This document shows positions 1-64,000 of a DNA stretch of 64,000 nucleotides, one piece after another. The translations under genes and the position numbers were made by a program. Origin of the DNA: Hippea sp. KM1. Its GTDB lineage: Bacteria; Campylobacterota_A; Desulfurellia; Desulfurellales; Hippeaceae. How positions within the stretch are numbered: the first letter of the stretch is position 1; each line of letters begins with the position of its first letter. The notes under the pieces were generated by a model, which saw nothing but the letters and a program-made list of their open reading frames with translations, did no database searches and was not told the origin of the DNA. The DNA is taken from the NCBI RefSeq assembly GCF_000526195.1, contig NZ_JAFP01000001.1, positions 780,001-844,000 on the forward strand, written 5' to 3'.

Positions 1-74
1 CTGCCGATAGAACAGAAAAAAGACTCCCTTTTAGAATTTTTTCCATAAAACCACTTCCATAATAGTCTAAGTTC

Positions 75-83
75 TGATATACT
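75..83 (+). promoter_or_regulatory. Extended -10 promoter element for the GntR gene
   Basis: An extended -10 of the form TGnTATACT lies at 75-83, 32 nt before the start codon of the GntR-type gene. No convincing -35 is visible, as is usual for extended -10 promoters. This is a motif match only. Confidence 0.4.
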
Positions 84-114
84 AAATATCAAAATACATT
101 ACAAGGGTAAAAAA

Positions 115-774
115 ATGTCAATTAACACAAAGTCTTTGAGAGAACAGGTTTATGAGTATTTGAAGGAGCAGATCAAGTCGGGTGCACTCAAAAGGGGCGA
201 TTTTTTGGATCTTAACGCCATAAGCAGAAGCCTGGGTATAAGCAAGACCCCGCTGAGGGATGCCCTTTTGAAGCTTGAAAGCGATGGGTTTGTTGAGATT
301 AAACCCAGGAAGGGGGTGAGGGTTTCCCCTTTGACGCTTGAGGACATCAGGAAGTGTTATCAGACCATTGGAACGCTGGAATTTGGTATAGCGGTCGATG
401 TGGGCAGGTATTTGGATAAGGAAGATTTGGTTAGGATGAAGAGGTTGAACAAGGATATGAGGCTTGCCCTGGATAGGAAGAGCTTTGAGGATTATTACAG
501 TCTGAATGTGGAGTTTCATAATATTTATCTGAATCTGTCTGATAACAACGAGATGTTGAGGATGATCTCCATTATAAGACAGAGATTGTATGATTTTCCG
601 CCAAAGGATGAGTATTTGCCAGCATGGGAGTATAAATCGTTGAAGGAGCATGACATATTGATTGAGCTTTTTGAAAAGGGCGATTATGTTGCGGCGGGGT
701 TGTTCTTGAAGAATGTCCATTGGTCGTTTGAGGTTCAGAAGAAATACATATTGCAGTATTACTCCTTAACCTAA
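115..774 (+). CDS. GntR-family transcriptional regulator (FCD subfamily)
   Basis: A 219-residue DNA-binding regulator of the FadR/FCD branch of the GntR family. Residues about 6-70 form the winged helix-turn-helix (recognition region ISRSLGISKTPLRDALLKLE, then a KPRKGV wing). Residues about 78-205 are the all-helical FCD ligand domain, which in this family binds small carboxylic acids through a metal. The length is normal for the family. It ends just before tRNA-Arg and has no co-directional metabolic partner in the window, so the ligand and targets cannot be inferred. The ATG follows AAGGGT and sits downstream of an extended -10. Confidence 0.85.
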   Translation: MSINTKSLREQVYEYLKEQIKSGALKRGDFLDLNAISRSLGISKTPLRDALLKLESDGFVEIKPRKGVRVSPLTLEDIRKCYQTIGTLEFGIAVDVGRYLDKEDLVRMKRLNKDMRLALDRKSFEDYYSLNVEFHNIYLNLSDNNEMLRMISIIRQRLYDFPPKDEYLPAWEYKSLKEHDILIELFEKGDYVAAGLFLKNVHWSFEVQKKYILQYYSLT

Positions 775-794
775 GGAGGGGGGTAATTTTGAGC

Positions 795-821
795 TTGACA
801 AAAATGGCTAAATGTTATAAA
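795..821 (+). promoter_or_regulatory. Promoter of tRNA-Arg
   Basis: A perfect -35 TTGACA (795-800) is followed after 15 nt by TATAAA (816-821), preceded by TG one base upstream (extended -10). The short spacer is offset by the TG motif. The tRNA begins 26 nt downstream. Confidence 0.55.
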
Positions 822-847
822 AATCGTTGCCGTTTGCGGCTGGGCTT

Positions 848-924
848 GCCCCGATAGCTCAGTAGGATAGAGCACAGGATTCCTAATCCTGGTGCCGCAG
901 GTTCGAATCCTGCTCGGGGCACCA
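848..924 (+). tRNA. tRNA-Arg (anticodon CCT)
   Basis: The full cloverleaf can be folded by eye: acceptor GCCCCGA pairs with TCGGGGC, the anticodon stem CAGGA/TCCTG encloses loop TTCCTAA (anticodon CCT), and the T-arm carries GGTTCGAATCC. The 3' CCA is encoded at 922-924. It reads AGG, a very common arginine codon in this window. The accessory island at 1.1-7.4 kb begins just downstream, which is a common arrangement, but no integrase gene and no repeated copy of the tRNA 3' end was found. Confidence 0.97.
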
Positions 925-940
925 TTTAAAGCCTGTAATG

Positions 941-978
941 AAGCCAATCTTGAGAGTGACCTCAAGATTGGCTTTTTT
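941..978 (+). terminator. Intrinsic terminator after tRNA-Arg
   Basis: A perfect 14-bp inverted repeat (AAGCCAATCTTGAG at 941-954 and its complement at 961-974) with a 6-nt loop is followed by a T run. It is a textbook Rho-independent terminator for the tRNA transcript. Confidence 0.9.
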
Positions 979-1073
979 AGTTTCTCTCAATTAGTCCGCA
1001 AAAAATAGAACTGATAGCCTCTTAGACTCAGATAAAACATAACCATCAGATAAACGGAATATGCGTATTTTTT

Positions 1074-1112
1074 AGAATCAACTGCTCAGTTGCAGAGCAC
1101 TGCTTTGATTCT
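1074..1112. promoter_or_regulatory. Nested inverted repeat upstream of the VapBC pair (candidate operator)
   Basis: Outer arms AGAATCAA (1074-1081) and TTGATTCT (1105-1112) enclose inner arms TGCTC (83-87 of that line, i.e. 1083-1087) and GAGCA (1095-1099). A separate palindrome CAACTG-CT-CAGTTG spans 1079-1092. A TTGACA hexamer starts 4 nt beyond, at 1116, and could be the -35 of the operon. VapB-type antitoxins usually autorepress through inverted repeats at their own promoter, so an operator role is plausible but inferred. Confidence 0.45.
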
Positions 1113-1161
1113 TATTTGACAAACCTATCTTTTGGTATTACCCTTAAGTTGGAGGTGTGCA

Positions 1162-1410
1162 ATGCCTGTTGTTAAAAAAACCGTGTCCATACCAGAGGAT
1201 TTATACAAAGAGAGCAAAGAATTCTCCAACAACTTCAGCAAAATTATAAGCGAGGCTTTGGATGAATACATAAAGAGGAGAAAGAAAGAGAGGCTCTTAA
1301 GTCTCGCTGGAGTTTTGAATAATGGAGAAGATGGTAAAGAATTTGTCGATAAAATAAGAAACGAAGACTTGAAACTTGAGAAAGAAAAGGAAGCAAATTG
1401 GGATACATAA
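1162..1410 (+). CDS. VapB-like antitoxin of a type II toxin-antitoxin pair
   Basis: An 82-residue basic protein. The N-terminus (KKTVSIPEDLYKES, then an FSKIISEALDEYIKRR helix) resembles a ribbon-helix-helix DNA-binding domain, and the acidic/charged tail probably wraps the toxin. The start is set by GGAGGT at 1151-1156 before ATG 1162; an upstream in-frame start at 1132 has no ribosome-binding site. The stop codon overlaps the toxin start by 13 nt, typical of coupled TA genes. Family role: neutralises the PIN toxin and represses the operon. The identity rests mainly on the partner and the RHH-like N-terminus. Confidence 0.75.
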   Translation: MPVVKKTVSIPEDLYKESKEFSNNFSKIISEALDEYIKRRKKERLLSLAGVLNNGEDGKEFVDKIRNEDLKLEKEKEANWDT

Positions 1411-1790
1411 TAGACACCGATGTCTGTATTGATTTTCTAAATGGCAGAGATTTTGCTGTAAGGCTTTTTGAAGATATACTCAAAAGCGACAAGTGCTATA
1501 TTAGTATCCTAACCCACTTTGAACTACTCAAAGGAGCCCAGAATAGAAAGCAGGAAGAGATAATTCAAGAGTTTGTAAGTCTGATAGATGTAATAAACCT
1601 TGATGAACTCATAATAAAAACCGGTGCTAAGTTTTATAGAAACTACAGAAAGAAGGGTATAACGCTATCGACTGTTGACTGCCTCATAATGGCCACGGCA
1701 AAGGAAAAGAATCTAAAAATCATAACTCGAAATGTAAGGCACTATCCAGAAAAAGAGCTTTTGTCTGAGTTTTCTTTGGGGTTGGTTTAA
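1398..1790 (+). CDS. VapC-type PIN-domain toxin ribonuclease
   Basis: A 130-residue single PIN domain. Acidic catalytic positions are visible: D6/D8 in the IIDTDVCID strand, E42 in THFELLKG and D94 in STVDCLIMATA. The fourth position is N112 (TRNVRHY), where many VapCs carry Asp. These residues coordinate Mg2+/Mn2+ for RNA cleavage, classically of tRNA or rRNA. Initiation is at TTG 1398, inside the antitoxin gene; no ATG exists near the required N-terminus, and the peptide begins directly with the first beta-strand. The pair sits at the left edge of the accessory island. Confidence 0.85.
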   Translation: MGYIIDTDVCIDFLNGRDFAVRLFEDILKSDKCYISILTHFELLKGAQNRKQEEIIQEFVSLIDVINLDELIIKTGAKFYRNYRKKGITLSTVDCLIMATAKEKNLKIITRNVRHYPEKELLSEFSLGLV

Positions 1791-2000
1791 ATGATCTTGA
1801 GATACCATCGAACAACTCCTGTATAAATAGAACGCAGAAAGAATAAAAAAGCCAACCGCAAAAACTTGAGAAGCAACAGCATAAATGGTATAAGTTTAAA
1901 AAATAGAGAGGGGTTAATAAATCCGATAGATGGGTTTTTATTAGGAAGTTGTTGAATTTATTTGAAAAAAGCGAGTTGAAAATGTTTGAAGGAGGTAAAA

Positions 2001-4325
2001 ATGTCTTTCGTTCATCTAAATGTATGCTCTGAATACAGTTTCTTTGAGAACACGATAAGGATACCAGATCTTATAAATAAAGCCAAATCTCTGTCAATGC
2101 CCTCCCTTGCCCTCACAGACCACGGCAACATGTTCGGGGCATTGGAGTTTTACAAAACGGCAAAATCAAATGGCATTAAACCCATCCTTGGCTTTGAGGG
2201 CTACATATCACCCACAACTTTGGATGATAGAGATGTAAAAGGCAACTATCACATAACACTCCTTGCCAAGAACAAGAAGGGCTATGAAAACCTCATGTAT
2301 CTTTGCAGCATGGGTTTCTTAAAAGGCTTCTATTACAAGCCAAGAATAGACAAAAACCTACTGAGGGAGCACTCAGAGGGCATTATAGCTGGCAGTGCCT
2401 GCCTGCATGGAGAGGTGCAGCTTAGGCTATTGGATAACGACTTTGAAGGTGCAAAAAAGGTTGTTCAGGAATACAAGGAGATATTCGGCAAAGACAACTT
2501 CTTCCTTGAAATCATGAGACACGGCCTTGAAGACCAAGAAAGGATAGACAAAGACATAATAAGGCTGGGTTTGGAAACAGACACACCCATTGTTGCAACA
2601 AACGACTGCCACTATCTAAACAAGGAAGACGCTATAGCACAGGATGCGCTCCTGTGTGTTCAGACAAACAAGCACTTAGACGATGAAGACAGGATGAGAA
2701 TGGGCTCAAATGAGTTCTACTTCAAAACCGAAGAGGAGATGCTTGAGCTTTTCAAAGACAACCCCGAGTTTGTCTATAACTCCAAGACAATAGCTGACAT
2801 TTGCAATGTTGAATTAGAGCTTGGCAAGCTTGCTCCGCCCCACTATCAGACACCAGACGGCTCAGATGAAAAGGAATTCTTAAGAAGACTTGCCTATGAG
2901 GGATTGGAGAAAAGAACACAAGGCTTTGATAAAGACAAAAAAGAGCTTTACAAGAAGAGACTTGAGCATGAGCTTGCCATAATAGAGCAGATGGGCTTCT
3001 CAGGCTATTTCCTCATCGTTTGGGACTTTGTCAACTATGCAAAAAGAAACGGAATACCCGTTGGTCCTGGCAGGGGCTCTGCAGCAGGCAGCCTTGTCTC
3101 ATACTCCATTGGCATAACAGACATAGACCCCATAAAATACAACCTGCTCTTTGAGCGCTTCCTGAACCCAGAAAGGGTAACAATGCCTGATATAGATGTG
3201 GACTTTTGTGCAGAAAGGCGTGATGAGGTCATACACTATGTGAGGGAAAAGTATGGGGAGTATAATGTGGCTTGGTTGACATCATTTTATAGTATGTATC
3301 CGAAACATGTTGTAAGCAGCGCATCTAAAGTTCTGAACTTTTCTGAAAAAGAAAGAGAAGAAATACTTCAAATGGTACCAATGGAGTACAGCTTAAGTGA
3401 AGCAATAGAAAAAAATCCCACTCTAAAGGAAAAAATAGAAAAAAACAGTAAAGTGAAGATGCTTTTTGATATATCAAAAAAATTGGAAAAAATAAAATTT
3501 AGCCCTGCAATACACTCTGCTGGTTTGATTGTTTCAACGACGGATCCTCTGTATAAAAAATGCCCATTGTATAAAGTACCCGACAGAGAAGTAGTGGCTA
3601 TCCAGTACGACAAAAAATTTATCGAGGATTTAGGTTTGCCAAAATTTTATTTTTTATCCTTAAAAATATTGACCATCATCGACACAACTGTCAAACTCAT
3701 AGGCAACGGCTTTGATATATCCAAAATCCCCCTTGATGATGAAAAGACCTATAAACTTCTGCAAAGGGGCGATACATTGGGCGTGTTTCAGCTTGAGTCA
3801 TCCGGTATGCAGAGGCTTATAATGGATTTAAAGCCCACAGTATTTGAAGACCTAATAGCCCTTGTTGCACTTTATAGACCTGGTCCCTTGGGCAGTGGCA
3901 TGGTTCAGGACTTCATAGACAGAAAGCACGGCAAAAAGCCCATTGAATACCCGCTGCCAGAGCTTGAGGATATACTCAAAGACACATACGGCATAATCCT
4001 ATACCAAGAGCAGGTCATGCAGATAGCAAGTAAACTTGCAGGATATTCACTTGGTGAAGCAGACATATTGCGAAGGGCAATGGGTAAAAAGAAGAAAGAG
4101 GTCATGGACGAGCAACGGGTTATATTTGTTGAAAGGGCAGTAGAAAGAGGCATACCAAAGGATAAAGCAGAATACATCTTTGACCTTATGGCCAAGTTTG
4201 CAGAATATGGCTTCAACAAATCCCACTCTGCTGCCTATGCCTATATTGCCTATCAGACGGCGTATTTAAAGGCGCATTATCGTGAGCAGTTTGAAAGAGC
4301 CATAAAGGTTGTTGATTCTATGTAA
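2001..4325 (+). CDS. Truncated, catalytically degenerate DnaE-like DNA polymerase III alpha subunit
   Basis: 774 residues against about 1,150 for a normal DnaE. The order is PHP (about 1-270), palm/thumb/fingers (about 275-770); the protein stops after the AYLKAHY fingers motif, so the tandem HhH, beta-clamp-binding, OB-fold and tau-binding regions are absent. The palm motif PDIDVDF (D397/D399) is kept, but the third catalytic Asp (KFDFLGL, D555 in E. coli) is Y550 in KFYFLSL. The usual PHP metal motif HLHxH is HLNVC. Residues about 415-555 are highly diverged and AT-rich, while both flanks are conventional. The start is fixed by GGAGGT at 1991-1996. A full-length dnaE is presumably elsewhere. 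It is probably unable to polymerise: either a decaying duplicate or an accessory protein with a new role. Confidence 0.8.
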   Translation: MSFVHLNVCSEYSFFENTIRIPDLINKAKSLSMPSLALTDHGNMFGALEFYKTAKSNGIKPILGFEGYISPTTLDDRDVKGNYHITLLAKNKKGYENLMYLCSMGFLKGFYYKPRIDKNLLREHSEGIIAGSACLHGEVQLRLLDNDFEGAKKVVQEYKEIFGKDNFFLEIMRHGLEDQERIDKDIIRLGLETDTPIVATNDCHYLNKEDAIAQDALLCVQTNKHLDDEDRMRMGSNEFYFKTEEEMLELFKDNPEFVYNSKTIADICNVELELGKLAPPHYQTPDGSDEKEFLRRLAYEGLEKRTQGFDKDKKELYKKRLEHELAIIEQMGFSGYFLIVWDFVNYAKRNGIPVGPGRGSAAGSLVSYSIGITDIDPIKYNLLFERFLNPERVTMPDIDVDFCAERRDEVIHYVREKYGEYNVAWLTSFYSMYPKHVVSSASKVLNFSEKEREEILQMVPMEYSLSEAIEKNPTLKEKIEKNSKVKMLFDISKKLEKIKFSPAIHSAGLIVSTTDPLYKKCPLYKVPDREVVAIQYDKKFIEDLGLPKFYFLSLKILTIIDTTVKLIGNGFDISKIPLDDEKTYKLLQRGDTLGVFQLESSGMQRLIMDLKPTVFEDLIALVALYRPGPLGSGMVQDFIDRKHGKKPIEYPLPELEDILKDTYGIILYQEQVMQIASKLAGYSLGEADILRRAMGKKKKEVMDEQRVIFVERAVERGIPKDKAEYIFDLMAKFAEYGFNKSHSAAYAYIAYQTAYLKAHYREQFERAIKVVDSM

Positions 4326-4388
4326 TTATCAGTATTGTAGATTTGTAAAAGTTACACAATTTGATATCTAATTTTGGAGGTAAGTAAC

Positions 4389-4862
4389 ATGATAAAAATC
4401 AGTAAAGGGTTTGAAATAATTAAAAATCTTAGCGAAATCTTGCAAAGCAATGTCCCAGATATGAGTTTTAATTTTAATATAGTCAAAAAAAGAAATGCCC
4501 CGTTTAAAGATTGGTATAAGATGGAAGTTCCGGGAGAGACAGCATCAAAACGAAGTGGAGTATATTTCATAGCGGACTTAGAAGAAAATACTTTGTATAT
4601 TGGCAAAGCTGGAGCTGATAATCTTGGGGCAGAGATATGGAGTAAATTTCGTGCACCGAATAAGGAAGGTAAATTTGTAAATAGTCCTCTTGCTAAATGG
4701 TCACCAGACGATGCTTATCGTAAACAAATTGTGGATGGCCAAGTTTTAATTGCAGCTGTTGTTATTTGGCCAAAGGAATTCGTATCTCTAGTGGAGGTAT
4801 ATCTTCATATTTGGTGCTCGATGCACGGTGGATTGCCGCCGTTAAATAAGAGAATAGGGTAG
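4389..4862 (+). CDS. GIY-YIG nuclease-like protein
   Basis: A 157-residue single-domain protein. All the signature positions of the GIY-YIG fold can be read: GVY (57-59), YIG (70-72), R88 in KFRAP, E136 in LVEVYLH and N153 in PLNKR. These correspond to the catalytic Tyr pair, Arg, metal-binding Glu and structural Asn of this endonuclease family. No DNA-binding module is attached, so the target is unknown. ATG 4389 follows GGAGG at 4376-4380; a start 15 nt upstream would overlap that site. It lies 63 nt after the DnaE-like gene in the same direction, so co-transcription is possible. Nuclease activity is inferred from residues only. Confidence 0.75.
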   Translation: MIKISKGFEIIKNLSEILQSNVPDMSFNFNIVKKRNAPFKDWYKMEVPGETASKRSGVYFIADLEENTLYIGKAGADNLGAEIWSKFRAPNKEGKFVNSPLAKWSPDDAYRKQIVDGQVLIAAVVIWPKEFVSLVEVYLHIWCSMHGGLPPLNKRIG

Positions 4863-4902
4863 TAGTAAAAGCTACTTTAACCGCTATTTACTTAGGGTTG
4901 TT

Positions 4903-5472
4903 TCAATACATGTCATCTTTAATATATCTGAGGTAATTTATGTGCTGCTTAATCGAGGTCTCGTTAGATATTTTATCATCAGTTAAAAAGAAATCATTGA
5001 AAGGATTATAGGTTCTACTGTAAAATGTAGTGCACACTTCGAACTCTAAATCTTTATATTTCTCAAGTATCCCTACGCCTTTGATAGATGACTCGTCAAA
5101 AATGGAGATTGAAAGTTTAATATGATTAAAAGAAATATCTTTAAGGATCCCGTATAGATCATCTAATATTTTAGGATGAATAACCCTGTAAAGCTCTAAA
5201 TAATTACTTTTTAGCGTTTTTTTAATTGTATCTGGTAATCGCTCAAGGAGTTTTTCGCTTTTTAAAATGAAAATAGCTGTAATAAGAACAGCATCTTTTA
5301 TTAATGTATTAGGATCACACACAAAAACCTTTTGAAAATCTGGTCTTGAGAGGGAACGTAAAATCCATGCTGATCTACTATTTTCAGAAAGAAACAATAC
5401 ATGATTTGGAGTTATCCCGCCCTGGTAAATATGTGACCTACCTATAAGTATTTGGGCTGTGTAAGTAGCCAT
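4903..5472 (-). CDS. Protein of unknown function paired with a PD-(D/E)XK gene
   Basis: A 189-residue protein that I do not recognise. It has no signal peptide or membrane segment; the middle is rich in Lys/Leu/Ile helices and the last third has aromatic-rich strands (FEVCTTFYSRTYNPFNDFFL). It lies 37 nt downstream of the PD-(D/E)XK gene on the same strand, with no terminator seen between them, so the two probably form an operon. No Shine-Dalgarno sequence is visible before the ATG, which suggests coupled or weak translation. AT-rich codon use resembles the upstream gene and differs from the housekeeping genes to the right. It could be a partner subunit or immunity-like protein, which is speculative. 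Confidence 0.6.
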   Translation of the reverse strand: MATYTAQILIGRSHIYQGGITPNHVLFLSENSRSAWILRSLSRPDFQKVFVCDPNTLIKDAVLITAIFILKSEKLLERLPDTIKKTLKSNYLELYRVIHPKILDDLYGILKDISFNHIKLSISIFDESSIKGVGILEKYKDLEFEVCTTFYSRTYNPFNDFFLTDDKISNETSIKQHINYLRYIKDDMY

Positions 5473-5509
5473 ACTGCCATTGCGTAAAATTAACTTAAAA
5501 TAGCTTTGT

Positions 5510-6508
5510 TCAAATGCTTATTTGCCTTTCAAACCATTTACAACATTTTTGGTTTATATCCTTTATCTCTTCCCATGAAACCCATCCCATTCTACTTGAT
5601 AGACTTGTAAAATCATAGTTTCTGTAGGGTAAATCCCTACTTATTGACTTAGGGTTGTTCTTATACTCAAGGAATTTATATCCATAAAATCTGTAATGAG
5701 GATTATCTTTAAAAATCTTTGGGGTTACAAGCAAAAACAAGGTTTTTTCTGGATCCCGTTTACTCAAGGGATAACATAAGGAATCATTTCTTTCCAACAT
5801 TACATCAAGCAATCTTGCGATTTGGTTGCGACTTATATCGTAAGTTATATCACAAGAAATGTCAGATAAAACTTTAGCCTCAATTAAAACAGAGAAACCG
5901 TTAGAAGGGTTTACAATTAAAGCGTCTATCACCGAGGCTCCCTCTAATGTGTTCTTTATGACAAACCCATCTTTTTTATGTAGCTTACCCGAGCTGTTTA
6001 TAACGTACGGAATTAAGTGTACAGGGCAATCTGCGTACCTACGAGATATATTATAGCAATATGAATATTGTTCCTGTAGCCATTTTTTGTAACTCTGAGA
6101 CGATGGTAAATTCGCTTCAAAATAAAGGTGTAGTTCTCCTTCTAAACATTCTTCCCAAGATTGTACTGTATCGATTGGTGGAACTTTTCCATAAGCCTTT
6201 GTCAGAATTTTGGACAGTTCATCTATGGTATTTGTATAAGGACTATGAAAAATTGTCATAAAGGTCGCCGCCGTCCAAAATCTTTCGTCTTTTTCGATTT
6301 GACAAGGATATCTTACTTTACTTATTGGGAGTCCAATATGTTGTAAATTCCTCTGTTTAAACTCCTTGTATCTTTTTAAACTTTTTCTGTAGTAATCCAG
6401 AAATTTTTTGTTTTTCTCGCATTTTCCCTTATTGTTTTTTACCTTTGCACAATGCTCCAAAAGATCACTTTCAGTAAAGGGTAAATAAGTTTCTTCTAAA
6501 ATCTCCAT
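5510..6508 (-). CDS. PD-(D/E)XK nuclease-like protein
   Basis: 332 residues. The C-terminal half carries the restriction-endonuclease-type core: D195 (VIDALIV), E210-x-K212 (VLIEAKV) separated by a short hairpin, then Q229 in RNQIARLLD, the usual order D-(D/E)xK-Q of this superfamily. The N-terminal 150 residues are helical, basic and unrecognised. ATG 6508 follows AAGGTGGT; the longer form from 6547 lacks a site. It is followed by an unknown gene in the same direction. No methyltransferase is nearby, so a classic restriction-modification pair is unlikely; a stand-alone defence or mobile-element nuclease fits better. AT-rich, with codon use unlike its housekeeping neighbours. Confidence 0.6.
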   Translation of the reverse strand: MEILEETYLPFTESDLLEHCAKVKNNKGKCEKNKKFLDYYRKSLKRYKEFKQRNLQHIGLPISKVRYPCQIEKDERFWTAATFMTIFHSPYTNTIDELSKILTKAYGKVPPIDTVQSWEECLEGELHLYFEANLPSSQSYKKWLQEQYSYCYNISRRYADCPVHLIPYVINSSGKLHKKDGFVIKNTLEGASVIDALIVNPSNGFSVLIEAKVLSDISCDITYDISRNQIARLLDVMLERNDSLCYPLSKRDPEKTLFLLVTPKIFKDNPHYRFYGYKFLEYKNNPKSISRDLPYRNYDFTSLSSRMGWVSWEEIKDINQKCCKWFERQISI

Positions 6509-6631
6509 AACTACCACCTTTCTCACTAAAATCCGTTTATCTACCACATTTACTTCAAAAATACTGGTCTGTCAACCTTTTTTATACATCCAATTAGTCA
6601 TGTTTTTAAAACCCACTTTTTAATCATATAA

Positions 6632-6752
6632 TGCCCCCGCTTGTCAAGTCAATTCTCCCCATTTCCCATTTCTCTTTTCCCTCTTTCTAACCCTCAGTTA
6701 ACAGGATTACTCCACCTCCTTTTCAAAGCAACTATGTTTCCTTTTTGTTTTA
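6632..6752 (-). mobile_element. Relic of the right end of an IS3-family element
   Basis: On the minus strand this segment matches, with scattered substitutions and small indels, the last ~105 nt of the IS3 element at 52768-54209: the transposase 3' end (AAACATAGTTGCTT), the AAAAGGAGGTG block, the purine-rich stretch and the terminal repeat ending GACTTGACAAGCGGGGGCA at 6632. Only this end remains; no transposase body follows. It fills most of the 305-nt gap between the PD-(D/E)XK gene and mazF and marks the island as a former IS target. Confidence 0.8.
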
Positions 6753-6813
6753 AAAAATTGATTAGTGTAATTATGCCTACTTAACAGAAAAGAGCTGTAA
6801 AGAAGGCTTTGTA

Positions 6814-7170
6814 TCATTCTAAATCTAAATGAATTTTAATGGCTGTGTCTAACTTTTTCATTAAATCTTTTGGCAATTCTCCAAGCTCTGAAACTATGCG
6901 TTTTTTATCGATTGTCCTTATTTGATTTGCTTTGGCTTTTGAGTCCTTATCTAAATTTGCTGTGCCTTTCGGTATAAAAATCTCAAAGGGATAAACTTTA
7001 TCTATCTTTGACGATGTTATTGGAACCACAGTTATAGTTTCTGCATATTGGTTGTTTATGTCATTTGACACAACAACAGCAGGACGCACCTTATTGATTT
7101 CAGCGCCTATTGTAGGATTCAAGTTTACAAGATAGACAAAACCTCTTTTAATCTTATTAGATTCCGTCAT
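6814..7170 (-). CDS. mazF: MazF/PemK-family endoribonuclease toxin
   Basis: 118 residues. The RGFVYLVNLNPTIGAEINKVRPAVVVSND start is the hallmark MazF/PemK core (G-E-I-x-K-x-RP-xVVVS), followed by the PITSS strand and a C-terminal KANQIRTIDKKRI segment that holds the conserved Thr/Ser-type active-site region. MazF enzymes cleave single-stranded mRNA at short motifs. The gene overlaps its antitoxin by 14 nt, so translation is coupled. An IS3 relic lies just beyond its stop codon. Confidence 0.88.
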   Translation of the reverse strand: MTESNKIKRGFVYLVNLNPTIGAEINKVRPAVVVSNDINNQYAETITVVPITSSKIDKVYPFEIFIPKGTANLDKDSKAKANQIRTIDKKRIVSELGELPKDLMKKLDTAIKIHLDLE

Positions 7171-7384
7171 TTATGGCTACTTCCCACTCTTCTGAGAGTT
7201 CCAAATCCTCTTTTGTTGTTGACATATATCCTTCTTTGAGTTCAGCAATAAGTTTTTCTTTATCTTTTTGTCTTTTATATTCCCTTACAGCTTCAGCGAT
7301 AAAAGCAGATTTGTTTTTCACGCCTTTTAGTATGTCCGCTACATCTTCAGGGACAGTTATATTAAGTCTCTTTGCTGTATTCAT
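7157..7384 (-). CDS. MazE-like ribbon-helix-helix antitoxin
   Basis: 75 residues. TAKRLNITVPEDVADILKGV followed by KSAFIAEAVREYKRQK is a standard ribbon-helix-helix DNA-binding module; the acidic tail (KEDLELSEEWEVAIND) would occupy the toxin. The start ATG 7384 is chosen because AGGAGGT lies directly upstream; the longer form from 7438 runs through the promoter. Its family role is neutralising MazF and repressing the operon. The RHH type is common for PemK/MazF partners outside the classical AbrB-like MazE. Confidence 0.82.
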   Translation of the reverse strand: MNTAKRLNITVPEDVADILKGVKNKSAFIAEAVREYKRQKDKEKLIAELKEGYMSTTKEDLELSEEWEVAINDGI

Positions 7385-7409
7385 AATACACCTCCTTGTC
7401 TGTATTAAT

Positions 7410-7438
7410 ATACTAAAGCTTTTGATTATGAAAATCAA
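7410..7438 (-). promoter_or_regulatory. Promoter with overlapping inverted repeat for the mazEF-like operon
   Basis: On the minus strand a TTGATT -35 (7433-7438) and TAGTAT -10 (7410-7415) are separated by 17 nt. The -35 is one arm of an inverted repeat, TTGATT-5 nt-AATCAA (7422-7438), a possible site for antitoxin autorepression. Confidence 0.4.
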
Positions 7439-7529
7439 GCACGATTATTACCTAACCAGATAGGTCTCAACATACTTACCACCTAAGAGAGGTAATATAT
7501 ATGCCTGAGAATGAGAACCCTCCTTGTGG

Positions 7530-8444
7530 TTATTTCTCTTTCAACCTCCGTGTCCTTTGAAGTATCCTTGTTAGCCTATACAGCGTTTCATTTATCGGCA
7601 CATCTATATTAAACCGATCGGCCAGCTTGACTACATATCCGTTTAGGTAATCTATCTCGGTCTTTTTACCCTTTTTTAGATCCTCGCCGACGCTTGCATT
7701 CCACTGTTTGGGCCTAAAGTTCATTGCATACTCAAACACCTCTTCCTTAAGCCTCTCTATGTCAAAACTCAAATCCAGATGTTTACCCACTTGCTCTATC
7801 TCATCCAGGGAGTTTTTTACTATCCATCTTTCGTCTTTTTCATAGAGGCTTAAGGTTGCCGTTAAGCTGTTGAGCGTGGCCGATGAGCAGTAAAACATAA
7901 ACTTCTTCCACTTATCCCTCTCGATATTGTCTGAGATTCTAACCTTTATGCCCACGCTTTCGAACATATGGGCAATGTCTTGTGTTTTATTTGAACTGTT
8001 CAGGCTGCCCAACACCATACCCTCGTTTAAGAACTCCTCTATGGTGGAATCGTTTATAAATCTCGAGCCTATCATTACGGATGCTGGAAATAGCTGGCTT
8101 TTATTGAATAGCTCTTTGGCCACCTCCTCTGTGTATATGCCGTTTTGAATCGTTATTATGTCGGCTTGAGGGTTGATGTTTTTTATGGTGGTGAGGTTTT
8201 CCTTGCTATCGAAGCTTTTTGAAGCCAATATAATTGTTTTGCAGGCTGAGATGGCCTTTACCTGGTCTGTTATGTTTATGTTTTTTGTTTTGGTTTTTTT
8301 GTTTAATAGGAGCGTTAGCCCTTTATCCTTTATTGCATCAACGAACCTCTTTTTGGATACACAGACCACATCGTATCTATCATGAAGCTTAAAGCCAAAC
8401 CAAAGCCCTAAGGCGCCGGCGCCAAAAATAGCGATTCTCTCCAT
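7530..8444 (-). CDS. panE: Ketopantoate reductase (PanE/ApbA family)
   Basis: 304 residues, the usual length. The N-terminal Rossmann fold begins with IAIFGAGALGLWFG (NADPH-binding GxGxxG), and the helical C-terminal domain contains the KWKKFMFYCSSATLNSLTA stretch with the family catalytic Lys and Asn. In family members this enzyme reduces 2-dehydropantoate to pantoate with NADPH in coenzyme A synthesis. No other pantothenate gene is nearby, and ApbA-family paralogs with other 2-oxoacid substrates exist, so the substrate is not certain. It is divergent from the enoyl-CoA hydratase-like gene with about 75 nt between them. Confidence 0.82.
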   Translation of the reverse strand: MERIAIFGAGALGLWFGFKLHDRYDVVCVSKKRFVDAIKDKGLTLLLNKKTKTKNINITDQVKAISACKTIILASKSFDSKENLTTIKNINPQADIITIQNGIYTEEVAKELFNKSQLFPASVMIGSRFINDSTIEEFLNEGMVLGSLNSSNKTQDIAHMFESVGIKVRISDNIERDKWKKFMFYCSSATLNSLTATLSLYEKDERWIVKNSLDEIEQVGKHLDLSFDIERLKEEVFEYAMNFRPKQWNASVGEDLKKGKKTEIDYLNGYVVKLADRFNIDVPINETLYRLTRILQRTRRLKEK

Positions 8445-8462
8445 TTGCTTCCCCTTTTTGTT

Positions 8463-8491
8463 TTGATTAATTTAGCAAAAGTTAATATAAT
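8463..8491 (+). promoter_or_regulatory. Sigma-70-type promoter of the enoyl-CoA hydratase-like gene
   Basis: TTGATT (8463-8468), a 17-nt spacer and a perfect TATAAT (8486-8491) lie in the divergent intergenic region, 27 nt before the start codon. Confidence 0.65.
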
Positions 8492-8518
8492 TTTCAAAAA
8501 TTAAGGGAGGTTTTTGGA

Positions 8519-9292
8519 ATGTATGAAACGATAGAGGTTGCGATTGATAACCATATTGGCACTATAACCCTTGCAAAACCGGAGAGCCTAAATGTCTTCA
8601 CAAGCCAACTCGCCAGGGAGCTTAACGATGCCTTGAAGAAACTGGATAATGATGCCGATGTTAGGGTTATTGTTATCAAAGCTAAAGGCAAGGGTTTTTC
8701 GGCCGGTATAGATGTTTCTGAGCTAAAGGATAAGACCCATACGGAGCTTTTAGAGACCACCCGCCTGATGGAGGAGATGAATATAACGCTGACCTCGATG
8801 AAGACACCAACAATAGCCTCTGTTAAAGGCTTTGCCGTTGCAAACGGTTTCGGCCTTGTGGCTCTGTGTGATTTGGCCGTGGCAGAGGAGGGCACTAAAT
8901 TTGGTGCGACAGCTATCAATGTGGGTTTATCCTGCATCGGGCCTGCCGTTGCTCTATCAAGGATTATAGGCAGAAAGAGAACGCTTGAGTTGCTTTTAAC
9001 CGGCAGGATTATAATGGCTGAGGAGGCCTTGCAGTGGGGCTTGATAAACAGGATTGCTCAGAAGGGTAGGTTGGATGAGGAGACGATGAAGCTGGCTGAA
9101 GAGTTGGCTCAAAAAAGCCCACTTGCCCTTCAGATAACAAGGGAGGCGTTTTATAAGATGTCCGATTTGCCGCTTGAGAGGGCAATAGAGGTGGCAAATT
9201 ACGCCTTTGCGCAAATATGTGCACTCGAGGATGCAAAAGAGGGTATTGATGCCTTTTTAGAAAAGAGGCAGCCAAATTGGAAGCTTAAATAG
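8519..9292 (+). CDS. Enoyl-CoA hydratase/isomerase family protein (crotonase fold)
   Basis: 257 residues, normal for single-domain crotonases. The oxyanion-hole regions are visible ([12 protein letters not shown] and the [21 protein letters not shown] segment), followed by the C-terminal helical trimerisation region ending in EKRQPNWK, as in typical enoyl-CoA hydratases. The glycine pair common in crotonases (GGG) reads NGFG here and the catalytic Glu positions are not clearly placed, so the reaction (hydration, isomerisation, ring cleavage or thioester hydrolysis) cannot be assigned. It is a single gene with its own promoter and a GGGAGG site. The following tRNA-Pro has a separate promoter. 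Confidence 0.82.
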
Positions 9293-9294
9293 AC

Positions 9295-9322
9295 TTGAAA
9301 AGCTTAAAAAGTCGTATATAAT
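9295..9322 (+). promoter_or_regulatory. Promoter of tRNA-Pro
   Basis: TTGAAA (9295-9300), 16-nt spacer, TATAAT (9317-9322), 14 nt before the tRNA. It begins immediately after the stop codon of the preceding gene. Confidence 0.6.
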
Positions 9323-9336
9323 GGGGGGGTGGTTTT

Positions 9337-9413
9337 CGGGGCGTAGCGCAGTTTGGTAGCGCACCAGTTTCGGGTACTGGGGGTCGGCGGTTCGAGTCCG
9401 CCCGCCCCGACCA
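9337..9413 (+). tRNA. tRNA-Pro (anticodon CGG)
   Basis: Acceptor CGGGGCG pairs with CGCCCCG, anticodon stem CCAGT/ACTGG holds loop TTCGGGT (anticodon CGG), T-arm GGCGGTTCGAGTCCGCC, and the CCA is encoded at 9411-9413. The M24 peptidase gene ends on the opposite strand 3 nt later. Confidence 0.97.
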
Positions 9414-9416
9414 CTC

Positions 9417-10463
9417 TTACATGGCCTCTATAAAAGGTGCAAAGGCCAGCACTTCTGTATCGTTCTCGTGGGTCAAAACCATATGTTCAAGCCTTATACC
9501 CAACTTGTTTGGTATGTAAATACCCGGTTCTATGGTGAAAATCATATTGGGTTGGATTATCATGTCGTTTGTTGGATTGATAAAGGGGAATTCGTGCACA
9601 TCTAATCCGACACCGTGCCCTGTGGAGTGGATAAAGTATTTGTCTAAGTTGTATTTGGCAAGCTCCTTTCTTACCCTTTCATCGATCTGTTTTGCTGTGG
9701 TTCTGCCTGGTGCTATCATCTCCGTTGCAAAGAGCTGTGCGTAAAATACGGCGTTAAATAGCTCCTTCAGTTCATCTGTTTTTTTGCCTATCAAAAAGGT
9801 GTATGTGGTGTCTGAATTGTATCCGTCTATGTGTGCACCGAAGTCTATTACGACAAACTCACCCTCCTGAATCCTTCTGTCTGTTGGCCTGTGGTGTGGG
9901 TAAGCCGCATTTGGCCCGCTTGCCACTATCGTATCAAAGGCTTCTTTCTCTGCCCCGTTTTTCCTCAATTGATAGACCAGCTCATCGGCCAATTCCTTTT
10001 CTGTGATTCCTGCCTTAATGGTGGGATAGACCTTAAGCATGGCGTTCCTTGCAGCAAAGGCCGCCCTCTTTATCTTGTTTATCTCTTCCCTTTCTTTTAT
10101 AGCCCTAAGCAATAGGGTTTGGTTGGAAAAATCGACTATGTCAAACATGTCAAAGGCCCTTAACTGCTTTACGGTTGTCTTTGCAAAATCAAAACCCACG
10201 CTTTTTAGCTTATTTGTCTTTAGGTATTCGATTATATCGTCTAAGCTTTTTGAGAGTACGGTGTTTTCTTCTAACTCCTCCTCAGCTTTTTGAAAGTATA
10301 GGCTGCTCACAAATAGCCTGCATTCATCCCTTGTTATAACCAAAGCGCCTTCTATATCCACATCGCAGAAGTATCGGATGTCTGAGTTGGAAAACAACAC
10401 CACGCAGTCGATCTGTGCCTCATCCATCCTTTTTCTTAGGTTTTCTATCCTGTCTGTTCTCAT
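9417..10463 (-). CDS. M24-family metallopeptidase (Xaa-Pro aminopeptidase/dipeptidase-like)
   Basis: 348 residues. Residues about 1-125 are a creatinase-type N-terminal domain; the pita-bread catalytic domain follows. All five metal ligands are readable: Asp in VIDFGAHIDG, Asp in SDTTYTF, His in STGHGVGLDVHE, Glu in TIEPGIYI and Glu in IRLEHMV. Members remove N-terminal residues before proline or split Xaa-Pro dipeptides using two Mn2+/Co2+ ions. The length matches short PepP/PepQ-like proteins of thermophiles. Its start overlaps the end of the upstream diguanylate cyclase gene by 4 nt, indicating one transcript. Confidence 0.88.
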   Translation of the reverse strand: MRTDRIENLRKRMDEAQIDCVVLFSNSDIRYFCDVDIEGALVITRDECRLFVSSLYFQKAEEELEENTVLSKSLDDIIEYLKTNKLKSVGFDFAKTTVKQLRAFDMFDIVDFSNQTLLLRAIKEREEINKIKRAAFAARNAMLKVYPTIKAGITEKELADELVYQLRKNGAEKEAFDTIVASGPNAAYPHHRPTDRRIQEGEFVVIDFGAHIDGYNSDTTYTFLIGKKTDELKELFNAVFYAQLFATEMIAPGRTTAKQIDERVRKELAKYNLDKYFIHSTGHGVGLDVHEFPFINPTNDMIIQPNMIFTIEPGIYIPNKLGIRLEHMVLTHENDTEVLAFAPFIEAM

Positions 10464-11911
10464 AATTGCGTCTCCTTAACCGTAATGTTCCTTTTTTCCT
10501 TTGCCTTGTAAAGGGCTGCATCGACCCTTTTGATGAGCGTTTCTATCTTTTCGTTTTCCCTGTATTGGGCAACGCCGAAGCTCGATGTTATGGAGAAGGT
10601 TTCATTTTTGTATTTGAACTTTAGCTTTGATATGGCGTTTCTGATTTTCTCTGCCACTTCATAGGCGCTATCCAAATCCGTATTAGGCAGTATGATTATA
10701 AACTCCTCACCGCCGTATCGTGCGGCTATGTCTGTGGCCCTTATGAGCGATTTTACCATTTTGCAGAAGCCCTTAAGCACTATATCACCTGCCAGGTGGC
10801 CGTATGTGTTGTTTACCCTGCTGAAGTGGTCTAAGTCTGCCATGATTATGGACATGGGCTGCTTGTATCTATTTGCCCTGTTTACCTCTATGTTTAAGAA
10901 ATGGAGCAGGCCACGCCTGTTGTATACACCGGTTAGCGGATCTATGATGAGGTTCTCCTCCGCCTTTTTGAGCTTATCCTTAAGCTCCTCTATCGTTTTT
11001 TTGGCCTCCTCCATCTTTTTGGAGTATTCCTCTAACTCGTTTTTCATGTTTATTGTTGTATCTTTTATTTTTATGGCTATGCCTATGAGCCTTTTGCTTA
11101 ACTCATCGACATCTATGTTGTCGCTCTTCATGGCGTTGTTTATCTCTTCTATATGCCCCTCAAATGTGTTGACATAGCTGTTTGATGATGTGGTGAATGT
11201 CGTTATGGTGTAGATCAAGGCCTTAAGGGCCTTATCCAGCTTCTTCTGCAGGCCCTCTATGTATTCCTCCTCAAGCCTAATCTTCTGTTCTATGATCTGT
11301 TTTATCTGGTCTCTGATTTCCTTCTCATCCAGCCTGTATGGACTTGAGGATAGCTTGGTTTGAAGCTGCTTTACCTTCTCTAAGTATTGCTTGGCCTCGG
11401 GATTGTCTGTCTCTAAACCCAACAGCTCAAATAGTATCTCTATGATATCCCTATAGACGACATCCTTTGAGTCTTTGGTGGCTGTGCCTAACTGAAATAG
11501 TATCTCTTTGGTTTTTTTAAGCTGATCTATGTCGATTTTCTTTTTTAGAAGCTCCTTTACGGCGTCTAAGTTCTTTTTCCAGCGGGCATCAGCCTCTGAG
11601 GATTTGGCCAGCGTGGTTAGGATGCTTATGTTGTTTAGGATGAGCCTGTTGAATTCATCTTTTTTCTGCTGCAGGTATTCGTCGTATTTGATTACGAAGT
11701 TTGCTATGTTATCCCTCAGCGATACAACCTTGGATATGTCCTCTTCGAATTTGATCTTTTTTACCTGTTTTTTTAACTCATCTATCTGCGCATCGATTAT
11801 AAGGTCGTTTGTTTTTAGCGCTATAAGCAGGTGGACAATGGCGGTTGAGAGGTTTTCTATGTATGTGGAGCAGTGGGTTTTGTTTTTTGCCTGTTTGAGT
11901 TTTCTAAGCAT
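10460..11911 (-). CDS. Diguanylate cyclase with long coiled-coil N-terminal region
   Basis: 483 residues. Residues 1-310 are almost entirely charged heptad-like helices (for example the QKKDEF and KKLDKAL repeats), resembling the helical input region of the DgcC/thioester-type cyclases, without membrane segments. The C-terminal GGDEF domain starts at LIDPLTGVYNRRGL and has an intact RYGGEEF active site, so it should make c-di-GMP from two GTP. No RxxD inhibitory site stands out in front of it. ATG 11911 follows AAGGA; a TTG 3 nt upstream is less likely. It is the first gene of a two-gene unit with the M24 peptidase and is divergent from a histidine kinase gene. Confidence 0.88.
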   Translation of the reverse strand: MLRKLKQAKNKTHCSTYIENLSTAIVHLLIALKTNDLIIDAQIDELKKQVKKIKFEEDISKVVSLRDNIANFVIKYDEYLQQKKDEFNRLILNNISILTTLAKSSEADARWKKNLDAVKELLKKKIDIDQLKKTKEILFQLGTATKDSKDVVYRDIIEILFELLGLETDNPEAKQYLEKVKQLQTKLSSSPYRLDEKEIRDQIKQIIEQKIRLEEEYIEGLQKKLDKALKALIYTITTFTTSSNSYVNTFEGHIEEINNAMKSDNIDVDELSKRLIGIAIKIKDTTINMKNELEEYSKKMEEAKKTIEELKDKLKKAEENLIIDPLTGVYNRRGLLHFLNIEVNRANRYKQPMSIIMADLDHFSRVNNTYGHLAGDIVLKGFCKMVKSLIRATDIAARYGGEEFIIILPNTDLDSAYEVAEKIRNAISKLKFKYKNETFSITSSFGVAQYRENEKIETLIKRVDAALYKAKEKRNITVKETQL

Positions 11912-12019
11912 CAAAAAGTCCTTTTACCCTTTAACAATTAATTTGACAAAACAAAAAAATCCAACTAACTTATACTATAGCAAAATGTCATTTTTTGTCC
12001 AATTTTTAGGTGTTATTTA

Positions 12020-13318
12020 ATGGTTAAAACCGATTACTTCGCAGAGACGCTCAAGACGAATCTGCTGATCCTTTTTGTTAGGCTCTTATCCGTATCCGGT
12101 GCGGTTATATGGGTTACCTATCCAAATTTGTATATAGCCAACCTGAATAAGCTGCAAATTATATATGTTTACAATATCATCATATACATCTATACAGCCC
12201 TGTTTATCATACGGTTTTTTATTCCCAAACACACCACAAAGTCGGAGATATTCTGTTTTTTTAGCTTTGTATTCGACCAGATTGTAATATCCTATTTCAC
12301 ATACAACACAGGCGGTTTCTCAAGTCCGTTTTATTCGGGATACTTTGTTGTTATAACCCTATCGGCGTTTGTGCTTGGAACAAGACTCTCTTTGCTTGTT
12401 GCTTTGTTTGGTGCGGTTTTTTATGTGCTGTTTAATTACAGCTATGGAATAGGTTTTTACAATATCGTTGAGGTGCTTTACAGGATAATTCCGTTCTTTG
12501 TTATAGCGTTTCCTACGGGCGTGTTGAGTGATCTTGCAGAGAAGAACTTGGAGGAAATCAAAAGCCTCAATGAGGAGCTTAAGGATAAGAATAAGAAATT
12601 GGGCGACTCTTTGTTTAAGATAGAGAGGATGCAGAGGCAGCTGATAAAAAGGGAGAAGGAAAACGCCCTGCTTGAGCTTACAGAGAGCGTTGCACACAGG
12701 CTAAGGAACCCCTTGATGAGTTTAGGCGGTATGTCTTCGATTTTGGAGAAAAAACTCAAAAAGGGTGCAAAGGGCGAGGAGTTAATGAAGTATGTGGAAT
12801 ACATAAAGAGCGAGAGTAAAAACATAAGCGAGATCATAAACAACCTGCTTGAGATGAGCGACAGGGAAGTGGAGTTGAAATTTGTTAAATTGGATGTTTT
12901 AATAGACGCCGTGTTGAGCGAGTTTGACGGTGATATTAAGAAAAACAACATAAAGGTCAATCTGAATATAGAGAGCATGCCCCCCATAAGAACGGATGAA
13001 AAGAAGCTAAAGATCGCCATTCACAACATAATAGACAACTGCATAAAGGTAATGAAGAACGGAGGTGAGCTCTCTATAAGCATTGTGCAATCCAAAAACC
13101 TAAGAAACACCATCGAGATAACCATAAGCGATACAGGCCCCGGCATACCAAGGAGTGTGCTTAAAAACATCTTTAAGCCGTTTGAGTCTGGCGGCACGGT
13201 AAAGAAGGGTGTTGGCCTGCCCATAGCCAAGCATTCCGTTGAGATAATAGGTGGTGAGTTGTATATAGAAAGTGAAATAGGTAAAGGAACGACCTTTAAA
13301 ATACTACTGCCGATGTGA
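12020..13318 (+). CDS. Membrane-bound sensor histidine kinase
   Basis: 432 residues. About five hydrophobic segments lie between residues 12 and 168 (ending at the IIPFFVIAFPTGVL helix), then a coiled coil (about 172-215), a HisKA-type dimerisation helix with H226 in ESVAHRLRNPL, and an HATPase domain with N box (HNIIDNCI), G1 (DTGPGIP) and G2 (KKGVGLPIAKH). It should autophosphorylate and pass phosphate to a response regulator, but none lies in the window, so it is an orphan here. The multi-pass sensor without a large external loop suggests it senses something in or near the membrane. It is followed directly by trpS, with 8 nt between stop and start. Confidence 0.88.
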   Translation: MVKTDYFAETLKTNLLILFVRLLSVSGAVIWVTYPNLYIANLNKLQIIYVYNIIIYIYTALFIIRFFIPKHTTKSEIFCFFSFVFDQIVISYFTYNTGGFSSPFYSGYFVVITLSAFVLGTRLSLLVALFGAVFYVLFNYSYGIGFYNIVEVLYRIIPFFVIAFPTGVLSDLAEKNLEEIKSLNEELKDKNKKLGDSLFKIERMQRQLIKREKENALLELTESVAHRLRNPLMSLGGMSSILEKKLKKGAKGEELMKYVEYIKSESKNISEIINNLLEMSDREVELKFVKLDVLIDAVLSEFDGDIKKNNIKVNLNIESMPPIRTDEKKLKIAIHNIIDNCIKVMKNGGELSISIVQSKNLRNTIEITISDTGPGIPRSVLKNIFKPFESGGTVKKGVGLPIAKHSVEIIGGELYIESEIGKGTTFKILLPM

Positions 13319-13326
13319 GGGAGGAT

Positions 13327-14331
13327 ATGAAGAAAACGATCTTAAGCGGTATGAGACCCACAGGAGAGCTGCATTTGGGTAATCTATATGGGGCTTTGAA
13401 GAACTGGGTTAAGCTTCAGCAGGACGATAGCTATGAGAGGTTTTATTTTGTTGCCGATTGGCATGCCCTGACAACAGGTTTTGATGCATCAGAGGAGATC
13501 CCCCAAAAGACATTAAACATGGTTATAGACTGGCTTGCCTTTGGTCTTGATGAGGAAAAGAACACCATATTTGTGCAGTCATTGGTTAAAGAGCATGCAG
13601 AATTATTCTTGCTGTTGTCTATGATAACACCCGTGGGCTGGCTTGAAAGGGTGCCTTCGTATAAGGATCAGATTGCACAGCTTGGGAAGGCCAAGACTTC
13701 GAATTACGGATTTTTGGGTTATCCCGTGCTCATGGCAGCCGACATTATCATCTATAAAGCCCATCTTGTGCCTGTTGGTCTGGATCAGGTTGCACACCTT
13801 GAGTTCACCAGGGAACTGGTCAGGCACTTCAACCACTTGGTCGGCAGGGATGTGTTTATTGAGCCTCAACCGTTGTTGACCGAGGTGCCGAAGATATTGG
13901 GGCTTGATGGCAGGAAGATGAGTAAATCTTACGACAACGCCATCTATCTGTCTGATAGTGAAGAGGAGACGCAAAAAAAGATAAGGGTGATGTTTACCGA
14001 CCCTCGAAGGAAGAGAAAGACAGACCCCGGCGTTGCCGAAGAGTGCGGTGTATTTATGCTCCATAAGATATTCACACCAAAGGATAAGCAGGAGGAGATA
14101 AAGGATGCCTGTTCAAAGGCGCAGATAGGCTGTGTTGAATGCAAGAGACTTCTTGTCAAGAACCTAAACGAAGCCCTATCGCCCATAAGGGAAAACAGGA
14201 ATAGGCTTTTGAACGATAAGGATACCGTTAAGCAGATATTAATCGATGGATCAAAGAAGGCCTCCCAGAAGGCCAAAGAAACGATGGAAGAGGTGAGAGA
14301 TGCAATTTTTTCAAACTCAAGACTTGGATAA
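13327..14331 (+). CDS. trpS: Tryptophanyl-tRNA synthetase
   Basis: 334 residues, normal for the bacterial class Ic enzyme. The HIGH-like motif PTGELHLGN is at the N-terminus and the KMSKS loop is exact (GRKMSKSYDNA). The enzyme charges tRNA-Trp. ATG 13327 follows GGGAGG; the GTG at 13315 inside the stop region of the histidine kinase gene lacks a site of its own. The 3' end overlaps the next gene by 32 nt, so the three genes from the kinase onward are likely co-transcribed, an odd pairing of translation with signalling. Confidence 0.95.
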   Translation: MKKTILSGMRPTGELHLGNLYGALKNWVKLQQDDSYERFYFVADWHALTTGFDASEEIPQKTLNMVIDWLAFGLDEEKNTIFVQSLVKEHAELFLLLSMITPVGWLERVPSYKDQIAQLGKAKTSNYGFLGYPVLMAADIIIYKAHLVPVGLDQVAHLEFTRELVRHFNHLVGRDVFIEPQPLLTEVPKILGLDGRKMSKSYDNAIYLSDSEEETQKKIRVMFTDPRRKRKTDPGVAEECGVFMLHKIFTPKDKQEEIKDACSKAQIGCVECKRLLVKNLNEALSPIRENRNRLLNDKDTVKQILIDGSKKASQKAKETMEEVRDAIFSNSRLG

Positions 14332-14821
14332 GATAGAGAAAGACCTGAAGAGCGAAAATGGCTTAAACAATAAAAGTGCCCTCTATTTTCTCATAAACCA
14401 CATCTTAACCCAGCACCAGAGGTATGAGGAGAATTACAGCCTCATCATGTTTGAGTGCAAAGTTGGGGAGAATGTGGACTCTAAATGCTCTGAGCTAAAT
14501 CAAAAAAGGCTGGATGGGCTTGTTGCGGATAAATTAAGATCCATCTGCAGGAAGAGCGATGTGTTGTTTCACTGTTCTGATGGTTTCTTTTGTATATTAA
14601 CGAGGGTTTTTGAGGGTGATGACACCATAATGTTCTGCAAAAAGATAGATAAAAACCTCTCGAGCCTCAATTATGATGATGATTGCAAAATCAACTTGGA
14701 TTTAAAGTTCGGCATAACATTCTCAAAGGATAAGGACACCGTTGAGAGTTTCTCTCAACGGGCCTTTGAGGCTCTTAAGAAGGCCAAGGGAGTCTCTGAA
14801 AAGGTTATAGTCAAGGTTTAG
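14300..14821 (+). CDS. Degenerate GGDEF-domain-like protein
   Basis: 173 residues that read as a stand-alone nucleotide-cyclase fold: an N-terminal ALYFLINHILTQHQRY helix and strand, a VADKLRSICRKSDVLFHCSDGFFCILTR stretch occupying the place of the GGDEF hairpin, and a C-terminal LKFGITFSKDKDTVESFSQRAFEALKKAKG segment that matches the usual end of GGDEF domains. The GG(D/E)EF residues themselves are replaced (CSDGFF), so no cyclase activity is expected. It may act as a regulatory or structural relative. The start follows GAGGTG inside trpS, and the stop overlaps the accC stop by 4 nt in convergent orientation. Assignment is by pattern, not search. Confidence 0.6.
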   Translation: MQFFQTQDLDKIEKDLKSENGLNNKSALYFLINHILTQHQRYEENYSLIMFECKVGENVDSKCSELNQKRLDGLVADKLRSICRKSDVLFHCSDGFFCILTRVFEGDDTIMFCKKIDKNLSSLNYDDDCKINLDLKFGITFSKDKDTVESFSQRAFEALKKAKGVSEKVIVKV

Positions 14822-16161
14822 TTTTTATTTAGGAACTTCTTGTCTATAAAGTTGGTGTCGTAATTATTGTTGATGAACTCCTCGCTGATGAGGAGTTTTT
14901 TGAAAAAATCGATGCTGGTCTTTACGCCCTCTATCACAAACTCATCGAGGCACCTGAGCATCCTCTTGCGTGCCTCTTCCCTTGAATTGCCCCTGACTAT
15001 GAGCTTTGCTATCATAGAATCGTAAAACGGCGATATGTTTGAGTTGCACCTTATTGCCGTATCCACCCTTACACCTGGCCCTCCCGGGATGAACAAGGAG
15101 GTTATCCTGCCCGGTGATGGATAGAACTTGATCGGGTCTTCTGCGTTTATCCTGCACTCTATAACATGGAACTTGGGTTTGATGGCCGATTGGGTAAAGC
15201 CTATCTCCTCTTTTGCTGCTATCTTTATCTGCTCCTTGATTAGGTCAACGCCGTATGCCATCTCCGTGACGGGGTGTTCAACCTGTATGCGGGTGTTTAT
15301 CTCGATAAAGTAGAAGTTTTCACCATCAAACAGAAACTCAAGCGTTCCTGCGTTTTTGTAATTCAATACCCTTGCCGCCTCAACGGCAACCGATAGGAGC
15401 TTCTTCCTTGTTTCTTCTTTTAGAACAACGGAGGGTGCCTCCTCCAATAGCTTTTGGTGCCTCCTTTGGAGTGTGCAGTCCCTCTCACCAACATGGATTA
15501 CATTTCCATACTCATCGGCCAGCACCTGAACCTCTATGTGTCTTGGATGCTCGATGAACTTTTCTAAGTATATATCCTCCTTACCGAACGATGCCTTGGC
15601 TTCCATCCTGGCGGCCGAATATGCCCCGATAAGCTCTTCTTTGTTCCTTACAACCCTCATGCCCTTGCCGCCACCGCCCCATGCAGCCTTAAGCAAAACG
15701 GGATAGCCGATTCTTTCTGCTGTCTGAATGAGGGTTTCCTCATCCTTTATCGAGCCCCTGCTGCCCGGGACTGTCGGTATGCCGTTATCCTCCAAGATCG
15801 ATTTTACGATCGATTTATCGGCAAGCCTCTCCATCGTCTCTGCATCTGGGCCTATGAATGTAACGCCTAAATCGTTGCACACCCTAACAAAGGCCGGGTT
15901 TTCCGATAGGAATCCGTATCCTGGATGAACGGCGTCGCATTTGGAGTTTGCTATGGCCTGGGCTAAATTGAATAGATGGAGATAGCTTTTGGAAGCCTCT
16001 GCAGGCCCTATGCATATGGCCTCATCGGCCAATTTGACATGCATGGAGTCTCTATCCTCTGTTGAGTATACGGCAACGGTCTTTATGCCCAACTCCTTTG
16101 CCGCCCTTATTATCCTTACAGCTATCTCTCCCCTGTTTGCTATGAGGATCTTTTTAAACAT
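14818..16161 (-). CDS. accC: Biotin carboxylase subunit of acetyl-CoA carboxylase
   Basis: 447 residues, the expected length. The order is an N-terminal Rossmann-like fold (KILIANRGEIAVRIIRAA), an ATP-grasp domain with the glycine-rich loop AAWGGGGKGMR, the biotin/bicarbonate site EKFIEHPRHIEVQ and the ERDCTLQRRHQK motif, and the EINTRIQVEHPVTE active site. It carboxylates the biotin on AccB with ATP and bicarbonate as the first step of malonyl-CoA synthesis. The start ATG shares its A with the TGA of accB (TGATG), so the two subunits are translationally coupled. The carboxyltransferase genes (accA/accD) are not in the window. Confidence 0.95.
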   Translation of the reverse strand: MFKKILIANRGEIAVRIIRAAKELGIKTVAVYSTEDRDSMHVKLADEAICIGPAEASKSYLHLFNLAQAIANSKCDAVHPGYGFLSENPAFVRVCNDLGVTFIGPDAETMERLADKSIVKSILEDNGIPTVPGSRGSIKDEETLIQTAERIGYPVLLKAAWGGGGKGMRVVRNKEELIGAYSAARMEAKASFGKEDIYLEKFIEHPRHIEVQVLADEYGNVIHVGERDCTLQRRHQKLLEEAPSVVLKEETRKKLLSVAVEAARVLNYKNAGTLEFLFDGENFYFIEINTRIQVEHPVTEMAYGVDLIKEQIKIAAKEEIGFTQSAIKPKFHVIECRINAEDPIKFYPSPGRITSLFIPGGPGVRVDTAIRCNSNISPFYDSMIAKLIVRGNSREEARKRMLRCLDEFVIEGVKTSIDFFKKLLISEEFINNNYDTNFIDKKFLNKN

Positions 16162-16631
16162 CAATCCAACCTCTTGACAAGGAATAGTGGTTGATCGTAT
16201 TCGACCTTCTGGGCGTTTTCAACCAATATCTTCTCGATTCTGCAGGGGAATTCTGCCTCAAGCTCGTTCATTATCTTCATAGCCTCCAATATGCACAACA
16301 CATCGCCCTTTTTGACCTCATCACCCACCTCGACATATGGAGGGGATGTTGGGGACGGAGCCCTGTAAAATGTTGCAACCATCGGGGATCTAATCTCAAC
16401 AAGATCCGATCTATCCTCTGTCTGTTGTGGTTGTTTTTCCTCTGCTTTTGGCTCCTCCTTTGGTTTTTCCTGCTCAACAACTATAGCCTGTGGCTGCGGT
16501 ATGACATTTTCAGCCACAAAGGCCTCTTTCTTTTTTAGGATAATTTGAACCTCTTCGTCTTTGTATTCGAATTCAACAAACTGGCTTTTTTCAACGAAGC
16601 GCATGAGTTCCTTTAAGGACTTCAAATCCAT
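16161..16631 (-). CDS. accB: Biotin carboxyl carrier protein of acetyl-CoA carboxylase
   Basis: 156 residues. A short N-terminal helical region is followed by a Pro/Glu/Gln-rich flexible linker (about 44-75) and a C-terminal biotinyl domain whose [10 protein letters not shown] loop carries the biotin lysine at K119. It swings carboxybiotin between biotin carboxylase and carboxyltransferase. GGGAGG precedes the ATG. It is the first gene of accB-accC with its own promoter upstream. Confidence 0.95.
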
Positions 16632-16661
16632 GACAAAACCTCCCGTTTCATAATCGTGAAA

Positions 16662-16690
16662 AATATACCAAAAACGGCCATCGGTTTCAA
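16662..16690 (-). promoter_or_regulatory. Promoter of accBC
   Basis: On the minus strand TTGAAA (16685-16690), a 17-nt spacer and TATATT (16662-16667), with the accB start 31 nt beyond the -10. Confidence 0.6.
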
Positions 16691-16719
16691 ATTATATTAA
16701 AATTTTAACCTATAATTGC

Positions 16720-19700
16720 CTATCTTAACAATTCCTGGAATGTCTCTTTGTCTAAGGGCTTTGAGAAGAGGTATCCCTGAACGAAATCACAACCCATCTG
16801 CTTAAGGATCTCTAACTGCTGTTTTGTCTCGACACCCTCGGCGACGGTTTTTAGGTTGAACTGTTTGGCTATATCGATAATGAGCTTGACAAGCCCCATG
16901 TCTTTTTCGCTGTTTAGCATGCTCCTGATAAATGATATGTCTATCTTTATGATGTCTATAGGCAGCTCCTTGATGTATGTCAGCGATGAATAACCGGTGC
17001 CGAAGTCATCAACGGCTATCTTTATGCCTAAATCCCTTAGGCTTTCCATTATGACCTTTGTGTATTCGGCGTTCTCTAAAAACACCCTTTCTATGATCTC
17101 TATGGTCAGAAGGCTGCCGTCTGTATTGTATTCGGCCAGCGTTTCCTTTATGAAAGGCACAAGATAGTCCCTTTTGAAGCTTTTGGGTGATATGTTGACC
17201 GATATCGGTATCTTTTTCTTCAAGGAGGCCGCCGTTCTTATGGCTTCCCTTATTATGCGTTCCTCCACATCGACTATGAGATTGGAGTTTTCTAAAACAT
17301 CTATGAATTCAAGCGGCGGTATGATTTTGCCGTTGTGAATCCATCTTAGGAGGCTTTCTGCCCCGGATATCGCCAATGTTTTAGTATCGTAATACGGTTG
17401 ATAGAACAGTGTGAACTCGTTGTTGTTTAAGGCCTGTTGTAGTTGATTTCTCAGCTTTACCATCTTTACGGCCTTTTGTTGGGTTTTCTCTCTGAAGAAA
17501 TCTATCTCGTTTTCTCCTGCCCGTTTGGCATTCATAAGCGCCGATTCTGCCTTTATGAGGAGTTCCTCGGCGTTTTCTCCATCCAGCGGGAAGAAGCTTG
17601 CCCCTATATAAAACGATGGTGTTATGGTGGTTGTGTTTAGCTTTATGGGCTTTGTTATCTCGTTTAGTATGTTGTTGAGTCTGATTAGTGCATCCTCCTC
17701 TGAGGGTAGGTTTTCTATCAAAACGGAGAACTTATCGCCCTCCAGCCTCCCTGCTGCATCGTTGTTTTTTAAAAGACTCGTTAGCCTTATGGCTGTTTGC
17801 TGTATGATGGCATCACCGCTTTTGTATCCATAAACTTGGTTTATGTATGAGCAGTTGTTTATGTCTATAATGGCCATGCAACAGATGGCGTTTTCCTTGT
17901 TTTGCTTGAGTATTGTATTTGATAGCTTGAGAAATTCGTCCTTTTTGGGTAAGTGCGTTAGGCTGTCGTATTTTGATAGGAAGATGAGTTTTGCCTGAAG
18001 CTCTTTTTCCTTTGTGATGTCTTTACCCACGGCGATATAGTATTGTATCTTGCCTTTTTCTTTATAGGGTATGATCGTTGTGTATCCCTCAACGAGCCTG
18101 CCGTCTTTTGTTCTGTATGTGAATATGTCGCTGAATATGTTTCCCTCTTTTAGTGTTTTGGCAAGCTTTATGAGAAACTCCCTATCGTGGGTTTTTGATG
18201 AAAAGACCGAATGTCTCTTGCCCATGATCTCCTTTAAAGAATATCCGTGCATCTTTAACGCTTCTTCGTTCATGTAAACAATCCTAAAGTATCTGTCCAT
18301 TATGACGACATAGGAGAAGCCTGAATTTAGAGCGATGGATATGATTTTATTCCACTTCTTCTGCCTGATGCTGCTTAGGGCTGCTGATATATCATACTTC
18401 ATTTGAACCAGAAGGTTGTAGGTATGCTTGTCTATGTTTAGGGGTGAGTCAAAGATGGCCACAAGAGCACCTATGGTTTTTGATTCTATGCTTACGGGTA
18501 TGGCAAAACAGCTTTTTAGGTTGAACTGCTCTGCCATCTGCTTGAAGATCTCCGATATGTTGCCGTCGTCTTTTATGTTTTTGGATATCTTGATGTAATT
18601 CTTCTCTATTGCCCTTAAAAACGGTGGTTTTAACCCTCTTAGGTATTCGACCTCTTTGTTGTCTATGCCGCCTTTTAGGGTGTTTATGAACTGCTCAAAA
18701 CTATCATTTTCAAAGGCTGCATGTGTTAGGATTATCCTGTTTTCATTAAGCACGATGGAAAATGAAACCGATGCCTTTAGGTTTTCAACCAATACGCCGC
18801 ACAGCTTTGCAAGGACTTCTGCCTCCTCCTTTGCTTCTATCAATACCTCGTTGATCCTGTAAAGGGCCTTATACAGGCTGCTTAGCTGCTCGATCTTGGC
18901 CAGGTGTTTCTTTTTTATCGTGATGTCTTTAATGAATGCGACAAACTTGGTCTCATTGCCGTTTTTGTTTATAGGCACAAGGTTTAATTCAACCGGTACC
19001 CTCGTTGAGTCCTTCCTTGTGATATAGGCCTCGGTGCTGAATTTACCATTTTTCAAGGCCTCTTGTTTTGCCCTTAGGTTCTCTTCAGTGCATTCGTCTT
19101 TTCTGTCTGTTAAGAAGGAGGGTATCCTGCCCTTGATCTCCTCTGCTGTGTATCCGGTTATGCGTTCTGTGGCCTTGTTTATGTATTCTATCTTGCAGTC
19201 GTTGTTTGTTATTATAACACCTTCATCTATCTTGTTTAACACGCTTTCTATGAGGTTTAGGTAAAAATCCTTCTCTATCTTTTCAAGGGCAAACTCAAGA
19301 TCGCACTTTAGCTCCTTTAGAAGCTCTAAATCCTCCCTCCTGAAGGCGTTTTTCTTATCCGAAAAGATTAAAAGCACATACTCTATGCGGTTGTGTTTCT
19401 TAATGGGTATGGCGCAGTTCGATAGGAAGTTGTATTTAAGCAGATCCTCTCTCCAGAACTCCATTATAGGATTGGTTTGCGTATCGGGGTTGATGATTAT
19501 CTCATCCTTTTGAAAGGCCAGTGCTGCAGTGCCCTTTCCATAGGCCTTTTCCCCATCGACGGTGGCCATGACCCTATCAAAGAACTCCTTTGCCTTCCCT
19601 GAGTGGTATTGTATGTTAACCCTTTTATTCTCATCTATATGCGCAATTACGGCTGCCTGGTATCCAATATTTGCAAGAATAGAGCACACCTTCCTGAATA

Positions 19701-20136
19701 GGTTATCCTCTTTCGGCTCTTTTATGATTAGCTGATTGATGTCCTTTAGGGCTGTATAGATGCGCTTTAGGTTTTCCTCTTCCGTTTTGTCTATGCATAT
19801 GACTATTCCCGTTGGCTTAAAATCCAAGAGTATGGTGTTTGTGTGTATGTTTAATTTTATGGCGTTGCCCGTTTTTGTGATGAGTTCTATATTGGTGTAT
19901 GATGCTGAGAACTTCTGCCCGTTTAGCCTCTTTCTTGCATTTTCATAACATATTTCCCTGTATGGTTCTCTTATGAGCTCGCAGATATGGGTCTTTCTTA
20001 GCTCTTCTAATTCAAAGCCTGTAAGTTGCTTAAGCGCCTCGTTGGCAAATACTATGCGACCCTCTTCTTGATATAGCGCAATGCCTGCATTGCCTATGCT
20101 GTTGAGCAGCTCAAATACGAATTGCTCATTAAGCAT
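16720..20136 (-). CDS. Multi-sensor PAS/GAF/GGDEF/EAL protein, probable c-di-GMP phosphodiesterase
   Basis: 1138 residues with no membrane segment. By repeat of family motifs the order is PAS (about 5-120), GAF-like (about 130-285), PAS (about 295-415), GAF-like (about 420-590), PAS (about 600-715), GGDEF (about 725-885), EAL (about 890-1138). The GGDEF active site is degenerate (GRLEGDKF), so cyclase activity is unlikely. The EAL domain keeps key metal and catalytic elements (GAESLLRW, VNISPKSF, EIIERVF, DDFGTGYSS, KIDISF, AEGVET, QGYLFSKPL), with Ser replacing Ala in EAL. The likely role is cytosolic signal-responsive c-di-GMP breakdown, with GTP possibly modulating through the GGDEF. The gene is divergent from the DUF763 gene. 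Confidence 0.88.
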   Translation of the reverse strand: MLNEQFVFELLNSIGNAGIALYQEEGRIVFANEALKQLTGFELEELRKTHICELIREPYREICYENARKRLNGQKFSASYTNIELITKTGNAIKLNIHTNTILLDFKPTGIVICIDKTEEENLKRIYTALKDINQLIIKEPKEDNLFRKVCSILANIGYQAAVIAHIDENKRVNIQYHSGKAKEFFDRVMATVDGEKAYGKGTAALAFQKDEIIINPDTQTNPIMEFWREDLLKYNFLSNCAIPIKKHNRIEYVLLIFSDKKNAFRREDLELLKELKCDLEFALEKIEKDFYLNLIESVLNKIDEGVIITNNDCKIEYINKATERITGYTAEEIKGRIPSFLTDRKDECTEENLRAKQEALKNGKFSTEAYITRKDSTRVPVELNLVPINKNGNETKFVAFIKDITIKKKHLAKIEQLSSLYKALYRINEVLIEAKEEAEVLAKLCGVLVENLKASVSFSIVLNENRIILTHAAFENDSFEQFINTLKGGIDNKEVEYLRGLKPPFLRAIEKNYIKISKNIKDDGNISEIFKQMAEQFNLKSCFAIPVSIESKTIGALVAIFDSPLNIDKHTYNLLVQMKYDISAALSSIRQKKWNKIISIALNSGFSYVVIMDRYFRIVYMNEEALKMHGYSLKEIMGKRHSVFSSKTHDREFLIKLAKTLKEGNIFSDIFTYRTKDGRLVEGYTTIIPYKEKGKIQYYIAVGKDITKEKELQAKLIFLSKYDSLTHLPKKDEFLKLSNTILKQNKENAICCMAIIDINNCSYINQVYGYKSGDAIIQQTAIRLTSLLKNNDAAGRLEGDKFSVLIENLPSEEDALIRLNNILNEITKPIKLNTTTITPSFYIGASFFPLDGENAEELLIKAESALMNAKRAGENEIDFFREKTQQKAVKMVKLRNQLQQALNNNEFTLFYQPYYDTKTLAISGAESLLRWIHNGKIIPPLEFIDVLENSNLIVDVEERIIREAIRTAASLKKKIPISVNISPKSFKRDYLVPFIKETLAEYNTDGSLLTIEIIERVFLENAEYTKVIMESLRDLGIKIAVDDFGTGYSSLTYIKELPIDIIKIDISFIRSMLNSEKDMGLVKLIIDIAKQFNLKTVAEGVETKQQLEILKQMGCDFVQGYLFSKPLDKETFQELLR

Positions 20137-20236
20137 TCCATCCCCCCTTGCGAAATTCTATTCCTATACAGCATGCCTTGTCAACCGTTAATGTTAAATA
20201 TTACCGATAATGTTTAATTTCATATACATTTTACCT

Positions 20237-20264
20237 TTGAGGCTGTGGCATTTTATGCTATCCT
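20237..20264 (+). promoter_or_regulatory. Candidate leaderless promoter of the DUF763 gene
   Basis: TTGAGG (20237-20242), 16-nt spacer, TATCCT (20259-20264). The -10 ends only 7 nt before the preferred ATG at 20272, which would place transcription start at or next to the start codon. No Shine-Dalgarno sequence is visible. Confidence 0.4.
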
Positions 20265-20271
20265 TTTTGGC

Positions 20272-21339
20272 ATGAGAACGGGTGTTGCGAATCTGCCCCT
20301 GCACGGTGGCAGGGCTCCGCGGTGGTTATTTGATAAGATGGTGGAGCTATCAAAGCAGCTTGTATATCTTTTGGTGCTTGAGTATTCGACCGATGGATTT
20401 TTAGAGAGGCTCTCCGATCCCTTCTGGTTTCAGTCTTTTGGCTGTCTGCTTGGTTTTGATTGGCATTCAAGCGGCCTTACCACAACCGTCTGCGGGGCTT
20501 TGAAGGTGGCGCTTAGGGATATGTCGAACGAGTTGGGTCTGTTTGTTGCAGGAGGCAAGGGTAAAGTGGCCCTTAATACGCCGCAGGAGATAGATACCGT
20601 CTCGGATAGGTTCTCATTAGACGGCGATAGGCTTAAGTATGCAAGCAGGATGGCTGCAAAGGTCGATAACGCCGCCGTGCAGGATGGCTATAGACTCTAT
20701 CACCATGTTATGTTTTTTAGCAGGGATAACAAATGGTGCATTATACAGCAGGGGCTTAACGAAAAAAACTCATTTGCCAGGCGGTATCACTGGTTGTGGG
20801 ATATAGAGGGGTTTACGCTAAAGCCCCATAGGGCCATATGTTCACCCACAAGGGAGAGGCTTGTTCTGGATTTAACGGCACAGGAGAGCCTAAGCACGCA
20901 GAACCACAGTGTTGAATTTGTGAATATGCCGCCAAATAGCATAGAGAGTGAACTTGAAAGGATAGCTTGCCTGAACATGCCCAGGCGGCATTACATAACC
21001 AAGATGGATTTTGATGTTAAAAGGCTTAAGAAAACCCTGCTTAAGGTCTCTTCTTCCTCGCCTGATACATTCGAGGGGCTTTTGGGTATTAAAGGAGTGG
21101 GCGAGAAGACATTGCGGGCGCTGAGCTTGATCTCTGAGGTGGTTTACGGCGATAAGCCGTCTTTTAAAGATCCAGCTCGATTTTCGTTTGCCCACGGCGG
21201 CAAGGACGGTCATCCCTATCCGGTTGATTTGAGGACATACTCAGAGAGCATAGAGACACTAAAAAGCATCGTATCCAAAGCCAGGATAGGCCATTACGAT
21301 AAATTAAGGGCACTAAAGAGGCTAAACAGGCTGATTTAG
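20272..21339 (+). CDS. DUF763-family protein of unknown function
   Basis: 355 residues. The RTGVANLPLHGGRAPRWLF opening and the later FAHGGKDGHPYPVD segment are, from memory, hallmarks of the DUF763 family, found mainly in archaea and thermophilic bacteria and without a firm function. A helix-hairpin-helix-like element (GIKGVGEKTLRALSLI, about residue 276-292) suggests DNA contact. ATG 20272 is chosen because the family begins at RTGV; the GTG at 20245 would lie in the promoter. It is transcribed divergently from the PAS/EAL gene and precedes ilvB, which has its own promoter. Confidence 0.7.
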   Translation: MRTGVANLPLHGGRAPRWLFDKMVELSKQLVYLLVLEYSTDGFLERLSDPFWFQSFGCLLGFDWHSSGLTTTVCGALKVALRDMSNELGLFVAGGKGKVALNTPQEIDTVSDRFSLDGDRLKYASRMAAKVDNAAVQDGYRLYHHVMFFSRDNKWCIIQQGLNEKNSFARRYHWLWDIEGFTLKPHRAICSPTRERLVLDLTAQESLSTQNHSVEFVNMPPNSIESELERIACLNMPRRHYITKMDFDVKRLKKTLLKVSSSSPDTFEGLLGIKGVGEKTLRALSLISEVVYGDKPSFKDPARFSFAHGGKDGHPYPVDLRTYSESIETLKSIVSKARIGHYDKLRALKRLNRLI

Positions 21340-21350
21340 CAATTTTTCTC

Positions 21351-21378
21351 TTGATAAACAGATTAATTTTTCTATAAT
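21351..21378 (+). promoter_or_regulatory. Promoter of the ilv operon
   Basis: TTGATA (21351-21356), 16-nt spacer, perfect TATAAT (21373-21378). The ~60-nt leader before ilvB contains an extra AAGGGGGGAG purine block that is not followed by an ATG or GTG, and no attenuator hairpin with a U tract or leucine/valine/isoleucine-rich leader peptide is seen. Confidence 0.65.
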
Positions 21379-21443
21379 ATCCCTTCAAAGTTTAAGGGGG
21401 GAGTTTATTCTTAATCCATAACTCAAATTTTTAAGGAGGGGTG

Positions 21444-23135
21444 ATGAAACTTACAGGGTCTCAAATTTTTATAGAAAGCCTTAAAAGGGAAGGCGTGGAA
21501 TACCTATTTGGCATTCCCGGTGGAGCGATAATAGATTTGCATGATGAGTTGTATAAGCAGAACGATGTTAAGTTTGTTTTGACAAGGCATGAGCAGGCGG
21601 CTGTCCATATGGCAGACGGTTATGCAAGGGTTACGGGCAAACCGGGTGTTGTTTTGGTGACAAGCGGTCCTGGAGCAACCAATACCGTAACGGGTATTGC
21701 AACGGCTTACATGGATTCCATTCCACTGGTGGTTTTTACAGGTCAGGTACCGACGCATCTGATTGGCAATGATGCGTTTCAGGAGGCAGACATTGTTGGA
21801 ATGACCCGCTCATGCACCAAATACAACTTTTTGGTTAAGGATGTTAAGGATCTGGCATACACCATAAAGAAGGCGTTTTATATAGCAACAACGGGCAGGC
21901 CTGGGCCTGTTTTGATCGATTTCCCCAAGGATGTTCAGGTTGCAACGACCAACTTTGAATATCCAGAGAGCGTCCATATAAGGGGATACAACCCCACATA
22001 TCACGGCAATCCCAAGCAGATAAGGAAGGTGGTAAAGGCCATAGCGCAGGCCAAGAAGCCGCTTCTCTATGTGGGCGGTGGAGCCATCATGTCAGAGGCT
22101 CATGAGGAGATTTACAAGCTGGCCAAAAAGCTGCAGATACCCGTCTTTACAACGCTTATGGGTATAGGCGCATATCCTGAGGATGATGAATTGAGCTTGG
22201 GTATGGCCGGAATGCACGGCACATACAGGGCAAATATGGCCATTCAATACTGCGATCTTTTAATATCGGTTGGTGCGAGGTTTGATGATAGGGTTACGGG
22301 CAAGGTTAGTGAGTTTGCTCCTCATGCCAAGATCGTTCACATAGATATAGACCCGACCAGTATCAGTAAAAACATAAAGGTTGACTATCCGTTGGTGGGC
22401 GATGCCAAGCTGGTTCTGAAAGAGATGCTTCCGTTGTTTGATGAGTATTCCTCTGTTGATTGGAGAGAGGTTAGAAAGCCGTGGCTTGAGCAGATAGAGA
22501 AATGGAAGAGCGAACACAGACTTGCATACAACACAGAAACCGAGGAGATCTTGCCTCAATATGTCATAGAGTTGCTCGCAGAGATGACTAAGGATGACGA
22601 TCCTATAATATCCACAGAGGTGGGTCAGCACCAGATGTGGGTTGCCCAGTTCTATACATTTAAAAAACCCAGAAGGCTTCTGACATCGGGCGGACTCGGC
22701 ACGATGGGATATGGTTTTCCTGCTGGAATCGGTGCGACATTTGCAACCGATAAACCGGTCTATGTCTTTGCCGGTGATGGGTCTTTTCAGATGAACGAGC
22801 AGGAGCTTGCAACGATTGTGGCATACAACAAGCCGGTTAAGGTTATAATCTTGAACAACGGCTATCTGGGTATGGTCAGGCAGTGGCAGCAGCTGTTTTA
22901 CGGCAGGAGGTATGCAAACACCGATATAGAGGTTCAGCCCGATTTTGTCAAGCTTGCAGAGAGCTATGGCATTAAGGCAAAGAGGATTAGAAAGAAGGAA
23001 GAGGTCGAGGATGCCCTTTTGGAGCTTAAAAACCACAACGGGCCGTATATCTTGGATGTTATCATAGCCAGGGAAGAGAATGTTTATCCGATGGTGCCTG
23101 CTGGAGCACCACTTAACAATATGCTATTAACTTAA
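21444..23135 (+). CDS. ilvB: Acetolactate synthase large (catalytic) subunit
   Basis: 563 residues, normal for the biosynthetic enzyme. The N-terminal pyrimidine-binding domain has the activator Glu in [15 protein letters not shown], the central domain is AHAS-type, and the C-terminal ThDP domain has [12 protein letters not shown]...[12 protein letters not shown]. It condenses pyruvate with pyruvate or 2-oxobutyrate using ThDP, Mg2+ and FAD, the first common step of valine/isoleucine (and leucine) synthesis. ATG 21444 follows AAGGAGG; the overlapping GTG at 21441 is less well spaced. First gene of ilvB-ilvN-ilvC. Confidence 0.96.
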
Positions 23136-23147
23136 AGGGGTGGGGCG

Positions 23148-23630
23148 ATGAAGAGAATATTTTCCGTTATAGTTGAAAACCAATCCGGAGTGCTTTCAAG
23201 GATAGCAAACCTCTTTGCAGCAAGGGGTTATAACATAGAGTCCCTGACCGTTGCTCCTATCAATGAGAAGGGGCTTTCGAGGATGACCATAGTAACGGAA
23301 GGGGATGAGCAGATACTTGAGCAGATAGGCAAGCAACTGAACAAGCTTATAGATGTCATAAAGGTTATCGAATACGGTGATGAACCGTTTGTTGAGCGTG
23401 AGATGGCACTGATTAAGATGCATACAGATATGAGCAGCAGGGCAGAGGTCTTAAGGATAGTCGATATATTCAGGGGTAAGGTGGTTGATGTCTCCCATAA
23501 CTCCTATACGATAGAGGTTACAGGGGATTCTGAGAAGATCGATGCCATCTTGAGCCTGCTTGAGCCTTTGGGCATAAAAGAGCTTGCAAGAACGGGAAAA
23601 GTGTCTATGATTAGAGAGAAGAAGAGATAA
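23148..23630 (+). CDS. ilvN: Acetolactate synthase small (regulatory) subunit
   Basis: 160 residues. The N-terminal ACT domain (FSVIVENQSGVLSRIANLFAARGYN) binds valine for feedback inhibition in this family; the C-terminal domain resembles the ALS_ss_C type. It activates IlvB and confers end-product control. It lies 12 nt after ilvB and 12 nt before ilvC, in the classic ilvBNC order. Confidence 0.95.
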   Translation: MKRIFSVIVENQSGVLSRIANLFAARGYNIESLTVAPINEKGLSRMTIVTEGDEQILEQIGKQLNKLIDVIKVIEYGDEPFVEREMALIKMHTDMSSRAEVLRIVDIFRGKVVDVSHNSYTIEVTGDSEKIDAILSLLEPLGIKELARTGKVSMIREKKR

Positions 23631-25298
<1,668 letters not shown>

Positions 25299-25302
<4 letters not shown>

Positions 25303-26036
25303 GGCGCAATAAGGCTGTTTATATATTGCCAAATCTCTTTACAAGCATAAATCTGGCTGCCGGTTTTTATAGCATACTGCTTGCCCATTCGGGTAGGTAT
25401 CTGCTTGCCGGATGGGTTATTATGTTTGCCGTTTTATTTGATAATTTAGACGGCAAGGTGGCCAGGCTTACACATACAGAAAGCCAGTTCGGTGTGGAGT
25501 ATGATTCGTTAAGCGATCTTGTAAGCTTCGGTGTTGCACCGGCCTTTCTGATGTATGTGTTTGTTTTGAGGGATTTTGGGCGGTTGGGCATTATTGCATC
25601 TTTTCTGTTTTTGATATGTGGTGCATTAAGGCTTGCCCGCTTCAATGTGCAGACGACCCACAGGGATAGCTTTATAGGCCTGCCCATACCGGGTGGTGCA
25701 AGTGTTGTTGCCGCCTTTGTGCTGATATTTGTTAGATTTGGCATAAATTCGCATAAGTATAATGTGCTATTTCTTGTTGTGATGTATATATTGGCTTTTT
25801 TGATGATCAGCCCGCTGAAGTATAGGAGCATGAAGAAGGCGAGCACCAACAAGACCATATCCATCAGGGTTTTTGCCTTGATAGTGCTTGTAATTTCCCT
25901 TATGGTGTTTAAGCCGTATATATTCATACCCGCGGTTGCTATTGGGTATATGCTTTCTGGGCCTTTGGAGTATGCATATAAATTAATAAAACCAAAGAGG
26001 GGGGTGGCTTATGAGCAGGAAGATAATAATATTTGA
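25299..26036 (+). CDS. pssA: CDP-diacylglycerol-serine O-phosphatidyltransferase
   Basis: 245 residues with about six to eight membrane helices. The CDP-alcohol phosphotransferase signature is complete: [18 protein letters not shown] then [12 protein letters not shown], giving the DGx2AR...G...D...D pattern that binds metal and CDP. It makes phosphatidylserine for Psd, and the two genes are coupled by an ATGA overlap. The 3' end overlaps leuA by 26 nt. Confidence 0.94.
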
Positions 26037-27528
26037 TACCACTTTAAGGGACGGTGAGCAATCGCCCGGCGCAAGCATGAATATACATGAGAAGGTGGCG
26101 ATAGCCAAACAGCTTGAAAAACTCGGCGTGGATGTTATAGAGGCCGGTTTTGCTGCGGCAAGCCCGGGTGATATGGAGGCCATATCTGAGGTTTCAAAAT
26201 CGCTGGAAAAACCGATAATAGCATCGCTTGCCAGGGCTGTTAAAAAAGACATTGAGGCTGCCGCAGAGGCTTTAAAAGACGCCAAAAGAAAGAGGATTCA
26301 CACCTTTATAGCAACAAGCCCCATACATGTGGAGAAGAAGCTGGGCATGAGTTATGAGGCGGTGAAGGAGGCGGCGATAGATGCCGTAAAGTATGCAAGA
26401 AACTTTGCCGATGATGTGGAATTTTCCGCAGAGGATGCAACAAGGAGCGATTGGGACTATCTGTGCGAGATATTTGAGGAGGTAATCAAGGCGGGTGCAA
26501 GCACCATAAATATACCCGATACGGTTGGTTATACAACGCCTCAGGAGTATTATGATCTGATTAGCTATATACTAAACAAGGTGCCCAATATAGACAAGGC
26601 CGTTGTCAGTGTTCACTGCCACAACGATCTGGGTATGGCGGTTGCAAACTCCTTGTCTGCTGTATTGGCCGGCGCCAATCAGGTGGAGTGCACGATAAAC
26701 GGCATAGGCGAGCGTGCTGGTAATGCGGCGCTGGAAGAGATTGTTATGGCCTTAAAGGTTAGGGCTGATTTCTATAAGGATTGCTATACCGATGTCAACA
26801 CCAGGGAGATCTATACAACAAGCAGGCTGGTTAGCAAGCTGACTGGCTTGAAGGTTCAAAGGAATAAGGCCGTTGTTGGAAAGAACGCCTTTGCCCATGA
26901 GGCCGGTATCCATCAGGACGGCGTGATCAAGGAGAAGAGCACCTATGAGATAATGAAGCCTGAGGATGTGGGCATAGATACAAGCAAACTCGTTTTGGGT
27001 AAGCACTCAGGAAGACACGGGCTTGAGGAGAGGCTTAAGGAGCTTGGGTATAGCTTAAACAAGGAGCAGATTGATGAGTTGTTTGTTGAGTTTAAGAAGC
27101 TTGCCGATAAGAAGAAGGAGATCTATGATGAGGATCTAATAGCCCTCGTTGAGGATAAATTCAAGCTTACGCCGCAAGTGTATGAGCTTGTATCGCTGCA
27201 GGTTGTTGCCGGCAATGCTGCATCACCCACAGCAACGCTCAAGCTTGTAAAGAACGGTGAGGAGTTTGAGGATGCAGCATTGGGTGATGGCCCTGTTGAT
27301 GCCACATTCAAGGCGCTTGAGAGGATCACTTATGTTAAGGGCAGGCTGATTAGCTATGACATACAGGCCTTAACGGAGGGTAAGGACGCTATCGGAGAGG
27401 TTGTTGTTAAGGTTTACTTCCCCAGCATCGATACGACCATAATCGGAAGGGGTACATCAACAGACATCATAGAGGCCTCAGCCAAGGCCTATCTGGATGC
27501 AATAAATAAGGCTTTGATGAGAATGTAA
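26011..27528 (+). CDS. leuA: 2-Isopropylmalate synthase
   Basis: 505 residues. The N-terminal TIM barrel opens with [16 protein letters not shown] and carries the [14 protein letters not shown] metal site; a linker and the C-terminal LeuA regulatory domain (about 390-505) that binds leucine follow. It condenses acetyl-CoA with 2-oxoisovalerate, the product of the ilv enzymes upstream. GAGGGGGGTGG precedes the ATG inside pssA. The full length with allosteric domain argues for true LeuA rather than a short citramalate or homocitrate synthase, though close relatives differ subtly. Confidence 0.94.
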
Positions 27529-27529
27529 G

Positions 27530-27718
27530 ATGCCGGAAGATAAAATAGTATCCTGCAGTGTGTGTGCATGGAGGGCAACATGCGCCAAGAGGTTTTCCTC
27601 GGGCGATAGCGTTGCCCTCCACTGCCCCGATTTTACATACGATATTACCTTGAAGGAGAAAGAGGAGAAGGATGATAACGCCAGAGGCGAGAAAGACGAT
27701 TCTAAGCAAGGCTCTTGA
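27530..27718 (+). CDS. Small cysteine-motif protein
   Basis: 62 residues starting 1 nt after the leuA stop. Four cysteines (C9, C12, C18, C32) in a C-x2-C-x5-C-x13-C pattern look like a small metal-binding (zinc or Fe-S) knuckle; the rest is a highly charged Lys/Glu/Asp tail. The last 47 nt overlap the start of the diadenylate cyclase gene in another frame, so it is likely translated together with it. No function is recognised. Confidence 0.6.
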   Translation: MPEDKIVSCSVCAWRATCAKRFSSGDSVALHCPDFTYDITLKEKEEKDDNARGEKDDSKQGS

Positions 27719-28562
27719 GATTGCAAAAAGCCTGCAGAAGATGACGCTTATTGCCTATTACCAGGATATTGCCGATTATTTAGAGGAAGATGAGCTGTTT
27801 GCCGCTGAAAACGGTGTGAAGAAGATCATAGTGATGAAAGAGGATGAGTATGAGGAAAACAGCGACATAGTTGAGCATATAGAGGGTATAGGTCAGATAA
27901 TCAAGGTTCCGTCCATAAGTTTCAATAGGGTCAACAAAATCAAGATTGCATTGATGATGTGCACATCCTCTGGCATACTCTCAAAAGAGGACGATGTTAT
28001 AGCCCTATCAGGCACCTCAGGCGGTGTGGATACGCTTATGTTTATAGATATATCGAAGGAGAAGGAACTGTTGAGCTTTAAAGGGGATATAGACCTTGAA
28101 AAGTCCGTAAAGCCTGAGGTATTTGAGAGGGTCTTGAGGATTGCCCTTGAGCTTGCCAATCAGGGTAGGGAGGGCAAAAGCGTTGGGGCGATATTTGTCT
28201 TGGGCGATAAGGAGAAGGTGCTTGAGAATGTTAAGCAGATGATCTTTAATCCATTTAAAGGGTATGACCCGGATGAGAGGAATATACTAAAGGCCAACCT
28301 TGACGATACATTAAAAGAATATAGTTTACTTGATGGTGCTATTGTGATAGATTGTAATGGCGTTGTGGAGACTGCTGGTGCTTATATCTCTGTATCTGCA
28401 TCGCCTGAGGATCTGCCCAAGGGGTTGGGTGCAAGGCATATAGCAGCAGCCTCTATAACAGCCGTAACCAACGCAGTTAGCATAGTGGTATCGGAATCGA
28501 CAGGTGATGTTACGATCTTCAGGAACGGTTCTATAATAACAAGGATTGAAAAGGTGAGCTGA
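27672..28562 (+). CDS. Diadenylate cyclase with pyruvate-kinase-C-like N-terminal domain (DacZ type)
   Basis: 296 residues. Residues about 1-130 resemble the C-terminal alpha/beta domain of pyruvate kinase (VPSISFNRVNKIKIALMM then ALSGTSGGVDTLMFIDI). Residues about 150-296 are a DAC (DisA_N) domain with DGAIVIDCNGVVETAGAYIS and KGLGARHIAAASITAVT, ending VSESTGDVTIFRNG. The usual RHR is RHI. DAC domains join two ATP into c-di-AMP, which controls osmolytes and K+ elsewhere. The domain pair matches what I recall of archaeal-type DacZ/CdaZ rather than DisA, CdaA or CdaS. AGGAGAAGG precedes the ATG. Its stop shares a base with the folD start (TGATGG). Confidence 0.78.
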   Translation: MITPEARKTILSKALEIAKSLQKMTLIAYYQDIADYLEEDELFAAENGVKKIIVMKEDEYEENSDIVEHIEGIGQIIKVPSISFNRVNKIKIALMMCTSSGILSKEDDVIALSGTSGGVDTLMFIDISKEKELLSFKGDIDLEKSVKPEVFERVLRIALELANQGREGKSVGAIFVLGDKEKVLENVKQMIFNPFKGYDPDERNILKANLDDTLKEYSLLDGAIVIDCNGVVETAGAYISVSASPEDLPKGLGARHIAAASITAVTNAVSIVVSESTGDVTIFRNGSIITRIEKVS

Positions 28563-29404
28563 TGGTAATATTGGATGGTAAGGCGTTATCCAAAAAGATA
28601 AAGGAGAACATAAAAGAGGAAGTCAGGCTGCTTAAGGAAAAGGGCATTATACCCGGTCTGGCCGTGATATTGGTGGGTGATAATCCGGCAAGCCAGGTTT
28701 ATGTCAACATGAAGACAAAGGCCTGCGAGGAGGTGGGTATATACTCGATCAACCACAGGATGCCGGCCGAGATTACAGAAAAGGAACTCATTGATGTTAT
28801 AAAGATGCTCAACGATAACCCGATGGTTCACGGCATATTAGTCCAATTGCCGCTTCCCAAACACATCAGGGAGGAGCGCATAATAGAGGCTATAGATTAC
28901 ACCAAGGATGTGGACGGTTTTCATCCGTATAATATGGGGAGGTTGGCCAGGGGTAATCCACTCTTTAGCTCATGCACGCCCCTTGGAATAATGAAGATGT
29001 TTGAGGAATACCACATAGACCTTGAGGGTAAGGATGTGGTAATGGTGGGGGCTGGAAACATAACGGGGAAGCCCATGGCCTTGATGTTGCTTAATGCCAA
29101 TGCCACCGTTGAGGTGTGTCATATCTATACAAAGGATTTAAAGGAGAAAACCAGGCAGGCCGACATAGTCATATCGGCCGTGGGTAAACCATCGTTGATT
29201 ACGGAGGATATGGTAAAAGAGGGTGCTATTGTCATAGATGTGGGCATAAGCAGGGTTAATGGGAAGGTTGTCGGTGATGTGGATTTTGAGAATGTCTCCA
29301 AAAAGGCCTCCTATATAACCCCTGTGCCCGGCGGTGTTGGCCCTATGACCATAGCCATGCTGCTTTACAACACCCTTCTGTCGGTTAAGTTAAAAGAAAA
29401 ATAA
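28562..29404 (+). CDS. folD: Bifunctional methylenetetrahydrofolate dehydrogenase/methenyl-THF cyclohydrolase
   Basis: 280 residues, normal length. The catalytic Tyr/Lys are in SQVYVNMKTKACEEVGI, the HGILVQLPLP motif follows, the Rossmann portion has VGAGNITGKPMAL, and the C-terminal PVPGGVGPMTIAML signature is exact. It interconverts 5,10-methylene-, methenyl- and 10-formyl-THF. It overlaps the cyclase gene by 1 nt and ends the first half of the operon run; a 36-nt gap precedes rimP. Confidence 0.95.
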   Translation: MVILDGKALSKKIKENIKEEVRLLKEKGIIPGLAVILVGDNPASQVYVNMKTKACEEVGIYSINHRMPAEITEKELIDVIKMLNDNPMVHGILVQLPLPKHIREERIIEAIDYTKDVDGFHPYNMGRLARGNPLFSSCTPLGIMKMFEEYHIDLEGKDVVMVGAGNITGKPMALMLLNANATVEVCHIYTKDLKEKTRQADIVISAVGKPSLITEDMVKEGAIVIDVGISRVNGKVVGDVDFENVSKKASYITPVPGGVGPMTIAMLLYNTLLSVKLKEK

Positions 29405-29440
29405 TTTTTGTTGCAAAATTACTAATAAAAGGTGCAAACC

Positions 29441-29863
29441 ATGCTGAGCGATGAACTGAAAGAGGATATTTTTGTGGTTGTTGAATCCTTAGGGTTTAGT
29501 GTTTATGACATAGAGGTTAGCCAGAAGAAGCTGACAATTTACATAGATAAGCCCGGCGGTGTTTCTATAGACGACTGCGAACTTGCAAGCAGGAATATAT
29601 CAGCCCTATTGGATGTGAAGGATCCATTTAGCAATAGTTATGTTCTTGAGGTTTCAAGCCCGGGTATAAACAGGAAACTTAAGACCAGAGAGCATTTTGA
29701 TGCGGCAAGGGGCAAAAGGTGCCTTGTGCATACCCATTTTCCTGTGAATGATTCAAAGATGTTCAAGGGCGTACTAACAGAATGCGATGATGAGGGTATT
29801 GTTATAGGTGGAGTGAGGATTGAATTTGATAACATAAAAAAGGCGAGGATCGATGAGATTTAG
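29441..29863 (+). CDS. rimP: Ribosome maturation factor RimP
   Basis: 140 residues. An N-terminal alpha/beta domain (LGFSVYDIEVSQKKLTIYIDKPGGVSIDDCE) is followed by an SH3-like domain; VLEVSSPGINRKLKTREHF is the family signature. It assists 30S subunit maturation. ATG 29441 is preferred over the GTG at 29432. It is the first gene of the conserved rimP-nusA-infB-rbfA-truB block. Confidence 0.92.
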   Translation: MLSDELKEDIFVVVESLGFSVYDIEVSQKKLTIYIDKPGGVSIDDCELASRNISALLDVKDPFSNSYVLEVSSPGINRKLKTREHFDAARGKRCLVHTHFPVNDSKMFKGVLTECDDEGIVIGGVRIEFDNIKKARIDEI

Positions 29864-29873
29864 GAGGTAAGTG

Positions 29874-30950
29874 GTGAGCGAGATACTGCAGATAGCAAAG
29901 AAGATATCCGAAGAACACGAAATAGAGTTGAGCAAGGTCGTTGAATACTTGGCTGAGGCTTTAAAGATAGCCATACAGAAGAAGTATGGGGATGAGGCGG
30001 ATGTCAGGATAGAAACGGATGTGGATAATGAGATATTTGATGTTTATGTTAAGAAGAAGGTCACAGAAAGGCCTATGCTCGATAGCCAGATAAGCATAGA
30101 GGAGGCAAGAAAGATAAAGCCGGATGTAAAGCCGGGTGAGTATGTTGAGGAAAAGGTCGATGCAAAGAGTTTGGGAAGGATAGCCGTAACGACGATAAAG
30201 AATGTAATAACGAAGCTTTTGAGGGATATTGAGAAACATAAGGCGTATGAGGAGTATAAGGAATACATAGGCAAGATCATAGTGGGAGAGGTCTGGAGCA
30301 TAGGGGCTAATAACAATGTTATCATAGATTTTAAAAACGCCATTGGAATCCTGCCCAAAAGGGAGCAGGGCATCAACGATAAATATGTGGTTGGTGAGCA
30401 TATTAAGGCCTATGTTTTGGATGTAATTGAGGAGCCTAAACAGGTTAAGCTGATACTCTCAAGAACCCATCCAGGCTTTGTTAAGGAGCTATTCAAGAAA
30501 GAGGTGCCTGAGGTTAGGGAGGGCAGCGTTGAGATCAAGGCTGTGGCCAGGGAGCCTTCAAGGAGGACGAAGGTTGCCGTCTATTCGAAAGACTCCCGAA
30601 TAGACCCGATAGGCACCTGCGTCGGCTCAAAGGGTGTCAGGATAGCCGCTATCGTTAGGGAATTGGGCGATGAAAAGATAGATGTAATAAAGTGGAGTGC
30701 AGATCCGTCTATCTATATCAGGAACGCCATGTCGCCTGCAAAGGTCATATCGGTTGAGATTGACGAGGAGCTTAAGAAGGCTAAGGTTTATGTGGATGAT
30801 GCTGAATACTCAATGGCAATAGGTAAGGGTGGCGTTAACGCAAAGTTGGCGGCCAAACTTACAGGATACAATATAGATATAGCCAAGATTTCAGAGAGAG
30901 AGGATAGCAGCGATGGCGATGCCACCTTAGAGGATGGAGGTAATCAATGA
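29874..30950 (+). CDS. nusA: Transcription termination/antitermination protein NusA
   Basis: 358 residues. N-terminal RNA-polymerase-binding domain (about 1-125), S1 domain (about 130-200), then KH1 (PIGTCVGSKGVRIAAI) and KH2 (MAIGKGGVNAKLAAKLTG). It lacks the C-terminal acidic repeats of E. coli NusA, as in many other phyla. Of two consecutive GTG codons, 29874 has the better distance (6 nt) from AGGAGG at 29862-29867. It overlaps infB by 4 nt. Confidence 0.95.
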   Translation: MSEILQIAKKISEEHEIELSKVVEYLAEALKIAIQKKYGDEADVRIETDVDNEIFDVYVKKKVTERPMLDSQISIEEARKIKPDVKPGEYVEEKVDAKSLGRIAVTTIKNVITKLLRDIEKHKAYEEYKEYIGKIIVGEVWSIGANNNVIIDFKNAIGILPKREQGINDKYVVGEHIKAYVLDVIEEPKQVKLILSRTHPGFVKELFKKEVPEVREGSVEIKAVAREPSRRTKVAVYSKDSRIDPIGTCVGSKGVRIAAIVRELGDEKIDVIKWSADPSIYIRNAMSPAKVISVEIDEELKKAKVYVDDAEYSMAIGKGGVNAKLAAKLTGYNIDIAKISEREDSSDGDATLEDGGNQ

Positions 30951-33079
30951 AGAAGATAAGGGTTTATGAGATAGCAAGAAGGCTGAATACCAAGAGTAAT
31001 ATTGTAATAAAGAAACTCAACGATATGGGTATTGAGGTAAAGAGCAACTTCAGCGGTGTGGAAGAGGATAAGGCGGAGAAGTTTATTGAGGAGTGGAATA
31101 AGGCAAGAAAAGAGGCCATAAAGGAGCTCAAATCGAAGAAGAAAGAGGATAAGAAGAAAAAGAAGAAAGAGGAGCAAACAAAGCAGGAGCAGCCTAAATC
31201 CAGGCCACATAAGAAGAAAGAGGAGAAGTTCAAGAAGAAGGAATTTATAGAGGATGTGCTCCCTCAGAAGTTCAAAAAGAGAAAGAAATATAAAAAGACG
31301 ACAAAGGAAGAAGAGCCCAAAGAGGAGTCCAACGAGATTGAATTCCGCAAGGGCATGACGGTCTTTGAGTTTGCAAACGAGCTTGGCGTCGATTTTTCTG
31401 AGGTTCTATCCAAGCTGTTTGAACTTGGGATTTTAGCCAGAAAGAACGACATTATTGAAGAGGATGCGGCAAAACTCATAGCCGAGGAGTATGGCTTTGA
31501 GCTTAAGGAAGAGGCCGCCTCCAGCGAGCTTGAAGAGGAGTTGTTAGAGATTGAGGATAGGCCTGAGGATTTAAAGGAGAGGCCCCCGATAGTCACCGTT
31601 ATGGGCCATGTCGATCACGGAAAGACCTCCATTCTTGATGCCATAAAGAAGACGAATATTGCAGCAAGGGAAGCCGGTGGTATAACGCAGCATATAGCCG
31701 CCTATTCTGTAAAAGTTGACGGCAGGTTCATAACATTCTTGGATACGCCGGGGCATGAGGCATTCACCGAGATGAGGGCAAGGGGAGCCCAGATCACCGA
31801 CATAGTTGTATTGGTGGTTGCAGCCGATGACGGTGTTATGCCGCAGACCGTTGAGGCTATAAACCACGCAAAGGCTGCAGGTGTGCCTATAGTGGTTGCC
31901 GTCAACAAGATAGATAAACCCAATGCAAACCCCGAAAGGGTAAAGCAGGAGCTTTCCAATTACGGCGTTGTGCCTGAGGAGTGGGGCGGCAACAACCTCT
32001 TTGTCAATGTCAGCGCCAAAAAGAGGATAGGCATTGATGAGCTGCTTGAGGCGATTCTATTGCAGGCTGAGATGATGGAGCTTAAGGCCAATCCAGACAA
32101 GAGGGCAAAGGCTGTTGTGGTTGAGGCCAAATTGGATAAGAACAGGGGGCCTGTGGCAACGGTTGTTGTAAAGGAAGGGACGCTAAGGCAATCCGATGCG
32201 TTCATCGTCGGTGTCCAATACGGTAAGGTCAGGGCTCTTATAGATGATAAGGGTAAAAAAGTCAAAGAGGTTGGCCCGTCGTTTGCGGCTGAGATTTTGG
32301 GTCTTCACGGTGTTCCAGAACCGGGCGATACTTTGATCGTTGTAAGCGATGAGAAGAAGGCTAAAGAGATCGCCGAAAAGAGACAGGAAGAGCTCAAGCA
32401 GACCATGCTGTCTCAGAAGACGGTAAGCCTTGAGAATATATTTGAGCAGATAGAGGGTGGAGAGATCAAGGAGCTTCCCATCATCCTCAAAACCGATGTG
32501 TATGGCTCTGTTGAGGCTATAACCAATGCATTATCCAAGCTCTCAACAGAAGAAGTCACGGTTAAGGTTATACATTCAGCCGTTGGAGCCATAACCAAGA
32601 CCGACATCAACTTGGCCAAGGCCTCAGGTGCTATAGTGATAGGGTTTAATGTCAGGCCGACCCAGGAGGCGTTAAAGCTTGCCAGTGATCTGAAGGTTGA
32701 GGTTAGAACCTATAAGGTTATCTATGAGATAGTCGATGATGTTAAGAAATCCCTCTCCGGTCTGTTATCGCCTGAAGAAAAAGAGGAGATCCTTGGAAGG
32801 GTTGAGGTTAGACAGACCTTTAAGGTGCCAAAGGTCGGTGTCGTGGCCGGCTGCTATGTGACATACGGCAAGATAGCAAGGAATGCGAAGGTTAGGGTGT
32901 TAAGGGACGGTGTCATCATCCACGAGGGCGATATATCGTCGCTTAAGAGGTTTAAGGATGATGTCAGTGAGGTTCAGCAGGGGTATGAGTGCGGCGTTGG
33001 CATTGAGGGCTTTAACGACATAAAAGAGGGTGATGTTATAGAGGTTTATCAGATAGTCAAGGTTCAAAGGGAGCTGTGA
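30947..33079 (+). CDS. infB: Translation initiation factor IF-2
   Basis: 710 residues, a compact IF-2. The N-terminal IF2_N helix is followed by a Lys/Glu-rich low-complexity linker (about 60-130), a second IF2_N module ([15 protein letters not shown]), the GTPase domain with [17 protein letters not shown] and NKIDKP, and domains II-IV ending in the fMet-tRNA-binding C2 domain. It brings initiator tRNA to the 30S subunit. Coupled to nusA upstream and to the DUF503 gene downstream by 4-nt overlaps. Confidence 0.96.
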
Positions 33080-33357
33080 TTGTAGGTATAATGGAAGTGG
33101 ACTTCAGGATAGATAGGAGTTTTTCGCTAAAGGAGAAGAGGCGACTAATTAGAAGCCTTATTGAGAAAACGAAAAACAACTTCAATGCATCTGTTGCCGA
33201 AGTTGACAACAACGATGTGTTGAATATGGCGACTATAGGTGTTGCGGTTGTCAGTAATAGCTCTAAGTTTGTGGATGCCGTATTCAATAAGATGCTGGAT
33301 TTTTGGGAGTATGGTTTTGACTGTGAAATAATAGATGTCAGAAGGGAAGTGCTATGA
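33076..33357 (+). CDS. DUF503 (YlxP-like) protein
   Basis: 93 residues. The opening VGIMEVDFRIDRSFSLKEKRRLIRSLIEKTKNNF is the family signature. Family members sit between infB and rbfA in many bacteria, as here, and are thought to bind RNA or ribosomes, but the biochemical role is not settled. It starts at GTG 33076 within the infB stop and overlaps rbfA by 4 nt. Confidence 0.85.
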   Translation: MIVGIMEVDFRIDRSFSLKEKRRLIRSLIEKTKNNFNASVAEVDNNDVLNMATIGVAVVSNSSKFVDAVFNKMLDFWEYGFDCEIIDVRREVL

Positions 33358-33755
33358 TCGGCAAAAATAGCGGCTTCAAGAGAAAGGATAGGGTTGCAAG
33401 CCAGATTAAAAAGGCCATCTCTGAGATACTTGAGTTCGAAAGCGGCAACGAAAAATTGAGGAGCATAACGCTTACAGATGTGGAGATGACAGACGATTTG
33501 AGGCTTGCAAAGATTTTTGTCAGCTCTAACTTAAGCAGCATGACGCAGAAGGACACATTGGCGGTTTTGGAGAATGCCAAGGGTTTCATTAAAAGGAGTT
33601 TGGCTTTGAAGGTCAGGCTTAAATACATGCCCAAGATCGTTTTTGAGTATGATGATTCCATTGATTACGGTTTTAGAATTGATGCTATCTTGAAACAGAT
33701 AAAAGAGGAAGAAGATGGAGATAAAAAAGAAGATCGGTCAGATATTGAAGGATAG
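33354..33755 (+). CDS. rbfA: Ribosome-binding factor A
   Basis: 133 residues, a KH-like cold-shock 30S maturation factor. The RVASQIKKAISEIL helix, the ITLTDVEMTDDLRLAKIFVS core and the LALKVRLKYMPKIVFEYDDSIDYGFRI segment are characteristic. It works late in 16S rRNA 5' processing. The 3' end overlaps the next gene by 41 nt in another frame. Confidence 0.93.
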   Translation: MIGKNSGFKRKDRVASQIKKAISEILEFESGNEKLRSITLTDVEMTDDLRLAKIFVSSNLSSMTQKDTLAVLENAKGFIKRSLALKVRLKYMPKIVFEYDDSIDYGFRIDAILKQIKEEEDGDKKEDRSDIEG

Positions 33756-34677
33756 GGATTCTTTTTTGATTGTATCGCATAAAAATCCGGATGGTGATGC
33801 CATAGGCTCATCGCTTGCCCTCTATAGTGTGCTTAAGGAGATGGGCAAGGAGGTGTATGTGGAGAATCCAACAAAACCGGCATACACCTATGATTTCTTG
33901 AAGGATTATAGGGTTATAGAGTCGATCAGTAATTGTAAGGATGTTGAGGTGGTAATCAGCGTCGATACAGCGGAGTTATCCCGCTGCGGATTGGATAGGG
34001 ATTATTTAAAGGGTAAGCTCTTTATAAACATAGACCACCATAAAACCAACCCGGGGTTTGGGGATATAAACCTGATTGAGCCCGATGCCTCGGCGGTTGG
34101 TTGTATTATTTGGGATATATTTACGGTGTCGGGTATACCCATATCGAAGACAACGGCTGAGTATCTCTATTTGAGCATATTGACCGATACAGGCTCGTTC
34201 AGGTATTCATCAACGAGTCCAAAGACATTCAGGATAGCTGCAGACCTTTTGGAGAGGGGCGTTGAACCATGGTTTATTTCATCCAACATCTATGAATCTG
34301 AAAAGCCCGAGACATTCAAGCTTTTGAGCCTGGTTTTGGATACGCTTGAGCTGTTTTACAACGGCAGGCTGGCTTTAGTCTATGTAACGAAGGAGATGTT
34401 TGAGAAAACCAACACAAATGCCGATAATACCGAGGGTTTTGTGAATTATGCACGCAGCATTAGGGGTGTTGAGGTTGGCGTTTTGTTGAGGGAGGATGAG
34501 CCTAATAGGTTTAAGATAAGCATAAGGTCTAAGGGTAATGTGGATGTCAGTGAGGTTGCCGGGCATTTCAACGGCGGTGGGCATAAGAACGCAGCAGGCG
34601 GTATGATAGAGGCAAGCCTAAACGATGCAAAGAGAAGAATAATAGAGGCGTTTTCTTTCCTTGAAAATGGAAAATAG
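33715..34677 (+). CDS. DHH-DHHA1 phosphoesterase (NrnA-like oligoribonuclease/pAp phosphatase)
   Basis: 320 residues. The DHH domain shows SHKNPDGDAIGS, a DTAELSRCG metal site, NIDHHKTN (the DHH motif itself) and DTGSFRYSST; the DHHA1 substrate domain ends with GGGHKNAAGG. These Mn2+ enzymes degrade short RNA oligonucleotides and dephosphorylate pAp; some relatives act on linear c-di-nucleotides (pApA or pGpG). That last activity would fit the cyclic-nucleotide genes in this window but is only an inference. Position between rbfA and truB is conserved in many bacteria. Confidence 0.88.
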   Translation: MEIKKKIGQILKDRDSFLIVSHKNPDGDAIGSSLALYSVLKEMGKEVYVENPTKPAYTYDFLKDYRVIESISNCKDVEVVISVDTAELSRCGLDRDYLKGKLFINIDHHKTNPGFGDINLIEPDASAVGCIIWDIFTVSGIPISKTTAEYLYLSILTDTGSFRYSSTSPKTFRIAADLLERGVEPWFISSNIYESEKPETFKLLSLVLDTLELFYNGRLALVYVTKEMFEKTNTNADNTEGFVNYARSIRGVEVGVLLREDEPNRFKISIRSKGNVDVSEVAGHFNGGGHKNAAGGMIEASLNDAKRRIIEAFSFLENGK

Positions 34678-35518
34678 TATAATACTTGTTGATAAACCCG
34701 GTGGTTTGACATCGTTTGATGTCATAAGGAAGCTCAGAAAGATAACGGGTATAAAGAAGATTGGCCATGCGGGCGTTTTGGATAAGATGGCAAGCGGTCT
34801 TCTTGTGTGTGCCACGAATAAGGCGACAAAGCTTTTGAGCCTGTTCGAGGATGGTTATAAGGTTTATATCGCTGAGTTTAGCTTTGGTATAAAAAGCGAC
34901 ACATACGACATCTGGGGCAATATTATTGAGAATAATGAGGCGGTTGAGGTTGAATACGATAGGTTAAAGGTCGTAATGTCTGATTTCATAGGAAAGATAA
35001 AGCAAACCCCTCCGCCATTCTCCAATGTTAGGGTCAGGGGTAAGAGGCTATACAGGTATGCCTTAAAGGGAGAGGTTGTGCAGCCTAAAGAGAGGGATGT
35101 TCACATATACGCCATGGAGATATTGTCTTTTTCTAAGAACAAGGCTGTTTTTAAGATTACCTGTTCAAAGGGCACATATATAAGGTCTTTGGCGCATGAT
35201 ATAGGTGAGCGTCTCGGTGTTGGGGGCGTTGTCAGTAATCTAAGAAGGGTGTATATCCACCCCTTTAGTGTGGATGATGCGGGCGATATATCCAATCCTA
35301 AGATATTGTCTGTATCTGAAGCCTTATCGTTTATACCACAGATCGTTGTTGAGTTGAATGCCGTAAAAAAGATAAGCAACGGTGTGCCTATCTGCAAGAT
35401 ATTGAGGTGTTTTGAATTAAAGGATAGATTTTACCGCATTGTTGGTCCTTCGGATGAAACCCTGGCTTTAATAGAAAGAAGCGGGGGTAATTACCTCTAT
35501 AGAGCGATATTTACTTAA
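34667..35518 (+). CDS. truB: tRNA pseudouridine(55) synthase
   Basis: 283 residues. The catalytic Asp sits in GHAGVLDKMASGLLVC (family GHxGTLDxxAxG; Val replaces Thr), followed by YVA-type EFSFGIKSDTYDIWG and CSKGTYIRSLAHDIGERLG. It makes pseudouridine 55 in the T-loop of tRNAs. ATG 34667 lies inside the end of the DHH gene. Last gene of the ribosome/translation block. Confidence 0.93.
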   Translation: MENSIILVDKPGGLTSFDVIRKLRKITGIKKIGHAGVLDKMASGLLVCATNKATKLLSLFEDGYKVYIAEFSFGIKSDTYDIWGNIIENNEAVEVEYDRLKVVMSDFIGKIKQTPPPFSNVRVRGKRLYRYALKGEVVQPKERDVHIYAMEILSFSKNKAVFKITCSKGTYIRSLAHDIGERLGVGGVVSNLRRVYIHPFSVDDAGDISNPKILSVSEALSFIPQIVVELNAVKKISNGVPICKILRCFELKDRFYRIVGPSDETLALIERSGGNYLYRAIFT

Positions 35519-35551
35519 GTTAATTTCAAAAACTTGTTTGATAATTACCTA

Positions 35552-35580
35552 TTGACTTTACGACCATAAGGGATTATTGT
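35552..35580 (+). promoter_or_regulatory. Promoter of the PadR/HD-GYP pair
   Basis: TTGACT (35552-35557), 17-nt spacer, TATTGT (35575-35580), 25 nt before the padR-type start codon. Confidence 0.5.
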
Positions 35581-35605
35581 AAATAAAAAAGAGAGGGGGT
35601 GCTGT

Positions 35606-35998
35606 ATGAGCGAGGTCAATGTTAAGATAAAGGGTTGGTGCAAGAATTACCCCGGCGATAGGCCTCCAAGGTTCTTAAGGGCCTTTTTGCTGCTGTTTTT
35701 GGCAGAGGGTGAGGCTCACGGTTATGAACTTATTGAAAAACTGAAGGAGATGGGTGTAAAATACGAGACGCACGAGTTTGGTTATGTTTACAAGACATTG
35801 AGGAATATGGAAAAGGAGGGGTTGCTTAGCTCAAGGTGGAATGTCAAGGAGAAGGGTGCGGCAAAGAGGATTTACAGAATTACCGATAAGGGCATGTCAA
35901 ATTTAGATGAATGGGCGAGGGTGCTGGCCAATATAAAGGAGAGCATAAACAGCTTTCTTAGGGCTTACAATAAGATAAAAGAGGAAAAAGACGGATAA
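35606..35998 (+). CDS. PadR-family transcriptional regulator
   Basis: 130 residues. After a 25-residue N-terminal segment with one Cys, the winged helix reads FLLLFLAEGEAHGYELIEKLKEMG then FGYVYKTLRNMEKEGLLSSRW and a YRITDKGMSNLDEW wing, all typical of PadR. A C-terminal helix would dimerise. GAGGGGGTG precedes the ATG. The stop overlaps the start of the HD-GYP gene by 1 nt, so this may be a local regulator of that signalling gene. The inducer is unknown. Confidence 0.82.
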   Translation: MSEVNVKIKGWCKNYPGDRPPRFLRAFLLLFLAEGEAHGYELIEKLKEMGVKYETHEFGYVYKTLRNMEKEGLLSSRWNVKEKGAAKRIYRITDKGMSNLDEWARVLANIKESINSFLRAYNKIKEEKDG

Positions 35999-37182
35999 TG
36001 TATAGGCTCAGCGTTGATTCCCTAAAGCCCGGCATGGTGTTGGGCAGGGCCATAATCAGCGATAGCGGAACGGTGCTCCTTAATAGAGGGGTTAAGCTTA
36101 CCCAATTTTACATAGATCAGCTTAAGAAGTTGGGCTATGATACGGTTTTCATTGAAGATGCAGACACATCGGACATCGTTGTTGAGGACGACATCAACGA
36201 AAAAACCCGCAGAAAGGCCATACAGCATATCAGGGCGCTCTTCAGCGTGCCTGTCAGCGAGATGAAGGGTCTTAAAAAGACCACGGTCAGCGAGATTAAG
36301 AGGGAGATAGAGAGGGGCAGAATCAAGGATAAGCTGGTTAATTCAAGACTAACCAAAAACATCGCAGCCGTCTCTTATCAGATTGTGGATGAGGTTTTGG
36401 ATAACAAGATGTTGAGTGGCCTTGTTAGCTTTAAAAGGCATAGCGATTTTACATACAAGCACTGCGTCGATGTTACCGTTCTGTCGGTGGCCATAGCAGA
36501 TAAGTTTCTCTATGATAAGAATAAGTTGGTTGAACTTGCCAAAGGCACGCTTTTGCATGATATCGGCAGGGTGTTGATAAACAAGAGCCTGTATGAGGAG
36601 CCCAGAAAGCTCACAAAAGAGGAGTTTGAATTAATAAAGACCCATCCCACACTGGGTTATATAACATTGAAGGATATAGCAGAAATAGGCATTATTGCTG
36701 CCCATATAGTCTATCAGCACCACGAACAACAAAACGGTCAGGGATATCCGAGGGGCTTAAAGGGTGATAATACCATGCCCCTGCCCAAGAAGGAGATAAA
36801 GAAGGGCTATATAATGCCCCTTGCAGAGATTGTCTATGCGGCCAATGTGTATGATGCCTTGGTTTCGCCGAGGGCTTATAGGAGCGCTTATACGCCGGAT
36901 CAGGCGTTCTTTATTATGAAGAGGATGGCAGGCACCCACATAAACAAGGAAGTTTTAAAGATGATGTTCGACATTATACCGGCATATCCCCTTGGCACGA
37001 CGGTTATCATATCGACCGGCAGGTTTAAGAATTATATAGGAGTTGTTTCAAAGATAAACGAAGACAATCTATCAAGGCCGGTAATCAGGGTGCTGTTTAA
37101 CGATAGACGCAAGAGAATAGAACCCTTTGAGATAGATCTGTCTGCCAATCCGCATATCAACATAAGCGGTATAATTATTTAG
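35998..37182 (+). CDS. HD-GYP domain cyclic-di-GMP phosphodiesterase
   Basis: 394 residues. An N-terminal DUF3391-like domain (VDSLKPGMVLGRAI) precedes the HD-GYP domain (about 130-330) with HSDFTYKHCVDV, HDIGRV, HHEQQNGQGYP (GQGYP for the GYP motif) and YDALVSPRAYR. These residues bind the metal centre and substrate; the enzymes hydrolyse c-di-GMP to GMP. No membrane segment. Converges on ubiB with a 4-nt overlap of stops, so antisense transcription interference is possible. Confidence 0.88.
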   Translation: MYRLSVDSLKPGMVLGRAIISDSGTVLLNRGVKLTQFYIDQLKKLGYDTVFIEDADTSDIVVEDDINEKTRRKAIQHIRALFSVPVSEMKGLKKTTVSEIKREIERGRIKDKLVNSRLTKNIAAVSYQIVDEVLDNKMLSGLVSFKRHSDFTYKHCVDVTVLSVAIADKFLYDKNKLVELAKGTLLHDIGRVLINKSLYEEPRKLTKEEFELIKTHPTLGYITLKDIAEIGIIAAHIVYQHHEQQNGQGYPRGLKGDNTMPLPKKEIKKGYIMPLAEIVYAANVYDALVSPRAYRSAYTPDQAFFIMKRMAGTHINKEVLKMMFDIIPAYPLGTTVIISTGRFKNYIGVVSKINEDNLSRPVIRVLFNDRRKRIEPFEIDLSANPHINISGIII

Positions 37183-38810
37183 AGCTTCTTTTCCGCTTTT
37201 ATTATACCGATGGATAATACGACGATAATGATGATGCCAATTACCAGCGATAGGGGTATGGAGTGTATGCTTGGGCCTGTTCTGAATGCCAGCAGTATGG
37301 ATACGCCTATGATGATGGAACTGATGATGAGGCTTATGCCAATTTGCCTTGCCACATATCTGAATGTATCGATCATTCGAGGGAATTCATCCACACCGAC
37401 CTCAACCCTTAAGGAGCCCTTCTGGAGTGTGTCTATGAGGTGTTTGGTTGTTGATGGGAGCTTCTTTGCCGCCAGTATGTAATCGGGGCTGGGCTTTAGA
37501 AGAATGCTCAGGATTCGGATGGGTGAGTAGAACTTCTTTGCAAACCGCTTGAAATACGGGGCTGCTATCTCTGTGAAGTTGAAATCGGGGTTGAAATCCC
37601 TGCCGACACCGTCTGCTATGATTATGGCCCTCAATAGCCTTGATGAGCTCCTCTTTATCAATATGTCGTGTTTCCTTAATATGGAGAAGATCTCCCTCAG
37701 CATTCTCGATAGATTCATCCTCTTAAGCGGCAGGGAGTGATACATCTCTATGAGCTCATCTATGTCGTTTTTTAGCTCCTCCTGGTTTGTGTTTTGCCTT
37801 GAGCTTGTGAAGTTGTCGATCGAGTATATTATCCTGTCTGCGTCTTTTTCTATGAAGCCTGAGATCATCTCAATGAGCGACATCCTGTCGTCGTCGTTGA
37901 TTTTACCCACCATGCCGTAATCGATATAACATATCCTTCCATCCTCCATTATTATTATGTTGCCCGGGTGTGGATCTGCATGGAATAGCCCTACATCGAA
38001 TATCTGATACCAGAAGACCTTTGCCCCCTTTACGGCTAAATCCTTAAGGTCAAAGCCTTTTTCTTCCAATAGCTTCTTGTTTGTTGCTTTATAGCCGAAT
38101 ATGTATTCCATGGTGATGATCTTTTGTGTTGTATATTCCCAGTAAACCTTGGGCACATACACATAATCGAACCGTGAGAAGTTCTTTTTGAAGACCTCTA
38201 TGTAATGCGCCTCCACTTCGTAATCCATCTCCCTGTGTATGGTCTTATCGAACTCATCGATCAATGGCATTATATCGAAGTGGAAGAATTGTTTTATCCG
38301 TTTGGATATGAGCAGGCCCAGTTGCCTTAGAAGGAACATGTCGGATGAAATTATCTCCTCGATATTTGGCCTTTGTATCTTTACGGCCACATATTCGCCG
38401 TTTTTGAGTCTTGCTTTATGAACCTGTCCCAATGATGCGCTGGCCTCAGGTTTTTCGTCGAATTCGTCGAATATATCATCTATGCTTTTGCCTAATTGTG
38501 ATTCTATTATGGATTTTACCTCTTCAAATCCGAAGGGCTCAACATCATCCTGGAGTTTTTTTAACTCCTCTATGAACGATAGGGGAAGTATGCCCTCCTG
38601 TGTGCTCATCAATTGGCCGAACTTTACGAATGTTGGCCCCAGATCCTCAAGGAGCTTTCTAAACCTCTGTGCGACGGTCTGCTCGTCGATCTTCTTTGTC
38701 TTTTTAAGGTGTGTCCATTCAAGCAGCTCGGATAGTCCGTATTTGGCAAGAATAAAGCCTATCTGATTGAGTCTCTTTAGGCCTCTAATGGCCGTTTTTC
38801 TTCTAATCAT
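37179..38810 (-). CDS. ubiB: UbiB/ABC1-family atypical kinase
   Basis: 543 residues. The kinase-like core carries the family motifs TFVKFGQLMS (KxGQ), ASASLGQVHKA, VAVKIQRP, HADPHPGN and ICYIDYGM. Two C-terminal transmembrane helices (about 490-540) anchor it. Members are membrane ATPases needed for isoprenoid quinone synthesis or for trafficking. It is the last gene of a minus-strand group after ubiX, and the start overlaps ubiX by 4 nt. Given anaerobic character it more likely serves menaquinone than ubiquinone, which is inference. Confidence 0.88.
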   Translation of the reverse strand: MIRRKTAIRGLKRLNQIGFILAKYGLSELLEWTHLKKTKKIDEQTVAQRFRKLLEDLGPTFVKFGQLMSTQEGILPLSFIEELKKLQDDVEPFGFEEVKSIIESQLGKSIDDIFDEFDEKPEASASLGQVHKARLKNGEYVAVKIQRPNIEEIISSDMFLLRQLGLLISKRIKQFFHFDIMPLIDEFDKTIHREMDYEVEAHYIEVFKKNFSRFDYVYVPKVYWEYTTQKIITMEYIFGYKATNKKLLEEKGFDLKDLAVKGAKVFWYQIFDVGLFHADPHPGNIIIMEDGRICYIDYGMVGKINDDDRMSLIEMISGFIEKDADRIIYSIDNFTSSRQNTNQEELKNDIDELIEMYHSLPLKRMNLSRMLREIFSILRKHDILIKRSSSRLLRAIIIADGVGRDFNPDFNFTEIAAPYFKRFAKKFYSPIRILSILLKPSPDYILAAKKLPSTTKHLIDTLQKGSLRVEVGVDEFPRMIDTFRYVARQIGISLIISSIIIGVSILLAFRTGPSIHSIPLSLVIGIIIIVVLSIGIIKAEKKL

Positions 38811-39358
38811 CCCCAGCGCTTAGTTAGGTTGTTTTCTATATTTAAATGATCCAGCACCCTGCTGATGACGAAGTTTACCATATCCTCTATTGTTTGTGGT
38901 TTATGGTAAAACGCAGGGCAGGGCGGCATGATCACGGCCCCCATCCTTGATAATTTTAGCATGTTCTCCAAATGTATGGCAGATAGTGGCATCTCACGCA
39001 CAAGGAGTAATAGCTTTCTTTTTTCCTTTAAACTGACATCGGCACATCGGCTGATAAGGTTATCGGCATACCCGTTTGCTATAGCCGAGAGGGTTTTTAC
39101 GCTGCAGGGGGTAATTATGCAGGCGTCTAACTTGTAAGAGCCGCTGGCTATGGGTGATGTAAAGTCGTTCTCCTCAAACAATCGCACAGAAAACCCCTTT
39201 ATGAAATCATCAAATCCGATGCCTATCTCCTGCTTGAATATAAACCTTGCGTTCTTTGATATAACCAAGAACAGCTCATGGTCGTCAGATAACTCCTCTA
39301 TCAATCTTTTTGCGTATATCGCACCGCTTGCCCCGCTTATTCCAATGGCTATCCTCAT
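38807..39358 (-). CDS. ubiX: Flavin prenyltransferase UbiX
   Basis: 183 residues. GISGASGAIYAKRL binds FMN, and the TPCSVKTLSAIANGYADNLISRCADVSLKEKRKLLLLVREMPLS stretch is the characteristic core. It prenylates FMN to prFMN, the cofactor of UbiD-type decarboxylases; no UbiD gene is in the window. ATGA-type 4-nt overlaps link it to flgA upstream and ubiB downstream, so quinone-related genes ride on a flagellar transcript. Confidence 0.93.
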   Translation of the reverse strand: MRIAIGISGASGAIYAKRLIEELSDDHELFLVISKNARFIFKQEIGIGFDDFIKGFSVRLFEENDFTSPIASGSYKLDACIITPCSVKTLSAIANGYADNLISRCADVSLKEKRKLLLLVREMPLSAIHLENMLKLSRMGAVIMPPCPAFYHKPQTIEDMVNFVISRVLDHLNIENNLTKRWG

Positions 39359-40242
39359 TGCACGAGCACTTCCTTGTTTCCTATGATCTTTGCCGGCAAC
39401 ACCCTTTTTGAACTAATATACATTATGGGTATGATGTCGCCGTTGTATCCCCCTTTTAGGGCTTTTGCTATCGTTCTGATTACTATGTTGCCCGATACAA
39501 CCTCCACCTTTACTATATCACCCAACCTGACCGGTTTAAATCGCTTTGTGTTGGATAGCGTGAACGGAGAGCCCTTCTTTATAAACGATGTGGTTATACG
39601 GCCTGTGATGGATGAACTGCTGAGTATGAATGTAGGCAGAATGCGTTTGACCTTTTTGAATGTTATATCCCCCTGGCTTATCCTTTCGCCCAACGGTATA
39701 TCCCTGCTTGCGACGGGAATGAGCCTTTCTCTTCTGTTGGATTTTGCCGTTATGGTTAGTGTTTTGTATATCTTGTTGTTTTTGATTAATGCTATCTTAT
39801 AAAGGCGCAGGTTGCCACTTGATGAGGTGGATAGCAGCTTTAGTTTATAGGGATAGAACTTAAACCTTATAGGAAGGGCCGTAATGAATACAATGTCTCT
39901 GTCTTTTATGAGATCGATGAGTTTCTCTTGAGTAAGCAGATAGGGTTTTGATATTACCTTTACGGTGTCTGACCCGCACAGTTTTAGGTTTATACCCCTT
40001 CTTTTTAGTATGGATTCAATGTATCTGCGTGTTAGGGTTATGGAGTTGTTTACATAGGGCGAGGGGCATAGTATTAGATTGGCATACTTAGAGGGATAGC
40101 TTTTGGCTATATCCGAAAGCCTGACCTGCTCTTTTGATACGGTTGCACTTTTCTTTAGAACGACATCACAGGCCTGGCTTAAGCCTGATAGCAGAAGTAT
40201 CAGGCTAACGCTTAACATTATTAGCTGTTTGAAGCATCTCAT
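39355..40242 (-). CDS. flgA: Flagellar basal-body P-ring formation chaperone FlgA
   Basis: 295 residues. A signal peptide ([20 protein letters not shown], cut probably near SQA) leads to a long periplasmic protein; the C-terminal SAF domain includes [23 protein letters not shown] and the final [14 protein letters not shown]. FlgA chaperones FlgI into the P-ring. ATG 40242 was chosen over 40275, which adds residues before the n-region, and over 40218, which would cut the basic n-region; none has a strong ribosome site. It overlaps flgG by 38 nt, so it is probably translated by coupling. flgH and flgI are not in the window. Confidence 0.85.
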
Positions 40243-40993
40243 CGGATGTCTGTATAGCCTTTGCATTGGTTTCATAAGCCCTCTGAGCAGCTATCATTTC
40301 AACCATCTCTTGGACTACGCTTACATTACTCATCTCAAGCACACCCTGCTCAAGCGTGCCAAGACCGTTAGAACCCGGATTTCCTATTGTTGCCGTTCCT
40401 GAGGCTGTCGTTTCCTGATAGAGGTTGTGTCCTATGGCTTTTAAGCCGGCTGGATTTACAAAGTAAGCCAGCTGTATTTGGCCTATCTGGGTTGGCGTCT
40501 GCTGACCTGCCTCCAAAACCGAAACGGTTCCGTCGTTTCCTATGTTTATGGCGACCGTGTCGTTGGGTATGGTAATCTGAGGCACAAGCGGATAACCCTC
40601 GCTGTTTACTATTCGTCCATTGTTGTCTATCTTGAATGCACCGCTCCTTGTGTATGCCGTTGTTCCGTCTGGCATCTGGATCTGGAAGAATCCATGTCCT
40701 GCTATGGCCACATCTAAGGGGTTGCCTGTCTCTTTGAAGTTTCCCTGGGAGAAGTTCTTAACGACAGCAGCAGGCTTTACACCCAGGCCTATCTGTATGC
40801 CTGTTGGCTCCACTGTGTTGGCCGTCGATGAAACACCGGGTTGTCTTACCATCTGATAGAGCAGATCCTCAAAATCTGCCCTGCTTCGTTTGAATCCCAC
40901 CGTATTTACATTTGCTAAGTTGTTGGCTATGGTATCGACATTGAGCTGCTGGGCCTCCATTCCCGTTGCAGCCGTCCATAGGGATCTAATCAT
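40205..40993 (-). CDS. flgG: Flagellar distal rod protein FlgG
   Basis: 262 residues, the canonical length. N-terminal [34 protein letters not shown] and C-terminal [31 protein letters not shown] are the paired rod/hook helices that form the coiled-coil core. It builds the distal rod of the basal body. GGAGG precedes the ATG. It lies 14 nt after flgF in the usual flgF-flgG order. Confidence 0.96.
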
Positions 40994-41007
40994 CGCTTAC
41001 CTCCAAA

Positions 41008-41802
41008 TTATCCCACCTTGCTCAGGTTTCTTGTAATATCCGATAACAGTTCGTTGCCCAATGAGTCTATGATTTTCTGGTATCTTTCGAAATTCCTTTG
41101 AGATTCGATCAGATTTACCATTTCTTTTACTATGCTTACATTGCTTAATTCTAAATAGCCCTCTTTGAGGTATGTATTGGGGGCTGGTATGGGCGTTTCG
41201 CCGTTTATGGGAATAAACATGCTGTTTGGTGCCTTTTTGAGGTTTGCATAGTTGTTGAAGTCCCTTATTGCTATCTTATCCAGCTTGACTCCGTCTGAAT
41301 AAACCTCACCGTCGCTTCTTATAATCAAGCTTTTGCCTGTTATTTTTATGGGTTTGTTGGTTCTAAAGTAATCCTCGCCCACAACCGGATACCCAGTGCC
41401 CCTTTGAACCAAAATACCGTCTTTGTTGATTTCGAACTGTCCATTTCTTGTATATTGAATACCGTTGGGGGTTAGGATTAGAAAGAACCCCTTTCCCTCC
41501 AAAGCGAAATCGAGCTTGTTTCCTGTGTGTCTTAAAGGCCCCGATGAGAAGTCTATGTAATCGACATCTAAATGTGGTATGGAGTTTTTCGTCTCGTTAA
41601 TGAAATCGGCTGCGGCTTTTGTATTGGGTGGTATCGGCAGGGATGCATTTGCAAGCCCCCAGATCCTTGACCAGCTCTTTACATTGATGCCTTCTTTCTT
41701 AAAGCCCGGTGTGTTCAGGTTGGCGATGTTGTTTGTTATGTTATTAACCCGCTGCATCTCAATCACCATGCCACCGGCAGCAGTGTAAACCCCACTGAAC
41801 AT
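41008..41802 (-). CDS. flgF: Flagellar proximal rod protein FlgF
   Basis: 264 residues. The N-terminal GVYTAAGGMVIEMQRVNNITNNIANLNTPGFKKEG and the C-terminal LELSNVSIVKEMVNLIESQRNFERYQKIID match the rod/hook family; its place before flgG and the shorter, less conserved middle identify FlgF. AAGGAGGTGGAG precedes the ATG. First gene of a flgF-flgG-flgA-ubiX-ubiB group behind a sigma-54 promoter. Confidence 0.92.
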   Translation of the reverse strand: MFSGVYTAAGGMVIEMQRVNNITNNIANLNTPGFKKEGINVKSWSRIWGLANASLPIPPNTKAAADFINETKNSIPHLDVDYIDFSSGPLRHTGNKLDFALEGKGFFLILTPNGIQYTRNGQFEINKDGILVQRGTGYPVVGEDYFRTNKPIKITGKSLIIRSDGEVYSDGVKLDKIAIRDFNNYANLKKAPNSMFIPINGETPIPAPNTYLKEGYLELSNVSIVKEMVNLIESQRNFERYQKIIDSLGNELLSDITRNLSKVG

Positions 41803-41828
41803 AACTCCACCTCCTTGTAGCTGTTTAT

Positions 41829-41845
41829 AGCAAAGTATGTTCCAA
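41829..41845 (-). promoter_or_regulatory. Sigma-54 (RpoN) promoter of the flgFGA operon
   Basis: On the minus strand TTGGAACATACTTTGCT matches the RpoN consensus TTGGCACGnnnnTTGCT, with GG and GC exactly 10 nt apart. Transcription would start about 12 nt after GC (near 41818), just before the ribosome site at 41803-41812. Rod genes under RpoN are usual in the epsilonproteobacterial-type flagellar hierarchy. An enhancer (NtrC/FlgR-type) site was not identified. Confidence 0.8.
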
Positions 41846-41919
41846 TCAGGGTTGCAGTATGGACGATCTGATATTCTAAATGGAAGGATCTTTAATTAGC
41901 AGAGGATTCTAACCCCCAT

Positions 41920-41952
41920 CCCTTTTTTGCACCTCGCAAGTGCAAAAAAGGG
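41920..41952. repeat. Perfect 13-bp inverted repeat, possible bidirectional terminator
   Basis: CCCTTTTTTGCAC (41920-41932) and GTGCAAAAAAGGG (41940-41952) flank a 7-nt loop. It lies between the AAA/PD-(D/E)XK gene (ending at 41994) and flgF's promoter. The U-rich run is within the stem rather than after it, so it is not a classical terminator, though it may still stop transcripts from the minus-strand gene. Confidence 0.6.
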
Positions 41953-41964
41953 GCATTCTAAAAT

Positions 41965-42004
41965 CCCATCTTCCCATCCTCCCATCCACTCATCTACTCA
42001 TCTA
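41965..42004. repeat. 8-bp tandem repeat (five units) overlapping a stop codon
   Basis: Five consecutive degenerate octamers: CCCATCTT, CCCATCCT, CCCATCCA, CTCATCTA, CTCATCTA. The last two units include the stop codon and final residues (VDE) of the minus-strand AAA/PD-(D/E)XK gene. Slippage here could change the end of the protein or the downstream RNA. Confidence 0.8.
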
Positions 42005-43538
42005 CTTTTTCAACTTCCCACTGACTAATATTCCTCTCTCTTGAGTCAAACACCATCCCAATGAGGTATATCTCTTTGTTCTCATCCAAGTATTTCTCAT
42101 AGTATCTTCTCTCTTTTATCTGCTTTATCGGTTTGTCTTTCTCTTGATCCACTTTGAACTCTAAGATGAGGATCTTATCCTTCATCTTAACTGTTAAATC
42201 AATCCTTCCCTTGTTTGTTATATCCTCAGGTATCACATCATAGCCCAAAGCCATTAGGTAGACAAAGATAACACTGCTATAGTATCCCTCATACCTGGAT
42301 ATGATGTTGTTTGCATAGTTCTGATAGGGAATGGTTGCAAAGATGGTCTTTAGGTGGTTGATGAAGGAGGGAAAGTCGTTGGTCTTTAGGGCCTCATAGA
42401 GGTTGTCCTCGTATCTGTACATCTCCTGTCTCTGGTTTGTGAGGTAGAGTATAAAAAGTTCATTCAGGGAGTATTGGATCTCTAAGTTTGGTATCTTAAG
42501 CTTATACTTTAGTCTTCCTCTTTCGTCCGTTATCCTCTCATCTATCGTCAAATACCCCGTCTGCCACAGGAGTGCCCTAAAGTCAATGTATTCCACATCA
42601 AAGGCCTCTAATGCCTCTTCTGATATGAGTGCATTCTCAATCTCTGGTATGTAGTGGTTTTCTTCCTTTAGCTTCTCTATCAAGAAAGATGGGTTTCCTG
42701 TCTGCCACCAGTAGTTTCTAAACTCATGGTTTTTGGAAAGAAAGAGCAGTATGTCAAATGGGTTGTATAGTGGTTTGCCAAAGTAGTTGTAGCCGTTATA
42801 CCATCTCTTGACCAACTCTAAGTCTATTCCCTCTATTCTGTCTTTGAAGACAGTCAACAGGTCATCATGTGTATAGCCGCAGATTTCTGCATAGTTCTCA
42901 TCAATTGTAATATCCTCTAAGTTATTCAAACCACTGAATAGGTTGAGCTTTGAGAACTTGCTTACTCCAGTGATAAAGACAAACCTGATGTATCTGTCGC
43001 TGTCCTTTATCACAGAGTAGAAGTTCTTTAGTATGTTTCTTGCCCTTTTTGCCATATCCTTGTTTGTGATGTTGTCAAGGATGGGTTTGTCGTATTCGTC
43101 TATGAGGATGGCGACATTTTCGTTGTATTTTTTATAAGACTCCTTAATCAATGTGGCAAAACACTCCTCGTTGGATAGATCACCGCAGTCAATCCCTAAG
43201 TCTTCCTGGTTTTCCTTTAAAACCCATTTTAGTCTTTTATGGATTCGATTCTCATCCAAAGAGTAATCCCCACTGCCAAATGATATCCTTATGACAGGGT
43301 GGGGTTTGAAGTCATACTTGTCATAGATGTATAGCCCTTTGAATAGTTCCTTGTGCCCTAAGAATATCTCTGCCAATGTGTCAAGGAAGAGTGATTTGCC
43401 GAAGCGTCTGGGGCGTGAGAGGAAGTAGTATCCACCGCCCTGCAAGAGTTTTAATGCAAAGTGGGTTTTATCCACATAGTAGCAGTTTTCCTCTATGATC
43501 TTGCTAAAGGTCTGGATGCCTATTGGGAGTTTTTTCAT
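41994..43538 (-). CDS. AAA-ATPase-like/PD-(D/E)XK (DUF1703-type) protein
   Basis: 514 residues. The opening LPIGIQTFSKIIEENCYYVDKT and the Walker-A-like FLSRPRRFGKSLFLDTL (GKS about 46-48) with LIDEYDKPI as Walker B are the AAA-ATPase-like family found in many copies in some anaerobes. The C-terminal IDLTVKMKDKILILEFKVDQ segment is a PD-(D/E)XK_9-type nuclease core (D, ExK). Function is not established; mobile-element or defence roles have been suggested for related families. AAGGAGGC precedes the ATG. It is 14 nt after an ompA-type gene, and its end lies in an 8-bp minisatellite. Confidence 0.82.
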   Translation of the reverse strand: MKKLPIGIQTFSKIIEENCYYVDKTHFALKLLQGGGYYFLSRPRRFGKSLFLDTLAEIFLGHKELFKGLYIYDKYDFKPHPVIRISFGSGDYSLDENRIHKRLKWVLKENQEDLGIDCGDLSNEECFATLIKESYKKYNENVAILIDEYDKPILDNITNKDMAKRARNILKNFYSVIKDSDRYIRFVFITGVSKFSKLNLFSGLNNLEDITIDENYAEICGYTHDDLLTVFKDRIEGIDLELVKRWYNGYNYFGKPLYNPFDILLFLSKNHEFRNYWWQTGNPSFLIEKLKEENHYIPEIENALISEEALEAFDVEYIDFRALLWQTGYLTIDERITDERGRLKYKLKIPNLEIQYSLNELFILYLTNQRQEMYRYEDNLYEALKTNDFPSFINHLKTIFATIPYQNYANNIISRYEGYYSSVIFVYLMALGYDVIPEDITNKGRIDLTVKMKDKILILEFKVDQEKDKPIKQIKERRYYEKYLDENKEIYLIGMVFDSRERNISQWEVEKVDE

Positions 43539-43552
43539 GGTGCCTCCTTGTT

Positions 43553-44464
43553 TTACTGCTCTATCAGTTCAACCCTTCTGTTTTTGGCCCTTCCTTCTTC
43601 TGTTTTATTTGTGGACACTGGAGCCAATGGCCCGACGCCAAAGGCCTTTAGCCTGCTTGGGTCTATGTTGTATTTGTTGATTAGCTCATCAACGACGGCC
43701 TTTGCCCTTCTTTTCGATAATTCCATGTTGTAGTTCAAATTCCCAATGTTATCTGTGTGTCCAACAACATACAGTTTCAAAGACGGGTTTTCCTTTAAGA
43801 GCTTGGCGATTTCCTTAATGGTGGGCTCTGAGGATGGTTTCAGGGTTGCTTTATTGAAGTCAAAGTATATGCCATAGATGGGTATGTGGCCGTTTGCCTC
43901 TATCTGTCTTTTCATTGTTTTTGCATCTATTATTCTGACAAGGCCCGTTTCCATCTGTTTTGGTTTGATTACGGCTATTGCTGCCTTGCCCGGTCGCCCC
44001 CTGTATCCCTCACCGACATACACCATTACATACTCGCTTTTGTCTTTGGATTGTGCCGATATATAGAAGTGATCCCTGTCGTTTTCGCTGCCAAAGCCGT
44101 TTATATCGGGAAACCCGCAATCCTTCTCAATGAAGTATCGAATCTGCTTGGTTCTGAGTTGGGCAAGGATTTGGAAATCGGCCCTTTTTATGGCCATCTC
44201 AAAGTTTTTATACACCTCTAACGCCGTCCTGTTTTGCGGCAGTCTATAGACGAATCTTTCTATTTTTCCATCTATTGTTTCCTTTGAGCAATCGTTTGGT
44301 CTTTTGCATTTGGCATTGTTAGACTTTAGAATCGCTATCTCATCAAAGTTTTTCTTTGTGTGGTATATGAGTTTTGAGCCGGGAAACTGACTAAAGATAA
44401 GCTCAGCCCTAACTGTTAAGGATAACACCATCACAATGGCAACGGCAACCTTTATCCACCTCAT
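43553..44464 (-). CDS. OmpA-family peptidoglycan-binding outer-membrane protein
   Basis: 303 residues. A signal peptide (KVAVAIVMVLSLTVRA) is followed by an unassigned ~170-residue periplasmic domain and a C-terminal OmpA domain (about 195-300): IYFDFNKATLKPSS, VVGHTDNIGNLNYNMELSKRRA and NRRVELI. The OmpA domain binds diaminopimelate in peptidoglycan. No beta-barrel is evident, so it resembles DUF4892/OmpA-type periplasmic or lipoprotein-like anchors; the first domain is unrecognised. It lies 11 nt after the exchanger gene in the same direction. Confidence 0.85.
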   Translation of the reverse strand: MRWIKVAVAIVMVLSLTVRAELIFSQFPGSKLIYHTKKNFDEIAILKSNNAKCKRPNDCSKETIDGKIERFVYRLPQNRTALEVYKNFEMAIKRADFQILAQLRTKQIRYFIEKDCGFPDINGFGSENDRDHFYISAQSKDKSEYVMVYVGEGYRGRPGKAAIAVIKPKQMETGLVRIIDAKTMKRQIEANGHIPIYGIYFDFNKATLKPSSEPTIKEIAKLLKENPSLKLYVVGHTDNIGNLNYNMELSKRRAKAVVDELINKYNIDPSRLKAFGVGPLAPVSTNKTEEGRAKNRRVELIEQ

Positions 44465-44475
44465 CTTATCCCCCT

Positions 44476-45402
44476 TTATAAAAACAGCTTATACACAAAG
44501 AAACAGTAAAAAACCAAAAGGGCTGCCCCAACCCACCTCGATGTCTCCTTATTTTGCACTATGAAACCCAACAATATGCTCGATGCAATCATAAACGGTA
44601 TGCCGTATTCGGCTGTCGATGCGTCTAATTTTAGTGATCCAAACAACGATGCAAGACCAACAACCCCGAATGCGTTGAATATATTTGAGCCTATAACATT
44701 ACCTATGGCAATCTCCAATTTGCCCTTTCTTGCCGCGGTTGCGCTCACCAACAACTCCGGCAGGCTCGTTCCTAAGGCTATAACCGTCGATGCGATAACG
44801 CCTGTGCTTATGTTTAGTATTTTTGAGATCTCTATTACGCTCTTTATTGTGTATTTTGACCCAAAATTCAGCAAAATCAAGCTGATTATGAGTATAATCG
44901 GCTCTTTTGGTGTAAGTTTTTTGCTCTCTTCTTCTATGTCTATCTTTTTGGAGCTTGTTGCATAGAGTATGTATATAAACAGCGCAAGGAGGGAGAATAC
45001 CCCTTCTGTAAACCCAAAATTGGAATTCTTGAATGCAAGATAGATGAAGAATGCGCTTAATATTAGTATAGGAAGGTCAACCAAGGCGGCGTTGTGTTTT
45101 AGCGTTTTGTTTTTTGTGAATAGGATTGAAACACCCAATACAAGCAGTATGTTGGTTATGTTTGAACCCACAACATCTGCAATAACTATCTCTGAATGCT
45201 TCTGTAAAACGGCCGCTATGCTTGTAACCAGCTCAGGCAGACTTGTGCCTATGGATAGAATTACAGCGCCAACTATAAAGGGCGATAGTCCAAAAAACAG
45301 GCCAACCCTTTCTGCCGATTCTGTGAAATAGTCTGCGGATTTAACAACCACAAATAGGGAGATGATAAAGATAACGGTCTGTTCGGCTAACATGGCTGCC
45401 AT
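44476..45402 (-). CDS. Sodium/calcium exchanger-family membrane protein
   Basis: About 308 residues with ten predicted membrane helices in two inverted halves. Each half carries the alpha-repeat motif: GTSLPELVTSIAAV with GSNITNILLVLG, and GTSLPELLVSATAA with GSNIFNAFGVVG. Members exchange Ca2+ for Na+ or H+ (YrbG/CaCA type). The start is uncertain: ATG 45402 or ATG 45393, neither with a clear Shine-Dalgarno sequence; a TTG at 45429 is less likely. Ion specificity cannot be read from sequence. Confidence 0.88.
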   Translation of the reverse strand: MAAMLAEQTVIFIISLFVVVKSADYFTESAERVGLFFGLSPFIVGAVILSIGTSLPELVTSIAAVLQKHSEIVIADVVGSNITNILLVLGVSILFTKNKTLKHNAALVDLPILILSAFFIYLAFKNSNFGFTEGVFSLLALFIYILYATSSKKIDIEEESKKLTPKEPIILIISLILLNFGSKYTIKSVIEISKILNISTGVIASTVIALGTSLPELLVSATAARKGKLEIAIGNVIGSNIFNAFGVVGLASLFGSLKLDASTAEYGIPFMIASSILLGFIVQNKETSRWVGAALLVFYCFFVYKLFL

Positions 45403-45422
45403 TTTACCATTCAAAGTTAAAC

Positions 45423-45449
45423 TTGACAACTTATAAGAAATAATATATT
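45423..45449 (+). promoter_or_regulatory. Promoter of tRNA-Leu
   Basis: TTGACA (45423-45428), 15-nt spacer, TATATT (45444-45449), 16 nt before the tRNA. Confidence 0.5.
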
Positions 45450-45465
45450 GAATATGTGCTCATCT

Positions 45466-45552
45466 GCCGAGGTGGTGGAATAGGTAGACACGCCATCTTG
45501 AGGGGGTGGTGGGAGCAATCCCGTGCGGGTTCAAATCCCGCCCTCGGCACCA
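45466..45552 (+). tRNA. tRNA-Leu (anticodon GAG)
   Basis: A class II tRNA with a long variable arm. Acceptor GCCGAGG pairs with CCTCGGC, anticodon stem CCATC/GGTGG holds loop TTGAGGG (anticodon GAG), variable arm GGGAGCAATCCC-type, T-arm CGGGTTCAAATCCCG, CCA encoded at 45550-45552. A T run follows. Confidence 0.96.
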
Positions 45553-45642
45553 TTTTTCCCCTTTTATTTTCTAAAGATAAAAAGTTGGTGTGAATATTTA
45601 TTTTTATTCGATTATTCTTTTCCCAAATTGTAATTTTTTTCC

Positions 45643-45671
45643 TTGATAAAAAATTATCTTTGATGTATATT
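45643..45671 (+). promoter_or_regulatory. Strong promoter of the peroxiredoxin gene
   Basis: TTGATA (45643-45648), 17-nt spacer, TATATT (45666-45671), in an AT-rich region 29 nt before the first start codon. Confidence 0.65.
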
Positions 45672-45700
45672 CTTAACCGAAGCTTTTAGGAGGTGGAAAG

Positions 45701-46402
45701 ATGGCTTGCGAGAAAGAGATTAAGGCAATCGAAGAAAAGCAAGAAGAAAAAATTGAGATTGAGGAGGTAGAAAAGATGGAAAGGACACAGGCAGGCGTAT
45801 TGGTAATGAGGAAGGTTCCAGAGTTTGAGATGGATGCCTATGATGCAAAAACAGGAAAATATGTAAGGGTATCGAGCGAGGATTATAAAGGCAAGTGGCT
45901 GGTTGTTTGCTTCTATCCGGCCGATTTTACATTCGTATGCCCAACAGAGATCGCTGCAATGAACGCAAAATACGATGAGTTACAGAAGATGGGTGTTGAG
46001 GTTTTGGCCGTATCCACAGATACAAAGTTCTCCCACAAGAGGTTTGCTGAGACAGAGCCGCTGTTGAAGGATCTAAAACTGACAATAGGCGCAGATCCAA
46101 CCGGTGAGGTATCAAGGAAGTTTGGCGTATTGATAGAAGAGGAAGGACTGGCTTTAAGGGGCAGGTTCTTGATAAACCCAGACGGCGTTGTTGTTGCAGA
46201 AGAGGTTCAGGGCCCAAGCGTAGGCAGGAATGTCAATGAGTTTATAAGACAGATTCAGGCATGGCAGCATGTATATAAAACTGGAGAGGTTTGTCCGGCA
46301 AACTGGAGACCAGGCAAGAAAACGCTTCCGGTGAATACAGACATCGAGAAGATGACCGGTAGGGTAGGGGACTATGTAACGATTGAGGAACTCCTCTCAT
46401 AA
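45701..46402 (+). CDS. 2-Cys peroxiredoxin (AhpC/Prx1 type) with a charged N-terminal extension
   Basis: 233 residues. The thioredoxin-fold core has the peroxidatic C80 in FYPADFTFVCPTE and the resolving C198 in GEVCPANW. It reduces H2O2, alkyl hydroperoxides or peroxynitrite. An N-terminal Glu/Lys-rich extension (residues 1-25) is unusual. Two starts are plausible: ATG 45701 after AGGAGGTGG, and in-frame ATG 45776 after GAGGAGGT; the conventional core begins after the second. It is a single gene with its own promoter and terminator, fitting high expression in an oxygen-sensitive organism. Adjacent reductase (AhpF) is absent. Confidence 0.93.
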   Translation: MACEKEIKAIEEKQEEKIEIEEVEKMERTQAGVLVMRKVPEFEMDAYDAKTGKYVRVSSEDYKGKWLVVCFYPADFTFVCPTEIAAMNAKYDELQKMGVEVLAVSTDTKFSHKRFAETEPLLKDLKLTIGADPTGEVSRKFGVLIEEEGLALRGRFLINPDGVVVAEEVQGPSVGRNVNEFIRQIQAWQHVYKTGEVCPANWRPGKKTLPVNTDIEKMTGRVGDYVTIEELLS

Positions 46403-46431
46403 AGCCCAAATTTGCCCACCTTTTCCCTGTG

Positions 46432-46465
46432 CGGGGGCAGCATTAAGCTGTCCCCGTATTTTTTT
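46432..46465 (+). terminator. Intrinsic terminator of the peroxiredoxin gene
   Basis: A GC-rich 10-bp stem (CGGGGGCAGC with GCTGTCCCCG, one G-T pair) and 5-nt loop, then TA and seven T. Confidence 0.92.
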
Positions 46466-46466
46466 A

Positions 46467-46495
46467 TTGAATAATATATAAATTGTTGATATAAG
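46467..46495 (+). promoter_or_regulatory. Promoter of lemA
   Basis: TTGAAT (46467-46472), 17-nt spacer, TATAAG (46490-46495), 24 nt before the lemA start codon. Confidence 0.5.
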
Positions 46496-46519
46496 TTTAA
46501 AAAAAGCAGGGGTTTTTCT

Positions 46520-47068
46520 ATGTTTGGTTTAGTTTTACTAATTGTCGTTTTATCGATACTCCTTTTGGTTGTTTACTATTACAACAGATTTGTAAAGCTG
46601 AAGAACCAGATAGACAATGCATGGAGCGACATCGATGTTCAACTAAAGAGGAGATACGACCTCATACCCAATTTAGTTGAAACGGTAAAGGGTTATGCAA
46701 AGCATGAGAAGGAGACATTGGAAAATGTCATAAAGGCCAGGAATATGGCCATGAATGCAAAGAGTGTTCAGGAGAAGGCAGAGGGCGAGAATATGTTGAC
46801 CAATGCCTTGAAGACCATCTTTGCTTTGGCTGAGAGCTATCCGGATCTAAAGGCCAATCAGAACTTCTTGGACCTTCAAAACACACTATCAAAGCTTGAG
46901 GATGATATACAGATGGCAAGGAGGTATTACAACGCCGTTGTCAGGGATTACAATGTTCTTTGTGAGTCGTTTCCCTCTGTTTTGATAGCAAAGCAGTTTG
47001 GCTTTACCAAGAGGGAGTTCTTTGAGATAGCAGAATCAGAGAGGGAGAATGTTAAGGTTAGCTTTTAG
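46520..47068 (+). CDS. lemA: LemA-family membrane protein
   Basis: 182 residues. One N-terminal membrane helix (LVLLIVVLSILLLVVYYY) with LKNQIDNAWSDIDVQLKRRYDLIPNLVETVKGYAKHE after it is the LemA signature; the rest is a cytoplasm- or periplasm-facing helical bundle. Biochemical function is unknown. In many bacteria lemA is paired, as here, with a DUF2207/TPM-type membrane protein; its 3' end overlaps the next gene by 20 nt. Confidence 0.9.
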   Translation: MFGLVLLIVVLSILLLVVYYYNRFVKLKNQIDNAWSDIDVQLKRRYDLIPNLVETVKGYAKHEKETLENVIKARNMAMNAKSVQEKAEGENMLTNALKTIFALAESYPDLKANQNFLDLQNTLSKLEDDIQMARRYYNAVVRDYNVLCESFPSVLIAKQFGFTKREFFEIAESERENVKVSF

Positions 47069-48761
47069 GCTGCTAATACTTCTTTTTCTTGCACTGCCTG
47101 GATACGCTAAATCCGAATCCTTCTATATAAAGGATTACCATTCCGATATTTACATAAACAAAAACGGCGTTGTGGATGTGGTTGAAACGATTAAGGTGTA
47201 TTTTACAACCAAAAGGCACGGCATCATAAGGATCATACCTTACCGCTATAAAGTGGATAATTCCTTAAGCGGCAGAGGGGCTTTTGGAAGGGTTTATAAG
47301 ATATCCATATTCAACATAAAGGTTGATGGGTTTGAGTATAGCGTTAGAAAAGCCGATGGAAATGTAAGAATACGGATAGGCTCCCCCGATAGGTATGTTA
47401 AGGGTGATGTGGTCTATAAGATTAGATTCAGTATGTTTGGCGTTATCAATAGGTTCTCAAAACACGATGAGTTTTATTACAATGTGATTGGCACTAAATG
47501 GCCTGTTAGGATTCTGAGGTCGTCCTTTAATCTAAATCTGCCAACAGAGCTTTCAAAGGATAAAATCAAATACAGGGTTTTTAGCGGACCGTTTGGCAGC
47601 AAGCATCAGGAGCCTGCCACCTATTTTGGCGGAACTGTCAGCTGCTATGTTGACCATCCCCTTGCTCCCCATAACGGCTTGACCGTCGTTGTTGCCTTCC
47701 CCAAAGGGTATATAGGCAGCGGTGGGCTGTGGTTGAGGCTTAAGCTGTTTATGTTGAATAATTCCATATTTGCCCTGCCGTTTTTTGTGTTTATAGCGCT
47801 CTTTGGCCTGTGGTATGTGGTGGGAAGGGATAGAAAGAGGCCTATAGCCGTTTACTATAAGCCACCTGAGGATATGACACCGGCTGAGGCCGGTATGCTT
47901 ATAGATGATACGATAGACAACGATGATTTGATAGCCCTTATATTCTATTGGGCAAGCAAGGGTTATATAGAGATAGAGGAGGTTGAGAACAAGAAGGCCC
48001 TGTTTAGAAAAAGAGACCTTTTGCTTAGAAAACTCAAGGATTTACCTGAGACGGCAAAGGAGTTTGAGAAGATAATATTTTACGGGTTGTTTGATAACCG
48101 CGATGTTGTTAGGGTTAGCTCTTTGAGGAATGGGTTTTATCAAACGATGAACGATGCCAAATCCAGCCTGGATAGCTATATAAAGGAATTAAGGCTTTAT
48201 GAGAAAGGCACAAGGAAGCTGGGTTTGATATTAAAGATGGTTGCTATGGGCTTTTTTGGTTTGTCTTTTGTCTTCTTTATTCAATTTGAGATGAAGTATT
48301 TTACAGCATTTGTCCTTACCGGCGTTATATTCTTTGTGTTTGGCAAGATCATGCCGAAAAAATCAAGCAAGGGCACGGATAGATACTTTGCCATCAGGGG
48401 CTTTAAGGAGTTTATGGAAAGGGCAGAAAAGGACCGCTTGAAGAGGTTGTTGGATGAGGACCCTGATTACTTTTACAATACGCTATCGTTTGCCATTGCA
48501 TTCGGTGAACTAAAGAAGTGGGCGAGGAAATTTGATGATCTGGTTAGTCAGCCGCCCAATTGGTATAGAACAGACAGACACGGAGCATTCTCTGCATATA
48601 CCTTTGCGACCATGATGGATAGGGATATAACCATGATGGGACAGACATTTACATCCCAGCCCTCATCCAGCGGATCATCTGCGGCCTCTGGCTCGAGCGG
48701 TTTCGGGGGTGGCGGATTCTCAGGCGGCGGCTTTGGTGGTGGTGGCGGCAGCAGTTGGTGA
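47049..48761 (+). CDS. DUF2207-domain membrane protein with glycine-rich tail
   Basis: 570 residues. A signal peptide (LLILLFLALPGYA) leads to an exported DUF2207 region (about 22-230: SDIYINKNGVVDVVETIKVYF), a membrane helix (about 237-258), a cytoplasmic domain with PPEDMTPAEAGMLID, two further helices (about 400-440), and a Gly/Ser-rich C-terminus ending GGGGSSW. The domain order and tail are typical of the LemA partner family. Function is unknown; proposed roles concern envelope quality or secretion. Confidence 0.85.
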   Translation: MLRLAFRLLILLFLALPGYAKSESFYIKDYHSDIYINKNGVVDVVETIKVYFTTKRHGIIRIIPYRYKVDNSLSGRGAFGRVYKISIFNIKVDGFEYSVRKADGNVRIRIGSPDRYVKGDVVYKIRFSMFGVINRFSKHDEFYYNVIGTKWPVRILRSSFNLNLPTELSKDKIKYRVFSGPFGSKHQEPATYFGGTVSCYVDHPLAPHNGLTVVVAFPKGYIGSGGLWLRLKLFMLNNSIFALPFFVFIALFGLWYVVGRDRKRPIAVYYKPPEDMTPAEAGMLIDDTIDNDDLIALIFYWASKGYIEIEEVENKKALFRKRDLLLRKLKDLPETAKEFEKIIFYGLFDNRDVVRVSSLRNGFYQTMNDAKSSLDSYIKELRLYEKGTRKLGLILKMVAMGFFGLSFVFFIQFEMKYFTAFVLTGVIFFVFGKIMPKKSSKGTDRYFAIRGFKEFMERAEKDRLKRLLDEDPDYFYNTLSFAIAFGELKKWARKFDDLVSQPPNWYRTDRHGAFSAYTFATMMDRDITMMGQTFTSQPSSSGSSAASGSSGFGGGGFSGGGFGGGGGSSW

Positions 48762-49052
48762 TTATGCCATCAGTTTTTCTATAGCCGCTTTCCATTTTTG
48801 GGGATCCTTAACCAACCATCCTACTTCATCTGTTGCAGTTGAGATTGTGAGTATTTTTCTAAAGACCGTTTTGCCCAAAAACGATAGCCTCAATTGAACG
48901 GTTTTGATTTCCTTTACATTGATGAATATGTCCTTTTTAAAATCATACGGTCTGAAGATTAAAGCTTTTTCTGTCAATATGAGTTTGCCGTTTCCCCTTA
49001 CCTGAAACAATCCCTTTGATTTAACCCCAAAGAGGTTTGCTTCAGCCTCCAT
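48762..49052 (-). CDS. Small PH/GRAM-like domain protein
   Basis: 96 residues. The pattern of a beta-rich fold with a closing helix (GLFQVRGNGKLILTEKALIFRPYD, then DIFINVKEIKTVQLR and a final WKAAIEKLMA helix) resembles bacterial PH-like or GRAM domains. The ATG shares a base with the stop of the upstream gene (TAATG), so translation is coupled. No catalytic motif. The stop abuts the DUF2207 gene in convergent orientation. Confidence 0.6.
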   Translation of the reverse strand: MEAEANLFGVKSKGLFQVRGNGKLILTEKALIFRPYDFKKDIFINVKEIKTVQLRLSFLGKTVFRKILTISTATDEVGWLVKDPQKWKAAIEKLMA

Positions 49053-49417
49053 TAAAAACACAGCTTGCCCCTTATGGGTTTTTTAAACTTAATCGGCTTT
49101 GTGGGGTTTCTCTTGCGCATCATGTATACCACGCCTTTCTTATTTGATGAGTCCTTCACAGTTTCTTGTCTGTATATGCGCATATCCTCATATCTGTCTA
49201 TTGCGGCGATTTTATCCCTTCTTATTGAATAGCACTCTATTACAACCCTTCCTTTAAGATACGGTGGGCATCTCTCTGTAAGGTATGGGTATAGATGAAA
49301 ACCCAGGCAGAAACGCCCCCTTGTTGTGCTCTTGCCGCAATATCTAACCTTTAATTTTACAAGCAGGGCGTTGTTTTTGTATCTGCTCTTTAGCGTCCCA
49401 TACACAAACAGGCGCAT
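49052..49417 (-). CDS. Gamma-glutamylcyclotransferase-like (AIG2/GGCT) protein
   Basis: 121 residues. The opening LFVYGTLKSRYKNN is the family YGxLR/K loop that binds the gamma-glutamyl group, and the catalytic Glu is probably in IDRYEDM, in its usual place. Family members open gamma-glutamylamines to 5-oxoproline. The C-terminus is basic (KRNPTKPIKFKKP). It is second in a small minus-strand group, 1 nt after a membrane-protein gene. Confidence 0.78.
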   Translation of the reverse strand: MRLFVYGTLKSRYKNNALLVKLKVRYCGKSTTRGRFCLGFHLYPYLTERCPPYLKGRVVIECYSIRRDKIAAIDRYEDMRIYRQETVKDSSNKKGVVYMMRKRNPTKPIKFKKPIRGKLCF

Positions 49418-49418
49418 A

Positions 49419-50069
49419 TCATAACTGGTCTTCTCTAAGTTGCATATAGAACAGGGTGGTGGCTATTGGTGATAGTGTGCCTATTATCAGCGATGCTGCG
49501 GCAGGGCCTATAATCGGTATGAATTTTAAGATTATGGAGATGGGCAGTGATATGATAAACATGATCAATAAAAACACAATAACGCTGCCGAATTTTTGCT
49601 TTACCAGCTCATAGCTGCCCATGATGGCTTCCTTAACATCCTTATTTAGAAGCACAACCTCCTGCATGGAGAATAGCGTAAACAGGATTACGACTATGCC
49701 GGGTAATACAAATAGCACTATGCCTATAGCCGATGCTATACCGATAATCGTTGAAACCAAAAAGATAATACCAAGTTTGTTCATTACGATGTTGAAGCTT
49801 TCGGATAGGTTCAGTCTGTTGTATGCTTCATATTCGTATGCCATGTGTATAATAACGGAGTTGGCTATGAGCATTGCCGTGAATGAAAGCGCTATGCCTA
49901 TAAATACTATAACAAACCCTATAGCCATTGATGTGTCCGTCTGGTTATACATAAAGCCTATACCAAGCAAGGCTAAAACCAAAGAGATAACCGCAGGCAA
50001 CAGGGCAGGCACAAAGAATATAGGACGCTTAAACATCATTTCAAATGATTTGCCGATAATCTCCCACAT
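49419..50069 (-). CDS. Polytopic membrane protein of unknown function
   Basis: 216 residues with about five to six hydrophobic helices. The N-terminal WEIIGKSFEMMFKRPIFFVPALLPAVISL and the LPGIVVILFTLFSMQEVVLLNKDVKEAIMGSYELVKQKFGSVIVFLL segment resemble the DUF4013/YciC-like group of membrane proteins in archaea and bacteria, whose function is unknown. It has its own promoter and is the first gene of a three-gene unit with the GGCT-like and PH-like proteins. Confidence 0.65.
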   Translation of the reverse strand: MWEIIGKSFEMMFKRPIFFVPALLPAVISLVLALLGIGFMYNQTDTSMAIGFVIVFIGIALSFTAMLIANSVIIHMAYEYEAYNRLNLSESFNIVMNKLGIIFLVSTIIGIASAIGIVLFVLPGIVVILFTLFSMQEVVLLNKDVKEAIMGSYELVKQKFGSVIVFLLIMFIISLPISIILKFIPIIGPAAASLIIGTLSPIATTLFYMQLREDQL

Positions 50070-50106
50070 ACAAACACCCCCTTATATTCCCGAATTTTTC
50101 ATTAAC

Positions 50107-50134
50107 ATTATATAAAAAGTTGATATAAATTCAA
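50107..50134 (-). promoter_or_regulatory. Promoter of the membrane-protein operon
   Basis: On the minus strand TTGAAT (50129-50134), 16-nt spacer, TATAAT (50107-50112), 37 nt before the start codon. Confidence 0.6.
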
Positions 50135-50145
50135 ACAAAAGATTT

Positions 50146-52638
50146 CTATTGATAGCGCTCCAAGATCTCCTTCGGCAGTCTGATCTTCTCTGACTTTACC
50201 GAATCCATGATCTTGCTTAATGTCTCTTTTCTTCTGTCTGAGTATTTGTTTTTATACATATTGGCATCGGCCGTTGAGAAGAAGTCCTTTAGCGTGGAGA
50301 ACTGGCCTTCCTGAACCGCATAACCGCATGATGCAGACAGAAAGACATCGTTATTTGCGTTGAATTCCTCTATCTGTTTGTTGACCCTTTCTATATACTT
50401 TAAGGCTCCACTTTCGCTGGTGTTTGGCATTATGATGGCAAACTCATCCCCGCCTATCCTGGCCACTATATCGCTTGCCCTCGCCTGAGAGCTCAATATC
50501 CTTGCCAGTGATTTTATTACATAATCCCCTTTCTGATGACCCATGGCATCGTTGATTATCTTTAGGCCGTTTAGGTCGTATATGATCAGGGTGAGCGGAT
50601 AGTTTCTCCTGTTGAACAACCTCTTTGTCTCCTCCTCAAAGAACCGCCTGTTGTATAGGCCTGTCAGGGAGTCGTGGAAGGCCACATATTCCACCTCTTT
50701 CTCCTTTTTGTATCTCTCTGTTGTGTCATAGAAGGATACAACGAACAGCTGCTCCTTGTTTAGCTCTATAAAGCCAACGGACATATCCAGCCATTTTTCC
50801 TTATCGGTTTTGGTTATGATGCTTACATTGCAATTTTTACAGCCCTCTTTGCCCTCTGTCATAATCTTTATGTTGCCCTTTATTATGCCCCAGTTCTTTA
50901 GCCCCAAGACTGTGTATATATCCTCTAAATCGAAGTTATCGTCTATTTCAAGTATCCGCTTTGCCACCTCGTTTATATAAACCACCTTGCCGTCTGAGTT
51001 TAAGACCAGGACCCCTGCGTTTATGATGTTGATGAACTTTTTGAGTTTCTCCCTTTCTTCTTCTGTTTTCCTGTAAAGGAGGACACTGTCTGTTATGTCT
51101 TTTGCTATTGATACGCACTCATTCTCGTTTAGTGGATATGCGGTGCATGAGAAATACCTCTTCTGGCCATCCACCTCTATGTAATAGTCTGTTTCTATAA
51201 TTGAGCCTGTGTTTAGCACATCCTCTATCTTCTGGGCTATATGGGGTATGTCTGAGAGTGCTTCCTGGATATTTTTGCCTACAATGCTTTCCCTGTTTGA
51301 GAAGTGCTCCTCAACACACCTGTTGGCATCCTTTACGATTAATTGTTTATCCCTCTTTTCATAGAGTATGAGACAGTCGGGCATGTATTTTACCAAGTTT
51401 TGATAACTCTTCAGAAGCCTTTTTACCCTTTGGGAGTATGTCTCTATCCGTGATGTTATGTTGTTTATCTGTTCGGCTATCTTTTCTATGTCCTTAATTT
51501 TTATGTTTTCGGTGTTTATCCTTTTTGATTCTGAATATGTGTTGAAGAAATTTTCAAGCGTGGATATGTCCCTTCGGATGGTTCTTGACAGTATTGCATA
51601 GAGCAACAGAAGTATGAGTATTACAACGGATGTGATTATGATGATAACGGTTATTTTCTTTGAAAGACTGTTTTTAAAGTCCTTTTCAACGATGTTTAGA
51701 TAGGCCTTCTTGAGGTCTTTTAGATAATAACCCGTTCCTATGATCCAGTTATACGGCTTATAAAGAACCATATAGGATAGCTTTAGGCCGTATGCGTCGG
51801 AATTGGGTATCTTGTATTTGTATGTAAGCAGGGCATACCCTTTTTGTTTTAGTTCTTTTAGGAATATTTTTCTGAAGGGTTTGCCGTCTGGGTCTTTGTA
51901 TTTATCCGATAGGCATTTGCCGATCATTTGTGGCTTGTTGGGATTTACTAAAGCGATGGCAAAACAGTCGCCGCCGTTTATGTTTAAGAGCTTAGAGACA
52001 AAGATATATCCGTGCCCCTCTCTGCCGTATCTATACCTGTTTAGGTATTCAAGGATTGCTTTGGTTGTCTTCTCTTTTAATGATTTTTCCGTATCAAGAT
52101 ATACCACATACCAGTTGAATGGCTTAAAGAGCCTGCCATAGCCTATCGATCTCTGGTTGTTGCATACGGCTTCTGTGTATCCTGTTTTGAAGGATAGGCC
52201 TTTGCAGTTTATGTTGCCGTATATCTTTTTTTTATCTTTGGAGTATACGACAAAGTTCCCCTCTAAGGATGAGTCGTGGTCTTTTAGTATTTTTATAAGC
52301 TCCCTTTTTATTATCTCATCAGGCTCTTTGTTTTTGTGGAATAGGTATAAAGACTCCATTATATTTGTTGTCAGGCCGGTTTGTTGCTTTAGATTCTCCT
52401 TGAATTTTACAAGGTTTTCTTCTCTTATGCTGTTTATATAGCTGATTATCGATTGAACCCTGTGCTTTAGGAGCTGTTTTTTGTCTTCCATGTATAGTTT
52501 TTGCATGATTTTGAAGTTTGATTTGATCTCTGAGTGTATGTCAAAAAACCACAAAACGCTCATAATGAGCGATGTGGTTATTATACTGGCAACTATGGTT
52601 GAGATTAGCAGCTTGGATAGGCTGATCTTCTTTTTCAT
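50146..52638 (-). CDS. Cache-PAS-GGDEF membrane diguanylate cyclase
   Basis: 830 residues. A membrane helix (about 12-32), a periplasmic Cache-type sensor (about 40-330, with RYGREGHGYIFVSKL and YKPYNWIIGTGYYL), a second helix (about 333-355), a HAMP-like linker, two PAS domains (about 420-535 and 540-655) and a GGDEF domain (about 665-800) with intact RIGGDEF. It should sense an extracellular small molecule and make c-di-GMP. The GGDEF is followed by a ~30-residue tail. GGGGG precedes the ATG. It is a single gene bordering the IS cluster. Confidence 0.88.
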   Translation of the reverse strand: MKKKISLSKLLISTIVASIITTSLIMSVLWFFDIHSEIKSNFKIMQKLYMEDKKQLLKHRVQSIISYINSIREENLVKFKENLKQQTGLTTNIMESLYLFHKNKEPDEIIKRELIKILKDHDSSLEGNFVVYSKDKKKIYGNINCKGLSFKTGYTEAVCNNQRSIGYGRLFKPFNWYVVYLDTEKSLKEKTTKAILEYLNRYRYGREGHGYIFVSKLLNINGGDCFAIALVNPNKPQMIGKCLSDKYKDPDGKPFRKIFLKELKQKGYALLTYKYKIPNSDAYGLKLSYMVLYKPYNWIIGTGYYLKDLKKAYLNIVEKDFKNSLSKKITVIIIITSVVILILLLLYAILSRTIRRDISTLENFFNTYSESKRINTENIKIKDIEKIAEQINNITSRIETYSQRVKRLLKSYQNLVKYMPDCLILYEKRDKQLIVKDANRCVEEHFSNRESIVGKNIQEALSDIPHIAQKIEDVLNTGSIIETDYYIEVDGQKRYFSCTAYPLNENECVSIAKDITDSVLLYRKTEEEREKLKKFINIINAGVLVLNSDGKVVYINEVAKRILEIDDNFDLEDIYTVLGLKNWGIIKGNIKIMTEGKEGCKNCNVSIITKTDKEKWLDMSVGFIELNKEQLFVVSFYDTTERYKKEKEVEYVAFHDSLTGLYNRRFFEEETKRLFNRRNYPLTLIIYDLNGLKIINDAMGHQKGDYVIKSLARILSSQARASDIVARIGGDEFAIIMPNTSESGALKYIERVNKQIEEFNANNDVFLSASCGYAVQEGQFSTLKDFFSTADANMYKNKYSDRRKETLSKIMDSVKSEKIRLPKEILERYQ

Positions 52639-52767
52639 ATTCCCCCTTTCGTTTGTATATTTTACTGAAAAAGATACAAAAAAACAACTTCAAAGATAAT
52701 AAATGTTTGTTAATGGTTTTGGTTGTAATTTATCAATATTGACCACTCTAATATATTACGGTTATGC

Positions 52768-54209
52768 TGCCCTCACTTGTCAAATCAATTCTTCCTATTC
52801 CCTTTTTCCTTCTCTCTACTATAATGCCCCGTAAACTTCATCAGATTTTTGAACACTTCTCTTCTCAAATCTGATAAGATTTGAGAGGTAATCAGATGTT
52901 CTTAAATCTGATTTAGTCTTAAAAGTTTGATTGATTTGAGGAGGTTGTTGTGTCAAAGAAACACAGAAAGTTTTCTTCTGAGTTTAAGGCCAAAGTGGTC
53001 TTAGAGTTGTTGGAAGGTGACAAGAGTGTAAGTGAGATTGCATCCAAATACGGCATATTACCTAAATCCATACATCAGTGGAAGAAGCAGTTTTTGGAGA
53101 ATGCATCCTTAGCCTTTGAGAATGCTGTCCCGGCAAAGAAGTATAAGGAAGAGATAAGAGAGAAGGAATCCCAAATTGAGGCTCTATCCAAAGCATTGGG
53201 TCAGGCTACCATAGAAAGGGACTGGGTATTAAAAAAATTAAAGAGCTTGGGCTTGAAGACTAAGAAGAGCCTGGTGGAGCCCAAGCTCAAAAACCTTTCA
53301 ATCACCAGGCAAACAGAGCTTTTAGGGATGAACAGGTCTACACTGTATTACAAGAACAAGCCAGAGATTTCAGAAGAAGACATAGAAATCATGAATGCCA
53401 TTGATGAGATATACACAGAGTTTCCATACTACGGATACAGAAGGATATACCACCAGTTGAGAAGAAAAGGCTTTGATAATGTGGGAAAGAGAAGAATAAC
53501 AAGGTTCATGAAGATTATGGGCATAAGGGCTTTATATCCCAAAAGGAAGAGATTTAAAACAACAGAATTGGATAAGAACACAAAGGCCTATCCATATCTG
53601 CTAAACGACATAATACCCACAAAGCCCAATCAGGTATGGGTCTCAGATATCACATACATCAGGCTCTGTAAGGGCTTTGCCTATCTGTGCGTCATAATGG
53701 ACCTAAAATCAAGGGCTGTATTATCACACAAACTATCACCAACAATGGATGATGAACTTGTTGTAAGGACTATAGAATCTGCTATAGAAAAATACGGAAG
53801 ACCCGATATCTTCAACTCTGACCAGGGGAGCCAATACACCTCAAACAGGACAATAGAGCTTCTAAAGAAACACAACATATCCATATCCATGGATGCCAAG
53901 GGCAGGTGTTTTGACAACATACACATGGAGAGGTTCTTCAGAAGCTTAAAACAGGAGAATATCTATCCAAGCTGCTATGAGAGATTCAAAGACGCAAAAA
54001 CTGGAATAGATGAATACATACACACCTACAATAGCAAGAGATTACACTCTGCTATTGGATATAAGACGCCTTTTGAGGTATATGGGTGTATGTCAGAAAC
54101 AAAAGAAAACATAGTTGCTTGAAAAGGAGGTGAGTAGTCCTATTAACTGAGAGTTAAGGAGAGAGAAGGAAAAGGGAAATGGGAAGAATTGACTTGACAA
54201 GTGGGGGCA
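52768..54209 (+). mobile_element. IS3-family insertion sequence, apparently complete
   Basis: Imperfect terminal inverted repeats begin TGCCCTCACTTGTCAA at 52768 and, reading in from the right end at 54209, TGCCCCCACTTGTCAA; 26 of the first 28 positions agree. The ~1.44-kb unit encloses one transposase gene. A 9-bp hairpin (CTCAAATCT/AGATTTGAG, 52864-52885) in the leader may block read-through. The outer flanks (left ...TTATGC, right ATATAT...) do not form a target-site duplication, and the right end interrupts an IS21 istA gene while its other half is absent on the left, so a deletion or rearrangement followed insertion. Confidence 0.9.
52950..54122 (+). CDS. IS3-family transposase (single fused OrfA-OrfB frame)
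   Basis: 390 residues. Residues about 1-95 are the OrfA part (HTH SSEFKAKVVLELLEGDKSVSEIASKYG and leucine-zipper-like helix). Residues about 110-385 are the OrfB integrase core with HTH_21-like FPYYGYRRIYHQLRRKG and DDE residues in VSDITYI, NSDQGSQYTS and MERFFRSLKQE. Many IS3 elements make the fusion by -1 frameshifting; here both parts are already in one frame, although an A7 run (53231-53237) sits at the junction. GTG 52950 follows GAGGAGGT. Codon use is AT-richer than neighbours. Probably functional. Confidence 0.9.
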   Translation: MSKKHRKFSSEFKAKVVLELLEGDKSVSEIASKYGILPKSIHQWKKQFLENASLAFENAVPAKKYKEEIREKESQIEALSKALGQATIERDWVLKKLKSLGLKTKKSLVEPKLKNLSITRQTELLGMNRSTLYYKNKPEISEEDIEIMNAIDEIYTEFPYYGYRRIYHQLRRKGFDNVGKRRITRFMKIMGIRALYPKRKRFKTTELDKNTKAYPYLLNDIIPTKPNQVWVSDITYIRLCKGFAYLCVIMDLKSRAVLSHKLSPTMDDELVVRTIESAIEKYGRPDIFNSDQGSQYTSNRTIELLKKHNISISMDAKGRCFDNIHMERFFRSLKQENIYPSCYERFKDAKTGIDEYIHTYNSKRLHSAIGYKTPFEVYGCMSETKENIVA

Positions 54210-55098
54210 ATATATTCAGCATGTCAAAGGGTTTCCTCTTCGTTGTCCCATGTATCCTGTTATTTGCCATCTCAAGCCATGAGAAGATGTATGAGTTTAG
54301 AAGCTCAGGTGTTATCTCTAAGCCAGAGTTCTTTAGCTTTGCCCTTAAGGGCTTGTAGAAGTTGTTCTTTAGGTATGAGTTAAATCTTTCTACCTTTCCC
54401 TTTGTTTTAGCCCTGTATGGTTTGCAGGGCTTTGGAATAAACAAGCCTTTGGAGAAGTCAAGAAAATCATTGTTTATTCCATGCCTGTTTTTGCCGTATT
54501 TATCCCTTTGTATTATGACGGATTTTAGGTTATCATAGAGTATGGTCTTTGGTATTCCGCCAAAGTAGTCGAAAGCTTTTATGTGGCAGGACTGAAATAT
54601 GTCCTCATCGCTATTGTTTGTAAAATAGACGAAGGCTGTTCTTGAATAACCCAAGACCATAACAAATGCATAAATGGGCTTTCTGCCTGCTCTGATAGTT
54701 GTCCAATCTGCCTGAGCCTGAAAGCCTTTTTCGGTTTCAAACCTGATTATCTCTTCACTGTCTTTTCCTCTTTTTGAGCCAATCCTATCGTAGATTACCT
54801 TTGTGTATTTCTGAAGTGTCCTTAGACTACCTGTGTATCCCATATCGTTTATCTCTCTTAATATGACAGTAGATGGGATTCTATCCGGGTAAGCTTGGTT
54901 GATCCTTTCTTCTATGTAGCCTTTGTAATCATTAAGCTTTGAAGGATAGCTCCTTTTGGGGTACAGTTTTAAATCCTCCTCTTTTAATCTTCTTGACACT
55001 GTTCTTCTGTTTAAGCCCAGAATCTTTGATATCTGCCTGATTGAGAATCCCTGAGAATAAAGTGTGTGAATCACAACAAACTCCTCCTTACTAATCAT
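54210..55098 (-). pseudogene. IS21-family transposase IstA, 3' truncated by the IS3 element
   Basis: The surviving ~296 residues have the N-terminal HTH (FSIRQISKILGLNRRTVSRRL) and the DDE core opening QAQADWTTI, then YFGGIPKTILYDNLKSVI and TKGKVERFNSYLKNNF. The true reading ends near KRKPFDML at 54210; an in-frame tail to 54154 is encoded by the IS3 terminal repeat. The rest of istA and the helper istB are missing on either side, so the element cannot move. An inverted repeat ACTAAAAGTG/CACTTTTAGT at 55148-55170 probably belongs to the IS21 end. Confidence 0.88.
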
Positions 55099-55147
55099 TC
55101 TGATACTCTCCTTTCAAAAAAGTTACCCAAGGAGAGTATAACCAATT

Positions 55148-55170
55148 ACTAAAAGTGGTGCACTTTTAGT
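55148..55170. repeat. Perfect 10-bp inverted repeat at the probable IS21 end
   Basis: ACTAAAAGTG, 3-nt spacer, CACTTTTAGT. It lies between the istA relic and the IS256 relic. I read it as part of the IS21-type terminus, since those ends carry repeated transposase sites, but I cannot fix the exact border. Confidence 0.5.
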
Positions 55171-55172
55171 AG

Positions 55173-55560
55173 GTGTTGGTGGTGTATTTTAGCACGGCGG
55201 ATGACATCAAACAAAAAAGAGGCTTTAAAAGGATTTGAGATATTCAAGAAGAAGTGGAGCTCCAAATACCCCAATGTAGTCAAATCTTGGGAGAGGGAGC
55301 TTTATAAACTCCTTGCATTTCTTAAGTATCCTGAGCCTATCCAGAGGGTTGTATATACGACAAATTTAATAGAGAGAACAATAAAAGAAATCAGAAGAAG
55401 AGTTAAGGTGATAGGCGCTCTACCTTCTGTTAAATCTGTTGAAAAGTTCGTTTATCTGAGGGTGGCAATGCTCAATGACAGGTGGTCTAACAGAATAGTA
55501 AATGGCTTCTTGGAAGCAAGGGAAGAAATCAGAGAGATGTTCCTTGGGAGGTACTCATAG
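55173..55560 (+). pseudogene. IS256-family (mutator) transposase C-terminal fragment
   Basis: An open stretch from 55201 (about 119 residues) reads FEIFKKKWSSKYPNVVKSWE, PIQRVVYTTNLIERTIKEIRRRVKVIG and a final LEAREEIREMFLGRY, the conserved tail of IS256 transposases. Homology seems to extend upstream in another frame (YFSTADDIKQK, from about 55173), implying a one-base shift at the A6 run near 55220. About 260 N-terminal residues, including most catalytic acids, are lost. TTACACAAAAATCTTGACAC-type sequence at 55567-55589 resembles the IS256 right end. Confidence 0.85.
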
Positions 55561-55673
55561 GTGGATTACACAAAAATCTTGACACGACCGTGAAAATTTA
55601 CATTTATTATAAAAAATGGTAAAATTGAAAAAGAAAGTTTTTAAATAGCTTTTGCCTAAGAGGGGGGCGGAAA

Positions 55674-58600
55674 GTGCTTAATTCGGTCACGGAGTTATTC
55701 AATTTCTGGCAAATTTTTGAAGTGTTCCAAAATTTACCAGAGGTCGACCTGTTTAACGAACAAGGAGAAGAAGAAAGAGTTAGACTGGTAAACAGAAGGT
55801 TGGAGATTGGCAATGGTATATATACAGAGCCGCATCAGGCTTTTAAATCGTTTAAAGGAAAATTAAATACTGCTGACAGAAAAAGAACCTTCTTTTGCCG
55901 AAGTCATATAGGAATTATTAAGAAAGAAAAGGTCCTTAATAGAGTTTTAAGTTTTTTCGGTATGGACAATGAAAACTTTGACCAAGAAAAGAACGATAGA
56001 ATTGAGAACGAGTGGTTGTATTTATTTTCTGTTGTGGCAAATTCCGATAATAAGATAGTGGGTCTACCGATAGATTTAGATGACGATATCGCTGAAGATG
56101 AAAACAACGAGAAAACGCCCCGATTGGCTGTAAGAATTAAGCCTTTCTGGTTTTATTTGTCGAGGATTCTAAATAGGAAAAGAACCTTACTCTCAGCCAA
56201 TGAAATAATGGATCAAATAGAATTATTTAACGATCGATTCGCAGAGAGATTTAAGACATACTATAATACTTATTCTTATTGGATAATTGATAGTTCCTTC
56301 GTTATAAAACTTGCAGAGTTTTGGAAGAAAAGAGAAAATCCATTCCTGTATTATCTGAAACAAAGCAATTATAGCTTTATAATAGGCATATACGATGGCG
56401 TTCTTAGGGAACTCGATACATTGAAAGATAAAGGTGGTCAGGGTAATGAAGAGCAAAAGGAAAAAAGGAAAGACCTTATAAAACGAGGATTGGGGTGGCT
56501 TAACGAGATAATAAGAACTAATGAATATACACCAAACGGCGAAAGGATTAGCGGTAAACATGTAAAACGAGTATCGTTTTCTCATGAGTTATTTAAGAGC
56601 GAATTAAGTAAAGTGGATTTCGATGGGTTACATAGAAAACTCAAACCAGGCAGCAAATTCGATGATGTGGACAAAGCAGTTGTAAGATACGCAAAGTATA
56701 TGGCCGAATATAATTCACCTGACAATGTTGTTTTGCTTACTACCGACACCACTATGAAGCTATTTGCTTCTGAGGTTGGTGTATTATCAACAGGGCTCTT
56801 TCCTGATGTCTACGAAAGAAAGCAAAAGGGATTAAACAGGAGAGTGGCAAAAGAAATGGTGGAGCACTTTCTCAACTGGTTAGGTTTAGAAAAGTTTTTC
56901 TCTCCAGATGATTTTGATTACCCTATTGTTTCAACAGGGAAAAGTGTTGAGAATAAAGACTTCTTTAAGGAGGTTGCAAAAGAAATTAACGAGCCACCTT
57001 CCTTCTTTGTTAGCGAACTTGACCTTGCTAAGCTGCACTTTGATAAAAGCAAAACCCTACAACAATACATCTTTGGCAACCCAAATAGAAAAATGCTTAA
57101 CCCAGAAACAGAAATCGAAACCCTTAAGCCAGAAAACATACCGCCAGCAAGGTGGCTTACAGAAACATGGGCAAAGCCGTTTTTTAATCAGGCTTTAGCC
57201 CTTTCAGAAGCATACAGGAGATTTTTAAAGAACGATGGAAGCGGTATTATTAGCGTCAATGGCCCACCAGGGACAGGAAAGACAACAATTTTAAGAGACA
57301 TAGTGGCCAATATAGTAACCCAGAGGGCATATCACCTTGCAAATGACATCATCAATGAGCAGAACATACTTACTGAGAGCGATTCTGTTTTTGGCAAATT
57401 CTACAGATTTACCGATGATAGGCTTTGCGATTACAATATAGTCGTCGCCTCAAGTAATAACAAAGCAGTCGAGAATGTTTCAAAAGAACTTCCGCTAATG
57501 GATAAGGTGAGCGAATACAGAAACGAGATTCTAAATGAGCCAATCTTCACGCATTTTGCGGAATGCTTTAAAAACATGTCCAACGATGAATGTTGGAGTC
57601 CTATATCGGTGGCATTGGGCAAGAAGGACAACCTGAGGGCAGTTATTGCCGATTATATTAGAGAGCTTGGCATAATGCTTAAATATCTCTGGAAAATAAA
57701 CTATCCATCAGAAAAAGAAAGACAAGAAGCAGGAGAGAAAGGGGAAAACTTAAGACAGCTTATAAACAACATAAACCTAAAACAATATGCCAAAGACTTC
57801 CTTGACCTCTATAACGAGATTGAAGAGATAAAAAGATTAATTCCTTTTGATGAAATGGCAGAAAACAATGTCCTTACGGTTAAAGATTACTTTGAGACCG
57901 AAAGCACTCAATACACCGCCATCAAGGATGAGTATATGCGCCTAAGCAGCAAAATAAGCATGCTTGACAGGGAGATAAAGGAAACAACAACGCTAATAGA
58001 CGATAAGACCGAAGACATGGCAAATTACAAGCAGAAGAATAAAACGGCCTTTAGATTTTCTAAGATACCCCTTCTTAAAAGCCTCTCTTTTGTTAGGAAT
58101 ACGATAAAAGAGTATCAACAAATGCAGAAATCTTTAAACTCTCTAACAAGCCAAAAACAACAGTTAGAAGAAAGCTTAAGCAAACTAAAGAGCCAATTCT
58201 CTGTTAAAGAAAGAATATTTAATCTAAAAACAAATACGATGAACAAGCTATTGAGCCTATTTGAAAAACTTGGAATCGAGAATGCAGACAGCAAAGAGCT
58301 TGAGTTTTTATCCATTCTTAACGCCGTTTATAATTCTTCAGATAAAGAAAAGCAGCTATTCACGCCGTATGCAGCCGAAGCATTGGAAAGAAAGCGCAAA
58401 GAGTTGTTTTTTAAAGCCTTAAGACTGCACTACGCATTTGTTTTAAAGCACCGCCAGGAGTTCAAGCATAACATAGACTTATTTTTTGGTGTCTTAAATG
58501 GGGGTGGGGCGACCCAGGAAATAACGGATAAAGACATTGGGGCTATTGTGCACTTCTGGACGGCTTTTGCGTTTATAACGCCCGTCATATCCACGACCTT

Positions 58601-59558
58601 TCACTCAGTAACGAACATGTTTGCCACTCTAACAAAACCCAACTCCATCGGCTTTGTGATTATAGATGAAGCAGGGCAGGGAATACCTTATTATGCAGTT
58701 GGGTTACTCATGAGGGCTAAAAGGGCCATCATAGTGGGTGACCCACTCCAGATTGAGCCTGTTATTACCATACCAGAAAGCTTGAGAGATGTGCTTATAA
58801 AAACACTAAAAGCTGAGCAGATAGCAGGCGAATTGGGCGTCGGTATTGGTTTAATTGTTCCTGGACTTGAAAAAGCGGTGCAAATCTCAGAATCCGAAGA
58901 CGGCTTTATAGATACTTCCGTTCAGGTGCTTGCAGACAGAGCTTCAAGTATTCAGGCGGTTATAGAAAGAGATGGCTTTAAGATACCAATAGGAATACCG
59001 TTAAGGGTTCATTTTAGGTGTAAAGACCCTGCATTCAGCATTGCCAATACCATTGCTTACAGCAATACAATGATACATGGCAATGAGAGTAATAAAAATA
59101 CGGGCAGGGGGTATTTTGTTGATGTGGACACAAGCCAAGCAAACTGGACGAAAAATGTTTCCAATATTGAGATTAACACAGTCAACGAAATACTGCTAAA
59201 AATGTATAAAGATAGGCTTAAGGATGTATATATAATATCGCCGTTTGTGGGTATTACCTTTGATGATGTAAAGCGCAAGTTTAAGGGCGTGCCAAAAGGA
59301 AACATAGGGACAGTTCATACTTTTCAAGGCAAGGAGAATAAGGTTGTGATTATTCTCTTGGGTGGTGATAAAGATGGAGCGATAAAATGGGCAACAAGAA
59401 AACCCAACCTCTTAAATGTGGCCGTTACAAGGTCAAAAGAGGAGTTAGTAATAGTCGGCGATATAGAGAAATGGACAAAAAACGGGGGAGAAATGTTTAG
59501 AAAAGCCATAGAGTTATTGAAGCCTTTGGATGGTTTAGGGTATTATTGCGCATACTAA
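55674..59558 (+). CDS. PIN-domain/superfamily-1 helicase fusion protein
   Basis: 1294 residues. Residues 1-195 are unrecognised. A PIN nuclease domain (about 200-380) keeps four acidic positions: D206 (WIIDSSFV), E246 (VLREL), D331/D333 (DDVDKAVVRYA) and D358 (LLTTDTTMKLFA). A ~130-residue linker leads to an Upf1/Dna2-type SF1 helicase: Walker A GPPGTGKTT (530-538), a long coiled coil (about 690-900), Walker B IIDEAGQ (about 997), GDPLQIEP (about 1021), and motifs V/VI TVHTFQGKE and NVAVTRSKE (about 1211-1260). It should couple ATP-driven unwinding to RNA or DNA cleavage. GTG 55674 follows GAGGGGGGCGG. It lies directly behind the IS cluster, and the first ~1.3 kb is AT-rich, suggesting acquisition. 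Substrate unknown; a defence role is plausible. Confidence 0.8.
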   Translation: MLNSVTELFNFWQIFEVFQNLPEVDLFNEQGEEERVRLVNRRLEIGNGIYTEPHQAFKSFKGKLNTADRKRTFFCRSHIGIIKKEKVLNRVLSFFGMDNENFDQEKNDRIENEWLYLFSVVANSDNKIVGLPIDLDDDIAEDENNEKTPRLAVRIKPFWFYLSRILNRKRTLLSANEIMDQIELFNDRFAERFKTYYNTYSYWIIDSSFVIKLAEFWKKRENPFLYYLKQSNYSFIIGIYDGVLRELDTLKDKGGQGNEEQKEKRKDLIKRGLGWLNEIIRTNEYTPNGERISGKHVKRVSFSHELFKSELSKVDFDGLHRKLKPGSKFDDVDKAVVRYAKYMAEYNSPDNVVLLTTDTTMKLFASEVGVLSTGLFPDVYERKQKGLNRRVAKEMVEHFLNWLGLEKFFSPDDFDYPIVSTGKSVENKDFFKEVAKEINEPPSFFVSELDLAKLHFDKSKTLQQYIFGNPNRKMLNPETEIETLKPENIPPARWLTETWAKPFFNQALALSEAYRRFLKNDGSGIISVNGPPGTGKTTILRDIVANIVTQRAYHLANDIINEQNILTESDSVFGKFYRFTDDRLCDYNIVVASSNNKAVENVSKELPLMDKVSEYRNEILNEPIFTHFAECFKNMSNDECWSPISVALGKKDNLRAVIADYIRELGIMLKYLWKINYPSEKERQEAGEKGENLRQLINNINLKQYAKDFLDLYNEIEEIKRLIPFDEMAENNVLTVKDYFETESTQYTAIKDEYMRLSSKISMLDREIKETTTLIDDKTEDMANYKQKNKTAFRFSKIPLLKSLSFVRNTIKEYQQMQKSLNSLTSQKQQLEESLSKLKSQFSVKERIFNLKTNTMNKLLSLFEKLGIENADSKELEFLSILNAVYNSSDKEKQLFTPYAAEALERKRKELFFKALRLHYAFVLKHRQEFKHNIDLFFGVLNGGGATQEITDKDIGAIVHFWTAFAFITPVISTTFHSVTNMFATLTKPNSIGFVIIDEAGQGIPYYAVGLLMRAKRAIIVGDPLQIEPVITIPESLRDVLIKTLKAEQIAGELGVGIGLIVPGLEKAVQISESEDGFIDTSVQVLADRASSIQAVIERDGFKIPIGIPLRVHFRCKDPAFSIANTIAYSNTMIHGNESNKNTGRGYFVDVDTSQANWTKNVSNIEINTVNEILLKMYKDRLKDVYIISPFVGITFDDVKRKFKGVPKGNIGTVHTFQGKENKVVIILLGGDKDGAIKWATRKPNLLNVAVTRSKEELVIVGDIEKWTKNGGEMFRKAIELLKPLDGLGYYCAY

Positions 59559-59620
59559 TTCTTTTCATAAAAATTTAGAAGAAATTGAAAAGAGAGGGAA
59601 AATGCCTTAAAAGCTTTTGG

Positions 59621-59649
59621 TTGACTTTTTAATACCCGTGTGTTATCTA
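59621..59649 (+). promoter_or_regulatory. Promoter of the ODP-chemoreceptor pair
   Basis: TTGACT (59621-59626) and TATCTA (59644-59649) with 17 nt between, 36 nt before the ATG at 59686. It overlaps an upstream in-frame start at 59617, which argues for the later start. Confidence 0.5.
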
Positions 59650-59685
59650 ATTTTAAAAGTTTGGTTGTGGAAAAGGGAGGTTGAT

Positions 59686-60471
59686 ATGGGAGAGTATAAC
59701 AATAAACCCAATAGCGAAGTCGATGTGGAAAACGGTGAGGTTTTATACGACGATGGAGACCATAAATTTATCTGGCTTGGGTGGGGAAAGTTAGAGAGCG
59801 GCTTAATCCAGACCAATCAATATCTAATCATAAACGGGACAAAGGGTATCCTCCTTGATCCGGGTGGCATACACATATTCCCCAAGGTTGTGGCCAATGT
59901 TACCAAATATATCGATTTGGACGACATAGAGGTAATATTCTTCTCCCATCAAGACCCGGATGTCAGCTCAGGCATACCGATGTGGCTTTCTGTAACCAAT
60001 GCAGTGGTGCATATATCTGCCCTGTGGGTTAGGTTCTTGCCCCACTTTGGTATAACCGATTTCTCAAGGATAAAGGGTATACCGGACGGTGGAGAGAGGA
60101 TCGGTGAGCTTGAGGTTATACCAGCCCATTTTATGCACTCACCCGGCAACCACATAGTCTTTGATTCAAAGGCAAAGATCCTTTTCAACGGCGACATCGG
60201 TGCTGCGGTGTTTAACGAGGGGAGTGAGTATCTGTTTGTTGATAGGGATAACTTCAACTCCCATGTGGCCTTGATGGAGACATTCCATAAGCGCTATATC
60301 GCCTCATCCAACGCCTGCCGTTATTACATAAATAAAGTGAGATCGCTCTCTCCCAAGATGATAGCACCCCAGCACGGTGGCATATTCAGGGGTGAGGCTG
60401 TGGATATGTTCCTGAATTGGCTGGGCAATCTTAAATGTGGTGCAGATATAATCGATGAGTTGAGTAGGTGA
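59686..60471 (+). CDS. Oxygen-binding di-iron protein (ODP, flavodiiron-like metallo-beta-lactamase fold)
   Basis: 261 residues, a stand-alone beta-lactamase-fold domain without the flavodoxin of FprA. The di-iron ligands are visible: HQDPD (H-x-D-x-D), His in PAHFMHSPGNH, Asp in LFNGDIGAAVF and His in IAPQHGG. In Treponema denticola a protein of this class binds O2 and works with a chemoreceptor in aerotaxis; here too a cytoplasmic receptor gene follows within 5 nt. ATG 59686 follows AAGGGAGG. O2 reduction to water is an alternative role. Confidence 0.85.
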   Translation: MGEYNNKPNSEVDVENGEVLYDDGDHKFIWLGWGKLESGLIQTNQYLIINGTKGILLDPGGIHIFPKVVANVTKYIDLDDIEVIFFSHQDPDVSSGIPMWLSVTNAVVHISALWVRFLPHFGITDFSRIKGIPDGGERIGELEVIPAHFMHSPGNHIVFDSKAKILFNGDIGAAVFNEGSEYLFVDRDNFNSHVALMETFHKRYIASSNACRYYINKVRSLSPKMIAPQHGGIFRGEAVDMFLNWLGNLKCGADIIDELSR

Positions 60472-60476
60472 TAGCC

Positions 60477-61322
60477 ATGGCAGCCAGAGATAATGTTAAG
60501 TCTATGAATGCAATACGAAAGCTCTCAAAGGGTGTTGTCAAAAGCTCTTTTGTCTCAACGGCGACGATTGAGAGCTTTAAGATCATATCCAACAACATAG
60601 AGTATCTGGAAGACCAGATGAAGACATTTTCCGCCTCACTTGAGGAGATGGAGGGCAACCTCAAGGGTATGGCAAACAATGTCTCTAAGATCAATAGCGA
60701 TTTTGAGGAGTTCAATCTAAACATCAACTCCATCTCCGATAAGGTGACACAAAGAAACGAGGAGATAGAGGGCAGAAAGAGTGAGATCGATGATTTTGTA
60801 AACAGCATAAAGAACCTAACAACCGTTACAGAAGACATAAACAAGGCCGCAGGCAGTATATCCGATATAGCCAAGCAGACCAATCTTCTTGCCCTGAATG
60901 CAGCAATAGAGGCTGCAAGGGTCGGTGAGAAGGGCAAGGGCTTTGCCGTTGTTGCTGATGAGATCAAGAAATTGGCGAACAAGACCGATAGCATAACCAA
61001 CAACATTCAGGAGATACTCTATGAGTTTAACTATAAGCTGACCAGCACGGTGGAGAGGGTTGAGTCTGTAAAGGAGTTTCTGGATCAACTGCGCAGCGAC
61101 TTCAATGAATTTGCCGACACCTTTGTAAAAATCAACGAAAGCTCTAACGAGATAGCCGAGTCTTTAAATGAAAACAGCCTGGCAATCAACGAGCATGCCG
61201 AGGTGATAGACGATTTGACAAACAGGATTGTGCGAATCTATGAGCTTTTAAGCAGTATAATCAAGATCATAAATACACTGCAAGATGCAAATGTGAAGAT
61301 AGAAAAACTCATTAAGTTGTAA
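60477..61322 (+). CDS. Cytoplasmic methyl-accepting chemotaxis protein
   Basis: 281 residues with no membrane helix. Residues about 1-110 are a helical region of heptads, and the signalling hairpin contains the near-invariant SDIAKQTNLLALNAAIEAARVGEKGKGFAVVADEIKKLANKT. It should form the coiled-coil array with CheA/CheW, which are not in the window. It lacks its own sensor domain, so input probably comes from the ODP encoded just upstream. ATG 60477 after TAGGTGAT is preferred; GTG 60468 overlaps the ODP stop. Confidence 0.88.
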   Translation: MAARDNVKSMNAIRKLSKGVVKSSFVSTATIESFKIISNNIEYLEDQMKTFSASLEEMEGNLKGMANNVSKINSDFEEFNLNINSISDKVTQRNEEIEGRKSEIDDFVNSIKNLTTVTEDINKAAGSISDIAKQTNLLALNAAIEAARVGEKGKGFAVVADEIKKLANKTDSITNNIQEILYEFNYKLTSTVERVESVKEFLDQLRSDFNEFADTFVKINESSNEIAESLNENSLAINEHAEVIDDLTNRIVRIYELLSSIIKIINTLQDANVKIEKLIKL

Positions 61323-61332
61323 GGGTGGTGTT

Positions 61333-61803
61333 ATGAGGATTGCTATAGTTGCCGGTAGCAAGAGCGATAAGGAGATTATGGATGCTGCCAAAGAGGTGCT
61401 TGATGAATTTGGGATAGACCATAAGGAGTTTATAACCTCTGCACACAGGTCTCCAAACCTGACCAAAGAGGTGGCTCAAATCATAGATAGAGAGTTTGAT
61501 GCGGCGATAGTAATAGCCGGTCTTTCAGCTGCCCTGCCCGGCGTGATAGCTGCATACACACACAAGCCCGTTTTGGGTGTGCCTGTGGCAAGCGATCTGT
61601 TGGGGCTTGATGCCCTCTTTTCCATAGCCCAGATGCCTCGGGGTATTCCGGTGGCCACATTTGGCATAGGCAAGAAGGGGGCAAAAAACGCAGCCCTGTT
61701 TGCCTTAAGGATTCTCTCTTTAAAGAACCCCGACCTGCTTAAGAAGCTAAAGGATAGGGCAGAAAAGGAAGAAGAAGAGCTAAGAAAGCTCAATGATATG
61801 TGA
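61333..61803 (+). CDS. purE: N5-carboxyaminoimidazole ribonucleotide mutase
   Basis: 156 residues, class I PurE. VAGSKSDKEIMDAAKEVLDEFGIDHKEFITSAHRSPN carries the nucleotide loop and catalytic SAHR histidine; GLSAALPGVIAAYTHKPVLGVPV and GIPVATFGIG follow. It converts N5-CAIR to CAIR in purine synthesis. purK is not in the window. It overlaps the ABC ATPase gene by 11 nt. Confidence 0.95.
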   Translation: MRIAIVAGSKSDKEIMDAAKEVLDEFGIDHKEFITSAHRSPNLTKEVAQIIDREFDAAIVIAGLSAALPGVIAAYTHKPVLGVPVASDLLGLDALFSIAQMPRGIPVATFGIGKKGAKNAALFALRILSLKNPDLLKKLKDRAEKEEEELRKLNDM

Positions 61804-62632
61804 TGTCTCCATACATTCAGCCTCATACGGCCCACATGTTGTGGTCGAAGAGGTGGATTTTTCTTTAGATAAAGGGGATATTCTGGCTATTGTGGGGGAG
61901 TCTGGCAGCGGTAAGACGACCGTTGCCAGGATCATCACCGGCTTGAATGTCTTTTACGGGCTTGAATACGACGGCCGTGTTGAGCTAAACGGCGTTGTGG
62001 ACATGATTCCCCAGAATATAACGGATTCATTAGATCCACTCTTTAGGATAGAGGATCAGCTGCTTGAGCTAAACAACGACATAAACGCCATACAGGATAT
62101 ATTGAAGAGGGTGGGTTTTGACGATATAGAGAGGATATTGAAGGCCTATCCCCACAACCTAAGCGGTGGTATGAGGCAGAGGGTATTGATTGCAATGGCG
62201 CTTTTGCGGGCCAATATAGTCGTTGCCGATGAGTTTACCTCCGCCTTGGATTCCATAACAAAGCTGAAGATAGTAAGGCTCATAGAAAGACTCAATAAAG
62301 AGGATGGAATAACGGTGATTTTTATAACCCACGATATGGAGTTGTTGGACTTCGACGGCGAGATGATGGTTATGTTTTCTGGCCTTGTTGTGGAGAAGGG
62401 CAGAATAAGAAGTATAAAGGAAAACCCGTATCATCCGTATACGCAGTTCTTGCTAAAGGCCACGCCAAGATTGAATATGCATTACTCCAGGGATAGGTTT
62501 GACGGGCTTAAGATAGACGAATCGTTGGGTTGTCCGTTTTATTCATCATGCCCGAAATCATCGGATATATGCAAAAGCAAGAGACCTCCTCTAAAGGAGG
62601 TTGACGGGAGGTTTGTAAGGTGTCATTTTTAA
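61793..62632 (+). CDS. Dipeptide/oligopeptide-type ABC transporter ATP-binding protein
   Basis: 279 residues. Walker A GESGSGKTT, signature LSGGMRQRV, Walker B NIVVADEFTSALDS and switch His FITHDME are all present. The C-terminal extension with GCPFYSSCPKSSDICKSKRPPL is the oligo/HPY domain with four cysteines found only in Opp/Dpp/Nik-type ATPases. No permease, binding protein or second ATPase is nearby, so it is an orphan here. The start lies in the purE tail. The peptide or metal substrate is unknown. Confidence 0.88.
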   Translation: MICDVSIHSASYGPHVVVEEVDFSLDKGDILAIVGESGSGKTTVARIITGLNVFYGLEYDGRVELNGVVDMIPQNITDSLDPLFRIEDQLLELNNDINAIQDILKRVGFDDIERILKAYPHNLSGGMRQRVLIAMALLRANIVVADEFTSALDSITKLKIVRLIERLNKEDGITVIFITHDMELLDFDGEMMVMFSGLVVEKGRIRSIKENPYHPYTQFLLKATPRLNMHYSRDRFDGLKIDESLGCPFYSSCPKSSDICKSKRPPLKEVDGRFVRCHF

Positions 62633-63450
62633 AGGATAAAAAGCTATTTATAGCGGTTGCTATCTTTAGCTTCGTTCTCATAAGCGGCTTTAAGTTGGTA
62701 AAGGAGAACGAGGTTATAGGCCTAAAGCATCCAGAGAGCGCCTTCTTTTACAACGGTTATCTCTATGTTTCCAATATCGGTTCATCTCCCATTAGCCAGA
62801 ACGAGGATGGCTTCATAACAAAGCTTGATGAATACGGCAATATATTGGAGTATAAGTTTATAGACAAACTAAAGGCGCCAAAGGGTATATTTGCTTACGA
62901 TGGTAAGTTGTATATAGCAGACCTTGATAGGTTGTGTATATACGATTTGAAGAAGAAGAGCTTAAGCTGCAGGCCCATAGAGTCATCACGCTTTTTAAAC
63001 GATATCTGTGTTGTTGATGGTGATGCCTATATAACCGACACAGAAAACAACCTCATATACAGGGTTGATAAAAAGGGGAGGGTAGATGTTTTCTATAGAT
63101 GGGATTATGATTTTGCCCCAAACGGCATAGTGTTTTTGAAATCAAAAGGCGTCTTCTTTGTTGTATCCTTCAATAGTCCAACCATAGAGATGATAAGCAG
63201 AAGCGGTAAGCCCTTAAAGAGCTTTAAGCTTAAAGGCTTAACGGGTTTTGATGGCATATGCGTTGCAAACGGCAAAGTCTTTGTGTCCGATTACACAAGG
63301 GGCGAGGTTATACAGACGGATACCTCTTTTGATAGCTATACCCTCATCAGGTCGTTTAAGACCCCCGTTGCAGACCTGTGTGTCTTTGACGATGAGCTGT
63401 TTGCGCCGCTTATAGAGAAGAACAAGCTGCTCATAGGGCGAATAAGATGA
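62620..63450 (+). CDS. Membrane-anchored SMP-30/NHL-type beta-propeller protein
   Basis: 276 residues. An N-terminal hydrophobic helix (KLFIAVAIFSFVLISGF) works as a signal anchor or uncleaved signal. The rest is built from about six repeats of the form ...GYLYVSN...G.I..., GKLYIADLDRLCIYDLK, GDAYITDTENNLIYRVDKKG, GKVFVSDYTRGEVIQTD, typical of six-bladed NHL/SGL propellers. Function unknown; relatives bind ligands or hydrolyse lactones. Starts at GTG 62620 within the ATPase gene and overlaps tgt by 4 nt. Confidence 0.78.
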   Translation: MSFLKDKKLFIAVAIFSFVLISGFKLVKENEVIGLKHPESAFFYNGYLYVSNIGSSPISQNEDGFITKLDEYGNILEYKFIDKLKAPKGIFAYDGKLYIADLDRLCIYDLKKKSLSCRPIESSRFLNDICVVDGDAYITDTENNLIYRVDKKGRVDVFYRWDYDFAPNGIVFLKSKGVFFVVSFNSPTIEMISRSGKPLKSFKLKGLTGFDGICVANGKVFVSDYTRGEVIQTDTSFDSYTLIRSFKTPVADLCVFDDELFAPLIEKNKLLIGRIR

Positions 63451-64000
63451 GTTTCTCCTTTGAACTTATAGCAGAAGACGGTGCTGCCAGGGCGGGCGTA
63501 ATTGACTTGGGCCACAGCAGGGTGGAGACGCCCATATTCATGCCCGTTGGGACAAATGCGTCGGTTAAGGCCATCCTGCCGTGCATGCTGAAGGCCGTAG
63601 GTGCCAAGATCGTGCTTTCAAATACCTATCACCTTTATCTGAGGCCGGGCATTGAAACGATAGAGAAGCTCGGCGGCCTGCACAGGTTTATGGGGTGGAA
63701 GAGGGGCATCCTGACCGATAGCGGTGGCTTTCAGGTCTTTAGCCTTAGCGAGCTTAGGGATATAAACCCTAAAGGGGTTTACTTTAAATCCCACATAGAC
63801 GGTTCGAACCACTTTTTTACACCGGAGTATGTGGTTGAATTACAGTATAGGTGGGGCAGCGATATAGCAATGGTATTAGATGAATGCCCTCCCTATACCA
63901 AGGACAAGGCCTATGTTAAAAAATCGCTCGATATAACCATAAATTGGGCAAAACGCTCCATAAAAGCAAGGGAGAGCTTTCCTGTAAACGCCCTTTTTGG
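63447..64000 (+). CDS. tgt: Queuine tRNA-ribosyltransferase (5' part; runs off the window)
   Basis: The first 184 codons are present; a complete Tgt has about 370 residues. The opening FSFELIAEDGAARAGVIDLG and ETPIFMPVGTNASVKAI, the SNTYHLYLRPG motif, the catalytic Asp region LTDSGGFQVFSL and the VLDECPPYT motif identify it. It exchanges guanine 34 for preQ1 in tRNAs with GUN anticodons in queuosine synthesis. The zinc-binding half lies beyond the window. The start overlaps the propeller gene by 4 nt. Confidence 0.96.
   Translation, partial: MSFSFELIAEDGAARAGVIDLGHSRVETPIFMPVGTNASVKAILPCMLKAVGAKIVLSNTYHLYLRPGIETIEKLGGLHRFMGWKRGILTDSGGFQVFSLSELRDINPKGVYFKSHIDGSNHFFTPEYVVELQYRWGSDIAMVLDECPPYTKDKAYVKKSLDITINWAKRSIKARESFPVNALF

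Follow-up and report, generated by a model that had tools for sequence, protein, structure and literature searches.

Gene content of a low-GC island beside tRNA-Arg

The genome of Hippea sp. KM1 (G000) consists of a single 1.74-Mb contig, of which the window, by which we mean the whole 64,000-nucleotide stretch that was analyzed, is a part. Within it, a tRNA-Arg gene borders a low-GC island carrying the following features:

848-924, plus strand: tRNA-Arg (CCT), the sole Rfam match, which marks the left border of the low-GC island
1132-1790, plus strand: VapBC-like toxin-antitoxin pair (PIN, 3.6e-16; CcdA, 2.4e-6, and VAPB_antitox, 4.9e-4)
2001-4325, plus strand: dnaE-tr, a mosaic, truncated and catalytically dead-looking DnaE copy, 774 aa from the ATG at 2001
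4389-4862, plus strand: GIY-YIG-type protein, 157 aa from the ATG at 4389, on the same strand as dnaE-tr and 63 bp 3′ of it
4903-5472, minus strand: U189, 189 aa, of a rare family seen in defense operons
5510-6508, minus strand: PD332, putative nuclease of the PD-(D/E)XK type, from a family that is unnamed and stands alone, 332 aa from the ATG at 6508
6814-7384, minus strand: MazEF-type toxin-antitoxin pair, with the toxin at 6814-7170 (PemK_toxin, 1.4e-32)
7157-7384, minus strand: MazEF antitoxin-like gene of this pair, assigned from its position and weak RHH matches

The coordinates, lengths and convergent layout that an earlier note had given for the GIY-YIG, U189 and PD332 genes, hereafter the trio, were right. 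PD332 comes first on its strand and is followed after 37 bp by U189, which converges with the GIY-YIG gene across a gap of 40 bp; an upstream GTG provides an alternative start that would extend PD332 to 345 aa. The 2.1-kb stretch occupied by the trio has a GC content of 33.9%, as against 42.3% for the window, and ranks third lowest among 310 sliding windows. Promoter and terminator scans returned sites no more numerous than in shuffled sequences.

All three genes were also found in a sister genome (G005), on a contig labelled Desulfurellaceae MAG WFYS01000023.1 (4,229 bp), where the orthologues of PD332 and U189 are 91% and 87% identical to the proteins of the window. The dN/dS values between G000 and G005 were 0.12 for the GIY-YIG gene, 0.19 for U189 and 0.11 for PD332, showing that the three genes are under purifying selection. 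The trio could instead be the decaying remains of an island, without present function, given that the dnaE copy upstream is truncated and that a GIY-YIG copy in a third genome, G003, has lost its N-terminus. Considering that the three frames are intact in two species at dN/dS values of 0.11-0.19, and that the catalytic residues of PD332 are invariant, we find this explanation hardly credible.

Synonymous divergence between G000 and G005 was 0.32-0.38 for the trio, and 0.51 (residues 41-423) and 1.03 (residues 566-763) for the main dnaE gene. Because the trio lies below dnaE in this respect, the values fit horizontal exchange and suggest that the block moved between the two species after they had split. 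In G005, the tRNA-Arg (CCT) gene is preceded by a GntR gene, as in the window, and followed by other tRNA genes and by none of the island; the dnaE-tr copies of G005 and of G002 have another setting, in which a VapC remnant and an ABC-transporter locus precede them. The sister contig that carries the GIY-YIG, U189 and PD332 genes ends with a tyrosine recombinase gene, the only integrase seen. Since the window holds no second copy of the tRNA-Arg 3′ end at up to 3 mismatches, a classical att-bounded element is not shown.

PD332 behaves as a PD-(D/E)XK family of its own

The 332-aa protein had been described as PD-(D/E)XK-like in the earlier note, and this description was borne out: judged from its sequence, PD332 behaves as a PD-(D/E)XK enzyme family of its own. 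The residues singled out at the time (D195, E210, K212 and Q229) are all present and were invariant across 20 aligned family members, so that the D...(D/E)xK residues are conserved in all 20 sequences. The alignment contained 42 invariant columns, among them an N-terminal QIEKDERFW motif (70-78), D195, E210, K212 and the R227-N228-Q229 triplet. NCBIfam, PADLOC, PHROG and PDB sequence searches gave no match, and Pfam gave a single sub-threshold match (PF22222, E 0.2), with no domain above the cut-off, hence none for recognizing modified bases as in type IV restriction.

The AlphaFold model of PD332 was confident (pLDDT 86.7, pTM 0.87). The chains closest to it were mostly PD-(D/E)XK nucleases (EndoMS, Can2, LmuA and R.BspD6I), at Z values of 5-6.3 that lie below the trust level of the comparison (Z = 8) and in the range that the tool calls common; a Foldseek search with the model returned nothing at E<=0.001. 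Since these fold matches are weak, the assignment is carried by the catalytic pattern, with which the fold agrees. By this fold comparison, PD332 may have a general nuclease core in common with EndoMS/NucS, Can2/Cdn1, LmuA, R.BspD6I and other PD-(D/E)XK nucleases. By contrast, it has no significant sequence or Foldseek match to any of them, and no CARF, coiled-coil or helicase part was recognized in it.

PD332 is scattered among bacteria and archaea, with changing neighbors

One scan of genome contigs yielded 20 PD332 loci in bacteria and archaea, at 40-91% identity, in records of Archaeoglobus, Thorarchaeota, Thermodesulfatator, Chloroflexi, Armatimonadetes, Brocadia and others. Within a set of 386 genomes, the family was present in four: G000 itself, G005, G363 and, as a distant member, G159. 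Only one of the eight other genus members searched carried it. No relative was found in the viral contigs or plasmids searched, so that transfer by those vehicles was not seen.

These data bear on whether PD332 might be a DNA-repair enzyme of the EndoMS/NucS kind, acting on host DNA. EndoMS chains were the top rows of the fold comparison (5gke, Z 6.3; 2vld, Z 6.1), and conservation of the family is high for a restriction-type enzyme. However, both Z values fall within the common range noted above, and a gene found in 4 of 386 genomes and in 1 of 8 other genus members, scattered over bacteria and archaea with changing neighbors, is unlike a housekeeping repair gene. A repair function therefore appears quite improbable to us.

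Clustering of the neighboring frames revealed no family common to independent PD332 loci; those that were shared came from the sister pair, from near-identical loci or from single extra loci. In a six-frame search with U189 and its two relatives, the GIY-YIG protein, MazEF and dnaE-tr as queries, these genes were found near the PD gene at only one of the 20 loci, that of the sister genome (L004), although several of the 20 contigs are short and absence is no proof for any one locus. Ten neighbors, picked as defense-like or nearby from 34 sequences and others, were scanned. Defense-type matches were RE_MjaI (L006), HNH_2 (L011), DUF4268 (L018), RloB with AAA_21 (L020) and FRG (L021); an RMMBL metallo-hydrolase and an ADP-ribosylglycohydrolase were also matched, and two neighbors had no match. 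Most PD332 loci had no recognized defense gene adjoining, and several neighbors read by eye as housekeeping genes. Because partners are not shared across loci, PD332 looks self-sufficient and the trio looks like modular cargo.

The distant relative in G159 (L172) is 27% identical over 153 aa and keeps the EAKxLSDI and RNQxAR motifs. The gene on one side of it encodes a DUF1156 methyltransferase (HmaB model, 415 bits), that on the other a DUF499 ATPase (HmaC model, 397 bits). In DUF499-centered BR/Hma systems, PD-(D/E)XK enzymes are described as auxiliary or backup nucleases (PMC12839542). Of all the evidence, this setting points most strongly to restriction as the role of the core. Whereas the distant relative sits inside such a locus, Pfam recognized no DUF499 or DUF1156 gene beside PD332 in the window, and the main family stands alone. 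The earlier note had placed the locus outside standard restriction-modification, and correctly so: of the eight proteins scanned here with Pfam, none was recognized as a methyltransferase, which a type II system would have next to the nuclease gene.

U189 accompanies different defense effectors

Credible members of the U189 family were found in four genomes of one bacterial family (G000, G005, G010 and G013). G010 and G013 belong to a different genus of that family; their U189 relatives are 37% identical, and no PD332 relative was found in either genome. In G010 (L118), the U189 relative opens an operon and overlaps by 4 bp a CARF-RelE gene (PADLOC, 357 bits; Cas_APE2256, 109 bits); the next gene encodes a CARF-adenosine deaminase (714 bits). 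In G013 (L119), the relative follows a gene for a 248-aa protein and has an overlap with a helicase gene that matched PbeA/ResIII; the neighbors of the 248-aa gene on two plasmids included no U189 gene. The differing operons, together with the lack of PD332 in G010 and G013, indicate that U189 goes with different defense effectors. Although CARF-RelE and CARF-adenosine deaminase (Cad1-type) effectors share an operon with the G010 relative, no CARF gene adjoins U189 in the window and U189 itself matched no CARF model.

Several further matches were rejected. A match in G275 (E 7e-6 in the profile search of the 386 genomes) was judged spurious, as it covered only model residues 50-138 and came from a frame that starts with GTG, overlaps others and is missing the N-terminus conserved in the family. 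A match in phage BEK1-1 was dropped because an annotated exonuclease gene occupies the other strand there, and one in G003 (L121; E 3.9e-4, 31% identity) contains one internal stop and was not counted. Matches with E values of 0.01-0.09 were left out of all counts, and no credible relative was found in the viral contigs or plasmids searched. A link to type III CRISPR is not claimed either: a Cas10-palm search matched mostly diguanylate-cyclase-like frames, and the strong match seen in G000, G005, G003 and G275 does not lie near the trio.

Structure prediction and profile searches, which the earlier note had suggested as a check of both proteins, served for PD332, with its confident model and Z values up to 6.3, but not for U189, whose AlphaFold model was poor (pLDDT 42.7), so that no function can be read from it, and whose profile search of the PDB gave chance-level rows only.

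That note had also raised the possibility that PD332 and U189 form an undescribed two-gene nuclease system. Such a dedicated pair, in which U189 would sense infection or restrain the nuclease, is consistent with the two genes lying on the same strand 37 bp apart, with the maintenance of the pair in G005, and with the tight packing of U189 relatives against effector genes, as in the overlaps with CARF-RelE (L118) and with the helicase gene (L119). Nevertheless, co-occurrence is not conserved, an outcome that the note itself had named as refuting the idea: U189 is missing at 19 of the 20 PD332 loci, several of them on short contigs, the single exception being the sister genome, and PD332 is missing in two of the four U189 genomes (G010 and G013). 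The poor model gives no functional reading in its favor. The proposal of a two-gene system thus did not survive in its original form, and we consider a dedicated pair unlikely.

The GIY-YIG-type protein follows the truncated dnaE copy

The 157-aa protein contains the elements of a GIY-YIG signature in order (G57-V-Y59, Y70-I-G72, R88, E136 and N153). The statement that all five signature positions are kept holds for the copy in the window but not for its relatives, in which the arginine is not conserved: the R88 position is occupied by His in the G005 orthologue and by Gly in the G003 copy. No Pfam family was matched at E<=1, and there were weak matches to UvrC (E=0.012) and to PADLOC UzuA (E=0.0017), both over residues 56-94 of a 162-aa frame. 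When the protein was shuffled 200,000 times, a loose form of the GIY spacing came up 5 times. In the absence of a Pfam match, the assignment rests on the motif order, the weak UvrC and UzuA matches and the shuffle test. Compared with GIY-YIG endonucleases such as the UvrC N-domain and UzuA, the protein has G-V-Y, Y-I-G, E and N in the same order, but lacks a Pfam match and belongs to a set of three homologues in which the Arg position varies (R/H/G).

Among the 386 genomes, the gene was intact only in G000 and G005, and no relatives were found in the plasmids or phages searched. In both of these genomes, it comes directly after dnaE-tr; the distance from stop to start is 63 bp in the window, and the arrangement is kept in G005.

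A mosaic dnaE copy that looks catalytically dead

The most unusual element of the locus is dnaE-tr. It is an extra copy, as a full-length host dnaE lies 329 kb away, and the two are 87% identical overall, with zero base mismatches over residues 41-423 and about 560-729. Recent gene conversion, with the host gene as donor, accounts for this identity. By contrast, residues 1-40, residues 424-560 and the end of dnaE-tr are strongly divergent from host dnaE, with synonymous change saturated. Thus, dnaE-tr is a copy of the host gene for DnaE1, the C-family DNA polymerase alpha subunit, with long tracts of 100% nucleotide identity, but differs from it by truncation, by an altered PHP motif and by replacement of the third catalytic Asp.

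The PHP motif reads HLNVC in place of HLHNH, with loss of metal ligands. The first two catalytic Asp are kept (PDIDVDF), and the third is Tyr (KFDFLGL to KFYFLSL), leaving the copy short of the three aspartates of the C-family. The frame stops after AYLKAHY, past the fingers, and the HhH, OB and C-terminal parts are missing. The altered third aspartate presumably corresponds to E. coli D555. D401, D403 and D555 are described as absolutely conserved in a survey of C-family polymerases, which removed fragments without an intact active site (PMC3919608).

The variant block (424-560) is common to the two dnaE-tr copies of G005, at 85% identity and with a dN/dS of about 0.18 between species; such selection suggests that the dnaE-tr product has a function. 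In a tree of the block, the three copies grouped together with support, and their branch was long. The variant N-terminus is common to G002. The second G005 copy (C5) is an uninterrupted 773-aa frame with a normal PHP N-terminus; behind it lie genes for a DnaB C-domain paralogue (53% identity to the DnaBs of the genus) and two GmrSD_N genes. Another dead-looking DnaE was found in G013, whose contig stops near the same point; shared descent with dnaE-tr is not claimed, as its branch is very long and its placement unsure.

These features raise the question of a replisome decoy, in which the dead DnaE copy would pass for the host polymerase when phage proteins seek to seize or block DnaE, and their binding would release the GIY-YIG protein as effector. 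In favor of such a role, dnaE-tr is free of mismatches to host dnaE over most of its length yet keeps a selected variant block, the variants strike the PHP motif and the third catalytic Asp, and another intact copy exists in G005, with a DnaB paralogue and GmrSD_N genes behind it. However, gene conversion is the simpler cause of the identity, the C5 copy has a normal PHP N-terminus, and the GIY-YIG gene is not behind every dnaE copy. We estimate that this explanation has a slim chance of being right. A broader version, on which we would likewise place little weight, has dead replisome copies in general (truncated DnaE and, in G005, also the DnaB C-domain paralogue) acting as baits or sensors, with gene conversion preserving identity except at the disabled sites, and with exchangeable downstream nucleases (GIY-YIG here; GmrSD-type in G005) as effectors. 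A guard or decoy role is speculation that fits the dnaE-tr facts. In the limited part of the literature that was searched, including PMC12926913, no description of a dead DnaE copy in a defense island was found.

Discussion

Taken together, we think it reasonably probable that the locus is a mobile low-GC defense island of independent modules beside tRNA-Arg, in which PD332 is a stand-alone restriction-type endonuclease and U189 and the GIY-YIG protein are separate from it. The sequences, their conservation and constraint, the patchy distribution and the changing neighbors are established directly; DNA cleavage, an anti-phage role and mobility are what we infer. The modules of such an island would have been acquired separately. 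PD332 would most likely restrict invading DNA, through metal-dependent cleavage at D195, E210 and K212 with Q229 adjoining. Because no methyltransferase is linked to it, the enzyme would have to be kept off host DNA, either because its target is rare or modified or because infection activates it. U189 would be an accessory that travels with varied defense effectors and no obligate partner of PD332, and the GIY-YIG protein would be another small nuclease, grouped with dnaE-tr upstream of it.

The PD332 family is sharply conserved and unnamed. Its occurrence in both bacteria and archaea, and the distant relative within a DUF499/DUF1156 restriction system, make it a ready candidate for a restriction factor of thermophiles that consists of a single gene. 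U189 appears to be an uncharacterized accessory, encoded by a gene that shuttles between restriction loci and the operons of cyclic-oligoadenylate effectors. Recruitment of a replicative polymerase gene into a defense island would be rare, and the dead DnaE copy, provided that it is expressed, would be one such case; if the replisome-bait reading is true, it would represent a bacterial guard or decoy defense, directed at phages for which DNA polymerase III is something to attack or to hijack.

Structure of the truncated dnaE copy and its relatives

The truncated second copy of dnaE (dnaE-tr) is a mosaic in which parts identical to the host gene are combined with diverged parts.

Window 2001-4325: dnaE-tr

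Across long tracts, comparison with host dnaE revealed 0 base mismatches; divergence was found in the PHP motif, in the block holding the third catalytic Asp and at the end of the gene. The variant block carries Tyr in place of this Asp and is under purifying selection.

Further dnaE-like copies were located in other genomes of the family.

L036 (contig C5 of the sister genome, G005), 7167-14746: second intact dnaE-tr copy and downstream genes
L097 (G013, contig C21), 3-1763, minus strand: DnaE paralogue, apparently dead

Downstream of this intact copy, the sister genome encodes a DnaB paralogue consisting of the C-domain only, along with two GmrSD_N genes. The G013 paralogue, which belongs to a different genus of the same family, retains neither PDIDVDF nor KFDFLGL and looks dead; its contig ends at approximately the truncation point of dnaE-tr.

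Surroundings of the island genes and relatives elsewhere

Toxin-antitoxin pairs border the island genes on either side.

Window 1132-1790: VapBC pair
Window 6814-7384: MazEF pair

A relative of the 189-aa protein U189 shares one operon with two CARF genes in G010, a genome in which no strong Cas10 was seen.

L118 (G010, contig C78), 4599-8360, minus strand: U189 relative, CARF-RelE and CARF-adenosine deaminase

Two further loci concern the 332-aa PD-(D/E)XK protein, PD332.

L172 (G159), 884-9858, minus strand: distant PD332 relative and 198-aa gene, amid DUF1156/DUF499 genes
L007 (Thermodesulfatator autotrophicus), 5887-9403: PD gene and putative pheT

In G159, DUF1156 methyltransferase and DUF499 ATPase genes enclose the pair, and an AAA_15 ATPase gene lies on the far side of the methyltransferase gene. 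In T. autotrophicus, the PD gene is immediately 5′ of the putative pheT (800 aa), an assignment judged by eye.

Follow-up and report, generated by a model that had tools for sequence, protein, structure and literature searches.

The window analysed here, a 64,000-nucleotide stretch of the Hippea sp. KM1 genome (1.74 Mb, one contig), raises the question of what is encoded by a single long gene, lying next to transposase genes, in which a PIN nuclease domain and a UPF1-like helicase occur in one polypeptide. The source bacterium is heat-loving, comes from vents and belongs to the Hippea group. The reading preferred here, in which our confidence is evenly balanced, is that of an accessory, mobile, single-polypeptide helicase-nuclease, in which a PIN domain inserted in a UPF1-like helicase would cut foreign RNA.

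Gene structure and start site

The open reading frame of 1294 residues described in the earlier note is borne out, and relatives of full length (76% and 58% identity) confirm its architecture (Table 1). The GTG start is supported by the Shine-Dalgarno-like sequence GAGGGGGG, by a promoter-like site (comparable sites are no rarer in shuffled sequences) and by the PIN-clade homologues, whose start residue in the alignment is identical to that of the 1294-residue protein. The first third of the gene had been called AT-rich; its GC content is indeed below that of the window (0.358 versus 0.423, with 0.381 and 0.410 in the second and third parts), but the bias is mild.

Table 1. Features of the PIN-helicase gene and its upstream neighbours (positions in the window)
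Feature	Position	Strand	Details
IS3-type transposase (HTH_Tnp_1, HTH_21, rve)	52950..54122	+	Between 58-nt inverted repeats at 52763-52820 and 54157-54214
Second transposase (rve with HTH_38)	54154..55098	-	Domain scan
Mutator/IS256-type transposase, C-terminal remnant	55201..55560	+	Profile positions 285-377 of 379
Promoter-like TTTACA-17-TAAAAT	55597..55625	+	TG preceding the -10 element; 10/12 matches
Shine-Dalgarno-like GAGGGGGG	55660..55667	+	6 nt 5' of GTG; read directly
PIN/UPF1-like helicase gene	55674..59558	+	1294 aa; GTG start
N-terminal domain, homologous to that of the stand-alone helicase family	55674..56267	+	Residues 1-198; alignment and profile-profile comparison
PIN_4 domain insertion	56268..56837	+	Residues ~199-388; catalytic D206, E246, D333, D358
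N-terminal region, second part	56838..56999	+	Residues 389-442; the S-F-F motif found family-wide comes next, at 443-445
Motif I (Walker A) GPPGTGKT	57261..57284	+	Residues 530-537; K536
Coiled-coil insertion between motifs I and II	57654..58283	+	Residues ~661-870; least conserved part, 62% identity to homologue L059
Motif II DEAGQ	58665..58679	+	Residues 998-1002
Motif VI NVAVTRS	59415..59435	+	Residues 1248-1254; 40 residues remain, hence no PLD domain

The helicase part

A Pfam scan matched the SF1 domains AAA_11 and AAA_12, and all helicase motifs checked are intact, including GDPLQ (residues 1022-1026) and TVHTFQGKE (residues 1213-1221) in addition to those in Table 1. A profile search of the PDB with the helicase returned UPF1 (2.6e-21), SEN1, SMUBP2, Dna2 and ZNFX1, and in a fold search the predicted helicase model resembled senataxin, UPF1, Sen1 and Dna2. 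The earlier description of a UPF1/Dna2-like helicase joined with a PIN domain is upheld. The coiled coil noted between motifs I and II is likewise real, with helices predicted at residues ~736-788 and ~805-865, though it occurs family-wide and is not special to this protein.

The presence of Dna2 among both the sequence and the structural matches speaks for a Dna2-like DNA helicase-nuclease, which would unwind invading or damaged DNA and use its PIN domain to cleave single strands or 5' flaps. The PIN superfamily takes in FEN1-like DNA nucleases, and DNA may be a substrate of UPF1-like helicases beside RNA, a point that counts against the preferred reading. Dna2 is, however, outscored by UPF1 and SEN1 in the PDB profile search, and PIN_4 domains are mostly found in RNA-acting proteins; action on DNA in this manner is considered unlikely.

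The N-terminal region and the PIN insertion

The first 195 residues had been thought to be without relatives. They belong instead to a domain common to hundreds of stand-alone helicases. A family profile run against 84,980 species genomes gave at least 445 confirmed relatives, of which the best 80 were kept. Among these best 80 of at least 445, the three highest-ranking either align over the N-terminal region and PIN or belong to the known PIN-clade copies, and in the remaining 77 the match starts no earlier than about residue 353. Almost every one of these 77 opens with a motif like ILxFWRxxEIFNLPD, the counterpart of which in the present protein is LFNFWQIFEVFQNLPE. In a profile-profile comparison of the N-termini alone, residues 3-130 were matched with a probability of 92%, an E-value of 5e-7 and a score of 45.6, while the highest score in 100 column shuffles was 21.0. 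A sequence-profile test of the N-termini was weaker (12.6-16.1 bits, with shuffles reaching 12.3), and the claim of homology therefore rests on the profile-profile result together with collinearity. The features of the family are all present in order, namely the W...E...LP motif in the N-terminal domain, then S-F-F, then the helicase. AlphaFold models many blocks of residues 71-200 with high confidence and residues 391-440 at a pLDDT of ~80-95.

The family alignment runs through FAERFKTYYN upstream of the PIN domain and picks up again at VAKEMVEHFLNWL past it. Since the alignment is broken by the PIN domain and resumes after it, the domain is an insertion at approximately residues 199-388. Thus, the fusion proposed in the earlier note stands, but the PIN domain sits inside the N-terminal region and is not simply joined to the helicase.

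The PIN_4 match itself (residues 206-372) scored 42.8 bits against a Pfam cut-off of 21.9, with E-values of 3e-9 when the whole protein was searched and 8e-11 when the domain was searched by itself. With the domain alone, all three PIN-clade homologues also exceed the cut-off (best E-value 2.6e-12). Residues D206, E246, D330, D333 and D358 are invariant across the PIN-clade homologues, so that four of the five acidic positions named earlier are retained; the fifth, D331, is variable and is replaced by E in one homologue. Compared with the copy in a second genome (G008), the whole protein shows 75.6% identity; dN is 0.15, and dS is saturated. Identity is 80.5% in the PIN domain, one of the best-conserved parts, 72% in the N-terminal domain and 62% in the coiled coil. 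On these comparisons the gene is under purifying selection. The catalytic residues of both enzymes, PIN and helicase, are intact. The AlphaFold pLDDT is below 50 across most of the PIN domain, which counts against the preferred reading. A profile search of the PDB with the PIN domain alone gave chance matches only, none of them significant, and fold searches with the N-terminal/PIN model, in which confidence in the PIN part is low, gave no significant match.

In a phylogenetic tree, the PIN clade is fully supported and nested in the stand-alone helicase family, far from the MkoC proteins that bear a PLD nuclease. Its exact sister is a prophage protein (L046), with a support of only 0.83. Clustering of the genes around stand-alone family members yielded no partner gene conserved among them, a result that speaks against an operon partner having been overlooked.

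Distribution and mobility

Four of the 25 genomes of the phylum contain the gene: that of the window itself, G008 (same genus, 76% identity), G012 (also of the same genus; a partial copy at a contig end) and G020, which belongs to another family (58%). Outside these four Hippea-group genomes, the PIN form was encountered in just one place, a contig binned as Bacteroidales. This contig is 99.5% identical to that of G020 and was not counted as independent, as it has either been binned wrongly or been transferred very recently. Known full-length PIN forms that are distinct from one another number only three, which again counts against the preferred reading. No relative was found in viral contigs scanned with PIN-clade profiles, and the N-terminal and PIN region gave no match to plasmids even at an E-value of 1.

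The gene is flanked upstream by the transposase remnant and on the other side by an ODP gene. The window is collinear at 44.5-52.0 kb and 59.6-64 kb with an H. maritima-like genome (G007; 1,694,430 bp). Between these flanks, G007 has a DDE transposase gene, while the window has two IS genes, the IS256-type remnant and the PIN-helicase gene. The ODP-locus contigs of G008 and G012 contain neither the PIN-helicase gene nor the IS genes of the window, which places the gene elsewhere in those genomes. In G020, the gene is preceded by a 427-residue gene of no known family; a 104-nt repeat with a ribosome-binding-site-like sequence occurs before this gene and again past the helicase gene, ahead of the next gene. 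Judged from this distribution, the gene is accessory and horizontally mobile, in agreement with the earlier view of a single accessory gene next to mobile elements, with IS genes and remnants upstream, found at differing sites in 4 of 25 genomes.

These observations bear on whether the protein is an ordinary cellular factor of RNA decay or quality control, resembling a fused UPF1 and SMG6/Nmd4 with no role in defence. Its fold and domain logic do resemble those of nonsense-mediated decay, and the PDB and fold matches include the complex of yeast UPF1 with Nmd4 (8rd3). Nevertheless, 21 of the 25 genomes are without the gene, an unrelated transposase holds the site in G007, and the loci differ among the window's genome (G000), G008 and G020. 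The earlier note had named a housekeeping RNA-decay factor as the case that would speak against its proposal; conserved presence and synteny were looked for, and a scattered gene at differing sites was found. A purely cellular role is regarded as very improbable.

The copy in G008 lies on a 33-kb contig with a type IV-E CRISPR-Cas system (Csf4/DinG 1.8e-56, Csf3-Csf1 1.1e-47, Csf2 and Cas6), an RRXRR-HNH (IscB-like) protein, TraH, ArdC, SSB and a staphylococcal-type nuclease. This contig is likely a conjugative plasmid or an integrative element, and its content also counts for the preferred reading. Further, relatives of the helicase were found on 667 plasmid records, 573 of which are predicted to be conjugative. 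Both results would suit a factor that serves the mobile elements themselves, as a weapon (plasmid or ICE against plasmid) or in maintenance, degrading the RNA of rivals or aiding the element's own stability or transfer. Against this, the copy in the window is chromosomal, with no conjugation genes identified beside it, and many of the stand-alone relatives are on chromosomal contigs. Service to the element alone is considered doubtful.

Defence setting and proposed mechanism

No defence gene is adjacent to the gene within the window, where it is surrounded by IS elements and a conserved ODP/MCP locus; this counts against the preferred reading. In the loci of 32 relatives, the four closest genes (two per side) matched 199 PADLOC models at a threshold of 1e-12, compared with 22 for genes ~8-10 kb away at the same loci, figures that count models and not genes; one Gabija helicase matches dozens of models, and a few Gabija-like helicases add many. 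A difference of this sign would be expected of defence islands.

The protein is built on a UPF1-like SF1 helicase that has an N-terminal domain of its own; in the Hippea-group clade, the N-terminal region has received a PIN_4 ribonuclease domain, positioned beside the first RecA domain. Under the preferred reading of a helicase-nuclease that cuts foreign RNA, the helicase would load on RNA that is foreign or aberrant, or on an RNA/DNA hybrid, derived from a phage or plasmid. ATP-driven translocation, or a rearrangement of the N-terminal domain, would then feed the strand to an otherwise restrained PIN site. Cleavage by the PIN domain may thereby destroy the transcripts of the invader or shut down the infected cell. 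The protein is probably a single-gene helicase-RNase with a putative function against mobile elements.

Should the protein prove to protect against phages or plasmids, its stand-alone relatives would form a defence family open to testing, the insertion would illustrate recombination of sensor and effector modules, and the protein itself would be a probably thermostable, single-chain model for the control of a PIN nuclease by a UPF1-type helicase.

Comparison with known systems

The best PADLOC match of the protein is MkoC (1.5e-68, over the helicase). That the nearest named profile belongs to an anti-phage protein is in line with the antiviral role suggested earlier; the accompanying suggestion that nothing comparable is known does not hold, as Mokosh type II is also a single-protein helicase-nuclease, with a PLD nuclease in place of PIN. 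Both are large proteins combining a COG1112/UPF1-like SF1 helicase with a nuclease. In MkoC the helicase is N-terminal and the PLD nuclease C-terminal (PMC11672841), whereas in the present protein the PIN domain precedes the helicase and there is no PLD. No HxKxxxxD (PLD) motif was found in the 40 residues past motif VI, where the MkoC-type proteins L056 and L057 have HSKIVIGD and HSKIVIRD, and the corresponding tail in the stand-alone family (median 35 residues) is too short for a PLD domain. The MkoC profile scored 229.9 bits over positions 255-949 of 1136 (~226-234 bits over the helicase across the PIN clade), compared with 1227-1518 bits at full length for the MkoC proteins L055 and L056 and 932 bits for an MkoC-like protein without PLD. 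A long branch separates Mokosh II and the PIN clade in the tree. Membership in Mokosh II was rejected, as there is neither a PLD nuclease nor a full-length match to the MkoC profile. The protein is probably a stand-alone defence enzyme related to Mokosh; its architecture, mobility and kinship to the Mokosh II helicase are evident from sequence.

In PhoH2, too, one bacterial chain carries a PIN domain with a P-loop ATPase behind it. The ATPase in the present protein is, in contrast, UPF1-like (AAA_11/AAA_12), and assignment to PhoH2 was rejected, as no PhoH domain was matched in Pfam. A type II toxin-antitoxin system (VapBC) was similarly rejected, given a 1294-residue protein whose flanks, the transposase remnant on one side and the ODP gene on the other, include no antitoxin gene. 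PIN domains have been shown to be indispensable for phage defence, with no classical antitoxin, in DS-3 and DS-5 (DefensePredictor; PMC13092281). These differ from the PIN-helicase in that no helicase partner is mentioned in the available text of that source (PMC13092281). No description of a bacterial PIN/UPF1-like fusion was found in the open-access literature, which is weak evidence, as the MkoC query was swamped by unrelated matches.

In eukaryotic nonsense-mediated decay, UPF1 acts with the PIN proteins SMG6/Nmd4, likewise a pairing of a UPF1-type helicase with a PIN domain. The eukaryotic components are separate proteins with other accessory domains, and only the domain logic is common. 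We tentatively propose, with more doubt than conviction, that the protein may be a one-chain bacterial counterpart of UPF1-SMG6/Nmd4, in which a widespread sensor helicase, as a rule nuclease-free, would with a PIN domain acquired inside its N-terminal domain form a new class of single-gene immune effector, recognizing and cutting foreign RNA under ATP control. If so, the stand-alone family, with at least 445 relatives and an apparent enrichment near defence genes, would be a large undescribed defence family.

A further comparison is with the stand-alone UPF1-like helicases of Klebsiella, Delftia, Vibrio and Priestia plasmids and of many chromosomes, which are alike in helicase, coiled-coil insertion and N-terminal domain. 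They differ in their helicase sequences (~26-32% identity) and in that a Pfam scan of the N-terminal parts from 88 relatives outside the PIN clade detected neither PIN nor any other nuclease; this helicase type, with no recognizable nuclease, is present in many bacterial phyla. A domain is hereby identified in a large family of UPF1-like helicases that occurs on plasmids and chromosomes and apparently has no name, and the one lineage with a nuclease plugged into that domain amounts to a natural experiment. What is new here is the N-terminal domain common to the family and the PIN domain inserted in it.

Genes adjoining the PIN-helicase

In the window, an ODP-type beta-lactamase-fold gene overlaps by 4 nt the gene for a short methyl-accepting chemotaxis (MCP) signalling-domain protein. 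The ODP gene was matched in all nine same-genus genomes, and the pair is retained in each of the three relatives compared. Members of the PF19583 (ODP) family include diiron oxygen sensors, and the pair is possibly an oxygen chemotaxis sensor.

A conserved pair of convergent genes, missing from the window, overlaps the 3' end of the PIN-helicase gene by 4 bp in two genomes of the same genus, G008 and G012. One member is weakly matched as Phd/YefM-like and the other encodes a protein without assignment. The 33-kb Hippea sp. G008 contig also carries a type IV-E CRISPR-Cas system, an IscB-like RRXRR-HNH protein, ArdC, SSB, a staphylococcal-type nuclease and TraH, and is likely a conjugative element.

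In L060, a contig binned as a Bacteroidales MAG, copies of a 104-nt repeat, which includes an upstream region bearing a ribosome-binding-site-like sequence, lie on both sides of a 427-aa gene and the PIN-helicase gene, an arrangement that looks as if the two had been inserted as a cassette. L060 and a contig from G020, a genome of the Hippea class, are 99.5% identical, which suggests either mis-binning or very recent transfer.

Coordinates of features near the PIN-helicase and its relatives
Locus	Feature	Positions	Match
Window	ODP-type and short MCP genes	59617-61322	PF19583, 7e-69 (ODP)
L060	104-nt direct repeat	1356-1459 and 6694-6797	90%
L022 (G008)	Convergent pair	2976-3887	
L024 (G012)	Convergent pair	2332-3063	
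L022 (G008)	Elements of 33-kb contig	347-1654, 12397-19180	
L041 (G008)	Elements of 33-kb contig	6569-15909	
L021 (Agrobacterium plasmid pTiCFBP4996)	Stand-alone helicase locus	4451-12421	

Stand-alone relatives

In two stand-alone relatives, L049 and L135, helicase motif VI is followed by a C-terminal extension, about 300 residues long, that lacks an HKD motif. On pTiCFBP4996, the stand-alone helicase is flanked by a separate PIN_12 protein on one side and an Mrr-type restriction endonuclease on the other; here a nuclease is perhaps provided in trans.
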